This document shows positions 1 through 64,000 of a stretch of 64,000 nucleotides of DNA, piece after piece. Source of the stretch: Chlorophyllum brunneum (lineage: Eukaryota; Basidiomycota; Agaricomycetes; Agaricales; Agaricaceae); the NCBI GenBank assembly GCA_963576785.1, contig OY756142.1, positions 3,615,777-3,679,776 on the forward strand, given 5' to 3'. The number at the start of each line of letters is the position of its first letter. Within the stretch, counting starts at the first letter, position 1. The position numbers were made by a program, and so were the translations under genes. Under the pieces are notes generated by a model that was not told the DNA's origin, did no database searches, and worked only from the letters and a program-made list of their open reading frames with translations.

Positions 1-750
1 TTTTGTTGAAAAGTCATCCCATCATCCCCCTATATGACGCAGCACCAAAACGAACAAGACATCGAATTGACATCAGATACTCATACAATCCTCAAGGGTC
101 CGTGTAATCACTCCCTCAATAAGTCACACAAAAAGACATCACAAAAAAAAAACGTCAACAAAAACGTCAACAAAAAACAAAACGTAGTAAAAACAACACA
201 CACAAAAAAAAAAAAACACAAAAATCAAAAATCATCCAAATCAAACCACCTCAACCAACTCTCCGGCATCAACGTATGTCTCACATCACCAAAAACTTGA
301 ATACCACCTTCAACATCCTCAGGAAAAAACAACCCAGCCCAACCAACCCCTCACCTCTCCTAACAACACGTATAATTTGATCTTCCGTTAATTGCATTTC
401 TTCTGTTCCTTCTGGTTCGAATGCGGATAAGGCGCGGTAGAGACCTGGATGGAGTAGTTCTTCTCCTTGTAGTGAGTGTGAGTGATCTAGTTCATCTTGG
501 TGTTGGAAGAAGAAGTTGGATGAGGGCAATGTTCTTCAGCGTCGTAGTATACATCCGAACTTTGTCCACTCCCACTTCATGTTCTTCGTATTCGAAATTC
601 ATTCCTATTTCTCCTCGAGTTGGATACTTTGTCGATTCTTCTTGTTCTTCTTCGCGATAATGTTGTTGTTGAACTTGTTTCTTCAACCCCGCCCATCCAA
701 AACTAAACCTTCCCAGTATTACTCCCCGCACTAAGCGCACTAAGGCCGGG
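1..750. other. A-rich low-complexity stretch, no gene seen
   Basis: The first 750 bases contain A/C-rich simple sequence (about 120-260) and no reading frame with protein-like composition. No homology to the duplicated units that start near 750 was noticed. Confidence 0.5.
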
Positions 751-1361
751 AAAATGTCCATAGGAATCGGGGCAGCGGATGGAGAGATCGAAAAGGAGGG
801 TGGTATTGAGCACCAAAGGGACTCTCGAAGTCCATGGAGATTGTCATGGAATGAGCACAGGAATACCACGTTGTCAGATCGGTCCAACGGGACCCTCGTT
901 TGGGTGTGGAGTGACATGAACGAACCTGGTGGATGTCGGTCGAAAACCCAATGGCAATATTCATTTAACATAAGCATGCCAACTTTCTTCAGACGCCAAA
1001 GGTTGTGCCTTTCAACGGACTCGATCTTTCTGCCTTAATTGGGTTATTCATTGTCCTTAAATCCCCTGCTCCCCGCGTACTAGTATATCCTCTGTTGCGG
1101 AATCAACAACACTCGACATCGAATAACCTCAGACACTCAAGAGGATCCATTTCACTCGCTGTCGTCTCATCAAGATATAGTCCATTAGAAGCAGTAAGTT
1201 ACAGTCACGAAAACAATTATACGCTCAAGGTGATAATCCCTCTATCAAATTATGGCACGGGCTATATGAGTGATATCAGCATCCCGAACAGAGTTTTGTA
1301 GAATCCATTCCTCACCAGATAGATGTACGGGCATATAGCGTCTTGTATACGTGCGGATCAC

Positions 1362-1630
1362 CTAGTGCAAGCAGGTACAGGTGGAACCTAAACACAAGTG
1401 AGTCCTCCATTCTATCGTACAAAAGACAAGTAATACTGACCGACACATTGTCCGCCTTTACCGTTACCTTCCTGTTTGCAGACAGTACTGCAAACATCGT
1501 TGGCTGCAGAGCCTAGGAAGTCACAGATGAAACCACGGGCTTCAAGCGAGACGGGCTCAGTTGTGGGAGTGGCCATTGCGGTAGTGGCGAAGAGAGCGAT
1601 GAAGGCGATGAGGATCTGAGTAGGCTGCAT
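1362..1630 (-). CDS. Secreted CSalphabeta defensin-like peptide precursor, A-type copy 1
   Basis: Exon 1 is 1441-1630, the intron 1388-1440 (53 nt, GT-AG, phase 1) and exon 2 1362-1387, giving 71 aa. Residues 1-20 are a hydrophobic signal peptide starting MQPTQ. A short Pro/Thr/Glu pro-region ends in LEAR, and the mature peptide would start GFICDF. Its six cysteines are spaced C-x10-C-x3-C-x10-C-x4-C-x-C, the CSalphabeta pattern of plectasin and invertebrate-type defensins. The last two cysteines come only from exon 2, so the unspliced frame misses them. Such peptides usually act outside the cell on bacterial envelopes; activity here is inference. A TATAAAA box lies 54-60 bp upstream of the start codon (minus strand, 1684-1690). 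It is divergent to B1. Confidence 0.85.
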
Positions 1631-2740
1631 TGTTGTTGGAGTATGTAGGTTGTTGCTGAGTTCATCTTGTTGCACAGAGTGCCTTTTATACGCTGGACAT
1701 ATCGTTTCCTAAGGAGGTTAAGGCTATGTTTTTCTTTTGACTTGCGTTGTAGTCAAGTTTCTGGCTGACGGGTGAGTTGCTTGGCTCCACTTTGGACACA
1801 ACAACGGATTGCTATCATGTTGATAACTGATCATTGTGTATCCTTGCTAGATGAGTTCTGCATCGCCGTCGTATATGACTCTAGATATGGTCATTGTTTG
1901 GGATGAGCGTAGAGATGCATTACAGTGGAGCCGTTGAAGGCTGTTTTCGCGGAGTGCCTCGCATCTGTCAACGCCTCGTTATACGTTCCGTTAGGAGCCC
2001 AATAATATGTTGAGGTATATGCTATCCCCCAAAGCCGCACGAACCATTAAAGCCCTCATATCATGCTTGCTAATCGAATTTATTAACTTCCCTACCACCC
2101 AATGACAGACGCTCGGAAGCTGTTTCCAAGTAGCAAAAAGAGAGATAACAATCATATACACACAGCGCTTTTACAGAGGTTTCGGAGCCAACGACCCCTT
2201 GTGACGGATCCCGTTCACAAGAGGATTGTCAGGCTGTAACATGGCTTCACAACAGATGTTTGTCGAGGTGCAGGGACGACATTTTGACAGTGGAGGGTCT
2301 CATGGGGCCGACTAGTAGTGGGCAGTGCGCCAAGTCTGACCAGTGTTTTGTGGAGCTGTGTGCTATTTTTAGTGTTCTGGGGGTACTTGTGTTTTCTGCG
2401 GTGATGTTGGCAGGAAATATTGGACTTGGACTGTTGTCAAGGCTGTCAAGACTGAAAGGCCGGTGTTAATGATAAGGGTCATGGCATGTCGTTTCACGTT
2501 ACAATTTGACAAAAAATTTGCAGGCTCCATGAGATTAAAAATCAAAACGACCGTCGTTCAGCTAATGCTCTTGGATTGCAATGCGTGTAGAGACTGACTG
2601 ACGGGGAGATATGTTAATGGGTAGTAATCATCTCCACAGCTTGATAATTTATTTAATAGCTGGACATTACGAAGAGTATAAAAGAGATCCAATTCCACCA
2701 GACGAGTTCTACATTCACAACAACAACTCTAACATCGAAA
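1631..2740. promoter_or_regulatory. Shared head-to-head promoter region of pair 1
   Basis: These 1,110 bp separate two divergently transcribed defensin-like genes. Each side has a TATA box (minus 1684-1690; plus about 2677-2683). Blocks conserved with the other three intergenic regions include an ATTTTGACAGTGGAG-like element near 2280 and an AAAACGACCGT element near 2545. I see no gene inside. Confidence 0.6.
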
Positions 2741-3034
2741 ATGCAGCCTACTCAACTCATCGTCGCTCTCATCTCTCTCTTCGCTACTTCAGCAATCGCC
2801 AGTCCAGCCCGCGCTCGTGCTCCTACACCCGGTGCACTCGAAGTTCGCGGCTTCATCTGCGATTTCCTGCCTGGACCTGCAGCAAATGATGCCTGTAGCA
2901 CTGTGTGCAAGCAGGAAGGTAATGGTAAAGGTGGTCACTGTGTTGGTACGTTGTATTCTCTGCTTCGTGTAGTAGAAAGTGGTTTACTTATCATTTGATG
3001 ATATACAGGGAGTACTTGTACTTGTTTGCATTAA
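2741..3034 (+). CDS. Secreted CSalphabeta defensin-like peptide precursor, B-type copy 1
   Basis: Exon 1 is 2741-2945, the intron 2946-3008 (63 nt, phase 1) and exon 2 3009-3034, giving 76 aa. A signal peptide of about 20 residues is followed by a pro-region rich in Ala, Arg and Pro that ends LEVR. The mature peptide of 40 aa starts GFICDFLPG, with cysteines at mature positions 4, 16, 20, 31, 36 and 38. Spacing matches plectasin closely. The pro-region is one residue longer than in B2-B4. A TATAAAAG box lies about 60 bp upstream. Mature B peptides are identical in all four B copies although the DNA differs at synonymous sites. Confidence 0.85.
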
Positions 3035-4754
3035 TTGGGATGACTTGACTGTGTACATCCATTGGCGATGGGGGCAAAGATTCCCCTTGTTTCGTTTGTG
3101 TTGTCGTTTCTGACATTACATGTATAGTCTTGAGGCGTACGGAGATGAATGTCGGATATTGTGATTTTATATCCTATTATAATAATATTTACTGGTCTTA
3201 AAATTCGTGTGTGCACCTGTGAATGCCTTGGTGGGGGTTCCTGAAAGGGGGGTTGTTCGAGGCGTCATGGTGAGAATCAGGGTTTTCGTGATCGATAATT
3301 TTGATGTTGGACAAGAGGAACGAATTGAACAGACTCTCCCTGTGATTGAACATGCCCAGACTGTTCTCTCTCCATACACGCACACTCATGACAAGCCTGA
3401 TTTTATGCACTCTTCCCTCAATATCGTGATGCTCACGGAAGGCTGATAATGGAAGGGATGAAACCAGGACTTGTTGTCAGTAACTACGGACGAGATTAGG
3501 AGAGTGGAAGGGTTGTCGAGAAAAAGTGTTCATGGGGAGGATGAATTGGGTAGGGTGAGTAGGCATCTTTCGGTGTATATACGCATCGAGTCTGGTCCTT
3601 GGAAAGCTTGTACTTCGAAGAACGTAGTTCCCGGTAAATGACAAGACCAATGCTGAGATCCTTGTGTACAATGCGATACAATAGCGGGTCAATGCTGGTT
3701 TATTGGAAAAGTAAGGGTGCCTTTGTAGTGGGAAGGGAGTGACGGGGTGGTACAGATGGTGGGTTTCGGACGGGAAGTGAGGTGAAGTTAGTGATGTTGG
3801 ACTATCATAGAACCGTCGTGATGATAAAGTCTGCAAGGTGAGACTTGCCTCAATGACCACCACAGCAACGATCATTGCCTCAGCTAATATTTGTTATTGC
3901 GAAATGTCTAGGAGTTGGATCAAATCTGAGCAACGCAATATATTATTTATACGACGACGGGGTGTGGGGATGGGTTCCATATCCTGGCCCCACCATGGGT
4001 TCATTTGAAAGTGCTTAGGGATGGCTTTCAGAGGGATGTGTTATTGAGCGTGGATACCGGGCCTGGCAGGAGATATCGTTGATGCTTTGTGGGGTACGAT
4101 GCGGGCGTGGGTGTGACAGCCGCGTGACAAACGCGTTTTTGTGCTCTTCCTCTGATTTGATGCTGTCACCTTTTGCAATTGGAGATCGAGAGGAGGTTGG
4201 TACGGAACACCAGAGTGACTCTCGAGGTTCGCGGGAATTGTACAAAGGTGAGTCTTCCCTTACGCCAGCGACTTGTCTGCAGACCAAAGTATATGCGGAA
4301 CACAGGAATACCCTGTTGTCAGATCGGTCTAGTGGGATCCCGTTTGGGTGCGGAGCGGCGTGAAAGAACCTGGCTGGACGTCGGTTGGAAACAGCAAAGT
4401 GGACCTCGTAAGAATTTTCTTCAGGCGCCTACTGTTGTGTCTTTAGAGTCGGACTCTATTTCTCTGTTTATCGTCCTTAAATTTCTCGCTTTACCCTTAC
4501 CAGCATGACCTCTTTCACTTTTCCAATAACTCGAGACAATCAAGAAGATTCGGTTCACTCGTTGTCGTCTCATCAAGATATAGTCCATTAGAAGCAGTAA
4601 GTTAAAGTCACGAAAACAAGTATACGCTCAAGGTGTGATAATTCCTCTATCAAATTATAGCACAGGCTATATGAGTGATATCAGCATCCCGAACAGAGTG
4701 TTGTAGAATCCATTCCTCACCTGATGGATATAAGACCGTATACGCGCGGATCAC
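3035..4754. other. Duplicated non-coding flank between pairs 1 and 2
   Basis: I see no credible gene. 3190-3870 recurs inverted near 13930-14830. The 132-codon minus-strand frame at 3477-3875 is not preserved in that copy. The part near 4020-4150 carries a recurring module (AGGAGATATC plus paired GTGACA/CGCGTGACA motifs) seen again near 7360-7456, 10198-10300, 13670-13770 and 15680-15780. Confidence 0.55.
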
Positions 4755-5027
4755 CTAGTGCAAGCAGGTACAGGTAGAACCTAAACACGAGTGAGTCCTC
4801 CATTCTATCGTACAAAAGACAAGTAATACTGACCGACGCATTGTCCGCCTTTACCATTACCTTCCTGTTTGCAGACAGTACTGCAAACATCATTAGCTGC
4901 AGAGCCTAGGAAGTCACAAATGAAGCCACGGGCCAAGCGAGACAGGTTCAGGTGCAGGTGTGGGAGTGGCCATTGTAGTGGTGGCGAAGAGAGCGATGAA
5001 AGTAATGAGGATTTGAGTAGGTTGCAT
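4755..5027 (-). pseudogene. A-type defensin-like precursor, frameshifted copy 2
   Basis: The start codon (5027), signal peptide, intron (4781-4833) and exon 2 (4755-4780) are all present and match copy 1. Relative to the other A genes, two bases are missing in the pro-region near 4933-4936, and the reading frame reaches a stop just before the first mature cysteine. The cysteine-coding DNA downstream is still intact in the other frame. Two extra pro-region codons are also present. A recent pseudogene or an assembly error would both fit. Confidence 0.8.
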
Positions 5028-6191
5028 TTTGTTATCGAAGAAAGTGAGTTGTTGTTGAGTTCGTTCTGGCACTTTGACTGCCTTTTATATGTTCGATATA
5101 TCGTTTCCTAGAGAATTTAAGGCTATTTTTTTGTTTTGACTTGCGTTGTGGTCAAGTTTCTGGTTGACAGGTGACTTACTTGAACTCCACTTTGGACAGA
5201 ACGGCGGATTGCTATCATGTTGATACTGATAATTGTGTGTCCTTGCTAGACAAGTTCTGCACTGCCGCCATATATGACCTACATATGGCCATTAGGGACG
5301 TGCATAGAGATGGACATAGAGATGTATTACGGTGGAGTCGTTGAGGCTGTTTTCGTGGAGTGCCTCATGTCTGGGAGCGCCCGTTATACATTTGTTAGAA
5401 GCCCATAATACGTTGGTGTATACCCTATCCTCTAAAACCATGGATTCAAGGATTGGACGATCCAGTTCGATGCTTAATACAATAACTTTGATAAGGTATG
5501 ATCTTGATAAACCTACATGAAGGACTAAAGTCAAGCACCATGTCTTCCAATCAAACCCCCATACCACACATCCGTCGCCTAAAATAATGATAGACGCTTG
5601 GAAGCTGTTTCCAAGTAGCAGACAGAGAGATAACAATCGTATACGCAGGCAGAAATTTGACAGAGGTTTCGGAACCAACGTAAAGTCGATACTGTTCATA
5701 ACATGACATGCAGGGACAACATCTTGACAGTGGAGTGTTTGGTGGGGTCGGCTATTGGGCACTGCACCAAGTCTGACCAGTGTTTTGTGGAGCCGTATGC
5801 TATTTTTAGTGTTCTGGCGGTAACTTGTGTTTTCTGCGGCGATGTTCGCAGGGAATATTGACTTGGCCTGTTATCGAGGCTGTCAAGACTGAAAGCCGTT
5901 CATGATAAAAGTCATGGCATGCCGTCTCACGTTACAATTTGACAAAACATTTGGGGGCTCCATGAGATTAAAATCAAAACGACCGTTGTTCAGCTCATGC
6001 TTTTGGATTGCAATGCGGGTAGAGACAGGCTAACAGGGAAATATGTTAACGGGTAGTAAAGTATCGTTATCGTCTCCACCTGTTTCACAATTTATATTTT
6101 TCTGAGATTATCTATAGCTGGACTTACGAAGGGTATAAAAGACATCCAATTCCACCAGACAAATTCTACATTCACTACTCTAACATTGAAA
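5028..6191. promoter_or_regulatory. Shared head-to-head region of pair 2
   Basis: 1,164 bp between A2 (pseudogene) and B2, similar along its length to 1631-2740. TATA boxes lie at about 5083-5089 (minus) and 6135-6142 (plus). Confidence 0.55.
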
Positions 6192-6481
6192 ATGCAGCCC
6201 ACTCAACTCTTTGTCGCTCTCTTCGCTCTCTTCGCTACTTCAGCGGTTGCCAGCCCAGCCCGTCGTGCTCCTATACCTGGTGCACTCGAAGTTCGCGGCT
6301 TCATCTGCGATTTCTTGCCTGGACCTGCAGCAAACGATGCCTGCAGCACTGTGTGCAAGCAGGAAGGTAACGGAAAAGGTGGTCATTGTGTTGGTAAGTT
6401 ACCTTGTTGGTTCTCTATAGTGGAAATTTGTGACTTACCATATAACGACTTACAGGCAGCACTTGTACCTGCTTGCATTAA
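6192..6481 (+). CDS. Secreted CSalphabeta defensin-like peptide precursor, B-type copy 2
   Basis: Exon 1 is 6192-6393, the intron 6394-6455 (62 nt, GTAAGT donor, phase 1) and exon 2 6456-6481, giving 75 aa. The ATG at 6192 is chosen because it aligns with MQPTQ in all paralogues. The signal peptide is about 20 aa and the pro-region ends LEVR. The mature peptide is identical to that of B1, B3 and B4. Codon differences from B1 across the cysteine region are all synonymous. Probably an antimicrobial peptide by fold; target unknown. Confidence 0.85.
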
Positions 6482-8096
6482 TTGGGATTATCTTGATACC
6501 TTCGTACATCCGTTGATTAGATCCCCTCCCTTTCGTTTACATTCCCATTTTGGCATCATGTGTTAGTCTTGAGGTGTCCGAACATATCTTTGTCCGAGAT
6601 TGTAGTCCTATACACTAATATAATAAGCCACACCAATCTTAAGATTCGCACGTGTCCTTTGCGAGCGCTGTAGATATGGTTTGCTCCCATTGAAGCACCT
6701 TTACCCCAACAAATGGCCCGCAATTTGCATGGTGCACTACTATCAAGCTACCACTCTGAGTGTGGCATATGCATGATAGATGCATCTCAACTTGGTGGGG
6801 ACTAGGAGCGGCAGGATTCAGGAAGACTGAAGAGGGGTCTTGTTCCAGCCATCACGGCGAGGATCACGGTTTCCATGTCTGAATGTGGGATTAGGGTAAT
6901 AATCGAATGCTTCCAAACTTTTCTCTCAGACACTCTCATTCATGACAAGCCTAATATTATGCGTTCCTCCCTCAATAGTATTCTTTACGCTCGGTAAAAG
7001 GTGATCACGGAACGGATGTAACAAAGGGGTTGGTGGTAACTAAGGATCGTAAGGCCTAGAATGTGAGAGCGGAAGCGGAAGCGTTCTAGAGTTCCACGGA
7101 GGATATGGTTTACCTAAATCACCACATTGCGTTCCCCCAATGCCGCTCCAACACCCAGACAGATGGCCCTCATACCTTCCAAATCTATGCTCTCATTCGA
7201 TATAATCGCAACGTCTAGGGTCGGGATATATCAGAACCCTATTCGACCAGTCCCATATATTATTTGAGCGATGCAGCGGCCGTGGTGGTGGGGTGGGTAT
7301 CTTGGTCTAAATTTGGGTTCGTTTGAGGGTTCTCAAAAACGGCTGTCCAATGGTTTTATTCTTGAGCATGGATACCTGACCTGGCAAGAGATATCATCAA
7401 CTTTTTATGGGGGACGATGTGGAAGCAGTGTGACAGGCGCGTGACGGACGCGTTTAGTTGTGACATCGCATTCAACTACACCCTGTCTGTGATCACCCAA
7501 GATCTTATACGCGTGTTCTCGTCCCCTTCCCGGATGTGGTAGACGCTGCATGCTGCTCTCGTAGGCAAGCTAGGCCTAAAAAACATCCACCCGGTTACAA
7601 AATTGACGGAAGAGGAACGGAATAGGGAAGTGGAACTCAGCAAAGGTATGTCACTAGGCACAAAGTGGGAGGCTCTCGTGATTGTATCAAGCTGGGTCTT
7701 CCTCTAAACGCGAAGATGACATGTTACCGGATTGATCCAAAGACATGAACGATAACTCACTTGTCCCTTCCTTATTGCAAGCTCAGACCAAGGGGAGTTG
7801 GGTGTCTACAGATCAATCGAGAATTTACTGGGCATTAGCTAGCTTTAATCTGTCACTTCACGTGTACTATCCCAGACCAAATTCATCAGATTTCGGAATA
7901 AATGCCAATTGACATCGTGTCGTCTCCTCAAGATACAGTCCATTAAAAGCAGTATGTAAGGTATGGTTACTAAAAATAATGTACAACGGACCATAGCATA
8001 GGTTATATTATGGATATCAGCGTTCCGAACAAGGCGTTCTAAAACCTATTTCTCACCAGATAAATGTACGGCCGTGTCTTGCCCCGGACGGAAAAT
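6482..8096. other. Non-coding duplicated flank between pairs 2 and 3
   Basis: No gene is supported. 6640-6800 is shared with about 9980-10120. 7190-7460 is shared, inverted, with 10200-10500, which marks the point where unit 4 flips orientation. Confidence 0.5.
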
Positions 8097-8374
8097 CTAA
8101 TGCAGGCAGGTACAGGTAGAACCTAAGTACAAACCACATCATGAGTCCTTGAATTCCCCCATATGAAAGTGGAGTATAACTAACCAACGCATTGTCCACC
8201 TTTACCATTACCTTCCTGTTTGCAGACTGTACTGCAAACATTGTTGGCTGCGGAGCCTAAGAAGTCACAAATGAAGCCACGGGCTTCAAGTGAGACGGGC
8301 TCAGGTGTGGGAGTGGCCATTGCAGTGGTGGCAAAGAGAGCGATGAAAGTAATGAGAATTTGAGTAGGTTGCAT
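8097..8374 (-). CDS. Secreted CSalphabeta defensin-like peptide precursor, A-type copy 3
   Basis: Exon 1 is 8185-8374, the intron 8123-8184 (62 nt, phase 1) and exon 2 8097-8122, giving 71 aa. The mature peptide differs from A1 and A4 only by Asp to Asn in the segment before the second cysteine (AANNVC). All six cysteines are present. The intron is 62 nt as in A4, against 53 nt in A1 and A2, so A3 and A4 share an intron-length class. A TATAAAGG box lies about 60 bp upstream. Divergent partner: B3. Confidence 0.85.
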
Positions 8375-9505
8375 TGTGTTTGTAGAAGAAGTAGCTGAGT
8401 TGATGTTGAATTCGTTCTGTATTCTGACTGCCTTTATAGGCTCTATATATCGTTTCCTAGGGAAGTTAAGGCTATGTTTTTCTTTTGACTTGCGTTGTAG
8501 TCAGGTTTCTGGTTGACGGGTGAGTTACTTGACTCCACTTTGGACAGAGTGACGGATTGCTATCATGGTAATAGTGATCATTGTGTGTCCTTGCTAGACG
8601 AGTTCTGCACCGCTGTCGTGTAGGACTCTGGATATGGTAATAATAGAGATGGATTACGGTGGGGTTGTTGGAGGCTGTTTCCGTGGAGTGCCTCGTGTCT
8701 GTCAGTGCCTGTTATACACACCTTTAAGAGCCCTCAAAATGTTGATGTATACACACACTATCCTCTAAAATCATGCACTCAATGGCTGGACAAAATGACA
8801 CCCAATTCAATGCTCAATATAATAAGGTATGATCTTGATAGATCTACATGAAGCGCTAAAGTCTAATACCATGTATACCGATCAAACATCTCATCCCCTA
8901 AAATAATCATAGACGCTTCGAAGATGTTTCCAAGTAGCGGACAAAGCAATAACAATCATATACCCGGAGAGCAAATTTGATAGAGTTGGAACTAACGTAC
9001 CTCAGTGATAGATTCCGTTCACAACAGGATTGTCAAGCTGTAACATGGCTAAACATGTTTGTCAACATGGAGGGGTGACATTTTGACAGTGGAGTATCTT
9101 ATGGGGGTGGCTAGTAGTGGGCAGTGTGGCAAGCAAAATGTCTGGCGGAGCCGTATGCTATTTTTAGTGTTCTGGCAGTACTTGTGTTTTCTGCGGCAGT
9201 GTTTGCAGGGAATGTTGGACTTGGCCTGTTGTCGAGGTTGTCAAGATTGAAAGACTAGTGTTAATGATAAAGGTCATGGCACATCGTTTCAACTTACAAT
9301 TTGACAAAACATTTGCGGGTTTCATGAGATTAAAATCAAAACGACCGTTGCTCCACTAATTCTTTTGGATTGCAATGCACGTAGAGACTGAGTATCTCCA
9401 CAGCTTCGTAATTTATTTTTTCTATAGCTGGACATTACGAAGAGTATAAAAGAGATCCAATTCCACTAGACAAATTCTACATTCACAACAACCATTATAT
9501 TGAAA
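8375..9505. promoter_or_regulatory. Shared head-to-head region of pair 3
   Basis: 1,131 bp between A3 and B3. TATA boxes are near 8431-8438 (minus) and 9445-9452 (plus). Conserved blocks match those of the other pairs, including the AAAACGACCGTTG element near 9337. Confidence 0.55.
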
Positions 9506-9795
9506 ATGCAGCCTACTCAACTTTTCGTCGCTCTCGTCGCTCTTTTCGCTACTTCAGCAGTTGCCAGCCCAACCCGTTGTGCTCCCACACCTGGTGCACT
9601 CGAAGTTCGCGGTTTCATCTGCGATTTCTTGCCTGGACCTGCGGCAAACGATGCCTGCAGCACTGTGTGCAAACAAGAAGGCAATGGCAAGGGTGGTCAT
9701 TGTGTTGGTAAGTTGTCTTGTTGGTTTCGTGTGGTAGAGGTTGGTTACTTACTATATAACGACTTACAGGCAGCACTTGTACCTGCTTGCATTAA
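9506..9795 (+). CDS. Secreted CSalphabeta defensin-like peptide precursor, B-type copy 3
   Basis: Exon 1 is 9506-9707, the intron 9708-9769 (62 nt, phase 1) and exon 2 9770-9795, giving 75 aa. The signal peptide and the mature 40-residue peptide match the other B genes. Residue 25 in the pro-region is Cys where the others have Arg (SPTRCAP against SPTRRAP). This adds an odd seventh cysteine to the secreted precursor and removes one basic residue. Otherwise the gene looks intact. Confidence 0.85.
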
Positions 9796-11413
9796 TTGGG
9801 ATGATCTTGATACCTTCGTGTGTACATTAACGAAGTGAGTAAAAGTTCTTTCCTTTATCTGACATCATCATCCTGACATCACATGTGTAGTCTTGAGGTG
9901 TACGAAGATATCTTTGTACAATTGGTAGCCCTATATACTAAATATAATCTCCATAATAATCTGTCCCAGTCTCGCTATTCGCATGTGTTCGTGTGAATGC
10001 TGTTGGTATGATCCGTTCCTGTTGAAGCACCTTTACTGCAAAACATGGTCTGCAACTTGCATAAATCGCATGGCGCACTACTATCAAGCTATCAACCTGA
10101 GTGGGACGTATGTGTGATAGACTTGTCTTGGCATTTCCCCCTACATCATACTTAGACCAAGGTGATGGGGGTCAAGGTTTTCAATATGAATGCGATGTCA
10201 CAAATGAACGCGTCCGTCACACGCCTGTCACACCTCTTCCACGTTGTCCCCCATAAAAAGTTGATATCTCTTGCCAGGCCAGGTATCCACGCTCAAGAAT
10301 ACAACAATTGGAAAGCCGCTTTCGAGCACTTTTAAACGAACCCAAATTTAGACCAGGATACCCACCCCATCACCACGACCCCTGTGTCCCTCAGATAATA
10401 TATAGGACTGGTCGAGTAGGCTTCTGATATATCCCGACCCTAGATGCGTTGAGATTATATTGAATGAGAGCATGGATTCGGAAGGCGTGAGGGTTATTGA
10501 CTTAGGCGATGGCATAGCATTGCTGGTGGAACCCAAAGTAATTTATGCAAGTCACATCCATTTGTGCATTTTCGATAGAAACATGAATCTGGTTCCCTTC
10601 ACATTTTGTACCGCAAACTCACCACTCCATGATATCCAACGGCGCACTCTTTATATGCAGAGATCCGAAGGTTACCGTCAGTACCACCCCTATCACTCTC
10701 TTCCCGCTACAAAGGGTTCCTTATTTCCAGGAACTACTATCGAAGTACCGGCATCCCGAGAGTTGAAAGTAGCGCATATATAGGGGTAAGAGAGGCAATT
10801 AGTATCCAATACATCTTCTAAGGGCAGAAGGATCCAGATACGGCGTCCTATTCTCCGTGAAGTTTGGTAGCCCTCTACTCTCACATTCTAGGCCTTACAA
10901 TCCCTATCGTCCCTCATGATCAGGCTCTCGTGAGCATAGGCAGTACTGTTGAGCGTATAGTCAGGCTTTATTGGGAATGGGTGCATGTGGGTGTGTAGAG
11001 AGAGCAGCTCCATGATAGATACTTGTGTTCCTATACTACACTATCTCCGACCACAACTCGAATGAGACTCTTCGTCAACAACTTCCTTGAGTGCCGCCAT
11101 TCCCAGTCCCCACTAAATCTGTCTACATTTCTGCGTGATTTCTTCCATTCCGTTTATGGCTCAGTCTGGTAGGATGTTTATGTAGCAGGAAAACCCACCG
11201 CACTCACAAAGAACACAGGCAAATGTTAAGACTGATACAGATTTATCGATATTATATGAGTATATAGGATTACAATCTCCATGACATTCAGAAGAAGATA
11301 TCTTCGTACACTTCGAGACTGTACACACGATGGCAGGACGACGATGTTAAATGAAGGAAAGAACTTTTTCTGACTTCATCAATGTATGTACGAAGGTATT
11401 GAGATCATCCTAA
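9796..11413. other. Non-coding flank spanning the unit 3 / unit 4 inversion junction
   Basis: 9980-10120 matches 6640-6800 directly, whereas 10200-10500 matches the reverse complement of 7190-7460. Orientation therefore switches near 10.2 kb. The 107-codon frame at 10460-10783 has no recognisable features. No gene is supported. Confidence 0.5.
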
Positions 11414-11703
11414 TTAATGCAAACAAGTACAAGTGCTCCCTGTAAGTTGTTATATGGTAAGTCACCAACTTCCACTATAGAGAACCAACAAGGTAACTTA
11501 CCAACACAATGGCCACCTTTTCCGTTACCTTCCTGCTTGCACACAGTGCTGCAGGCATCGTTTGCTGCAGGTCCAGGCAAGAAATCGCAGATGAAACCGC
11601 GAACTTCGAGTGCACCAGGTGTGGGAGCACGACGGGTTGGGCTGGCAACCGCTGAAGTAGCGAAGAGCGCGACGACAGCGACGAAGAGTTGAGTAGGCTG
11701 CAT
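11414..11703 (-). CDS. Secreted CSalphabeta defensin-like peptide precursor, B-type copy 4
   Basis: Exon 1 is 11502-11703, the intron 11440-11501 (62 nt, phase 1) and exon 2 11414-11439, giving 75 aa. Signal peptide, LEVR junction and mature sequence are as in the other B copies, with no broken codons. It is the B gene of the inverted unit, so it lies on the minus strand while still pointing away from its A partner. A TATAAAG box is at about 11752-11758. Confidence 0.85.
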
Positions 11704-12889
11704 TTTCAATGTAGATGTTGTTGTGAACGTAGAACTCGTGGAATTGGATCTCTTTATACACTTCGTAATGTCCAGATATAGACAATTTCAGGAAAAAATG
11801 ATGAAGATGATTACGATACTTTACTCCCCATTGACATATCTCTCTGTCAGTCTGTCTCTACATGCATTGCACTCCAAAGGCATTAGCTGAACAACGGTCG
11901 TTTTGATTTTAATCTCATGAAACCCACAAATGTTTTGTCAAATTGTAAGTTGAAACGACATGCCGTGACCCTTATCATTGACACTGGCCTTTCAGTCCTG
12001 ACAACCTCGACAACAGACCAAGTCCAATATTCCCTGCGAACATCGCCGCAAAAAAACACAAATACCATCAGAACACTAAAAATAGCATGTGGCTCCACCA
12101 TATGTTTTACTTGGCGAACTGCCCACTAACCGCCCCCACCAAACACTCCACTGTCAAAATGACATCCCTGTACCTCGACAAACATCTGCCATTTAGCTAT
12201 GTTACAGCTTGACAATCCTGTTGTGAACGGAATCTGTCACAAAGGGATGTTAGCTCCGAAACCTCTGTCAAAGTGCTGTGTGAGCATATGATTACTATCT
12301 CTCTTTCCGTTACTTGGAAATGACTTCCAAGTGTCTATCATTACGTGGTACGGAAGATAATCAGCTTGATTAGCCATTATAATATTCGGACTTTAGGCCT
12401 TCATGTAAATCTATCAAGATTAAACCTTGTCAAATTATCATATTGCGCATCGAATTGGATATCATTTCGTCCCATCCTTGAATGCAATGGTTTTAGAGGA
12501 CTGCGTATACGTTAACGTATCAAGGGCTCCTAACAGAATGTTTAAAGGGCACTGACAGACACGAGGCACTCCATGAAAACAGCCTCCAACGACTCCACTG
12601 TAATACATCCCTGCCCATCCCAAACAAAGTCAATCAATGACCATATTGAGAGTCATACACGGCGGTGGTGCAGAACGCGTCTAGCAAGGACATACAATTA
12701 TCACTATCAACATGATAAGAATCCGTCGTTCTGTCCGAAGTGGAGTCAAGTAACTCACCCGTCAACCAGAAACTTGACTACAACGCAATGCAGAAAAAAA
12801 ATAGCCTCAATTGCCTCAGTAAAAACATATAAAAGGCAGTTGGAGTAACGGAACGAACTCAACAACAGCTCACCTTCTTCAATAACAAA
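11704..12889. promoter_or_regulatory. Shared head-to-head region of pair 4 (inverted)
   Basis: 1,186 bp between B4 and A4, reverse-complementary in layout to the other three intergenic regions. A TATAAAAG box at 12828-12835 serves A4. The AACGGTCGTTTTG element near 11893 is the inverted form of the block in the other pairs. Confidence 0.55.
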
Positions 12890-13167
12890 ATGCAGCCTAC
12901 TCAGATCCTCATCGCTTTCATCGCTCTCTTCGCCACCACCGCAATGGCCACTCCCACACCTGCACCCGTCTCGCTTGAAGCCCGCGGCTTCATTTGTGAC
13001 TTCCTAGGCTCTGCAGCCAACGATGTTTGCAGTACTGTCTGCAAACAGGAAGGTAACGGTAAAGGCGGACAATGCGTCGGTTAGTTATACTTCACCTTTG
13101 AATGGTTGAAAATTGGGAACTCACGATATGATTGGCTTTAGGTTCTACCTGTACCTGCTTGCACTAG
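12890..13167 (+). CDS. Secreted CSalphabeta defensin-like peptide precursor, A-type copy 4
   Basis: Exon 1 is 12890-13079, the intron 13080-13141 (62 nt, phase 1) and exon 2 13142-13167, giving 71 aa. The 39-residue mature peptide is identical to A1. Cysteines fall at mature positions 4, 15, 19, 30, 35 and 37. Start, signal peptide, pro-region and stop are intact. This is the only A gene on the plus strand, because its unit is inverted. Confidence 0.85.
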
Positions 13168-16100
13168 GTGATCCGTGCGCATACAAGAAATGATACGGCT
13201 GTACATCTATCTGGTGAGGAACGGATCCCACATCACTCTGTTCGGGATGCTGATATCGCTCATACAGCTTGTGCTATAATTTGATTATCACCTTGAGCGT
13301 ATATTTGACTGTACTTTACTGCTTCTAATGGACTATATCTTGAAGAGAGGACGATGAGTGAAATGAATCCTTTTGAGTGTCTGGGGTTAGTGGAAATGTG
13401 AATTCGATATCGAGTGTGGTCAATTCCTCAACAGAGGTGATACCTGTACGTGGGCAGCGAGGGATTTAAGGGACGCTGAATAGCCCAAGGAGAAAAAGCG
13501 ACTCTGTCTAAAGGCACCACCGACGAGCATCCCACTGGACTGATCTGATATCCCTGTGTGCACCTCAAGACAAGAAAGACGCATATATTTTTGACGGGTG
13601 GATGGACAAGTTACCGGCAGACAGGACAATCACCACAAAGAAGTCGAATGTGGAAAACGGAAAGGGTAAACGCGTGTGTCACGCGCCTGTCACACTTTGC
13701 ATCATACCCACACAAAAAATCGATGATATCCTGCCAGGCCACGTATCCAGGTGCAATAATATAACCCTTCGAAAGCTGTTTTCAAGCGCTCTCGAAAGAG
13801 CCCAAAATTGGACCGGGATACGGACTTTACCCTACGACCCCCTCGTCGTACAGATGGCTCTCTGATTCCACCCGACATATCGCGATGAGAGCTATTGGCT
13901 CAGGTGATCACAAGAACGTTTCCGTGGGAGCGTAAAGTGATGATCGAGGCAAGCCAAGTCTCACTCTGCAGACTTTATCATCATGACGGTTCTATGATAG
14001 TCCAACACCATTAACCTCACCTCACTTCTCGTCCAAAAGCTACCGTGGGTACCACCCCGTCACTCCTTTCCCACTCCGAACGCATCCTTACATTTTCAAT
14101 AAACCAACGTTGGCCGGTTATCGTTTCTCGTTGTACACAAGGGTCTCGGAGTTGGCTTTGTCGTCAGGAACTACGTTCCTTGAAGCACAAGTGTTGCTGG
14201 AATCGGACCCGACATATAAATCCCGGAACTCGGTATCGAATTCATCTTTGTACACTCCATCTTGTCAACACCGAAACATCCCTACTCACCGGAATCCGTC
14301 CCCCATGAGTACGTTCCCTGGACCTCGACAACCCTCCCGCTCTCATAATCTAATCCGTAGTTTCTGCAAACGCTCCGAGTTTCATGGCTTTGTTGATCAG
14401 CCTTTAATGGGTGTAAAGAGTATTGTCGGAGGAAGAGTGCATAAAATCAAATTTGTCATGAATGTGCGTGTACAAAGAGAGAGTGGAGTCTCAGGGTGAA
14501 TCACGGAGAGTCTGTTGAAATCGTTGTTCTCGTGCATTATTCGTATTGCTTTATCACGAAAAACCTGATTCTCACCCACGACGCCTCGAACAAGACTGTT
14601 CAGTTTTCCTGTATGTCACCGTCCCTCATTTCTTCACCGGGTTTCTGGACATGGTTGCCTGCACCCACTTCTACGTGATTCTGGTTTTCCCATCCCGCTT
14701 TACACCATCTTGAACGCCTTCTTAACGGACGTAAAGTTTTACATTGCCACAAGTTATGACCCTCCCTCAGGAACCCCCACCAAGGCATTCACAGGTGCAC
14801 ACACGAATTTCAAGACCAGTAACGCAGCTGCCATGTCGTCGCGAAGAGACTTTACAGCCGATGTCAAATAAATTATGTATTCGCTGCAGACATCCAATCT
14901 TGTCCCATCAGTCTTCTTCTGAGCCTACCAGATGTCGAATAAATTACCATTCACCCAAAGAGTAGCAATGGTAGTTTGGTTGTAGATTTGGCTAGGAAAG
15001 ACAGGGACGGACTTGGCGGGGTTGGCGAGGAAAAAAGGTGGAGATGGGTCATGCAACATGCAGCGATGTACATTGATGAATGGATTTGTGATACCACTCA
15101 GGGACTCCGAACTGGTCTTATGACTTGCCCGGAATTACTTAGGATGAAGTACCATCCTCTTATTCCGTCGCTTTCGTATATCCAACTCTTCGTTGATTCC
15201 TGTGGACATTTCTTTTGGCTTGAAAGCTGAGGACAGTACGTAACGTCAAAGAGTTAGCGAGAGCGGACGAGGGTATCTTATGTATAGCACTAAACCCCTA
15301 GGGTGGAAGTGCAGCGAAACAAGAGGGTGAGTTAGTCTTAATACCGTTACTGTAGAGAAAATGAGATGTAGTACACACCGTCAAGAATACATTCAACGCG
15401 CTGTGATGTGCCTGGGGGGACGTGCCGCGTCTGTGGTTGCTAGGTTGTCCCTGGGTCTTCCCTCTCAGAATCGGCATTTGTACGACAAGTTCCGACGGAA
15501 CCTCGTAGAGACCAGGTCACGAAGAAGGCTGATGTGATATCGAAAATGGAACTAAACTGGCTTCAGTTTTATTGATAACTAGTCGTGCAACAGCTTCCAG
15601 GAGGTTTGGGACGCTGGTGGTGTTGTCAAAGAGGAGGGAAAACTGAGCGCCTCGTAGATGGGACTAGGGGAAAAAACGCATCTGTCACGCACTCGTCACA
15701 CTTATCTTACAGCGTCTACTCACAAAAAATCGGCATTATCTCCTGCCAGGCCAGGTATCTACTTTCGAGAGTGTAGATCTTGGCAGGTCATCGTCTAGTG
15801 TTTCTAATTTAACCCAGAAACGAGCCCGGATATAGAACCCACCGCCACGACCCCTCGTCACTCAGATAATATGCGGCACCGATCAAAGAATGCTCTGATG
15901 TTGCAAATACGTCCTGTTCCATCTCCATCTTATCCTACCCATCCAAGTTCTCTTCCCTGTGCCAGATCACTTGTTTCAAGTTAGTAATTCTCGATCCTCC
16001 AGCAACGGATAATAGGCGAACAACCCAATATCGAGATGTATTTATTGTCATCCCATTACGATCAATTACAACAAAGGGATTACTACGGATATTGTTGTAG

Positions 16101-16811
16101 ACAAACTACCCGGGAGATATCAGTACAAGCCAATAAAGTGCGAAATTTCTGTCGCAAACTCGACGGGTATATGAGTCCGGCTCCGTCCTATCTCCCATTA
16201 AAGAGTGCAAACACAGCGATCACCTAAACACAAGTCACTTAGTAAGTTCCAGTTTCCTATCTTCAAATAACTGACTCGACTTGCAGGTGCGAGTACGCGG
16301 ACTCACTATCCGCTCTTCCACTCCCATAAAGATTTTCCTGGCCCCATAGCGCCAAGTATCTCGAAGGCTGCGCGTCATACACAACAACGAAAATCCAGGT
16401 GGGAAGGGTAGAGGGATGTTATCGCTGCTCTGGTTCCTGTCATAGCGTACGTTTGAGAGTGAGATATTTTGTAGAGACCAGGCCAGGACGAATAAGAACG
16501 TAATATATACGTAATAAACGACTAAATGTCGTTTCCAGCACCTTGAATAACCGAGACCATCAAGGAGGGGATTCACATCCTTAAAGTGTCGGGCATTTCT
16601 TGAAGAATCTGGAACCGTACTTGGATACGGATCCCCCAGTGTGAGCTGTAACATAACACTTCGGAAGCCTGAGCATGAGAGCACATTCAATTAGTGTAAG
16701 CAAACAAGACATGCTCAGTGCGACAATATAGATCTTAACTGGTATGCGTAAAAAAGTTATACTCTTTTCGCACGAGCTTGAGAACGCACAAAATTACTTC
16801 ACGTTCATGAC
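13168..16811. other. Decayed duplicated DNA, no supported gene
   Basis: 13.2-14.8 kb is duplicated flank. 15680-15780 carries another copy of the CGCGTGACA/GCCAGGCCA module. A 151-codon minus-strand frame at 16235-16690 has one hydrophobic run but matches nothing I recognise and may be a membrane-protein relic. I see no RNA gene here. Confidence 0.45.
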
Positions 16812-18732
16812 TCAGGGCTCCTCAATCGATGTTGGGAATCGGAACAAATTTGCTGGATCCATCACTGCTTTGAGACGTTGAAGACGTTCATAGTGTTTAC
16901 CGAAATATAATTGCGGCCCTAAAGCCTGCATCAGTCTACATCATGTACCTCACAGAGCGGAACTCACAGTTATCCAGCCTATCATCGACATAGTTTGGAT
17001 AGGCGCTTGTTATCGGGGTCAGGGAACAAAACGATTTCAATCAGAATATAATGGCTCACGTATATCTCCAGTTCGAAGGGTTATTATTGGTTATACTATT
17101 AACCATCCCTGGTGGATACAAATAAATACTCTGAGTCGTGAACAATGAAAGGGTACCTGAGTCAGCTCACCATCAATCATTGTGAATCCAGATTGCGGAA
17201 ATGGAGGACTAGTTGCGTTCACACTACCATAGAACTGGATAAGGAAGAGTGCATCCCTGTTTGCGAACGCCGTGTCATCAACAGGCACAGCATTGACCGC
17301 GGACTTTGATCCTCCGAATTCTTCGACTTCAATGAACCAATCCTAGGCATGACTTTGAGCGACCTTTTGGCGTGATTTAGAATTGTGGACCTACCAGCTG
17401 AGACATAAAACCTTCATTTGCTAGATACTCCATAAACTTGTCCTGGCTCTCCCTCGTCATTGGCTGGCTCTCTGGCGTCAAGAGTGACTTGGGATAAAAG
17501 GCGGTTGTTGCTTGATCTGGAATACCGGTCGTATTCAGCCTCATGCCTTTCTCACCAAAGAATGCAACACTGTCGATATAGCTTCCAGGTTTCACAAGTT
17601 GAATTTGTGGTTTCAGACCAATTTGATGGAGAAGAGGAGAGATGACAGGGCTGAAAGCATCCGCGGGGCCAAACCACACGCCTTGAAGTGTGAGGTTGAC
17701 TTTGCCCTTCTCACTACCCTTCACAATTTCCAATTCCGAGCCGAATTCGGGTGGAACCCCATCGAGAGAGAATTTTTGGTACGCGTCGAGAAGGGAGGAC
17801 GCTCTTGGTGCCGCGAGGTCCCAGTTGTACTGGAATACTGTAGCGGACGGAGGTACAGGGAAAGTTTTGATTGTGATAGAAGTGATGATAGCGAAGGAAG
17901 ATCCACCACCACGCAGACCCTAGCGAGATCTCTTAGTTAGCCAACCGGGTGTAGCATTGATCAGGATTATTCCAGAATAGCAGATGACTCACCCAGAAGA
18001 GCTCCGGGTTTTGATCCTTCGAAGCGGTTGTAATTGTTCCATTTGCGAGCACAACATCCATCGATAAAACAGCATCCAACGCGAGACCCCACAGTCGTGA
18101 AGCATAGCCAAATCCACCATATGCTACGTGCCCACCGATACCGATATACGGACATGTGCCGTGCCCAAAATCACGTCCATAACTATTCAGTGTTAATGCG
18201 GTATCGCCGAGCCGATTTCCAGGTTCAATCAGAGCTGTGTTGGAATGAGGGTCGACCCGGATTTGAGTGAAATGGCGGTTCATGTCGACTACAACTGCGC
18301 CGTCTTGACCGCCTAGGCCGTTGGCGACGTAGCTGTGCTGTCAGGTACGTTGTTATTAACTCAAGAAAAACGAAACGTGACAACATTGGACCTACCCCTC
18401 CACTTCGAGGAGCTACGGGTTTACCAAATTTTGCCGCCGTCTGAACGATTTCAGACACCTGTTCAGGTGCCGTAGGGAATGTTACTGCTGCCGGCTGAAA
18501 TGCGAATCTATGATTGACTGGGATTTTGTTCATTATATCTCCTCCACAGCTCCGACAAATTTAGAAACCTACAGGGAGCGCTCGCATTTTCATAGCCTTG
18601 ATCTCCTGGTGCAACGAGTGCCACTCCTTTGGCCCTCAAATCTGCGATCAGATTTTGCCCCTCACAAAATGGGGCTAAAAAACTAGTCAAGAGGAACAGC
18701 ACAGTTAAAAAGTTTAACTTGGGAGTAGCCAT
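16812..18732 (-). CDS. Secreted FAD-linked oxidase (BBE/GOOX-like, AA7-type)
   Basis: Eight exons splice to 505 aa: 18573-18732, 18396-18517, 17993-18337, 17395-17919, 17171-17342, 17060-17108, 16968-17005 and 16812-16918. All introns are GT-AG and phases match. Residues 1-25 form a signal peptide. An FAD-binding PCMH domain follows (SGGHSYVANG with His95; GHGTC with Cys156). This His/Cys pair is what carries bicovalent FAD in glucooligosaccharide-oxidase and berberine-bridge-type enzymes. The C-terminal substrate domain ends with the typical AYPNYVDDRL and LYFGKHYERL motifs. It probably oxidises sugars or other secreted substrates, giving H2O2. Length is normal for the family, and no damage is seen. 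Confidence 0.88.
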
Positions 18733-19734
18733 ATTGGGCAGGGAAGAGGTCTGAGACGAAATAAGATTTCACTATTTATGCTACTCGTCGCGTGCCTAAA
18801 ATATCGTTCTGTGTACAATGTGAATGTTTGCATCATCTCTTAACGTACGGGGTCAGCTGCCATTCAATCCCTGCGAGGGGTAAGTAGACGTGTAAAAGAT
18901 GCCCCACGTACCTATAAATACACCAGTTTGCTGGAGTCGGTATAGAGCCAACACATTACCAGTTGGAGAAATTGCGAAAAGTGCAACTAAAGGACGTCGA
19001 TGGGTAATCTAGTCCACATCGACGTCGAATCGCAGATTATCAGAGTAGCAGCAAGACACAGTCTTGAAGGGAGTGTTCAGGAGTGGCGGGCGCCACGGAG
19101 CCGTGTTGGATCCATATAGCTGAAAGTGGGGATAATTCGGAGGTAGGCGTCATGATAATGGACCACTTGCAGTGGCGCGGTACGCTGTGTATTGATAGAT
19201 ATAGCAAATTTCAAAAATAAACAGCCTGGGAATGCAAAAGCATGCTGGGGTGTAAACCGCATTCTTCGGCTCCAACGTTCAGTTATCAAAGACAGAAGGG
19301 TTTGCAGAGGATTGCGACGCGTGGAACTAGTCATTTGACCTGTTGTGAAGTCGCACGAAGGGCTTAAATGTCCAGCATGGAAATAAGGAGTTTGTCACAT
19401 CTTGGTCACGTCACATATATCGTTTGACTACTTCGATAGATAAGATATCCAGGGGAAAGATCGTGTGTTCACGCACGCTCTTTATGGAATCACTTTCATC
19501 ATGTATTCTTGTCCCTCCCTCACTGCAAAAACACATCGTGACATATATATATTATCCACTTGGCACCTGGTCCCGTTCTACTTCCTAGTCACTCCAATAT
19601 CCCATCTCCATATCACATTGAATTTGCATAACCCGCTGCAAGGTTTATTGAAGAAAGAACCTTCACGAAGGAGATCCAGACCTTCAACAAACCGGTGGGT
19701 ACTGCCTGGCCCCCCCCCCATACCCTCCCATCCC
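18733..19734. other. Intergenic, nothing recognised
   Basis: This holds the upstream region of the oxidase gene. No gene, repeat or RNA is supported. Confidence 0.4.
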
Positions 19735-19990
19735 GGCGGTGGTCGAAGTCGACGTACGGACGAACAGCACTACAGATTGACTGAGATAAAACCTCCATCG
19801 CCGCCCTTGAAACTGACACGAGACTAAGCCGATCGCGGGATCGTCGGTCACATACGGTTCAACGAAGAGTGTGTTCCGTCAACTGGGTCAAACACAAGCA
19901 AATCTTGAACACTTCCGGCTCGATGAAGACGGGACTTAGCTCATCAAAATAGGTGCATCACCAGAATGAACGAACGTAAACGGAGCTCCT
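19735..19990 (-). pseudogene. Fragment of a BCAS3-like gene (relic 1)
   Basis: On the minus strand this encodes pieces recognisably like exon 5 of the intact gene at 59-63 kb: VQDLLVFDPVDGT against VQDLLVFDPADGT, followed by CGTACGTCGACTTCGACCAC-type DNA. The frame is broken by stops. It is a partial, old duplicate with no start or flanking exons. Confidence 0.7.
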
Positions 19991-21323
19991 TAGTAGTTTA
20001 AGACGAGCGGAGGGCTACAAATTCCACAAGCCGCGACTGCTGGAAAGCGTCAGGTAAAGTATGAGGGAGCATATTTCAAATTTTACCAGTTCATGGATTT
20101 CTCGATACTCCCTTACAAATATCCGGCGGTGTCTAGTCATCCACCAAGTGGATTCGTTGGAAACACAAAAATGGTCCTATTCTTTGTCCCGGTCCTAATC
20201 CATCTCCCATCCCTAACACTCTCCATACTCTCAACCAACACAGACGTCCGACCCATCAGTAAGTCATACAACCGAATCCCATCTCCAGCTTTAGGATCTA
20301 CTTACCAACCAACCCTCCAGTTCCATCGCTTCTGTGATCCGCGCTTCATGAGCGTAGAGAGCAGTGATGGCATCCAGCGGGTCAAGGAAAGGGCGCATGG
20401 CATCGAGCTTGTTAAAAAGGGCACAGAGTCTGGGGAGAAGGGGTGCTCAAGTTGTTCATGAGTCACGGTGACTATCAAGTATGGTGACACTATCGGTAGT
20501 TCCGGTAGAGGAGCCAGAGGAATATTGTCTGGAAAGAGTCGAACGCAACATAGTACATAATTAAGGTCCGTGAAAGTAAGATGAGATGACTGTTAGGGTT
20601 ACCTCCAGCTGGTTACGACGTTGAGCTGTTAGTAAGGAAAGTCTGGAACAAGGCCGTATTATGTACTACATGCGAATTTTGTCGAAGTAGTGAAGCTTAC
20701 CGGTAGGTTATAAGTTGCTAGAGTTTTCATGGATAGAAATTGGCCATGACACAAGTTAGAGACTGGGGCAAGATGCCGTCACAAATCTGTGTCTTCTGCT
20801 TATCACAGAACATGTTCGCCACAACCCTTGGTACATAAAGTATGATACGGCGGTAATAGTGTTACCAGAAGTCCAACATTTTCCTTATGGTTCCGAGCAG
20901 CCTGTCTTACCATGTATTTATTCTGGAAGGGACCGAAGTAATAAAAAGAGATTTTCAGTGTTGGGTTAAACTCCCAATGATTCAACTGCACATATGGATG
21001 AACCCTGTGAGGATGCATGACGTTATGAAAAGCCTGGCGCTTATCCATTAATTAATAACCCTAATCCAGAGAAATCATTCAATGGAACAGCCGGGAATTA
21101 AGAGCTTCCTCAGATCACCAGATGCCGAGTACGTATACTCTACGTTCAAAGATGGACCGTCATGAATATACTGTACCACGGCTTTCGGGAATCCTGTAAG
21201 ACGTGAAGAATGCAACTAACGTCCCTTATTGTCACACTTCCAATTCAGTGGCGTTCTAGAGTAAATTAGATGTTTTATACCACTGGACCGTACTAACTGT
21301 TCCACAAGTCCTCGCTCTATAGG
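19991..21323. other. Intergenic, possible decayed coding DNA
   Basis: The minus-strand segment 20320-20430 reads as a helical, charge-rich stretch in one frame (LDPLDAITALYAHEARI), but it is short and unsupported. Nothing else is recognisable. Confidence 0.3.
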
Positions 21324-21478
21324 GTACGGTACACGAGAAGTCCATGGATCAATTTTAGCGTGTGAGTGATGGATTGGCCTTGGTTCGGTATGCCCGTCCC
21401 CTCAGACCCCCTTGAGCCTGCATGTTAATAGATGCATGTTAATAGGCTTTAGATCCATGGACTTCTAGTGTGCCGTAC
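21324..21478. mobile_element. MITE-like short inverted-repeat element
   Basis: About 155 bp bounded by inverted repeats of about 30 bp. The left end starts GTACGGTACAC and includes AGAAGTCCATGGATC; the right end is its near-perfect complement. The flanks both read TATAGG (21318-21323 and 21479-21484), a candidate 6-bp target duplication. No coding capacity. Confidence 0.65.
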
Positions 21479-21578
21479 TATAGGGTGTTATTTTCATATC
21501 ATAACCCTTGCCCGTAAATTATCCATTTACCGTATAAAGTGACACCACTTGCATTCCATTCCATTAGTCCACGTAAAC

Positions 21579-21583
21579 CATTC
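21579..21583. repeat. Target-site duplication CATTC, left
   Basis: CATTC immediately precedes the 5' LTR and recurs directly after the 3' LTR at 28940-28944. Confidence 0.9.
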
Positions 21584-22153
21584 TGTTGAAGTTTCGGACA
21601 TATTCTAGAAATAGACTATGAAGTCATTATGATAATAATAGACTGATCCGTTACTTTCCAGTAACTTCATTCCGTAGTAACTTCCTATGAGTTGCTCTGC
21701 ATACGATGAGAGTCATAAGTACTTGATAGATTATTCTACATAGTACCAATGACTAGATACTACATTCTACAGTACTCCGCAGGAACTACGCCGCAGTTAA
21801 AGGGAGTCATAAGGAACAATCCATGCAATGCTAGTATTTTATGTAGTATGACTTGCACATGTTACAATATGTATATAAACCCCATGTACAGACCTAGTTC
21901 TGCATCTTGTTCAATCGAACAACTTCTTCATCATTGCCTATCTCTTTGAGTACAACACCTCCATCGATCTAATCGACTTTGACCTCTACTTATCTGACGT
22001 TAACCGCTTCATCAATAATATCTGTCTATCCGAATTACCTTTCTACAGGTATCAGATAGAAGCTTATTATCTCGGTGAGTAGACCCTACGTTCTCTCCCA
22101 CTGCATTTACTGCTGCCCCCAGCAAACAACTCGTTACGGTCGTTTCCTCAACA
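21584..22153 (+). repeat. 5' LTR of copia element
   Basis: About 570 bp starting TGTTGA and ending TCAACA. It is nearly identical to 28371-28939, with roughly ten differences by eye, mostly substitutions plus small indels near 21893-21905. Confidence 0.92.
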
Positions 22154-22312
22154 GGTTATGGGCTCCGGTAGCCTTACCGATGGTTAAACCATTATCATCC
22201 TCTCTAACCGAGATAGGATGATAGGGCTTTACCTGACAGAGTTATCCTTGTATTTGATCATTGCTGATACGAGAATTTTCTTCTAGAAAGAAATACACTC
22301 GACAAAGATATT

Positions 22313-25300
22313 ATGTCTACTAATAATATTATCGCTGGTTTACCTAAGCTTAATGGGCCAAAGAACTATGCGTTCTGGTCTAGAAGGCTTCAGGATGCCC
22401 TAACCCTCATTTCTGTCACTGGTTCTGACCAGTCCAGATGGACTGTGACAGACCAGGATCTCTCTCCTGCGAATCCTACCACCTTAACGGAGGAGGATAG
22501 AAGGAGAGAACAATTGAGAGGTCAGGCATTGGCTGTTATTAATGGCACCTTACCTGATTCCCTGTTACTCCATGGGCATGATGCTCCTGGATTCCTCTGG
22601 AGTGACTTGAAAACCCGCTTTGGGACACCTTCTCCTGCCGCGGTGTATTCAATCCTCCAAAGAATGTTGCGAAAGCGCATTTCAGGGAATCAAGATCCAG
22701 CAATGGATCTAGCTGAATTGAGAACAATGGCTTCTCAATTAGAAACAGCTAAAGTAAAATTGCCAGAAGTTCTTGGCGTGATGATCGCTTTGAACGCATT
22801 ACCACCAGATTGGAATGCAGTGGCACAAACAACATTGGCGAATAATCACGATGTTGTAGATATGACCTGGGAGGTAGTTCAGCAGGCTATAAATGCTGAG
22901 TGGTCAAGACGTGAAGGGTCAAGACCTAACATGTCTAACCCACAAGCATCTTTTGCCGCCACTGCCAACTACCAAGCTCGCCCTCAGGGCAACTTACCCA
23001 GGACTCGCCCTGGACCACCCTGGAACCGCTTCCACCCTGGAGGCGATACCAGGGCCCAGCCTGCGAGAGGTCCTCACCACCCTGCCAATCCAAGTGGGCA
23101 GCCCCCTCAGCCTTCTCCTCCTACTCCTAACTGGATTAACATCCAGAAGAAGAAGAAGAAGCCCAAGAAGTGCCAGGGTAAACCCCAGGCCCACATGGCG
23201 GAAGCCATGGCGGGCTTCGCTGCTGCCACAGAACCGGTGGTCCGTCGCTTCACTGGTCTGGGGATGACCCCCTTCGACCTGATGAGGCGCATAGACGCGC
23301 CTCGACCCGTTCCTGCTCCCGCTCCTCCGACCACTCGTGTATTAGTGAGTGAGAGACCAAAACCTCTTACTTGGGTTAATCCCAAGAAGGTCCAGCAGAC
23401 ACGAGAGAATGCTCGTGCTGAGCTCGAGAAAAAGGTGCATACTGAAGCACGAAACTTATGTTTCACCGCCTTGCTCGAAAACTCACTGCGGATCCAACAG
23501 GTGACCACCTGGCACGACCGCGTCACTGGTCCTTCACCTATGCAAATGGCGAAGAAACGTGCTCTCGATCGTTATGATTGATGAATGCACGAGGTCTCTC
23601 ATCCCTGCGCCCAACAAGGATGATCGGTAACACCTCCCGGTGCACCTTCAGTTCCTTCTGGTCACTCCCCAGGTTGTACCTGTGAGGGACACACGAGGGT
23701 GAGTAAATGGTTCACTAAGAAGAGTAACCCCAATATTAATGTGACTCGCGTCCGTTTCGCTTTTCTTTTACCTCATAATTCACCATATGCCTTATTGATT
23801 TCTCCCAAATTTGGGAATAAACTCAATTTGGCTATGCATCATGTGGTAAAGATTCCAAGCATGGACTCTGTCGCCTGGGGCGACTCCCTTGAACCCAGAG
23901 AGATTCGGCCGTACTACCTTCCTCCTCCGGAGGAAATAGTAGCTCCGACTGTCAGGACCTACGAAGAGGAGTTCCCTCCTCTTCCTCGGGCCTCCCCTCC
24001 AATGGAGCAATTCCAGAGTAAGAAATACTCTCTTACTCAGAAAAACAAGACCGCTGACAGGTGATCTGCCACACTTACAGTGTTGGTAGATGAAGCCTTC
24101 AAACGGCTTGAGAGCAAGAAGGAGGTTGACGACCTCATGGCGCTGGCTCAGGATGTCGCCTACGACATCCGCGACCCCAGGAACCCTGCAAACGTCGCAG
24201 GACCCTCTTCTGGGCCTCTCCCGAAGTCTCCGAAGTCTGAACCCTTTGCTTCGGCACCTCAATCTGAGGTGTCACTCGGACTTTTGTCGACCGACTACGG
24301 AAGCGACTTCAAGAAGAAGGGAGGAGCTGGATACGTGATCAATTCGATCTCAGATACTCTTACTAACCCTGATACACAGTCCTGTCACCAATATGCCAAC
24401 TGGCCGTCTTCGCAAGAAGAAGGGTAAGGGCAAGGGGAAGGGACGTTGGGGGCCGGGCATGTAATTATGCTATCGGGATCTTTAGGATCCCATAATAATG
24501 TTGTTACGAGCGAATTGATGAATGAGAAGTGTTTTAACACTTCTCAATTTTCTTGTTTCTCCACACGTATGCCCGATCAGTATTTAAGAGTACCGGATCA
24601 ATTAAGATCTCTATCACTAAGCAATGATCAAATCATAACGCCACTAGAAGAATATAGTGACATATGGTTATTAGACTCAGGAGCATCATGTCATTATACC
24701 CCTTATGCGGAAGACTTCATTAACTTCGAAGAACTCGAAGTTTCGATCCCAATTAAGACTGTAGGAGCACAAAGTCCCTATCTTAATGCAGTTGGTCTTG
24801 GCGCAGTTATACTTAAGCATAGAGTCTATAATGGGAAGACTGACAGCGTTCAACCAACGCAGATATTAATATATCCAGTCTTCCTTCTAAAAGGAACCTC
24901 TGAACGACTAATGTCAGTGGGACAGTTATGCCAGGATGGAAAAACTGTTAGAACAGATGCCAACGAATCAGTAGTAGTTGATAGCGAAGGAAATGCTATT
25001 CTTCAAGCATATCCTTCAGCAAGTTGTAATACTACTTAACATTTTGTTAACATAAAAATTGTACATTCGGAACAAGCAGCCATGACTGCGGATCTGATCA
25101 TTGGCTACAAAGTTGTACATGCGAGATTAGGACATCCCTCTAATCGTATCCTTAATCACTTTGAGAAAAATACGATTGGGTTTACTCCGGTGCAGATTCC
25201 TGAGCAAAAGCCAGTCTGTGACGGTTGTGCCAAGGGAAAGATGCACCAGAAACCCTTTAGAGAGAACCCTACACACGCAAAGCGTCCATTCGAAAGAATA

Positions 25301-28300
25301 CACTCGGATTTAGTTGAACTTCCAATTCTTTCTTACTATAAATTTAAATGGGTCATGACCATAATGGACGACTTTTCCTCTCATGGATGGATTCACTTCC
25401 TCCATAAGAAATCAGAAGCAGCAGAAGAAATGAAAAATTTCATTGCCTTAATTCAGACTCAATATGAGACTAAATTAAAAAATCTCTGCACTGATAGAGG
25501 AGGAGAGTATGCAACTGACGAGTTGCAATCTCATTTGCACTCATTAGGGATTATACATGAGACCAGTGCACCGCACATACACCAACAAAATGGTCGAGCG
25601 GAACGCTTGAACCGAACTCTAATGGATAAAGCAGAAGCCATGCGGCATCATGCTTGTATTCCTGATAGTTGGTGGGAGTTTTCTATAGATCATGCGATAC
25701 ATATCTATAATAAAACACCGGTATCATGGCTCATGTGGAAAATACCTTATGAAGTGTTGAATCAGAAGATTCCAGACATCTCCAAAGAGAGAGTCTTTGG
25801 CTGCGGTGCTTATGTCTTTCTCCCAAAAGAGATAAGAGACAATAAACTGACAGCGAAATCAGAACTCATGATTTTCCTTGGTTGGACATCAGACAGGAAA
25901 AATTATCGTTTCATGAGGCACCTAAATGGAAATGTAATCTATACATCTCCAACAGCCGTATTCAGCGAAGAACACTTCCCTAAATGTGTTGGGAAGAAGC
26001 AAGAAGAATGGATGAACCAACTATCATCTTCTACTTCTCGAAGTACACCTTCGGAAGTTATTGTCTTCCATGCTCCAGATCCATCTACTGGTTTACCTAT
26101 TGATAAACCACCAAGCCCTATTCCCTGAACTTCTACCGGAAGTTCTCCGGAAGATAGGACTTATAGATCTGTACATGGACGAATTCCAACTCCTTTCCCT
26201 AAACCTAAAAATAATAAAGGAAAGGGAAAAGCACCGAATATCGATACCGATGTTCAGGAGGAGTGGGATGGTATTGTGCAAAACATTCTCTTTCCACCAA
26301 GAGAAGCACAAACACCAGAAGACGATGATAGTGATAGATTATCTTATGCTGATCCACCTAATCACCCTGAAGGTTCAAACCATCCGCCTTCTCTAAGAGA
26401 TGATCCGGATGTACAACCATTCATACCCTATACCCCTGTCGAAGATGATTGGGATGCTGGTTCTTCTGTACCACGAGGTTACTCGGATCAAATACCGGTT
26501 CCTGAAATACCTCAGAGACCGCAAAGAACCAGAAAAGTATCTGAACGTCCAGGAAACTTCTATGGTTCTACAAAGCATCCGACCAAAATACTCCAGGACT
26601 ATGAGATGTTCCAACCTCCTAAGTCGAAATTAACAAGTTCTACAAGTAGACTTGTTAGACAAATTCGATCAGAGGCTCCCAAACCTGGAATAATCGATAG
26701 ACGTTCTCAGCATGAAGCTTCTACATTAGAAGACTTATGCAGAGAAGGAGGAGTAGGGATGATCGATTATCTGTGTGCTCAAAAAGTTGAATCACCATTA
26801 GTTCCTATTTCTTTCAAGGATCTAAATCGACTACCATCAGAAGAGAAATCTAAATGGTGGAAAGCATGCTTAGAAGAGTTAAATTCACTCAAAGAAAGAC
26901 ATGTTTATGACTTAGCTAAACTTCCGCCTGGAAGAAAAGCTGTCAAAAATAGATGGGTCTTTACACCCAAATCAGATGGTTGATACCATGCTTGACTAGT
27001 AGCAAAAGGATTCTCTCAGATAGAGGGAATCGATTACGATGAACTATTTTCACCAGTAGTCCGTTATGAGACAGCACGACTCATATTTGCAGTCGCTGCC
27101 CTCAATGATTGGGAGATGCTCAGTTTAGATGTTAAAACTGCTTATCTCTACGGAAAACTGGATGAAGAACTCTATATGGAACTTCCAGAAGGTTTCAATA
27201 CAGGTCGTGGTAATCTGGTTTGGAAATTAAACCGAGCCATTTATGGATTAAAGCAATCTGGACGACAATGGTGGAAGGAATTGACTAAGTCAATGACCGA
27301 CCTAGGATTTGTCCGATCCAAACTAGATGCTGGAGTCTATTATTACTACGACCCTGAAACCAAAGAGCTTATTATAGCTCTGGTCTATGTAGATGACTCA
27401 ATGTTTGTTGGAATTAGAGGCTCTAGACTTCTACATGAGAAGTGAGCACTCTTTATGAAGAAATGGGAATGCCGAGACCTTGGTCCAACCAAAGAGTTTC
27501 TTGGCATGAAAATTTCGCGAAATCCTATAAACCGATCAATCACCCTAGACCAAATGGATTATCTAGGAAAAGTACTTGATCAATTTAATATAATTGGAAA
27601 AGAAGAAATACCATTACCAAATGGATTTATCTTCAAATCCAATACAGGAAAAGTGATACCTGACTTCATAAAGAGGTATCAACAATTAGTAGGATCAGTT
27701 ATGTATCTGATGATAGGCAGTCAGCCCAACATAGCTTTCGCCACTGTCAAATTATCACAACATATGACCAATCCAACTAAAGCGCATTATAATGCAGGCT
27801 TACATTTGCTAAAGTATCTTAATGCTACTCGCAAATATAGAATTACCTATAATGGAAGTTCTATGCAAGGCCTGAATGCCTTTTCCGACTCTGATTGGGC
27901 TGGTGATCCAATTAGTTGTAAATCTGTAACTGGATATTTCTGTTTGTTAGCCAGCGGAGCTATCGCTTGGTTAAGTAGGAAACAGAAAACTGTTGCATTA
28001 TCTTCCACCGAAGCTGAATATATGGCTTTATCAGATTGCAGTCGACAACTTGTTTGGACTGTCAATTTATTGGAAGAAATTGGTATCCAATCATTAGCCC
28101 CTTATCTCTTCGGTGATAATGAGGGTTCAATATTTTGGGCCAAGAATCCAGTAACAGAAAAACAATCAAAACACGTCGACATCAAATACCATTACATCCG
28201 TGATTTGGTAGAAGATGGAAAGATTGAAATATTCTCTGTGAAAGGCACTGAAAATCCTGCCGATATTCTCACAAAGAATTTAGACAAAATTAAATTCAAT

Positions 28301-28336
28301 TTATTCCGACCTCGCCTTGGCTTGACGTTTGAGTGA
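22313..28336 (+). pseudogene. Copia gag-pol polyprotein with internal stops
   Basis: From 22313 to 28336 one frame runs without any indel but has ten internal stops: TGA at 23579, 23582, 23621, 24062, 26126, 26981, 26993 and 27443; TAA at 24425 and 25037. Domains in order are gag (22313-23581), protease DSGA (about 24674), integrase zinc motif HARLGH..CDGC and a D-D-E core (25082-26000), RT with YVDD (about 27391), and RNase H ending with the usual ADILTKNL block. The TGA codons at 26981 and 26993 replace the two conserved arginines of the family RYKARLVAKG motif, so CGA-to-TGA transitions are the likely cause. It is not autonomous as it stands. Confidence 0.9.
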
Positions 28337-28370
28337 TTAAAACTCTATATCAATACAGAGCAAGGAGGAG

Positions 28371-28939
28371 TGTTGAAGTTTCGGACATATTCTAGAAATA
28401 GACTATGAAGTCATTATGATAATAATAGACTGATCCGTTACTTTCCAGTAACTTCATTCCGTAGTAACTTCCTATGAGTTGCTCTGCATACGATGAGAGT
28501 CATAAGTACTTGATAGATTATTCTACATAGTACCAATGACTAGATACTACGTTCCGCAGTACTCCGCAGGAACTACGCCGTAGTTAAAGGGAGTCATAAG
28601 GAACAATCCATGCAATGCTAGTATTTTATGTAGTATGACTTGCACATGTTACAATATGTATATAAACCCCATGTAGCAGACCTTTCTGCATCTTGTTCAA
28701 TCGAACAACTTCTTCATCATTGCCTATCTCTTTGAGTACAACACCTCCATCGATCTAATCGACTTTGACCTCTACTTATCTGACGTTAACCGCTTCATCA
28801 ATAATATCTGTCTATCCGAATTACCTTTCTACAGGTATCAGATAGAAGCTTATTATCTCGGTGAGTAGACCCTACGTTCTCTCCCACTGCGTTTACTGCT
28901 GCCCCCAGCAAACAACTCGTTACAGTCGTTTCCTCAACA
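28371..28939 (+). repeat. 3' LTR of copia element
   Basis: About 569 bp and near-identical to the 5' LTR. It ends 36 bp before the start codon of the downstream terpene synthase, so any LTR promoter or terminator activity would bear on that gene. Confidence 0.92.
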
Positions 28940-28944
28940 CATTC
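28940..28944. repeat. Target-site duplication CATTC, right
   Basis: Direct repeat of 21579-21583, immediately after the 3' LTR. Confidence 0.9.
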
Positions 28945-28975
28945 CTCCACTCTCCCCACTACCACAAGGACAACA

Positions 28976-30235
28976 ATGTCAGAGCTGCTCAAGGAAACGA
29001 CGTCGCCAATTGTAGTAAGGCTTCCTGACCTCCCCGTCAACCGGCCCTGGCAATGCAGTATGAGTGAACACTACAAAGAAATTAAAGCGCAATCACTCGC
29101 TTGGGTAGAAACATTCGGCACTTTGGAGAAACCTGGCCTTGGCAGGAAATTCGAGCTATGCGACTGTGGTATGCTATTGAACGTCAGTCGTAGTTCTGTT
29201 GTAATTCTCATAATGTAATCCCTAGCCCTACTTGCGGCCTATACATGTTGTACCCTCGATAAACGTGCGTTTTTTCCGAGGGTATCAGAGTGTGCATTGT
29301 TGCTGACTAAAAACAGCGCTTATCCGCCTTGGGAGTGATTTGACAGGACTTACCCTGCTTTTCGATGAATTCACAGATGTTGCGGATGCGTCTGGAGCTC
29401 AGAAGCTGTGTGACATTATCATGGACGCTATGAAAAACCCAGATGTGCCTCGTCCTGACGGAGAAGTGTCTATCGGTGCCATAGCAAGAGAGTAAGCATC
29501 CCGTCGTAATGTATCTATCCTGAAATAACTGGCTCTACAGTTTTTCGAACTGCGCACGCGCCGTATCTGGACCTGAAGCTCCGTGCATTGAACATTTCCT
29601 TCAGGTCTGGGAAAGTTATATGACGGCCATTGTCCAAGAAGTGAAAGATCGTGAAAAGAAGACGTATCGCTCATTTGAAGATTATCTCAACCTCCGTCGT
29701 AGGACTGTCGGGGTGCATCCTTCTCTCACACTCTTGGAATACAATCTCGGAATTCCAGAAGAGGTATATAACCATCCAGCTCTCGCTTCCTTGAGGGACA
29801 AGACTGCAGAAATAATAGCTGTTTCTAATGTGAGTGTTATTCAATACCACTGGCCTCGCTCCGAATGCTTATTATTCTAAGGATATCTATTCCTTTGCTG
29901 TTGAAAGGGATCTAGGTCGTCTCGTGCACAATGGCATGGGAATCATCATGCATGAGAAGGGTGTATCTGTTCACGAAGCTATCGATCAGTTAGAAGCCTA
30001 TGGAAAAGGTGTGATTGAGAGGTTTCTTGCAGACGTCGATGCCTTGCCGTCATGGGGAGAGCATATCGATGTGATTGTTCGGACGTACGTCAATGGCCTT
30101 GGTCGGTGGATTCGTGCTGTGGATGATTGGAGCTTCGAAACTCAGCGTTACTTTGGTTCGAAGGGACCAGAGGTAAAGCAGAGTCGAGTTATGACTCTCT
30201 GTTCTAAGGACAATCTATTCATAGGGGCGCAGTGA
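28976..30235 (+). CDS. Sesquiterpene synthase A (class I, trichodiene-synthase-like fold)
   Basis: Five exons splice to 349 aa: 28976-29168, 29226-29264, 29317-29491, 29541-29829 and 29882-30235. The aspartate-rich motif is DEFTD (residues 94-98). The NSE triad is N232-D-I-Y-S236-F-A-V-E240, and it exists only after splicing because a phase-0 intron falls between N232 and D233. A late Arg-Tyr pair (QRYF) is also present. These bind Mg2+ and diphosphate in enzymes that cyclise farnesyl diphosphate; the product cannot be predicted. Length is typical. The original 5' region is displaced by the copia insertion. The closest relative is the inverted copy at 40.8-42.1 kb. Confidence 0.9.
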
Positions 30236-30279
30236 AATGTTGTTCCAACGGTGGTCTTATTCTACCATACTCCACCCTA

Positions 30280-30620
30280 CCTTCACTGCTGAACGACGCC
30301 TAGGGAGCACTTGGCACCTTATCTGTGGCCCTCTTTGCCTCGTGGACGTTGAGGATGACTCTATTTGACAAGACGCACGACATGGCAACTGGGAATCCAA
30401 TGGGGATCTTGAGCAGTGATTGCTGAAGTTAAGCTGTTGTGGGTATGGGGATTGGTAGTAGTGTCACTTACTCAGCGGCGATCCAGACAAGGAGGCACGC
30501 CAAATAGGTAGACATAATATAGGACAGAGTCTCTGATGAGGATGGAAACAAGACGTCTGCCAGACCAAAACATTGTTTCACCCAATCTGAAGGTTTGAAA
30601 ACCTCAAACGAGGGCCAGGG
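30280..30620 (-). pseudogene. Relic of a seven-helix membrane protein C-terminus
   Basis: Minus-strand pieces read RDSVLYYVYLF, then LLVWIAA in another frame, then IPIGFPVAMSCVLSNRVILNV, which resembles the last helix and tail of agaricomycete DUF6533-like membrane proteins. A frame change and the absence of upstream exons mark it as a relic. The family call is tentative. Confidence 0.4.
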
Positions 30621-31100
30621 AACATAGGAGGCATTAGTACGCCAACATTGGAATCCAGAAAGTGAAGAATTTCGAGGAGATGTCTAAAGGTGCGCAGAAC
30701 ACATAATCGTTGATTTGGAGGAAAGCGAACAGTCTCGACGTCCATGCATATCAGCCCAGATATTCTCATTCAAACTAACATGGATATTCCTATATCAGTT
30801 TCCATCGTACAGACTAAGCGAGAGAACAAAAAGGGAAGGGACATGGGTACACCGAGTCCACGAGCCATCAGGTAGCAGAGTCCCCGAATCCTGAATCAGA
30901 GTAGCGCCTGCTTTCCATCAGCTACAACCTACGGCCACATGATCCACCTTAATCATGCACGGAACGAGTAGGAGTGCATCAGAGATCTCATTGTGCATCA
31001 AGCGATTTGATTTGGCTTTTCGCCTTCCGAACTGGACGATGTTGCCCTTCCTACCAATATCACAGAGTGTTCATGCTGTGAACCATTCGCTCTGCCCAAA
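30621..31100. other. Intergenic, nothing recognised
   Basis: No frame with membrane or domain character could be assigned here. Confidence 0.35.
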
Positions 31101-31175
31101 GCGACTTGGTGGATGATTAAGATAGAAGCAAGTGCCTGGGGGTGTTCCGATCAGGTTTCCAACACTGTATTAGGT

Positions 31176-32088
31176 CTAAGGATGATTGCGCACTTGACTT
31201 GCACCAGCAACGGGAAACATGATTACTCCCAAGGCCCCCAAAAATACTCCAATGACCGTGATTATTGCGATGGGCACATTGATAGCGGCGGACTGCAGCA
31301 AGACACCTATGATATGCATATAATACGCCAAAGGTGCCTTAGCTCCAACGGCCGTGACCCAGCACTTTCGGTGATGGAGGAGACGTAGAGAGATGAAGGT
31401 TGTTGAGTAGATAGTAATGACCGCATTTGCCATAAAGAGGCACGCCCAGAGTGTATCGATTAGGGTCCTGTTGCTCGAGTCTTCAGACACAGTACCCAAA
31501 ATTCCTGTAACTGAGTCTACTGTTCAGTACTAGTGTCTGATAGGCAGCTGTCGAGCGTACCAAAGCCCATGATCCAAACACATGTCGGAAAGAACCAAAA
31601 AATGTTCTGCCACCGGAAAATCGTTGGCCTCATTGACCTTTGCACCATATAACACCGCCATATCTTGAAACACTTTGTTTTCAGCATCCTGTATCTGGAG
31701 GTTTCTAAACAGGAAAACTCACAAACAGTGCATCCGTCATCGTGACCACAATGAGAGGAAGGAGATCAAAGGCCCATCGCAGCGCCTGAAATGAGTCTAG
31801 AAGCAGCTCTTCCCGGGTACGAGCATGGAAGATGCCCCGATAGTTGGCATGGATGAAGTATGTGACCTATAAGCAAACGACAAATATCACCAGTATTACG
31901 ATATAGATGCTGAGGAGAATGCGCTGCTTCCGAGACCCTCCACTTTCTGAAGACAAAAGGAAGAGAGAGATGATCGATATTGCGATAAGACCACCACTGA
32001 GTGCAGTACCGACGGGAACACCAGACATGTACAGCATATTCTCATGCACCACGGTATATGCATCGTCAAGAGTGATATTGACGGACAT
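31176..32088 (-). CDS. Multi-helix membrane protein, agaricomycete family
   Basis: Starts at 32088 (MSVNITLDDAYTVVHE). Visible segments are an N-terminal helix (GTALSGGLIAISIISLFLL), a second helix, then YFIHANYRGIF, a helix ending VVTMTDALF, and after an intron IWRCYMVQ. Further helices follow to 31176, including AVITIYSTTFISLRLL and IIGVLLQSAAINVPIAI. About seven helices and the D-x-L-F/I-W-R-C-Y signature fit a common, uncharacterised agaricomycete integral membrane family. An in-frame TAG near 31868 would need a very short intron (about 33 nt) or else marks damage. Exon borders are provisional, and the true C-terminus may lie beyond 31176. Confidence 0.55.
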
Positions 32089-32689
32089 ACTTCCAGCGGA
32101 TCCGGCTGAGAGCTGTTAAAGAGGGTGGTAAATTGGGCTGGATTTTTGATCTGCCTCACTTCGGTTACCTTTATGGCGGGGTGGACGAGCGCTGTAATAT
32201 AGAAATCAGACCATCAAAGCTTCCCAAAGCCGCTGATTCGGCATTTTGGATAGTCTGAGAGAAAATGTCTGAATGCTGCCTAGCCGATTACAGTGGAACA
32301 AGCATCCAGTGCAAACGTCCTTCTACCCGAATGCCCTGCCAACGGTATCATGGTACTCACTATCTTTGACCCGAAACTTGGCTGAATATGTGCATATTTT
32401 GGAGCTTTAGTGCAAAGCCAGTTGTGAAAGCTATTTTATTTCTAGATAGAGGAGCCCGACTACAGCCTTGTGAAGACAGCTGTTTGTCATGCTTGATATA
32501 TCAGATAAATTATGTCCCAGAAGCTGATGCATGATTCTTACCATCAGGGGTCCAAATGAGAGAGGAGGTGGGGAGGTGGCTGAATTGGGTCCAAGTTTTG
32601 ACGACAGGATATCCGATTTGAGCTTCATGGTGAACGTCGTGTTATGTTATGAAGTGTCCTGAGTGAACCTCTGATATCTCCCTTCATGA
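32089..32689. other. Intergenic, nothing firm
   Basis: A 65-codon minus-strand frame (32431-32628) has no recognisable feature. No gene is supported. Confidence 0.35.
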
Positions 32690-32800
32690 AGTTCATGAAT
32701 GCAGCTCTCTGACTGCGAGGCGTTCATTATTGGGGCTGGGGGTAGCAATAGCGGTAGTAACGAAGAGAGCAATGAAAGTGAGAACTTAAGTAGGCTTCAT
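32690..32800 (-). pseudogene. Defensin-like precursor relic (signal peptide only)
   Basis: ATG at 32800 starts MKPT, then a TAA falls at the codon that is Gln in the paralogues. Beyond it the frame still reads VLTFIALFVTTAIATP and a short pro-region ending AVRE. The cysteine-rich part and exon 2 are missing. Its upstream 0.4 kb matches, inverted, that of the 34.6 kb relic. Confidence 0.75.
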
Positions 32801-32819
32801 TGTTGTGCGTTGAATCGAT

Positions 32820-33230
32820 GGTTAGTACGAGTCTTTTATACATGAACTTTTGGTATGAAAGATGATCTCGCCGTTCGGAGACTGGTGGAGAGCTCCAAAT
32901 AAATGTGTTGTGACTTGGTTTCTGTGGTACAAATACTCTACCTGAAGGTATGGAAGATGAATCTTATCCTGGAGTCGATAGTCTTGTTTGTTGTGTCTTT
33001 GGCAATATATCAAGGTTGAACCATGAGTTGGCTCGCATGTCCAAACGGCTTGTGCCAAGTGTCTCTTTGAAAACGAGCTCTCTTCATTGATTGAAACTCG
33101 TCCACATGTATTCCCACTTTCAAACCAAGAAATGGGTTGGGGACTGAAGCCGCCGAATCCACCATACGAGCATAAGTGACCGGAAAGAGAAAACACAATC
33201 GGAGGCACCCCGGTAGTTGATCTTCAGTCA
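32820..33230. repeat. Left arm of inverted duplication upstream of two dead defensin-like copies
   Basis: Reverse-complementary, with divergence, to about 34260-34610. Matching words include TCAATCAATGAAGAGAGCT and GAGCTCTCCACCAGT. The two arms flank the BCAS3 fragment at 33.3-33.8 kb. Confidence 0.7.
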
Positions 33231-33289
33231 TTTACAGTTCCTTACCAGAGAAAGCATTCTCTCATGCCGCAACATGTTCAGGCTCGAGC

Positions 33290-33800
33290 TTAGAGCCGGA
33301 CCCACTCCACGACTTTCCCACATAATCCATCGCGAGGGTGCCTGCCATCACATACACGAGAGGGTCGTGTACTGGGTTGAGAAGTAAAGCCACCAGTACG
33401 TGGTGGTCTTACTGTTGACTGGCTTTCGACTCTTCCCGGTCCCTGTTCCACTACTGCCCGCCCAACCAACTCCATTACGATATCATGTCCATCCGGACCA
33501 CTTTGAACAGCCCCTCCACCCCATCAGCGGTCGAAGTTGACAACGTGCAGACTAACGGCACCGGACATTGACTGAGATGAAACTGATCGCGGGCCCGTTG
33601 GTCACATAAAATTCGATGGAAGAAGAGAGTCGCATCAGCGGGGTCAAATACAGCCAGAGATTGAACGTTGGGGGAGATGAGGTCAGTATGTAGAGGGCGC
33701 CGAGAAGGAAGCTTGTAGGATTACAGACGTCACCAGGATGAATGAACATGAACGCAAGAGCGAGGTACAGGTGAATTCGGAGTAGACGAGCTTGCGAACA
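33290..33800 (-). pseudogene. Fragment of a BCAS3-like gene (relic 2)
   Basis: Minus-strand translation in shifting frames gives LAFMFIHPGDV, SLAVFDPADATL, ILCDQRARDQ and DIVMELVGR, each matching exon 5 of the intact gene at 61.4-61.9 kb (LAFMFIHRGDV, LLVFDPADGTL, IVCDQRPRDQ, DIVMELVGQ). Frameshifts and internal gaps separate the blocks. It is longer and better preserved than relic 1. Confidence 0.8.
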
Positions 33801-34259
33801 GAAAAGATCCACGAAATACATCAAATGCTCATAACATGTCCTTTGTCAAGAAAAATTGACATCTCCGATACGCAGGTCAATTTTGTGTTGTGGATCCCTG
33901 GAGAACGAGTTGCGGTAGCAAGTCTTATTACAGTTCTATTGGTAAATTCAATACACGAAATGACCGAATATGAAAGTCGTACTGTTGAATTGATCTGCAT
34001 CTCTCACTAACAGGACTGATAACAATCCAAACTAACAGCTTCGTGAATGACTCCAAGCCTAAAGCCTTGGTAATTTATAGCTCATTAGTGTAAACAGCCA
34101 CTACCTCGGCATAGTTGGTGTTTGAACTCTCCGAATAAAATATCATAATGTGATATGTCTGACACTGGACAGCTTCTAGCGGATTATTGGCATATCTTCA
34201 CCCCGTTGAAGACAGATGAGATGATTCTGCAACACAGTAAACAGACATGTGTGTTGGTT

Positions 34260-34610
34260 GCGCCACGTAGGAAATATCTGTGGACAGATATCAATCAATG
34301 AAGAGAGCTGAACCCTCAGTCGTATTTTTTGAACAGACGCACGAGCCGCTTGTGAATACGAGCCAATTCTTGGTTCTAAAATTCACCTGAAACAAAGTTC
34401 TTCCATCGTGAAGACCTTCGTATACTGGCAGAGGCACAATGAATGGAGCTATCTGGATTCATCGATTCTGGGATACGACAATCTATCTTCCATATTTTCG
34501 AGTGGAATATTCGTACCACCGAAACCAAGTCATAACGCACAACCATTGGAGCTCTCCACCAGTTCCAAAACTGCGAGATCGTCGATCATAATGAGCCTAT
34601 GTTGATCCAA
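34260..34610. repeat. Right arm of inverted duplication upstream of dead defensin-like copy
   Basis: Counterpart of 32820-33230. It precedes the 34.6 kb relic as a promoter region would. Confidence 0.7.
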
Positions 34611-34619
34611 CCAAAAACA

Positions 34620-34886
34620 AAGAAGCCTGCTCAAGTTCTAGTCACTTTCATCGCCCTCTTCACTACCACCGCTATTGCTACCCCCAGTCCAGGCAACGAC
34701 CGCCTCACAGTCAGAGGCTTCGTTTGTGACTTACTGGACCTGCTGTAGATGATGCGTGCAATGCTCTCTGTAAGCAAGAGGGTCATGGTAAAGGTGGTCA
34801 CTGCGTTGGTAAGTCCAGCCGGAGACATTGTGAAAGTTGATTTTTCACTCATGGCATACTTAGATGGTAGTTGCACCTGCAAGTGA
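34620..34886 (+). pseudogene. Defensin-like precursor, start lost and frameshifted
   Basis: Aligns with the A/B precursors from 34620, where AAG stands in place of ATG. The signal peptide and pro-region (ending TVRGFVCDLL) read through until a one-base deletion near 34736-34741. In the shifted frame all further cysteine positions are kept to the donor at 34809. A 55-nt phase-1 intron leads to exon 2 (34864-34886), which encodes a Cys-Thr-Cys end followed by Lys and a stop. It represents a divergent subfamily and faces away from the relic at 32.8 kb. Confidence 0.8.
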
Positions 34887-35654
34887 AGATTGAAGCATTC
34901 ACATGCATAGCGGGTAAAATGCTGTTTCTCTTATTCCTAACTCGACTTTCCTGACACTTCGGAGGTAGTAAGCAGCCTCCGTTTTATTGAATGGACACAG
35001 TAGTTGTTAATGTGTGAGAGTAGAGGATCGAGCGATCGAGCGAGTATCCAATTTCGTATTACTGGAATCAGATGGTATTTTTGAAATGAGCGGATTGTAC
35101 CGAAGCTAAGGACAAAATAGGAGAGCTGCGGCCCTATGCCACCGCGGAATTTATGACGAGGTGCACAGGGTATTTGACCGGCCGTTGACAACATCGGAAA
35201 CGCTATGTGAAGTATTTGCAAAGCTGAGTTAGAGCACGATTTAGATCGACGCTACAACACAGCAGAGAAAGGGTCCACAGAACTTAATGAACAGTGGATG
35301 CAGAGGCTGCTGACAAAGTGACGGAATAGGGGGGTACAGAGAAGGGAGTCTTCAAGGTCAACCGACTTCCCTCGTTTGCTTACTGCAGAGTATATGGGCC
35401 ACATCCTATCCCAGTACATCTCACGACTTGCCCTGGACTACTTGGACCTAGTCTCTTGTTCTCATTCAGGTGACAAATCAGTTCACCCCTACCAGGTGAC
35501 AATCGAAGAAGAAGGAACTTGAACCGCAGTCAGCAACATGGAGATGGCACAACTCCATTCACTACGATCGCAACCAAAACGCAAGTTTACTGTATTATAA
35601 TTCAACATCATAAATCTGTCCAACAGCTGGCATGATCATATTTGGAGGTATAAT
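34887..35654. other. Intergenic, nothing recognised
   Basis: Two short minus-strand frames show no domain or membrane character. No RNA gene seen. Confidence 0.35.
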
Positions 35655-36882
35655 TTAGTCAAAGAATTGACCGCCATTGATGGAGATCTATATTGACATG
35701 GTCAACCATGAAGGAAATTGTCATCAACGTGGAGCGAAGAATACCGTTTGTCCTGTGGTATATGCGGATTCCGGGGAAGCTAAGTATGATACAAGACTGG
35801 CAACTTCTTCCGGCTTCCCAGCGCGACCCACGACTGTCTTTTTGATTTCCTGGAATGGTATCAGGGTGTGAAGATGAGAATCCAAGACAGTGACTGAGAA
35901 TAATAAATCTCACGCTCTCCATTAGGGCTTCTGTGCTAGCTTTGTCCAGGCCCAGGGTTTGGACTGCGGACCAATTCAGCCAGCCGTGGTTCTGTTGTCT
36001 GGTAGGACTTACACAAAGGGGTATCAATGGGACCTGATGACTAGTAAGTATGCGACAGTGGTACAGGAAGGTCACCAACCAGGTGCATATGCGTTGACGG
36101 TAATACCATACTGTCCCAGCTCCCGTGCTTTTTTTTCCCATGTGGTATATCATGTGTCTCTGATATAATGGAAGCAGAATGAATACTCACCAGCACTTTG
36201 GGTTAAACCTCTGACGGCAAACTTTGATGCACAATATGCCGTCGTAGCTATGCCTGGTGGCTTTCAAGTTATCTGCGAGAGGTCAACAACCTGAAATTGC
36301 CATACCTTGCTTTCCCGCAACAGACGAGGCGCCGATAATTCTCCCGCCCTCTCCCTGGTTTATCATCACGTCCGCGGCATACTTATAACACAGAAAGACA
36401 CCACGAGCGTTCACTGACATGGTTTGATCCCAGACGTCGATACTGCCCACTATTTCACAGGTCAGTGCCTCGCTGCTCCCGACTAATAAGAATTTATCCC
36501 CTTACATGTTTCAATTGGACGGAAGCGAGCGATTCCTGCATTTGCGACCATCTATGTACTCGATAGTTGAGTTGATAATTCCTCAGCTAGAGCTCTTGCG
36601 ATGGGTAGTTGAGATAAGTCGACTCACCACGTGTAGACCACCAAGATTTTCGACTGTACTACCTACCATGTTCCTTACTTCACGTTCCTTGCTGACATCT
36701 GCAGTGTGGATATATGAACGACGTCCCAAGGTTGATATCTCTTGGTGCAATGTCTCTAAGGCTGGCATTTGAGAGGGTACGTCGTTTAGTGCAAGATCAA
36801 AGCCGTCTTTGGCAAGGCGGCGAGCGATGGCTGCTCCGATGCCCCTGGAAGCACCTGTAACGAGAGCGGTTCGTAGTGCCAT
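35655..36882 (-). CDS. Short-chain dehydrogenase/reductase (SDR)
   Basis: Exon 1 (36628-36882) starts MALRTALVTGASRGIGAAIA, with the TGxxxGxG NAD(P)-binding motif. Later exons give VANAGI (36506-36551), DQTMSVNARGVF and GASSVAGK (36306-36449), then AYCASKFAVRG with the catalytic Tyr-x3-Lys (36191-36253), ITVNAYAPG (36080-36127) and GPIDTPL. The end carries GRAGKPEEVASLVSYLAS and NGGQFFD with stop at 35655. The pattern is closest to diacetyl/acetoin-reductase-like SDRs, but substrate is not predictable. One junction near 36013 does not splice cleanly in frame, so either I have mis-set it or the gene carries a small lesion. It lies between the two terpene synthases. Confidence 0.75.
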
Positions 36883-37573
36883 GTTGAAGGATGCCTGAGC
36901 CCCAAGGCATGGGAATCCAGTTCTTATACATTCGGAGGAGTAAGCGAGGATGAGTCAACTAAGTATGATGCCAAGTGCAGATATATTTATATGTAGAAAT
37001 TCTTACATCTCCAGACATTCATACAACGACTGTTAAACATATAGCCTTTCCGTAATACAATCGGAGTAGTAAATTATCATCGACCCAGTCAAAGAATCTG
37101 GCTTTGTCTATGAAGACTTATCTTAGCGGCATATTGAATATAGTGGCACGGATATTTACCATCTTTATCCTTCACTATGAAACACGGGTTCCGATGATAT
37201 TAAGCATTCATGAAGGAGAGGTAGTTAGGTGTGAAGCGATGAGATGAAATACGAGAAGATGGGCGAAAGCCTGGGACCTTCCTGCCTGTCAGGGTGGGTC
37301 TACGAACCAGAAGGGGGAGAAGCCGCGAGGGTGAGTAGGGTCACTATACGTGGCTCTGTCACTGTCACGTTTCTCGGATACGTGACCGCTCGTCACTCCT
37401 TCTCCCGTGCGCCCCAGTTTGAATTCCGCACCCAGGGCAGATATCTACACCAGCTCTACACATGTTGCTATTCATCTACTGTTCCCAGATGCATGTCACC
37501 TCACTATAGTCTACAATTATCCAACCAGCTCAACTAGACTACCACTTCGCTCGTCTCTCGACGGATGTTCCCA
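36883..37573. other. Intergenic, nothing recognised
   Basis: No coding frame with recognisable features. Plus-strand 37244-37537 is open but compositionally featureless. Confidence 0.35.
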
Positions 37574-37841
37574 TTATGTGCCGAAGCACTGGCAAGCCCC
37601 CCCTGAAACAGGTTTAAATCACACGAGGTGAAATTCTCTGAGGATTCTGAGGTTAAAGGAGTGCGCGTCATCACTCACGGTTACAAATCCCAGCATGAAA
37701 TCCTCTCGCCGCACAGTAACGTATGCAGCCATTGGGGTCCCCTGTCTCGCATGGATCGAGAGCTGAAGAGGATAGTGAAGTCGCTAGGATTGGCATAGCA
37801 AAAAGGGAGATGAGGGCTATGATAATGTGAGCAGGTTTCAT
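37574..37841 (-). CDS. Divergent CSalphabeta defensin-like peptide precursor 1
   Basis: Exon 1 is 37679-37841, the intron 37603-37678 (76 nt, GTGAGT donor, phase 1) and exon 2 37574-37602, giving 63 aa. A signal peptide starts MKPAHIIIALISLFA. The mature region has cysteines spaced C-x7-C-x3-C-x9-C-x4-C-x-C, a compact CSalphabeta pattern. The last two cysteines (ACQCFGT) come only from exon 2, with the same intron phase and position as the tandem family. Sequence identity to A/B types is low outside the signal peptide and scaffold. The acceptor sits in a run of seven G, so the exact border deserves transcript support. Confidence 0.75.
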
Positions 37842-38269
37842 GGGTGCCGACGGTGAAGTGATGACGTGTGGAGAGCGAGGGGCCATTACCCGGGTTATGG
37901 TCGACCTTTAATAGCTAGGTCATAAGCTCACCTGCTGGAGCTTCATCTCCATGACCCGGAGTATCGGGGCAGGTTACTCTAAGTTCCACCACTCGACTGT
38001 CTTCTCTTACATATATGGCGTTACACTGCCTACGTGAGCCCCACAACATGCAGTGGGTCTTTATGAACACACGTTTAGTAAACATGATCCAGTAATCGAG
38101 TCTATGGAGCTACACATTTAATCCACCACCTCCTTGCTCTAATCAGACATTCGAAATAACCATCTTATCTGCGATAGAACAAAGATTATTCGTCCTATGT
38201 CAGCAGAGCAGACTCGGATACAAACGATCAACTCACCGAGAAGAGTAAAATGGACTTGAAGGTTGTCGC
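37842..38269. other. Intergenic spacer between two defensin-like genes
   Basis: Both neighbours are on the minus strand, so this holds the promoter of the 37.8 kb gene. No further gene seen. Confidence 0.35.
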
Positions 38270-38500
38270 TTAGTTCAAGCAGGTGCATTGGAGAATATCT
38301 AAATAACAGCCAGATCCTAGAGAAACGAGCATATAACGATATTCGAACTTACCAGTGCAACGACCGCCTTTTTTGCCTTCTTCCTTACAGACCGCTTCAC
38401 AAGCCTCATCGGTTCCAGGACCCAAGGTACAGATGTCTCCAGCAGCTACAGCTGTGGCAAAGAGGGCGATAAGTATGGCAAGGTATTGTGTGGGCCTCAT
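38270..38500 (-). CDS. Divergent CSalphabeta defensin-like peptide precursor 2
   Basis: Exon 1 is 38353-38500, the intron 38299-38352 (54 nt, GTAAGT donor, phase 1) and exon 2 38270-38298, giving 58 aa. It starts MRPTQYLAILIALFAT. Cysteines are spaced C-x9-C-x3-C-x9-C-x5-C-x-C, and the peptide ends CTCLN, close to CTCLH in the tandem family. The KEEGKKGGRC segment parallels KQEGNGKGGHC. There is almost no pro-region. The intron length is a multiple of three and has no stop, so intron retention would also give an open precursor, with an 18-residue insert containing one extra cysteine. Confidence 0.78.
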   Translation of the reverse strand: MRPTQYLAILIALFATAVAAGDICTLGPGTDEACEAVCKEEGKKGGRCTGKFEYRYMLVSLGSGCYLDILQCTCLN

Positions 38501-39320
38501 GGGGGTGATTTGTTGATATGAACTGGAGAGTGTCCGCTGGGGTTTAAATGCTTTTGATAAGACATCTTTTTGTGGTGCTACGAGCGGGTTGCTGTCGTTT
38601 CATCCATAGACAGGTGGTGCCAGTCAACACTGTCAAAACGTACGGTATGGAATGTCATAAATCCGTTTAGCGTGTTGAGACTAGTGGTTACCTGTCGGGC
38701 TTGGTTGGTATCTCGGTAAGTGTGATTGAGATTTGTTGGTCCCGAAGCTTATCAGCCGTTAACTAGGAAGCTGAGATGTAAAGTGTCTCATATTTTGTCG
38801 TCGGCTCCCTAAGGATAAAAGTCTTTAAAGCGGGCGTCCCAAGACTCCGGTAGTCAGTCGCATGATTTCCAACCAAGCAGTACGATAACCATTATGTCCT
38901 CTAGCCCATCTCAACCAGAACCTTCCACCTGCGTATGTCTCCATGAGTGGGCATAATATAGTAACAACACATCAGCTGGCGTACTTTTCCAATGATTCAT
39001 AGGCCTATGATATTTGCCATTCAGTCGTTGTCCATTGTTGTAATACGGCTCTAGATACGCTTCGGTACAGCCCCGCCAGAGGTTGTGGAATCTGAGGATA
39101 TGGATTATGCCATACCGATGGACAGACCAGAGTGCTTCAGCTTCCAAAGATGCATATTCAGTAATCACGCAATGAAGCTATATGTCCGGACCATTGGTGC
39201 AGTCTTGATGACCAAGAAGGTGGCTCGAGTATCCGTGGCAGTTCGGGTATCTGGAAGCACGGTCATACTTACCGGGTTGGTTATTATTCGTCGTAAATTT
39301 TAGGGCTGAACAAGGCTCTT
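38501..39320. other. Intergenic, mostly unrecognised
   Basis: No gene is supported. The right part may include decayed aminotransferase exons continuing into 39.3-39.8 kb. Confidence 0.3.
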
Positions 39321-39830
39321 GGTTGGATAGGCTCATCTTCTGGCCTGTGCTACTGCCCTTGCGGCACAAAAATTCATTGAAGAGGTAAACCTAGTCGTGG
39401 AGCATAGCTAGGTATGTCAGCAATACCTGCGTTTATTACAGTCGTTATGCTTAACCAAGAGAGCGTCTGTGTGGTCCAGATACACCGACAGCACCCTATG
39501 TTTACGATATCCGTGGCGGTGGTCTATTCTAGGGCTTTGAGTTCGACTACGGTGCCCTTGAAGCCTCATGGCTTGACTTTAAAGGAGGCAGAATGTGTAT
39601 TTCCGGGCATTGAAGAAGGGGCTCGCCATGATGGGGTTGATTGGGGTGGGAACCTCGAAGGGACAAAAGGCGATCACATCATTCTGGCGCCCGTTTACAA
39701 TGTTACAAAGGAGGAAGTTGGGATGATAGCCGAGATCGTTGTACGGGGTGTGGAAGAGGTCTTGAGAGAAGACAAATCGACATGGACGCATTTTATTTGT
39801 GGACCTTGTACAATGATCATTTGTTTTTGC
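39320..39830 (+). pseudogene. Remnant of a class III (PLP) aminotransferase
   Basis: One frame near 39329-39395 reads ACATALAAQKFIEEV, a block typical of class III aminotransferases (substrate-domain helix after the H-P/A-A-x-A motif). Near 39657-39760 another reads GDHIILAPVYNVTKEEV, the family's C-terminal signature. The N-terminal PLP-binding part and the Schiff-base lysine region were not found, and frames between blocks are interrupted. It is a truncated relic. Confidence 0.6.
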
Positions 39831-40413
39831 TTTGAGCATTCGAAGTAACAAATGGGTGCTCATTTCGTCCTGACTTAGTGCAGCCCAAGGCGGGCGTCAG
39901 GGCCAGGGCTTATACATAACCGAGGCAAGTTTCCCCGTACGAGTCTGACTCATCACTGCTGCGCACTACAGCTTGTTAACTGTGTTATGGGTGAAGTACA
40001 AAGTTTGTACAACCTGGCTTTCCATCAGAGTGTGTATTATCTGCGTCATCACATCCTCGGCAAATAAACATCACACCCCGAGGGATCGCTTTAGCGGTAC
40101 GGATACCATTGATTATCAGAATTGCGCCAGTGTATAGTGAGCCCCCACTTGCAGGATTATCTCAGGATGAGGTGAAAACTTCGCTAACACCCTGAGAGCG
40201 GGATTTAAGCGCAACCGATTTTACGTACTGCTCAATCCATAAGACCTGTTCTGGTTGCTGTCGAATATCATCCTAGACTTCTGGCATTTTTTCATAGAAG
40301 AAATGAAAATTCTGGTCCCAAACGATTTTGATCCTGAAATTGTGAATATATTATAAGTATGGATAAGGTGATTACGGTCGTTGCAACTCCTGCACGACCT
40401 ACTCTGATAAATC
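39831..40413. other. Intergenic, promoter region of the 40.4 kb peptide gene
   Basis: No gene seen. AT-rich sequence with TATTATAAG occurs near 40347. Confidence 0.3.
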
Positions 40414-40647
40414 ATGAACCACACACGAGCGGTCTTTGCCTTCGTTGCCGTCTTTGTTGCTAGCACGGTCGCTGTGCCTAGCACGCAACCCGATGGCGCA
40501 TGTGACGGAGAAAGATGTAATAAAGGTTGTATCGACCTTGGAGCTACATTGGGTCTTTGCGCGATAGGTCAGTCTCCGATGCATGCCAAGTGTTTATGCT
40601 GTCGATACGAGTAAAAATTAGATGGATGTGCTTGTATCGCCCCCTGA
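40414..40647 (+). CDS. Divergent CSalphabeta defensin-like peptide precursor 3
   Basis: Exon 1 is 40414-40567, the intron 40568-40621 (54 nt, GTCAGT donor, phase 1) and exon 2 40622-40647 (26 nt, the same length as in the tandem family), giving 59 aa. A signal peptide of about 20 residues starts MNHTRAVFAF. Cysteines are spaced C-x4-C-x3-C-x9-C-x4-C-x-C. The first gap is unusually short, and the peptide ends CACIAP. The unspliced frame would give a different cysteine-rich tail, so splicing decides the fold. Family membership rests on scaffold and intron, not on identity. Confidence 0.7.
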
Positions 40648-40839
40648 GGTGTATTGCAAAGAACTTCTCGGAGGGCTATTCTTCGGATTGAGGATGGGAT
40701 TAGTGGTTGATCTTGGCAGCGTTTCTATCTTCTCTCGCGTTGTCTGTATTGAATGGGTAGCTAGGTACTTTTTTACTGGGCGTCATTTATCAGTGGATCT
40801 GGAGTAAGTTGATAAGACTACTACGGAACAAACATTTTA

Positions 40840-42111
40840 CTACGCCCCTATGAGTAGGCTATCTTCCTGATCATGGAGAGTCATGACTCGACTGCGCTTG
40901 ATTTCTTGTCCGTCTAAATCGAAATAACGCTGGGATTCGAAGCTCCAATCGTCCACCCCACGAACCCACCGACCGATGCCACCGACATATGTCTGAACGA
41001 TCTCATCAATATCCTCTCCCCACGATGGTAAGGCAGCAACGTCTGCGAGAAACCCGTCAACGACGCCTTTTCCGTAGGCTTCTAACCTATCAGTAGCTTC
41101 GTGGAAAGATACATCTTGTTCGTGCATTATGATTGCGATGCCGTTATGTACGAGATGACCTAGGTCCCTTTCAACGACGAAGGAATAAATGTCCTTCGGG
41201 GAGTAAGCATTCGGAGTGAGGCGGGCGGTATTGAATAGGGCTTACATTTGCAATAGCTGCTATCTCCGCAGCCTTGGCTCTCAAGGAATCCAGGAGCGGA
41301 TGGTTATAAACTTCCTCTGGAATCCTAAGATTGAATTCCAAAACGGTGAGAGAAGGATACATTGCCGAAGTCCTACGACGGAGTTTGAGATAGTCGTCAA
41401 AGGTGCGGTATGTCTTGGTTTCACGATCTTTGACTTCCTGGACGATGGCTGACAAATAACGTTCCAAGCCGTGAAGAAAATGTTCAAGGCATAGAGCTCC
41501 AGGCTCAACTAGAGCGCATGCACGAATCCAAAAGCTGAAAAACCGGTTGTTTGAGTATGAATATGTCGTGACGGGGTGTAATTAGTGTTTACTCTCTTGC
41601 TACGGCACCGACAAAGACTTCTCCTTGGGGACGAGGTACGTCTGGATTCTTCATAGCATCTAGGATAATATCACACAGCTTCTGAGCTCCAGACGCGTCG
41701 GAAGCGTCAGTGAACTCATCGAAAAGAAGGATGAGCTCTGTTAAATCACTCCCCACACGAATAAAGGCTGTTTTGCCAAGCTAGTCAGCTAACGTACACC
41801 GTGACTTTGACTTCGGAGGACGTACGCTTATCAAACAAAGTACAGGTATGTGATGCAAGTAAAGCTAACGGTTTCTGAGCAACACGAGCACAACTACCGA
41901 GGAGAAGTAACATACCGCAGTCACATAAATCGAATGTTTTTCTGAGATCAGGTTTCTGGAAAGCGCCAAAGCTTTCGACCCAAGCAAGTGATTCGGTTTT
42001 GATTTCTTCGTAATGCTCGCTGAGGCCGCACTGCCAAGGCCAATTGACGAGGACGTCAGGAATCCTCACTACAGCTTTGGACGACGTGGTTTCCCCCGAT
42101 GGATTTGACAT
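40840..42111 (-). CDS. Sesquiterpene synthase B (paralogue of A)
   Basis: Five exons splice to 350 aa: 41916-42111, 41826-41864, 41593-41767, 41246-41534 and 40840-41193. Exons 2-5 have exactly the same lengths as in synthase A. The metal-binding motifs are DEFTD (95-99) and N233-D-I-Y-S237-F-V-V-E241, again split by a phase-0 intron after the Asn. A QRYF pair lies near the C-terminus. Class I terpene cyclase acting on farnesyl diphosphate in the cytosol; product unknown. It is inverted relative to synthase A and has its own upstream region free of the transposon. Confidence 0.9.
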
Positions 42112-45099
42112 TGTCTTTGAGGTTGTGTTGAGTGGTATGGATACTGGAATGGAACGCGAGTGGGTGGCATTTTATGTATGAAGTCCATAGCTTTGAAACG
42201 CCACTTAATTCGGAATAGAGTTTAGTTGCATTCTGCATGTCTTACGGGATCCTATGCACACAAATTTCACAATATACGCTTGACCTCTAATATACATATT
42301 AATGGCAGGTAGTATGACCAATCGTGTCGGGTAAGTGCAGTCAAATTGTTGACTGCGAAGTGCGAACACCCTCAGAATGTAGCGCACCGTTTCTAGGCTA
42401 ATCGCTGGGTGGCTGCTGTGGCTAACCTCGGAAAACACTGCAGTGGTTTTTCAGCCATTCTCCAGTTTGTCAATCACTTGGAACTCTGAACTCCCGATGA
42501 CCGTGGGTTGAGCCACGCCCCTCCTCGCCTCGCATGGTATTTCGCGTCGTGCTTCAATAAACTGGTTGATGGGCTATCTGCCGTGGGCTAAGGGCGTAGA
42601 GTCACGGAAATTGTTATACGGAGGTATCGTATTCATGATGTAATGGAGATATTATTATTCCTCACTGACCACGAATTTGCCGGATGTGCTAGGTTTGTCT
42701 CGCGATATTCCACGTCATCGTTCATAGGCTTCGTAAAGGAGAGAAAGTTAACCTCCTCCTTCATATCAAGCCACCTGGGTCCCATCATGGACTCGGATCA
42801 GGGTTGTGAAATGGATTGGCTAGTCCACGACATGGGAGGTACAATATCACCACTTTTAGATTCAATACATAGCAAGACAGGGTACTCGGTAAAATCACGG
42901 ACGGATCGGACCAGCTCACAAAAATCCTTCACTGAAATGGGAGATTCGCAGCATGAGATAAAACTTGGAGCAGGGTTGGGCAGTCATGGCAGGGATAAAA
43001 TGGCCACCGACTCTCAGAGTGTCAATTCTTTGTACGTGTAGCACAAATGTGACATCGCGTGACAGACGCGTTCTGTTTTCAACCATGTGCTGCTCCTCAA
43101 CATTCCTATAGAGACGACATTCGGAGCAATGATTTGAACAAACGCCTCCGAAAAATGTTCGGGGAAGAGGATATATATGAAGTACGCAACATGGAGGGTT
43201 GATATTCCACAATCGGTGGACTAGAATGTACTGTGTTGCTCTCTCTGTTGGGTAGCTTGGCACCATTTAGCAATGTTCCCAAGGCAGCAAAACGTCTTGG
43301 TTGAGGTCTCGTCGGCTATGTTAGTGGGGATGGCTTTTGAGTGGAGTGGGGGGGTTCGAGCACAAGTGTGGATGCAGGGAAGGATTTCCGAATGCTACCG
43401 AGAGTGTCACTGGTGATAGGTATATGCGGGTGCAGATGAGGTAGCATTTCTTCGAGGCTGTTCAAAAGCTCTGTTCGCGCAACACGAGAAATGGGACTGT
43501 AACAATACATCACATTGCTGCTGCGTCCTTAATCCTCCTTCCTTACCTTTGTCTTCATCAGTATATAAATCCTCTTCCGAATCGTCTTCTTCCTTTACTT
43601 TCGCCTTAAATATTTCCCACCTCCGAGTAAAGCCTCTCCGCTGGATAGCTTGGCACTGTTCCAAGTCGAGGGTTTCGGTGGAGTGGTGGACCTGGGTGGT
43701 AGTTGATGTGGAGGAATCACCGGTTTCCGCTCGAGCGAGGGGATGGCCCCTGTTTATTGTTTATGTGGTTTGGATTGAGAAGAGTCAGGAGCAGGTTGTG
43801 AGGTAAGCGTGATCCGCTTGCGAGACCGTCTTCCCTGTTGATTGCGAGTCAGTACCCTGTTTCGGGTACGGGACGACATAAAACGTCAATCTTATTCATC
43901 TTCTGGCAGTGTCCCGAATCATCAAAATTCAACCGAAATGGTATGAGTTCGATCTGATGTCTTGCACCAAAGTAGTAGTGACATAGGACGACTTGTAGGT
44001 ACAAGTTAAATGGTTCAAGCTTTCAAGAGCGGACTGCTCACTACGCAAGGAAATGGTAGTTGTGTCAATAGCATTGCTCCCTTGGTGTGCTGGAGTAAAC
44101 TCTAGGAGGGTTCAGAGGAGGAATTTACTGATCCCTATCTCAATGGTCCCTGCCAGGATGTCAGTTTCATTCAGTTGAGATGATAACCCATTAGCGTTGA
44201 GTTCAAACACTGCATGCTCAATGACCTATGTGGTTGTAAAGTCGTGGTACACGTCATCTCACAAAGACACAGCGCGGTGTGAAAGGGGTTGAGGGCAATG
44301 TAACTGCCGCGGTCGAAAGTACGCATGGGTTTGCATGCGATTCCTTCAGTAAGTTTACTTTTCCGCGCCGTGGCGTGGTCGTTCAACCATAATGTGAAAA
44401 CCTCTGAGGGTAACGACAGACATGAAATCTTTGTACATCATTCTCATAAACTGGGAGGTTTCCACAGGTAAAAGTGGATAGTATGGGGGGCAATCGACGG
44501 AGACCCAACTCTGGCCCAGTTGCTCTGGCTCCCGGTTGTTGATGTTCCTTGTTCCTTGGTTTCCATTCAATCCCAGAACCATCTGTCAACGAACGCATCT
44601 CAAATTTCATGAGTCAGAATTCATTCAAATACAAAGTGCATAGGATTCTGTAAGAGTTGCCACATGGGGTCGTACATGCCGTATTTGAATCAAGGATAAT
44701 ATACATACTATTACCCCTCAACTTGGGGCTGGAGTGTGTATCATCTCTCTCAGCTATGGTGGATAGCAGAACATGCAGGATGTCAAACCACTCTGTCCGA
44801 TGACTAACCTTGACGAATAGCTAGATTACGCTGGTGGGGACGATTCGACGATGACATCATTAGTGACCTGGAGTTCGTGGGCTTAATGGCTTGTGCATGC
44901 ACCTGGAGCATTTAGGTAAAGAAGGGGTATCTTACACAGCTGCCCAAATGCTTCTCAGTTATTGCTAGTGGCAGAACTTGGCGTTCCTGTCAATCACTAA
45001 TCAATGTTGATTGTATGATCTAACACACGCTCAGGTGATAGGGCAACGAGCAGTCTACTTCTCAGGTCGAATTCAGCTCTCTCTTCAGATCAACGACCC
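42112..45099. other. Three-kilobase region without a supported gene
   Basis: Short open frames occur on both strands (42643-43041, 43407-43664, 44355-44610), none with a recognisable domain. A copy of the GTGACA/CGCGTGACAGACGCG element lies at 43050-43077, linking this region to the duplications on the left. No RNA gene seen. Confidence 0.4.
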
Positions 45100-47501
45100 A
45101 TGATCTCCCAAATATGTGTCGGGTTGGAAGCTTATATGTGCACACGGGTGTGTACGAACCTCTCAAGAGCGATAAAGGCGTTGGTGAGGTCACGTACATC
45201 ACCAAGGGAGCATAGCGCTCAGAATAGCTATACAGTGATTAGTATCTTATATGTCCAGGACAAACCACCAACGACCATCCTGAGTCAGAATTGTCGGTTC
45301 CCTACAGCTGTCGAAGTCGACACTGGAAGTGGTACGCAATTCGGCATTGCTGAGCCCAAAATCTATACGACTTCCATATCCTCATCTCCGTTTGACTCGA
45401 CCCCCTCTTGGCTTTGCCATGAAACATACAGAATCCATTCCTTCGCCAACAGCATCCCTCGGACAATATCCTCCACCCCAACGTTACCCCAATCTCATCA
45501 TCAACGAACTTTCGTCCACTCGAATACAACACGGCAGCAAGTCCTGCATTACCCCATATGCAAGACAGTCTTTTGGGTCCTCGCTGGCGTCATTATGATG
45601 CTTTTGGGGATAGGATTAACACAAGCCATCATCTTCGCGAAACTCCATACATGCCCTTCCCTGGAGATCTGCACGGATTTTTATGATGAAGATAAGGGAA
45701 TGCCCTCCCGTTGCTTCAGGCCTTTATTTCATATTGGCTGAAGGCAGGCGTTATGATCTCGTCTGTTGGTATACTTAACTTAGTGCTTATCAAGCATTTT
45801 CATCCTCATGCATCAGGGTAACACGGTCAGAAACCTCGACTTAAACCTCGGTGCTATCAGAGGAAGTGTCAGTGATGCGTCTTATCTTCTATTCAAGAAG
45901 AACAATCGCTTCCTTTCCAACTTTGTTTTTTATGCTTTTGAGAATTGGTATGGCGATAACTTTGGTGACAAGTTTGTTTATTTAGAAGGTGACCGAGACG
46001 AAATTTGTGAGGTTCATGTACAACGGGACGTTGGAGTTACCGAATAATAGCGTGAGGCGGCTGAATGGCGAAGGACAGCTTGGGGCAATTTAGTTGAAGG
46101 TGATCCCATGGGTTCTGAATGAGGACAAAGGCCATGGGGGAGCGTTGAGAGAGACTTTGGTTATAACGGATGGTAGGAACCTGCAGGCCAGTAATGTGCT
46201 TCCTGGGAGGCCTAGAGTCTCTGGGAGTTTCCAGTGTGAAGGGTGGAGTAACTATACCCTGCACCCGGGTCCTCCAAACCGATGGGATATTTTCATAGGC
46301 GACACACAGTATATCACTACCGCAGATATGACCTTGGGGGTGGGCTTACGGTCAACGGATACTGCCAGAACGGAATGTCTGTGGGCAAGTAATACTACGG
46401 GCCTGATTCCCAATGCAACTGTGACGGACGATGGCGGCATGCATACACTCACCGGTTGGAGATAGAGCCTGAGGAGCCAAGGAAGGATGGAGTGGATTAT
46501 TTGAATCCGAGTGTACCTCTGACGTCAGGGTGCGTTGGTGGTGTGGACTCCGATATATGTGTTACGGACTCTGTGAACAACGCAATCCTAGACTGGTGGG
46601 GTGGGGTAGGGACGGTATTTTGGCGTATAACATGTCGAGGCGGAGTTTTGGGTCCCCTACCATCAATGATGGATGCGGAAAGGTACTGCCCTATTACGCA
46701 GGATCTGTGGAGAGAGACTGCGACTATTATGATGGACGGGATCACGCAGACGGCCCCAAGAAGTGTTCCTGTTACCAAAGATCTTCAGGCTGTTGTAGAA
46801 GGGTTGAGCAGGAAGCGGTGGTGGGTGAATGCAACCATTCCCTCCGCGACGATGATGTTGTATCTTGTGGGGTTGGAGTATACGTGTGCTCAGAGCCAGG
46901 GTAATATGGCGTTAAAGGAGCTGAACCTGGAAGAGGTGGTGCAAGCCGCACAGACAGACCATATCCACGATCTAATTTTGACCGGCCAACTGAAAAAAAG
47001 GGCTAACGATCGATAAAAAAGCTATGTAATGCTGGGAGTGATAATAAATGTGGTAGATGATCCCCTGAAAGCGATCGTAAAGAGGTGGTGGATAGATCCG
47101 GGAGTTTCCAAGTTCTATTTGTGAGAGTACTTATCAAAAGCCTCCACCTGGTGAGCCACGTGAAGTTATTTACCAACCGTGAGTGCTTGTGTACCCCTCA
47201 TTGGTGCATTAAACTGTCTTTGTCCGGCAGTCAATGGCAGAGATGGGTGATTTAGTACCTTCTTTACCCACGATGGGGCTGGACCAGCAAATATCTCATT
47301 TGGACAGACGACTTGGATGCTGCGGAAACGGAGGTCATTATCCTCCGTTGGTATGACAAACGGAGTGATTCAGATGATGAGAATGATCCGCGTTGTCAAA
47401 TTGTCAAGAGAAGAGTTTCCGCTAGAACGGATGGGAACAGCGGAAACTTGAAGATGAGGAGTCGTGAATGGGACCTCGTCTCTTCCGACTATGAGTTCTA
47501 G
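45100..47501 (+). CDS. Unrecognised membrane-anchored protein, possibly decayed
   Basis: Several frames in series look coding. A cytoplasmic Pro/Ser-rich part leads to one strong helix ([17 protein letters not shown], about 45570-45620). A Trp/Cys/Asn-rich presumed ectodomain follows (45826-46040; 46120-46464; 46486-47016, including [11 protein letters not shown]). A polar tail lies near 47313-47501. I do not recognise the family. The blocks need frame changes that introns may or may not explain, so exon structure and integrity are open. Confidence 0.4.
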
Positions 47502-47735
47502 CCGACAATGATCGGACTTTGACCAATGTTGGAAGTGAGAGTTCTCGTGGCAAGCTCAGAAGTGGAGGTATTGATTCTTGGACTAAACAGGTAGGGAAGC
47601 TTGTCGAATCTGGTAAAGACATTGTGGATCGAATTAGTAGATCGTGAACTTCACTTTGGCGGTGTGTGGTCGGCGGTAATAAGAGAAAATGTATTGGTGG
47701 AACAATACTACAGGGGAGTGAGGAAGAGTTGACGT

Positions 47736-48411
47736 TTATATCCACTGGGACTTGTCCCAAGCAGGATCCTGCAAGAAGGCGCAGAGGACTTTGCTGCCGG
47801 TCTAACAACGCATCAGAACGGAACAGGATATGGAGGAGTAAGTGATAATGACGTACCTGGAGAAGTGGATGACCGGCGACAATACTCAAGAAACGCTCCA
47901 GGCCCTCTCGCCTGCTCTCGATGACCTCGTCGGAAAAACGGTTGGTGAATACCTTGCCTGGTAGGGAGGGTATGTTGACGCGGGTGGATTCATGTTCGAG
48001 GATATCGCGAAAGGCTTCAAAATCGGAATAGCGTCGGCGAACGACAGAATGGCGGAGCTTGAAGGCGGGGATGTTGGTCTGCTACGGTTATGAGTGGACT
48101 GGTGGAAGATAAATTGTGATGCGCGCCTTGCACACGATTTCATAGTCAGTGTACATCTTACGGCCGAAACCTAGGAAGCAGTCAGAGAAGGATAAACCGG
48201 CCAGAAAGAGAACGCGCACCGTGAGTTTGTGGGTTTCTGATTTCGATTTCGAGGAAACTCTCGGGGATGCTGTACATCTCCTCAATCTAGAAAATGGGTC
48301 GGTCAAGTAGCAATGATGGAGTGGAAATGCACGCACTGTTTGCTCCCTTGCAGAGAGGAGGCTATCCTCAAAAGCGGTACTACGGGCGAAGGGAGATACT
48401 GTGCTGGACAT
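47736..48411 (-). CDS. SNX3: Sorting nexin 3 (PX domain), retromer cargo adaptor
   Basis: Five exons splice to 157 aa: 48337-48411, 48220-48286, 48127-48170, 47857-48078 and 47736-47801. Almost the whole protein is a PX domain: [35 protein letters not shown] (R77-R78-Y79 bind phosphatidylinositol 3-phosphate), [25 protein letters not shown] and GHPLLQTGSKVL. SNX3/Grd19 recycles endosomal cargo to the Golgi with retromer. Intron 3 (48079-48126) must use a GC donor (AAG|GCGCGC) with a normal AG acceptor to keep the conserved CKTNIP. Length and order are standard for the family. Confidence 0.92.
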
Positions 48412-48685
48412 GGTGGATAGCGGGGAGGGACGAGTGGTCTGTCACGTGGGAGAATATTCAACTCTAAATCTGTTCCGCACGCATAGCCACCGCGACTTCC
48501 AGAAAGCGACGCCAAAGCAGGGTTGGCGGGCACGGGAGCTTGGAGAATATGTTCAGATAACCATGGTTCATGTCTGGGCCGATACAGCTGCACGGGATCC
48601 TGGTTCAATCGTATTGATCGAGCCTAGGTCGCTGGCGGCCTTATAATTCACGCCACGCCTAAACACAATCTTCATTCAGTTCACC

Positions 48686-49254
48686 ATGCAAGTCTTCGTC
48701 CTCGTTCTGTGCATCCAAATCGCCATCGCCGCCGCACAGAGCCACGAATTATCGGCACCAGCAATCACCCCGCGGCCCACGACAGTGTCCAGCGCTCCCC
48801 TTCCTCCATGCATCCTTCATTGTCTTACCCAGGCCATCCAGTCCTCGGGCTGCAACATGTACGTGCTTTCAGAGTAACTTTGGGGTGCTGATTCCATGTT
48901 CCAAAATGTCAAGAAACGACCAAGCTTGCGCTTGCGTTAATCCGACGTATCAAGATACCAGTCGCAAATGTATCGCGTTTACGTGTGCTCCAGATGAACA
49001 GGCAGTTGCATTTCGTCTTCAACAAAAATGCTCAGAAATACGTACGTTTGATGAGCGTTCTTCCGCTCACTGCGTGTGTGCTAAAAGTGTCACTAGCCGT
49101 CGTTAGGAGTACCACCTTCCCTCCCGCTAGGACGCATACGATCGACGCGAATGAGATGGTCGCCAATTCTAACACGGCATCCAATGCTGCCGTCGATGAC
49201 GAGCCGAAAGGCTGGTGGGCTGTAGTGGGATTGGGACTCATTTTAGCACTCTGA
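48686..49254 (+). CDS. CFEM-domain protein, probably GPI-anchored
   Basis: Exons 48686-48858, 48914-49041 and 49088-49254 give about 155 aa. After a signal peptide (about 18 aa) comes the eight-cysteine CFEM pattern: PPCILHC, SSGCNINDQACACVNP, RKCIAFTC and QQKC. A Ser/Thr/Asn-rich spacer leads to a C-terminal hydrophobic tail (GWWAVVGLGLILAL) that fits a GPI-attachment signal. CFEM proteins sit at the fungal surface; some bind haem or act at the host interface. The acceptor of intron 2 could be at 49087 or a few bases later (both keep the frame). It is divergent to SNX3, with about 270 bp between starts. Confidence 0.85.
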
Positions 49255-49973
49255 GAGACAAGTTTTACGTTGCGTTCAAAAGATACTTTCCGGTGCTCTC
49301 GATTGACCGTACTTTGTCCCTCGCGTGTTCAAAATGGAAAGTAGAAAGTGGGGGGGATAGCATCTCCACCGGTCGCTCCGTGCATCTAGATAGAAGTAGA
49401 GGCTTGAACCGGGCGTCGAAGACGAGTGCAAGTATCCTGCGACAGGAGAACGACTACCCTACTCATTCCGACCAAATTGAGATAGTGTTCCCGCTCTGAT
49501 TACTGCATTGGTACGCGGGCTGAGGGCCCGAGAGTAGCTCTAACTCCTGGAACGGTGAAGACTGGTGGACAACGTGGTCCTGCACGGGTCGGCGAACAAT
49601 CGAGGAGCTGCTAGTGAGGGAGGTTTATCCCACGGGACAGGGAGGTCACTACGCTCAGATCGAGGGGAGTGATGAGGAGAGCCGCTCCACAAGACGCCCA
49701 AGGCATGCCAAGCCCAACTCCAGGATCAATAAAAACAGGGAACTGAGGAAGACATAGTTGCCACGGATATCCGAGGGCCTGATGTCGGAGGTGAGGTTTT
49801 CGGGGGAGAAGTGGGCCAGCGGATTATTCAGACGGATTGCAAAGGGCGTACATTCTAATTAGAGCCAACTTCGGCCGAGTGGGACTCGGAACCTTATGAG
49901 CATTCAACATAGCAATACATGTCAACCAAGTCGATTATACGGTTTACTGTCGGAACGAGAGGAATGGATTGCA
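49255..49973. other. Intergenic, nothing recognised
   Basis: Lies between the convergent ends of the CFEM and MAPR genes. No gene seen. Confidence 0.4.
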
Positions 49974-50560
49974 CTAAGATTCAATCTTGGGACCATCAGT
50001 GACTCGTCCCACAATGTTGTAACGTTTACTGCGGACTGATCAGTAGAGCTAGGTGAAAGGGGGACGGAGACGCACGAGAAGAACGAATGCCAGTCTTCAA
50101 GAACTTTCCGCTCCTTCTCGTCCAACACGCTGTAATCCGGCACTGCATCTTCTGTCTTCAAGCTCGACTTTCCAAGGCCACGCGAGCCATCCTTTCCTGC
50201 GAAGATGTTGTACGATTTCCCCTTGCCGTACGCCTCAGCTTTATGTGTCACGTCGAAGACATCTCCTGTATGGCGTGTTAGACACACAAGACATGGTCTT
50301 CGCGGTAGCTACAAACCTTTGATGGCGACATATATGGGTTGGGTAGGATCTGTTCCGTCATACTGCTTTAGCTGTTCTGTGGTGAACGGATCGTCTTTGG
50401 GAGGAAGGAGATCGTCCCTTGGAGGCTGCATAATGGATTTGGCGGGCTTGTTGGGGTTCTCTGCGGGTATTTCGTGTACTAATGGACGGCGTATGTGACG
50501 GTAAGCAAGGAAGGCGGCGGGTACGGAAATCACAAGCACGTATAGGATTATGGAAAACAT
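49974..50560 (-). CDS. Membrane-associated progesterone-receptor-like (cytochrome b5-type haem) protein, Dap1-like
   Basis: Exons 50317-50560, 50076-50265 and 49974-50028 give 162 aa. An N-terminal membrane helix (residues about 3-20) precedes a cytochrome-b5-like haem-binding domain: FTTEQLKQYDG, IYVAIKGDVFDVTH, the Tyr-containing AEAYGKGKSYNIFAGKDGSR, and LDEKERKVLEDWHSFF. The end is YNIVGRVTDGPKIES. This is the MAPR/Dap1 architecture; Dap1 supports P450 enzymes of ergosterol synthesis in the ER. All introns are GT-AG and phases agree. Confidence 0.92.
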
Positions 50561-50887
50561 ACCTCGGCTTCTTCCGGCGAACCCGTCCCCGTTTCGTGTC
50601 GCGCACTATGACCCTCCCAGGCATAGTCAGAGTCAATTCGACCACATTTTACGGAGAGCTGGGTATTGGGACATGCAACAATGTTTCTTACTCATCCAAC
50701 GTCAAGGACTCTTTGAAGAAAATAAAATTTTATCCCCTCCTTCGAAGAGCCATGTTTGTTAGGAAAAGGCCTGCCACCCCAGATTTCTGAGCTCGAGATA
50801 CCAGATAGGGATTGGGTGGAAAAAATAGAGCGCTCAGGAGCGAACGTTGCACCCGCAACCAGTAACCTTATTCTCCCAATCCCGGAT

Positions 50888-52591
50888 CTAGAGTGGGTGT
50901 AAAGCCTTTGATAGGCCTATGAATTTTGCTCGCTTCCGGTCGTAATTGCGATTCCATTCCCACTTACTGCCAGTAAAAAAGCGGGATCTGATTAGACCAT
51001 CGTGATACATCAGGTCGAACAGGTTGTGCCTCGAGCCTCCGGATAAGTCAAGGGTCAGCGCTTGCTCTATTCCCAGAAAGGGACCGTGAAAGCAACGGTG
51101 TAAATGACGATTCACGTCGTATAGTCGATTACGATTACAAAGAATATCTCAATAACGGTGTCATGACATTTGCGTATCGGTCAAGTATAAATTCAAACAG
51201 CGACCGCCTAGGATACCTGAATGGGCGCCGATTGGCAAGCTTTGTCTGGCACGTCCCACGTACCAACCACGGCATCCCTAACCTGGCGAGAAGTTAGGTA
51301 AACATATCTCCAAAAAGGCCCATGGGAGAGACTTACCCGTTCGCAGTTTGAAGGCACCGGTAACCGTTTCCCATCCAGCATAAAATCCGTCGGCGTGGTT
51401 GAACACATTATCAACCAATTGTCGCCGGGAGTGAAATGATCTAATGTGGCCGTAAAGCGCTTTTTAGGGATTCAATTAGTCTCCGAAAGGCAGTCAATGG
51501 CAGGGAAAGGACATACATGTCGACCCGTTGTTGATTGACAACCCTATATGATCGCAGTATGATAAATGAATCATTGGAATGGGTTGAACGGTGGATATAC
51601 CTCATCACTGAAATTCGTCCAAGTCGTTTCACAATCGGGTTCACCAAAGTCTACGACCCAGTGGCCCCAAATGCCGCTCCACATACCCTGGTATGTTCCG
51701 TAATAAGGATTATAGACAGGACCTGGAGGTATCCAGCCAACTGACCAAATCTTCACAGAATGTAGGGCGAAGCTCAAGCCCGTGTATTTGAGCCGGGGAC
51801 GCCTTACACTCTTCCATACCGACTCGTCCAGGACCAGTGCCGATAGACTTTGCCGTGTACTCTCTCGTTTTGAAACGTAAACAGTGCTCGCTTCTCCTCA
51901 CGCTCTCCCAGATCAATGGCCTGAAATGAGTCGGGTTCTCCAATGAAATCTGTTCAGGCCGCCCGAAAAGTGAGCTAGCTCTGACGGCGACCTCTCCAGT
52001 CCCTCCAGATGCGACGATGCCAATAGGTATGAGCCAGACTATGACAATGCACAGAAGGCCAATATATGTCCCCGAAGAACTTTTTATGTTCATGCGGTGA
52101 TGGTCCCCTAGTTCGCAATCCGGCATCGATTGGGAGGAGGGTGGTAGAGAGTGAGAGTTAAAACGAGTCGTGGGGAGAAGAGGTTGTGTTGGGTCAGTTG
52201 AGTCGGGGATCGAGGTATGCGTGTACTGGCTTTTCGAAGACTTGAAGGTCTTCGGGAAGCTAAAATGTCACCCTGAGTCAGGTGGATGCGCTTCTGAAAG
52301 TGTGTGGTTTTCGTGATGAATGAGAAAGGTGGCAACTTACGAAGGTTGGCGATGAGGGTTGGATGCAGCACGATTGGGCGGTAAATCATACGTATGATAA
52401 TCTGGGATATGGTGTTGCATCGCTTGAGCGTCAATTCTAAAAAAGGGTTTAGCGGTCAAACTAGCGACGAAGTAGGCGCTTACCGAAACCGCGCGTCGGC
52501 TGCTGAACCAGAGGCTGTCGTTGCTCGGTGTATAGTCATTTGCCAGTACCACAGGATGCAGAGGAGTGTTGAGGAGGGAGATGGAGTTCAA
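50888..52591 (-). CDS. Unrecognised single-pass membrane protein with large C-terminal domain
   Basis: Starts near 52591 (MNSISLLNTPLHP) with a Pro/His-rich N-terminal part in spliced exons (introns about 52436-52481 and 52292-52336). A clear membrane helix (YIGLLCIVIVWLIPIGIVASGG) lies at about 52000-52065. Further exons encode RPEQISLENPTHFRPLIW, a Trp/Tyr-rich block near 51600-51730 (GIWGHWVVDFGEPDCE) and a tail near 50888-51115. I do not recognise the family. Exon borders after the helix are uncertain, and the tail may belong to another transcript. Architecture resembles that of the 45-47.5 kb gene. Confidence 0.5.
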
Positions 52592-53503
52592 AGGGTGGTT
52601 TAGTATGTAAAGGAGAGACCACCCTTTTCATTACTTTGACATGCTGAACGAAGTGCCTCCACGGTCGGGCAGGAGGACGAAATTGGTCGTCTCACGGTTA
52701 CTGCAAGGGCCACTAAATGACGGGAGGTTCCCAAAATGAAAAAAGCAGACAAATGAGCTCCTCTGCACGCCCGTCACATCCGCTATTTATTCTCTATGCC
52801 TGGTGCGGCTGTTTCGAAGTGAGAGTCTTGCTAGATTCAGGAGGCTGGCAATTGAGTCATTGATGAAGAGTGTGAGAACGCGCACCGTACACGCCACTTG
52901 CAAACTACACACTGATTGCGTCTCATTCCCTTCCGGCAGCTTGCAACAGAACACGTTATTCATGAGAGCAACCGTTCAAACTCCGATGGAAACCTGGGAT
53001 GGTTCTTTGTATTCATCGACCATGTGGCACTATTTGACGACGGACAGAAAGAAACTTCCGGTTAACGACAAACCCGCCCACCGGAAGAGTTGTGATATTC
53101 TAGGAACAAGATATGAGCATGGGGGATATGAAAAAGCGGAGGGGAACGAAAATTGTAGGCGCTATGTCTCTGCCGTCACGACTAATATTTCGTGTCTGGG
53201 GCGCATCGCAATCGTCTCTGGAACGTGGAGTCTTTTCACTATAACCGTACATCCTGGATATCCCAATTTTTTGTCTCTGGCGACGATGATCACTATGGTC
53301 GAATCGGACGTGTGGGCCTTGTGGATAATCAGGTCATGAGGAGATGAGATTAACCCAATCAAGCCACTGGTTCCTTGAATATTCCATAACCTGACCCAGC
53401 TCCTTTACCAATTTAACCTACAAGCAGGTAGTTATAGTCGCGATGTTCGCAGAGGGACATTTCTGCATCACTCCTACCCCACCGTCTCCCCAGACATACT
53501 ACT
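52592..53503. other. Intergenic with one featureless open frame
   Basis: A 178-codon plus-strand frame (52803-53339) has neither signal peptide, helix nor known motif. I do not call it a gene. Confidence 0.35.
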
Positions 53504-54961
53504 ATGCCTCCAGTTTTGGACCCAGACACCAATGTATTCGGTTATGACATGATGAGTTTCGTTGGGTTGGGCGTACTGGAAATTGGCCTGGTTATTAGTT
53601 TCTTGTTGTTCGGCGTTATCATCTCGCAAAGTGTCATATACTTTCGAAGATATCCAGACGATCCGAGGTTCTTGAGGTATTTGGTACGCTTCGACTGCTT
53701 ATCTTTCAACACCCGCTGAACCCTCGTTCAGGTTGCGCTCTTAGTGTAAGTCAACGTTTCATCCCTAGGATTTGTTTTATTTTTTATCTAACTTTTCGAA
53801 AAAAAGGCTTCTTGAGCTGGCTCACTCTGCGTCTATAACCGGAATCATCTACTCTATCTCCGTCACGTTTTCTCATCTTCGAAACCTGATTCCACAGAAT
53901 TCTTACGCTCTCACAATGACAAATGTTCTCGAGAATCTCGTCGCCCTCGTGGTTCAATCTTTCTTCTCTTCTCGTGTTTATAGACTTTCTCAGCGATTGT
54001 CTCTCGGTATTTTATGTTGGATTCTTACGATAGTGCGGTTTGGTTGTGGGTTGGCTGTTGCGGCGGAGAGTTTTATTGATGTTCCAAGGGTTCCGAATGG
54101 TGTGGTGATGGTTCAAGAGTTTGGATGGTTGATCACGTTGACGTTTGTGGTTGGGAGCCTTGTCGATGTGGTCATTGCGGTGTTACAGGTGTGGTATTTG
54201 AGAGGTGTCGTGAACCGCTTGCAAGATAAGAGGTATGTTCTGCATGAGCTTTTTTTGTTATCATAGTCTGATGAGGTCGTGACAAAAGGACGCTCGCAAC
54301 GGTCGAAAACGTCATTAATTGGTGTCTGCGTATGTCACGCACTATTCAATGCAATATGTGGGGTATTAGACTAACACTTCCAGTATTTAGAGACCGGATT
54401 GATCACAAGGTACTTCTGAACCATTGTAGAGTCTAACTCGATTTTTTCTCACAACACCTGACAGTATAACATCGGTACTAGTTATCGTCTGTGTGAGTTC
54501 TAATCCTCAACGTGGGACACTAAGAAGTGTTTTAATTCTTTTTATAGTTTCAGATCATGAGGAACCGTGCGTCTAGACCATTCAGTCGCTCAGGATTACT
54601 TTTTGGAGCTAACTGTGTACTGTGCGACATGGTGCAGAGGTATGGGTAGCGATATACCTGGTGCTCGCAAAGTGTAGGCCGCTTTCTGTGCACTCGTTCT
54701 TGATTTACTTATTCATGTCGGGATCTGTAGTATATTCAAACTCGCTTCTGACTGCGTAACGGCGTTTTCTTGTCTGCGTTTATCCTGACACTGATCGCTA
54801 TGTTTAATCGTCGGCCGGGTCCATTCAGGCTATTGCTTCGACCGTATCGAAATGGAATCCATAAGAACTCGGGAGGAACGGTGAGAGGCGGTGAGGGTAC
54901 GCACTACTCAAATCGGAGCATCGGTGCGTATGGTTTGTCATTGCTGTGCGCCCGGAGATGA
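53504..54961 (+). pseudogene. DUF6534-type seven-helix membrane protein, frameshifted
   Basis: Exons 53504-53683, 53732-53745 and 53807-54232 join in frame. They give VFGYDMMSFVGLGVLEIG, SQSVIYFRRYPDDP, LLELAHSAS, FFSSRVYRLS and GSLVDVVIAVLQVWYLRG, the common agaricomycete DUF6534 layout. Later exons show RTLATVENVINWCL, LETGLITSITSVLVIVC and YSNSLLTA. After that a stop appears at about 54757, and the expected continuation (NGVFLSAFILTL) resumes in another frame two bases off. The junction before YLETG also fails to keep frame. Two lesions suggest a recent pseudogene. If the lesions are sequencing errors the gene is normal. Confidence 0.65.
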
Positions 54962-56801
54962 AAGAACTGACGGTGGATGTAGATCGGTACGATGGGAGCC
55001 CAGTTGCAGTCGTTTCATTATCGCCGACCCGCGGCGAAGGTTTTCCTGTGCGTGCTCTTGTCTGTCCCAAGTTGGGACTATTTTAAATGGTATTCAGCTT
55101 CAGCCCATTAAGAAGCTGCCGTCGGCGAAAGGGATCGAGTTTTCTTAGATGGATTTATCACCGTGGCAGGACCAAGCCCAGAACTTGGTGGGCAGGAACG
55201 CAGCGTTGGTACAGGTTTTGTGGATATTAATAGGGCAGTAAATGGACTGAATTAACACACTTCTCGAAAAACAAGAAAGGACCATCAGACGACCTGCGCG
55301 CGAAATTTACAAAAGAGGGGGGTAGATTTTTATTTCTGGGGGAGAAGAGAAGGAGATATATCCCGGAGGGGTCGGAGTGATGGGAAAATTTATGGGCATA
55401 AGGAGATTGGTAAATCGGTTCGGGGGAATGACAATCTGATTTGTGGAATCAAGAGATATGATATGATAGATCTTCATGACATTTTTGGCAGGTAATATGT
55501 AAGAGCAGGCCGTGGTGCAGCGGTATGAACGACGAGTCAATGTGGGAGAACGACGAGCGACGGTGGGGGGTGGGATGAGAGTGGTAGTTTGCTGTAGCAT
55601 GTGATGAACTACTGTATGACGACTCAAAAACTTGAATGAGAGACTATTTATAACGCCGAAGACTTGCAACTCCGAGTTGAGGTGAAAAGGGAGTTGAGAG
55701 TGCCTTTAGCGAGCAGACCTGAGGATCATTCAAGTTACTCCATTCGTATACTGTGGATGAAAGGTAATGAATGAGGGAGGTGTGGAACGGATGAGGATTA
55801 CGGATATTAAGTGTAAGCGTTTACGGGCATGTAGTAGACGCATTGCTGAGGCTCATGAGGAGGTACGGCATGGTGATTGCGGTGGTGGCGCAGGGCGTGG
55901 ATGCGGTTCAGCTACGTTGAGGGTGAGGAGTGGTGCCTCGGAGACCGCTGATGATGAGGCAGGGCGTGCATGGCACGAAGTTTAAGCATTGCGGCTGAGT
56001 TGAGGTGTTGAGAAGGTGAGGTGATTGGTGATAAAGGCGTCGGAAGCCAGAACTGGATAACGGTGCTGAGTTTACCCTGATTCTGCGCTTAAAGGCTCAG
56101 GTTGTGCCTCGTGCACCAGAGGAGAGCCGAGAACAGTGGGACTGAGAGTTGAGGCTTGGACTAAGAGTTCTCAGCCTTACTGCTTCTGGTTCTGAGATCT
56201 CGGGATCAGAGTGAGCGGAGGACACTGGACGGGAGGATTACGGCATGTAGAAGCCATCCGGAGGTGACACGGGAGCCGCTGATCGTGGACGATTGGTCAA
56301 GCCCAGGGCGTACACGTGTGCGGGAGATGTGGGGTAGACGGTATAGAGGCCGGTGGGCGGGCGGACGCTGATTGGCTGGCGTGAAGGCGTGGGAGAGGAG
56401 GCGGAGGGCGAGATACGCCGGGGCTCGAGAAGAACGTCGTGCTGGCCGGAGAAAGAAGCGGTGTCGCCGAGGACATGAGCGGGCCAGCGAGGCGCAGCGG
56501 GAGGGCGGCGCCTGGATGGCGTCATGTGATGGGCTAGTGTGTGAACCGTCTTGGCCCGCCGCTGATAGCTGGGCCGGCAGAAGAGAGGACAGGGTACACG
56601 AGGCCACTGCGCAACACGCCGGGCTGTGCTCTCCACCCTCCCCGCTGTCGGCAGGCGCGCGGGAACGACGTCGAGTTGCCTTATTGGGGAAGTGTGTCGG
56701 CCACGAGGCACCGCGTGACACGGGCGGTGCCGAGATCTCGCGGTGACCTGTCACGATACGCGCACTTATCAGGAAGACGGCTTTCTGTTCCAAACCACAC
56801 A
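54962..56801. other. Intergenic and GC-rich upstream region of the zinc-finger gene
   Basis: 55150-56200 has no supported gene. 56200-56800 is strongly GC- and CpG-rich, with long accidental open frames on both strands, and probably contains the promoter and 5' leader of the 56.8 kb gene. No TATA box stands out. Confidence 0.45.
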
Positions 56802-58910
56802 ATGGACAACCCCGACGACTCCCCAGAATACTCAAACTCACAGCTGGCCACCCTCCTCGCTGACTCCTACAAGGATGCTGACACCCTGCGCAGAGACCTT
56901 GCTCTTGCAAAGAAACGTGCAGAAAAGGCGGAGCGACTCCTTGTCGGCTTCCAGACCATCCAGCAGTCTTCTGCAGAGCTCTCCTCGTCCTCTGGACAGT
57001 CTCCAGACGTCGCACGGATGATGATGGACTATGAAGACCGCATCACCCGTGCTGAGCGCGCCAAAGACGACGCTGAGGCTCGTCGGCGCGCCATCCAGGA
57101 CAACTGGCACGCCTTCAACCGTTATCTCTCTTCCATCGAGCACAGAACTCATGATGCCCGCTCTCATTTTGACCGCATCGTCTCCGGCGACAACTCTTCT
57201 CTTTCTCTAGCCTCTGTCTCCCCCTATGCCCCCCCATCGGTGTGTCCGTTTCCTTTTTCTCCCACTCCCGACCTTGACGTCCGCCAGCACCAGAACTCTT
57301 CCCACGTATTTCCTTCCCTCCCGCCACACCCAACCCCCAACCCTGGCCGACGCCCACGTACTCCAAGTATGGACTCTTCATCCTTACAACCACCCCCCAA
57401 ACGATCAAGGGGTGAGAGCGACGATCGTGGTCGTCGCTATCCTGACCCCGTACGTTTCCTCCCATCATCACAAACGTGATTTCCCGATGCTGACCTTCAC
57501 TCACAGGCCTATCCAGCCCGCCTCCACACATACGACGAGTACCGTGTTCCACGCATGATTCGACCCGGCGGTCACCGATCCCGCAGCCGGTCTTCGGAAA
57601 AGTCGATATCATCCGTGGACGAGATGCTCCTCCAAGCGACCACGGGAGAATCCAATGGAACTAATGGAACACAGAATCGAAGACCCCACACTGCCAATGC
57701 AAACGCTACTCTTCATCCGCCGAATGCCTATCCGTCCATGCAACGTTCTCACCCGGATTCACCACCCTACCCCCCAAACCGACCTCGTGTCGATCACCCT
57801 GGGTCACTGCCCCCTGCAAGCCAGGCCCAGCCCTACCTCTTTGCGCCTATCGTCACCGGCGCTCCCCCGAAAAAGAAATATACGGGTGGTATTACTCCCG
57901 CAGCGAGCGGTCAGTGAAATTAATCCTCTCGTTTTTAGCAATCCTGACCCACAAAATACAGGCCCCATTGAAACGCCACCTGCACCAACGCCACCCGTGG
58001 CAGCGTTCCCTCCTACAAATGCAGACGGTCAACGTATATGCCGACAGTGTGGTCTCCCGGGGCGTTACAAGGATGGAAAATGTGTTGAGAAATGGGGTCC
58101 CGGTCCGATGGGCCCTGGAACTGTCTGTGATAGGTTAGTACTGAGAACTGCCCGAGGTGGACGGTGATTGACGGACGACCCTGCAGGTGTCGGAAGAAGA
58201 TGAAGCGAGTCGAGAGACGGGGTACGCTCGAGCAGCAGCAGCAGCTCGCTAACGCCAACGCGCTTGGACGCACTGGTTCACATGTCGTTGTCCAACATCC
58301 TCCAGAGCGCACCTTGCAGCGATCCGATACGCTGTTGAGCCACTCGCAGGGTCAGGGCAGCAATGGAAGTCAGATGAGCTTTCGAGCCGTCATGAATTCT
58401 TCGAGCCCTAGCAAGACAGGCCGTGCCATGAGTCCTCCCCCGGCAATTGCGTCATTGAAAGATGATGACGAGAATGCCGGTCGTAGCAGCAGTCGTTCCA
58501 GCTCAAGGAACGGGCGTCCGGGCTCCAGGCAACAACACCCGCCGCCACCAGCACCGTCACAGTCACAACAACATTTATCTGTTCCCGCGAAGCGCTCACC
58601 GTTGGCGTCGGGATCTGTATCCGGAGACGGTAAGGATCCATCGCCAGGCGGAAGGGTCGAGGCTGATGGGGAAACGGACGCGGACGCGGAAGCAGAAGTT
58701 GACGCAGACGCTGAGGGAGAGGGTGACCACGAAGAATACGAAATTGACGACGAGGATGATCCACCTCCAAGACACAAGGGACGAGACATCATTCGGGCAG
58801 CAGCAGCGGTGCGGGAAGCTGATGAAGAGTTACTAGAGGCCGTTGATGCCGCAGAAGCAAACAGCAGTAGTTCACATGCCGGTGGACGACGATATCATGA
58901 CGAGGACTAA
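56802..58910 (+). CDS. GATA-like zinc-finger protein with N-terminal coiled coil
   Basis: Exons 56802-57449, 57507-57909, 57962-58133 and 58187-58910 give 648 aa. Residues about 15-115 are Ala/Arg/Glu-rich and likely coiled coil (KKRAEKAERLL, DYEDRITRAERAKDDAEARR). A Pro/Ser-rich region follows. The zinc finger is C377-x2-C380 ... C406-x2-C409 (ICRQCGLPGRYKDGKC ... VCDRCRKKMKRVERRG), resembling a GATA-type finger but with a longer loop. The C-terminus has an Asp/Glu-rich acidic block and a short coiled region. Probably a nuclear transcription regulator. The ATG at 56802 is chosen as the first after the GC-rich leader that begins the conserved acidic start MDNPDDSPEY. Confidence 0.85.
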
Positions 58911-59155
58911 TTTTCCATACTCACGCTGCTGTCGATTATACCCATGCATTATGAGGATTATTACATTTGTTGTACTTGTAGTGATAAATGAGGAACTCAC
59001 GTGACTTCTGTTTATGGAGGACTCTCGCCATTGGCCCCACCGACGCCCAACACCTCTTGCTCACTGACCACGACAACGACCACGCACGATTTATTCCTCT
59101 GGTCTGGCATTCACTTGCTCTGACCGCAACACAACGACTATCAGCTTTCTATTCT
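58911..59155. promoter_or_regulatory. Short spacer between tandem genes
   Basis: 245 bp between the zinc-finger stop and the chosen BCAS3-like start. An in-frame upstream ATG at 58988 would add 56 residues of untypical sequence and was not chosen. Confidence 0.4.
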
Positions 59156-62100
59156 ATGCCGCGCAATGCTCGCAGGAAACAGGCTCCAGCTCATCTTCCA
59201 ACGCCCCCAGATGTTCCTCAGCTTCTTGCTCCAGAGCCTCTTGCCCTCGACCACCTTATAGATTTTGATGCTCAGTACACGTCGCCTCCGTTCATAGAGG
59301 CCCAGCTCCCGGAGGACCTTGATAGACCTGAGACGCCCCCTTTGCCAATCCCTCCTCGGATCCATGCGCAATACCATGAGGAGGAAGAACAAGGGGAGGA
59401 GCCGGAAACGAGTGCTGGCCATACACGCACCCCCACTGTGCCCAGGTATGCAACCACGTTGCCTTCCTATCTCTTTCTCTTTCAAATGACTCACTCTGAC
59501 CCAACCCGCACCAGCCATCCGACCAGACTCGAGTCAATCTCGCGCACTATCAAGACTTATACTCCTCCCGCTATCAAGTCGTCAGCTTCTGCCGCTCTTC
59601 GCACTTCCGCTGATGCTCTTCGTACTTACGTCCCTTCATCCATCCACATTCCTGTCCCTTCTGCCGCACCTTCGCCACCCATGGTATCTCGGCCTTTGAG
59701 CTACGGTCGCTTCTCTGTTGATCCGGACCTTTCCCGTCAACCTCCTAGTACGCTGTATCAACAAGAAGAAGGGATGTCTCTCGGGCAGCACGAGGCTAGC
59801 ACACTCCTCGGGCGTGCACCTTCTGGGGTCGCTAAAGCGCTTGGGGTTGCGTCATACCCTCGTTCACCTTCCTCTTTGAAGGATACTCACGCTGATGTGA
59901 TTATCTGGGCCCGTTGGGACTCTGTTTCCCAAAGGTACGCATCTTCTTGATGGTATACATTTGTTCGCTTCTGATTGTCTTGATCTGATAGACGCATTCT
60001 TATTATTGGATATACTTCGGGTATCCAAATTTGGGATTGTTCAGATCTCGGGTCCGTGACTGAAATACTCAACCTTACGCCCTCGTCGGAAGAATGGATC
60101 CTCGACATCGCCGGCCGAATTATTAACTTTAATTCCTTTGTTCTTGCAGCCGTGCTACCACCACCACCCTCTTCTGGTGACTTGCAAGCAAGCCACCGTC
60201 CACTCCTTGGAATTCTCTTGTCAACCTCTGACTCCCCTCCTTCTCACTCTGCGTTGTTCGTTTATTCACTCAAGGATCATCAGACCGTACACAAGATCGC
60301 GTTACCCGGTATTGCTTCTACTTTCGAATCTAATAGCCATTTTATTGTAATTGTGAGTTTCAATGTCTTATTTTAGATTTACCCTTGCTAATCCTCGGTC
60401 AGAGTACAACTTCACCTCCAACTGTACATATACTTTCAGCGTCGACTTTTCATATTTTGTGGACTCTTTCATCGGCCTCGCTTGCGACTTTTTCGCCCGT
60501 ACCATCTGTATCATTAGCAGGACAAGTTCCACCGATAGATCAACCACCGAAACCCCCTCCCGCTCCCGTCTTTGCACTATCAAGCCGTCTCCTCGCTTAC
60601 GCCTCACCGTCGCCTCACTTGTCACGTCGCGTCTCTACGTCTTCAGCCGGATCCGGTCCATCACATTCTAGCACCTCTTCCTCACCTTTTGGATTTTCCC
60701 AGAGCGATCTCGGTAATGCTGCGATCAAGGTTGGGGGATCGGTACTGAGCGGGATGAAGTTTATAGGTGGAATTGCGTACGAGGCAGCGAAGAACAGAAT
60801 CGCGGAGGAAAGTAGTACGCGTCCTGGAACAAGGTTCTTCTCGCGGAGTGCCCCAACGGATGAACGTCCGTTCTCGACAACTGCTTTAGACAAGGACAAA
60901 GACAAGGTTGTCGTTCCTCACACCGGTCCAGCTGCTGAATCTGGCTTCTATGTCACGATTCTCGATCTGTTCAACGTAGACGACAAACCAGTCAAGATTG
61001 CCGAATTTATGACTTCGAAGAGTCAACCGATCGCAAAGCTGGCGTTTTCGAGGGATGGGTGTAGTCTCATCTCGGTTCCAGAGAACGGCCAGGTCACTAG
61101 GGTATTTGGTATTCGCCCACGACGTGCTGAAGGAGATGCCAAGGCTGGAGATGGAGTTAGACTGTATGACTTACGGAGGGGTCGGACGTCGGTGTTGGTT
61201 GAGAGTGTGGAGAGTGCTAGGGATGGCAGATGGGTTGGGATTGGGACGAAGAATAGGACCGTTCATGTTTTCCCAACGAATCCATTTGGCGGACGTCCAG
61301 ACACCGCTGGACATTTGCAAAGGAATGTCAAGAATGTCGATGAGCTGGTGAGTCTTGAGATATCTCTCCCATACTTTGTCTGACGCCCTCCAGCAGCCGC
61401 GACTTGTTGAAGTTGCGCCCCTCGTTCGTCTTCGACCACTAAACACCTTCAAGACAGTAGAGCAATACCGTGCCCATCTCGCGTTCATGTTCATTCATCG
61501 GGGCGACGTCCGTATCCCCACGAGCTTACTCCCCCAACCAGCCTCCAAGTACACCGATCCGACCTCTTCCCCTCCAATGTCACCCAATCGTCCTCGTCGA
61601 GTCGGAAACGTTCAAGATTTACTCGTATTTGACCCAGCCGATGGGACACTCTCCCTTCGTCGAATCGTTTGTGACCAACGACCTCGCGACCAGCTTAGCC
61701 TCGCGTCAGTTTCAACCACCGCGATGGGCGTTGTTTCTAGATCAATGCCTGGAACCGTTGGGAGTCCCGTGCGGCTCAGTGCTTCCCCTAGTGCTGTCAG
61801 CCGTACGTCGTCAACTTCGACCACTGCCGGGGGTGGAGGAGCTGTTCAAAGCGGTCCGAGCGGACATGATATCGTGATGGAGTTGGTTGGACAGGAAGCA
61901 GTCATGGCGACATGGAACTTGCAGAGGAAGAGGGACTGGGAAGAAATTCGAAAGCCTGTAAGCAGTAATATTGACCAGCCGAAGGAAGTTTTTGGCACCG
62001 AGTAAGAATTCCTTTGAGCTTTTTGCCTGTGCGCGTGACTTATTATTTCCCAGTTGGCTTGCTCGAGCCGAGCTTTCCACCTGTTCTCGATCACCACATA

Positions 62101-62957
62101 TTCTGCCTCGGTCGCTTTACTTATCACATCAGTTTGCGTTCTGGACCCTCGGCGAAGACTATCATGCGCTCTTACGACAATACCACTTTGACGTTCGTGG
62201 CAACAAGATCCACGTCCGCCGGGAAGTTCAAGTCAGCGTCGGGTTGAACACTACCAGCGATCGCTTTGTTGAAGACCTCGATCTCCACCATACAAGCTCC
62301 TCCTTTGACGAACCTCTTGCGTCCGCTCTGGCAGGCAACCTTGCGACGGATTATGCAAACTCTATCCCTACCGTTTTACCAATGTATCCGAACGGTATCT
62401 CTGGCGCCCATTCCTCGCCCTCGCTCAAGACAGCTGCCTTCATCCGCAACTCGATCCCTATCCGCAAGTTTGGCGACGGGATGTCAGAGGGACTTGGAAG
62501 GATCCGGAGGGAAATTTCGAGCTCGTACCAGAAGAATAGGATTCGCTCGCCGAGTTTAGGACCGAGGAGGGACGGAGAGGATATTATGAGTGTTCCGCTC
62601 GAATTTGATGAAGAGGATGAAGACTTTTTAGGCGTTTCGAGAAGTGCCAACGTTGTCAGTGCCGCGGGTATAAGTGCAGAATTGGGCACCTCTGGGACGA
62701 GTATCAGCGCAAACGACGTTACCCCACCGACACCCGAAGCTGAGGATCTCTGGAAGGGATGGGAAAGTCGCGAAGTAGGTCAGACGGTCGAGGAGATGGA
62801 GAAATTTGATGATATTTCAGTCGTGGGTTTCTTGGATGAGGAACATCAGAGGGAGAAGGAAGCAAGGGAGAGTGCGAGGATACTGGAGATTGAGAGCGGA
62901 AGTAAGGGAAAGGGAAAGAAGAAGGGAAAGAAGAGGGCTGGTGGTGGTAGGATTTAG
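59156..62957 (+). CDS. BCAS3-type WD40 protein (autophagy/PI3P-binding family)
   Basis: Six exons splice to 1,175 aa: 59156-59445, 59515-59934, 59992-60352, 60403-61347, 61394-62001 and 62054-62957. An N-terminal disordered part is followed by propeller blades: DVIIWARWDS, IIGYTSGIQIWDC, PIAKLAFSRDGCSLISV and LYDLRRGRTSVLVESVESARDGRWVGIGT. The last is the typical BCAS3/Atg18-related block before HVFPTNPFGG. The C-terminus is acidic, then Lys-rich. Human BCAS3 acts with PHAF1 at phagophores; the fungal role is inferred. Intron 1 (69 nt) is a multiple of three, and its presence is predicted only from splice sites. This is the last gene before the telomere. Broken copies of exon 5 lie at 19.7-20.0 and 33.3-33.8 kb. 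Confidence 0.88.
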
Positions 62958-63540
62958 TGTGTACCGTAGTATTTCAAGATGTGTTGTAGTGAAGGTAAGG
63001 GAAATGGAACACATGGTCAACGTGATTTATGTCGTTTTGAGAGCAGTGGCTTAGGGCTAGGCATGCCCCCGGGCTAGGTATTCTGTGTAAATAGACGCAG
63101 GTCGAACAAATACAAGAGAGTATAATACACAAGCTACCTGGTCATAACAGTGGTATGGGCCCTTATATGAGGGACAAGACAAAAGAAGATGTTGCAGGTT
63201 GATGATAATTGAGGTGCGAGAATAAAGGTAGAAGAGAGAGAGCCCAAGTGATAGCAGAGAAAGTGTTGTAGGTCGAGTGTCATCGGCCTGCATAGTCCAT
63301 GGAGCAACATGAGGGATGTGCTGCAGGTCAAAGATGTTTGACCTATCTCTCTTATATTGGCATCACGGTATGTGATGCTGCAATGTTGGAGATTCCTTCT
63401 TTACTATTGATGACAATCAAGAGGACCATCATCCCGACTCAGATACCCTTAATAATCTGATTCTTATAATGTGCCTCGCATTATATGTTGCCTGACGATC
63501 ATTATTGCTAGTTAAGGTAATCTGTCATCAAAATGAGGTG
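62958..63540. other. Subtelomeric spacer
   Basis: Non-coding, with loosely repeated TTGCAGGT/CTGCAGGTC words near 63190, 63270 and 63330. No gene seen. Confidence 0.4.
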
Positions 63541-63614
63541 CCTAGTAGTATTACCACTCCAACCAGGGGTCTACTCCCCTAGTAGTATTACCACTCTAAC
63601 TAGGGGTCTACTCC
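63541..63614. repeat. Two tandem copies of a 37-bp repeat
   Basis: Units start at 63541 and 63578 with CCTAGTAGTATTACCACTC and differ at two C/T positions. Confidence 0.8.
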
Positions 63615-63774
63615 CCTGGGTGCCATCAATGCCTGTATCTGGATACAAGGCCATATAGAAAATTGCAATTATATACCAATAAATAGGGCTGTTAAATGCG
63701 ATTCCAATGAGCGCACAACCGTCCCAGTCCGTGGCCTCTTTAATATTATATAGAATAAAGTCTATTAAACATGA

Positions 63775-63890
63775 ATATAGGGTACCACCAGGTACCATCC
63801 GGAAACAGCCGAGGATGATGGTACCGCCAACTCGGTGCCATCAGTGATGGTATCACTCATTGCTGATGGTACTTACACGGTACTGCGGGG
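63775..63890. repeat. Telomere-adjacent GGTACC/GATGGTA-rich repeat
   Basis: Degenerate repeats of GGTACCA and TGATGGTA words occur immediately before the telomeric array. Probably a telomere-associated sequence. Confidence 0.55.
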
Positions 63891-64000
63891 TTAGGGTTAG
63901 GGTTAGGGTTAGGGTTAGGGTTAGGGTTAGGGTTAGGGTTAGGGTTAGGGTTAGGGTTAGGGTTAGGGTTAGGGTTAGGGTTAGGGTTAGGGTTAGGGTT
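63891..64000 (+). repeat. Telomere, (TTAGGG)n
   Basis: 110 bp of perfect TTAGGG units (18 full plus two bases) run to the window end. The G-rich strand is on plus and reads outward, as expected for a right chromosome end. Confidence 0.97.

Follow-up and report, generated by a model that had tools for sequence, protein, structure and literature searches.

A chromosome-end locus of Chlorophyllum brunneum holds, at positions 1362 to 13167 of the analyzed DNA (a stretch of 64,000 nucleotides, here called the window), eight genes of two types, A and B, arranged as four head-to-head pairs, the fourth of which is inverted. On balance, we consider it probable that this array reflects dosage amplification of a pair of secreted, probably antibacterial, CSalphabeta defensins of the abisin (fDEF1) kind. 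Gene coordinates and reading frames bear out the original prediction of seven intact copies and one frameshifted copy (A2, in its pro-region). The start codons of pairs 1 to 4 are separated by 1110, 1164, 1131, and 1186 bp, respectively, in agreement with the predicted divergence from regions of 1.11 to 1.19 kb, inverted unit included, and the co-amplification of the A/B pair as a unit, toward the telomere, is likewise supported. The term “subtelomeric” is true in a loose sense: telomere repeats occupy positions 63888 to 64000, at the contig end, and the A/B genes lie 51 to 63 kb away. As a whole, the earlier observation of paired, amplified genes is confirmed, and its interpretation is partly supported. 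The A/B genes (coordinates from ATG to stop) and the regions between them are as follows.

A1, 1362 to 1630, minus strand: CSalphabeta defensin-like gene; 39-amino-acid mature peptide; intron 1388 to 1440.
Intergenic region of pair 1, 1631 to 2740, unstranded: 1110 bp; conserved in two promoter blocks, each side having a TATA box.
B1, 2741 to 3034, plus strand: 40-amino-acid mature peptide; intron 2946 to 3008.
A2, 4755 to 5027, minus strand: frameshift in the pro-region; mature region still equal to the 39 amino acids of A1.
Intergenic region of pair 2, 5028 to 6191, unstranded: 1164 bp.
B2, 6192 to 6481, plus strand: intron 6394 to 6455.
A3, 8097 to 8374, minus strand: intron 8123 to 8184; mature peptide one amino acid different from the other A copies.
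Intergenic region of pair 3, 8375 to 9505, unstranded: 1131 bp.
B3, 9506 to 9795, plus strand: intron 9708 to 9769.
B4, 11414 to 11703, minus strand: intron 11440 to 11501; inverted unit.
Intergenic region of pair 4, 11704 to 12889, unstranded: 1186 bp.
A4, 12890 to 13167, plus strand: intron 13080 to 13141; inverted unit.

As predicted, the A/B precursors consist of a hydrophobic signal (called as a signal peptide solely by hydrophobicity), a pro-region ending in L-E-x-R, and a six-cysteine mature peptide, the exception being A2, in which L-E-x-R is lost from the frame. One GT...AG intron of 53 to 63 nt lies in the C4-C5 interval of each gene, in phase 1 in all seven intact copies, and a phase 1 intron occupies this interval in all 10 intact genes of the window when three additional genes (C, D, and E2, described below) are counted. 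The cysteines of A are spaced 10-3-10-4-1 and those of B 11-3-10-4-1. The plectasin spacing is 10-3-10-6-1, and the predicted resemblance holds for A except in the c-loop, which has four residues in A/B and is two residues shorter than the six-residue c-loop of plectasin. Most likely, such precursors would be secreted, with cleavage by a kexin-type protease following L-E-x-R and three disulfides holding the folded peptide together.

In addition to the A/B genes, the window contains three intact, divergent genes of predicted CSalphabeta type and two relics, all overlooked in the original prediction, with one more gene and one more relic situated outside the window at 13 to 15 kb.

F3, 32752 to 32801, minus strand: relic exon for a signal peptide, of the F type (A-like); its upstream region matches those of F1 and F2.
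F2, about 34600 to 34890 (ends approximate), plus strand: frameshifted A-like relic; ATG missing from its conserved place.
D, 37574 to 37841, minus strand: intact, divergent gene; C-x7-C-x3-C-x9-C-x4-C-x-C; phase 1 intron 37603 to 37678.
C, 38270 to 38500, minus strand: intact CSalphabeta-type gene without a pro-region; intron 38299 to 38352; above the Pfam Defensin_2 cutoff.
E2, 40414 to 40647, plus strand: intact, divergent gene; C-x4-C-x3-C-x9-C-x4-C-x-C; intron 40568 to 40621.
E1, C4:3600806, outside the window, minus strand: paralogue of E2.

Upstream of D, at 37886, is a second in-frame ATG. Scanning the last 192 kb of the chromosome with a grammar for such genes, which required an ATG and a hydrophobic start followed by C-x3-C, an intron past C4, C-x-C, and a short tail, recovered 11 distinct intact genes, the usual donor being adopted where alternative splice choices were possible, and the same grammar found no gene in any of 10 first-order Markov sequences of 192 kb. 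Because the grammar was drawn up after types A to D had been seen, its independent yield is E1 and E2. The exon-2 pattern occurs seven times in the window (six A/B genes and C) against an expectation of 0.19.

We assign the A to E peptides to the CSalphabeta superfamily with good confidence on the strength of sequence comparisons, as the original prediction had proposed. The framework C1...C2-x3-C3...C4...C5-x-C6 is present in all five types, and a profile of 11 family members searched against PDB sequences matched drosomycin best (1myn; E value of 7e-5). Among the best 60 of 101 matches, 59 were defensins, scorpion-type toxins, or derived scaffolds, classes that we presume from protein names, with hydramacin included. 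Single-type searches covered B, C, D, and E2: type C (up to an E value of 1) gave 20 of 20 matches of the defensin/toxin class, with drosomycin at 8.9e-5, B matched scorpion toxins of the Cn2 kind best (0.0039), and D (0.0099) and E2 (0.055) gave weaker matches. Drosomycin is an insect antifungal protein, and the match to it is limited to the part from the helix to the C terminus. With cysteines held in place, two shuffles of B searched to an E value of 10 returned no defensin/toxin match among three hits and one hit, respectively, and one shuffle of C, searched likewise, returned a single weak match (lucifensin; 0.46). Since these shuffles lose most or all of the signal, the signal goes beyond the cysteine pattern. 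Type C scores 23.8 bits against a cutoff of 20.4 for Pfam Defensin_2 (PF01097), below which one A, one B, and D fall, and structure prediction for two intron-containing (unspliced) chains yielded helix-strand-strand in both.

The four copies of each type differ almost exclusively at silent sites. Mature B codons contain 17 variable nucleotides and no amino acid change, and mature A codons contain 15 and one change; none of 3002 random-mutation simulations equaled the observed constraint for A, nor did any of 3002 for B. Pooled dN/dS is 0 for B and 0.016 for A over mature codons, and 0.27 and 0.08, respectively, over the signal and pro-region. Strong purifying selection holds both mature peptides nearly constant, and the copies therefore raise the dose of two constant products and do not bring variety. 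That their identity reflects very recent copying or gene conversion in place of selection is highly improbable: the A1/A2 and B2/B4 introns are unusually similar (0.98 and 0.95), and split counts differ from region to region in a mosaic expected from sequence exchange between copies, but 10 of 12 intron comparisons give identities of 0.62 to 0.81, and the silent differences persist within the same codons, where conversion would have erased silent sites too.

Intergenic DNA is conserved between units (ungapped identity of 0.81 to 0.83 in all six comparisons, with 132 to 194 gapped columns), whereas the far flanks are not, with most comparison windows of the outer flanks at 0.35 to 0.61. At the sensitivity of our search, neither the intergenic DNA nor one spacer matches any part of the 38.9-Mb genome beyond the cluster. 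The conserved intergenic DNA falls into two blocks around a poorly conserved middle, each of the eight genes has its own TATA box 55 to 64 bp upstream of the ATG, and the A-side and B-side halves have no common match longer than 13 nt. A single promoter region for both partners, as originally envisaged, is not borne out by these features, which show two TATA-type promoters flanking that middle. The features would also suit a head-to-head layout without regulatory meaning, inherited by all four copies from one ancestral arrangement in a compact genome, and compact fungal genomes commonly have gaps of 1.1 kb between divergent genes; nevertheless, the pair and both promoter blocks are conserved while most flanks decay, and genes of other types are also divergent (E1/F1, 1596 bp apart; C/E2, 1913 bp; F3/F2, 1818 bp), although relics make up three of these six partners. 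We judge a layout without regulatory meaning to be nearly an even matter. Under dosage amplification, one divergent A|B cassette of about 2.1 kb (A, a regulatory region of about 1.1 kb, B, and short 3' ends) would have given rise to four copies, one of them inverted, that later exchanged sequence, with A and B presumably coexpressed.

The arrangement, termed notable in the original prediction, is so only in part: single-intron paralogues with mature peptides of 40, 40, and 39 amino acids (abisin1 to abisin3, fDEF1) were published in 2014 for Agaricus bisporus (PMC4165938, in part), and the useful new case lies in the bigger cluster of mixed types and in the pairing of its genes. Compared by published description, A (39 amino acids) and B (40) display the fDEF1/abisin traits of a signal (by hydrophobicity), a pro-region, a six-cysteine peptide of 39 to 40 amino acids, and one intron. 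Abisin genes are paralogues on one contig, three in number as against eight A/B genes, and a pro-region separates their signal from the mature peptide; two of the copies encode an identical mature peptide with four silent changes, the same silent-only divergence as here (PMC4165938, in part). The A/B intron is in the c-loop; the correspondence with abisins concerns the number of introns. Mass and charge differ (4097/-3.8 and 3926/-2.8 for abisins [PMC4165938, in part]; 3999.5/-1.1 for B and 3911.4/-1.2 for A), so A/B are not the same peptides as abisins.

Plectasin of Pseudoplectania nigrella and the pyronesins of Pyronema share the signal-pro-mature precursor and six-cysteine framework of A/B, and Pyronema has clustered paralogues plus pseudogenes within 10 kb, but its intergenic regions are reported as unconserved, unlike those of A/B (PMC3778014 and PMC4165938, in part). 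Copsin of Coprinopsis cinerea, a basidiomycete CSalphabeta peptide of the same broad class, acts on Gram-positive bacteria via lipid II but has 57 amino acids and six disulfides (PMC6272156, in part), compared with 39 to 40 amino acids and six cysteines in A/B. The antimicrobial action that we infer for A and B would most likely be exerted outside the hypha, against competing bacteria; judging from the analogous plectasin and copsin, lipid II would be the most likely target. Of the plectasin residues linked to lipid II binding (F2, H18, K20, I22, K23, Y25, K26, Y29, and Y40), placed by what we take to be the plectasin numbering, three of nine are retained in A and B and six are not. The list of these residues is from PMC12284004 (in part), according to which copsin likewise is without residues described for plectasin.

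Conceivably, though we think it less likely, these CSalphabeta peptides are not antibacterial but growth-regulating, developmental, signaling, or antifungal in the manner of drosomycin, and were amplified for dose in a given tissue. Among solved structures, drosomycin is nearest in sequence to both the family profile and type C, the peptides have a net negative charge, and the near-frozen mature sequence is unlike an arms race; against this, A and B begin with GF-x-C, which resembles plectasin. Classical insect-type fungal defensins regulate fungal growth, and most of those in Zymoseptoria might no longer be antimicrobial (PMC5234102, in part), but all characterized antibacterial fungal peptides of this sort target lipid II (PMC6272156, in part), and abisins, defensin-like peptides of putative activity, are still more negatively charged (PMC4165938, in part). 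A more speculative extension, which we regard as improbable, is that A and B form a two-component defensin, produced in a fixed ratio from the divergent cassette and acting jointly (as mixed oligomers or on different targets of one competitor), such that selection would copy and keep whole cassettes instead of individual genes. Adjacent divergent genes for small secreted products also occur in Fusarium oxysporum (SIX3/SIX5 and SIX8/PSL1), whose interacting partners have a common promoter and belong to different structural families (PMC10942635, in part), whereas A and B are close paralogues. Were the two-component reading true, the whole locus, including the E/F and C/E2 neighbors, would amount to a lasting array of CSalphabeta genes in divergent pairs.

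With dosage amplification as the preferred reading, the locus offers a dense, well-assembled case for the question of why defensin genes amplify. Its four copies set dosage against diversification and point to dosage, with silent sites drifting and the mature peptide constant. It extends the abisin kind, a peptide family already known from Agaricus bisporus with three published paralogues, to a locus where five types (A to E) are intact, and it supplies short peptides suited to synthesis and testing. Joint action of A and B would make it a paired-peptide defense arrangement in a fungus.

The window covers positions 3615777-3679776, the right end of contig C4 (total length, 3679776), in a genome of 38.9 Mb on 14 contigs. 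Thirteen of these, of 1.9-4.7 Mb, begin with CCCTAA repeats, which the remaining 59-kb contig lacks at its start, and the window itself terminates in telomere repeats (63888-64000). A count of thirteen chromosomes, together with the resemblance of the peptides to abisins, makes an Agaricus-like mushroom a plausible source. The expansion of CSalphabeta defensin-like peptide genes described here in the original prediction is real, but its reported extent was too small, and the actual set is larger and more varied. Scanning the final 192 kb of C4 with a gene grammar recovered 11 distinct intact genes, namely, A1, A3, A4, B1 to B4, and the divergent genes C, D, and E2 within the window, together with E1, a paralogue of E2, outside it; the same scan found 0 genes in 10 Markov control sequences. 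Genome searches with the exon-1 proteins of B, C, D, and E, the counts from which are to be read as "at least," gave matches confined to the C4 arm of the window. The members beyond the A and B genes include the following.

C4:3600806, minus strand: E1, intact, outside the window (gene-grammar scan)
C4:3602403, plus strand: F1, relic of an A-like type F, ATG absent at the conserved place
34600-34890, plus strand: F2, relic of type F, ATG absent and frameshifted
32752-32801, minus strand: F3, relic of type F

Membership in the CSalphabeta superfamily, as originally proposed, is backed by searches against PDB sequences. B alone returned 23 matches to an E value of 10 (best, scorpion toxin Cn2; E = 0.0039), which by name are 18 scorpion-type toxins or defensins, 4 macrodomain proteins, and 1 tick salivary protein. 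A profile of the 11 members placed drosomycin at the top (E = 7e-5), and 59 of the best 60 of its 101 matches belong by name to the superfamily. Superfamily members likewise account for all 20 matches of C to an E value of 1 and, to an E value of 10, for 22 of 22 matches of E2 (best E = 0.055) and 13 or 14 of 15 matches of D (best E = 0.0099); for fixed-cysteine shuffles, the fractions to an E value of 10 were 0/3, 0/1, and 1/1 (lucifensin; E = 0.46). Among the Pfam CSalphabeta families, C scored above the Defensin_2 cutoff, and one A, one B, and D all fell under the cutoffs; at E values up to 1, Gamma-thionin, Toxin_2, and Toxin_3 each matched 8 of the 11 members and Defensin_2 matched 2. Elsewhere, ~13 kb from the end of chromosome C6, a stretch interrupted by stop codons may be a degraded CSalphabeta-like sequence (C6:3047432-3047503; weak, Gamma-thionin E = 1.28).

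The eight A and B genes lie where they were predicted. They form four head-to-head pairs whose start codons are 1110, 1164, 1131, and 1186 bp apart, and only A2 is frameshifted, in its pro-region. Each contains a single GT...AG intron of 53-63 nt that divides the c-loop (the stretch between C4 and C5), in phase 1 in all seven intact genes. The pro-region ending in L-E-x-R is missing from C, D, E1, and E2, but the introns of C, D, and E2 keep the place and phase seen in A and B, a point in favor of a common origin of types A to E. The open reading frame runs through the intron and past it in B2 to B4 (6192-6570, 9506-9840, and 11414-11703), and the 54-nt intron of C is likewise open; this is probably chance, although intron-retained forms are possible.

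The paired layout of the A and B genes is real. The chromosomal order is E1- F1+ / A1- B1+ / A2- B2+ / A3- B3+ / B4- A4+ / F3- F2+ / D- C- E2+, from which every member except D has a divergent neighbor. When the four units are aligned, windows inside genes are 0.84-0.94 identical, most intergenic windows are 0.76-0.89 identical (the lowest value, 0.66, falls at 2037-2110), and most windows more than ~200-250 bases past the stop codons are 0.35-0.61 identical. Whole intergenic regions are 0.81-0.83 identical in all six pairwise comparisons, gaps excluded; introns are 0.62-0.98 identical between copies, and silent differences amount to 0.28 (A) and 0.37 (B). A genome search with the intergenic region found each of the other three copies as two pieces on either side of its middle, and a TATA box stands 55-64 bp upstream of the ATG in every A and B gene. 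These features do not prove the single shared promoter of the original prediction, and we read the region as two back-to-back promoters under constraint, possibly coordinated. Certain units resemble each other in parts of their spacers (1 with 4 and 2 with 3), which means that the copied segment formerly extended beyond the cassette. The leading split is 13/24 in gene B (10 of 17 informative sites) and 14/23 in the intergenic half next to gene A (15 of 28), a change that suggests sequence exchange between copies.

Other genes and one mobile element lie among or near the peptide genes, as follows.

~28960-30230, plus strand: terpene-synthase-like gene, one piece passing Pfam Terpene_syn_C_2
~40843-42110, minus strand: terpene-synthase-like gene, one piece passing Pfam Terpene_syn_C_2
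~16800-18770 and 36290-36950, both minus strand: FAD-binding oxidoreductase (FAD_binding_4) and short-chain dehydrogenase, near peptide genes
21584-28830: Ty1/copia-type element with two LTRs, one frame encoding a Pol_BBD domain

The two terpene-synthase-like genes are paralogues (sharing 82 of 113 residues across the compared pieces) and flank the part of the locus holding F, D, C, and E2; with the oxidoreductase and dehydrogenase, they may form a biosynthetic cluster. The LTRs are 98.5% identical over 461 aligned columns, indicating a fairly recent insertion.

The expansion concerns a kind of peptide that is already known. PMC4165938 describes abisin1 to abisin3 of Agaricus bisporus (40, 40, and 39 amino acids; family fDEF1; one intron), two of which share an identical mature peptide with four silent changes (1 and 3 in its text, although in its table abisin1 and abisin2 are the ones with equal masses). 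A and B have other masses and charges and are therefore relatives of the abisins, not the same peptides. In contrast to the A/B locus, a cluster of defensin genes and pseudogenes in Pyronema is reported to lack conserved intergenic regions (PMC3778014). Lipid II, named in PMC6272156 as the target of all characterized fungal peptides of this kind, would be the target of A and B by class, since only 3 of 9 plectasin residues linked to binding (as listed in PMC12284004) are kept. The idea that A and B might act as a two-component defensin is motivated by fungal effector genes arranged in divergent pairs, the products of which interact (PMC10942635).

All four B mature peptides are identical, and one mature peptide is common to A1, A2, and A4, with A3 differing by one residue. 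Within the mature codons, 17 variable sites among the B copies entail 0 amino acid changes and 15 among the A copies entail 1, and none of 3002 random-mutation simulations each for A and B reached so few. Pooled dN/dS values, for which pairs are nonindependent, silent sites number only ~26 per comparison, and the signal plus pro-region draws on three intact A genes, are 0 (B) and 0.016 (A) in the mature region and 0.27 (B) and 0.08 (A) in the signal plus pro-region. This near absence of amino acid change indicates that the copies of each type are constrained to one product, which speaks for dose, and the dosage signature of the expansion is clear.
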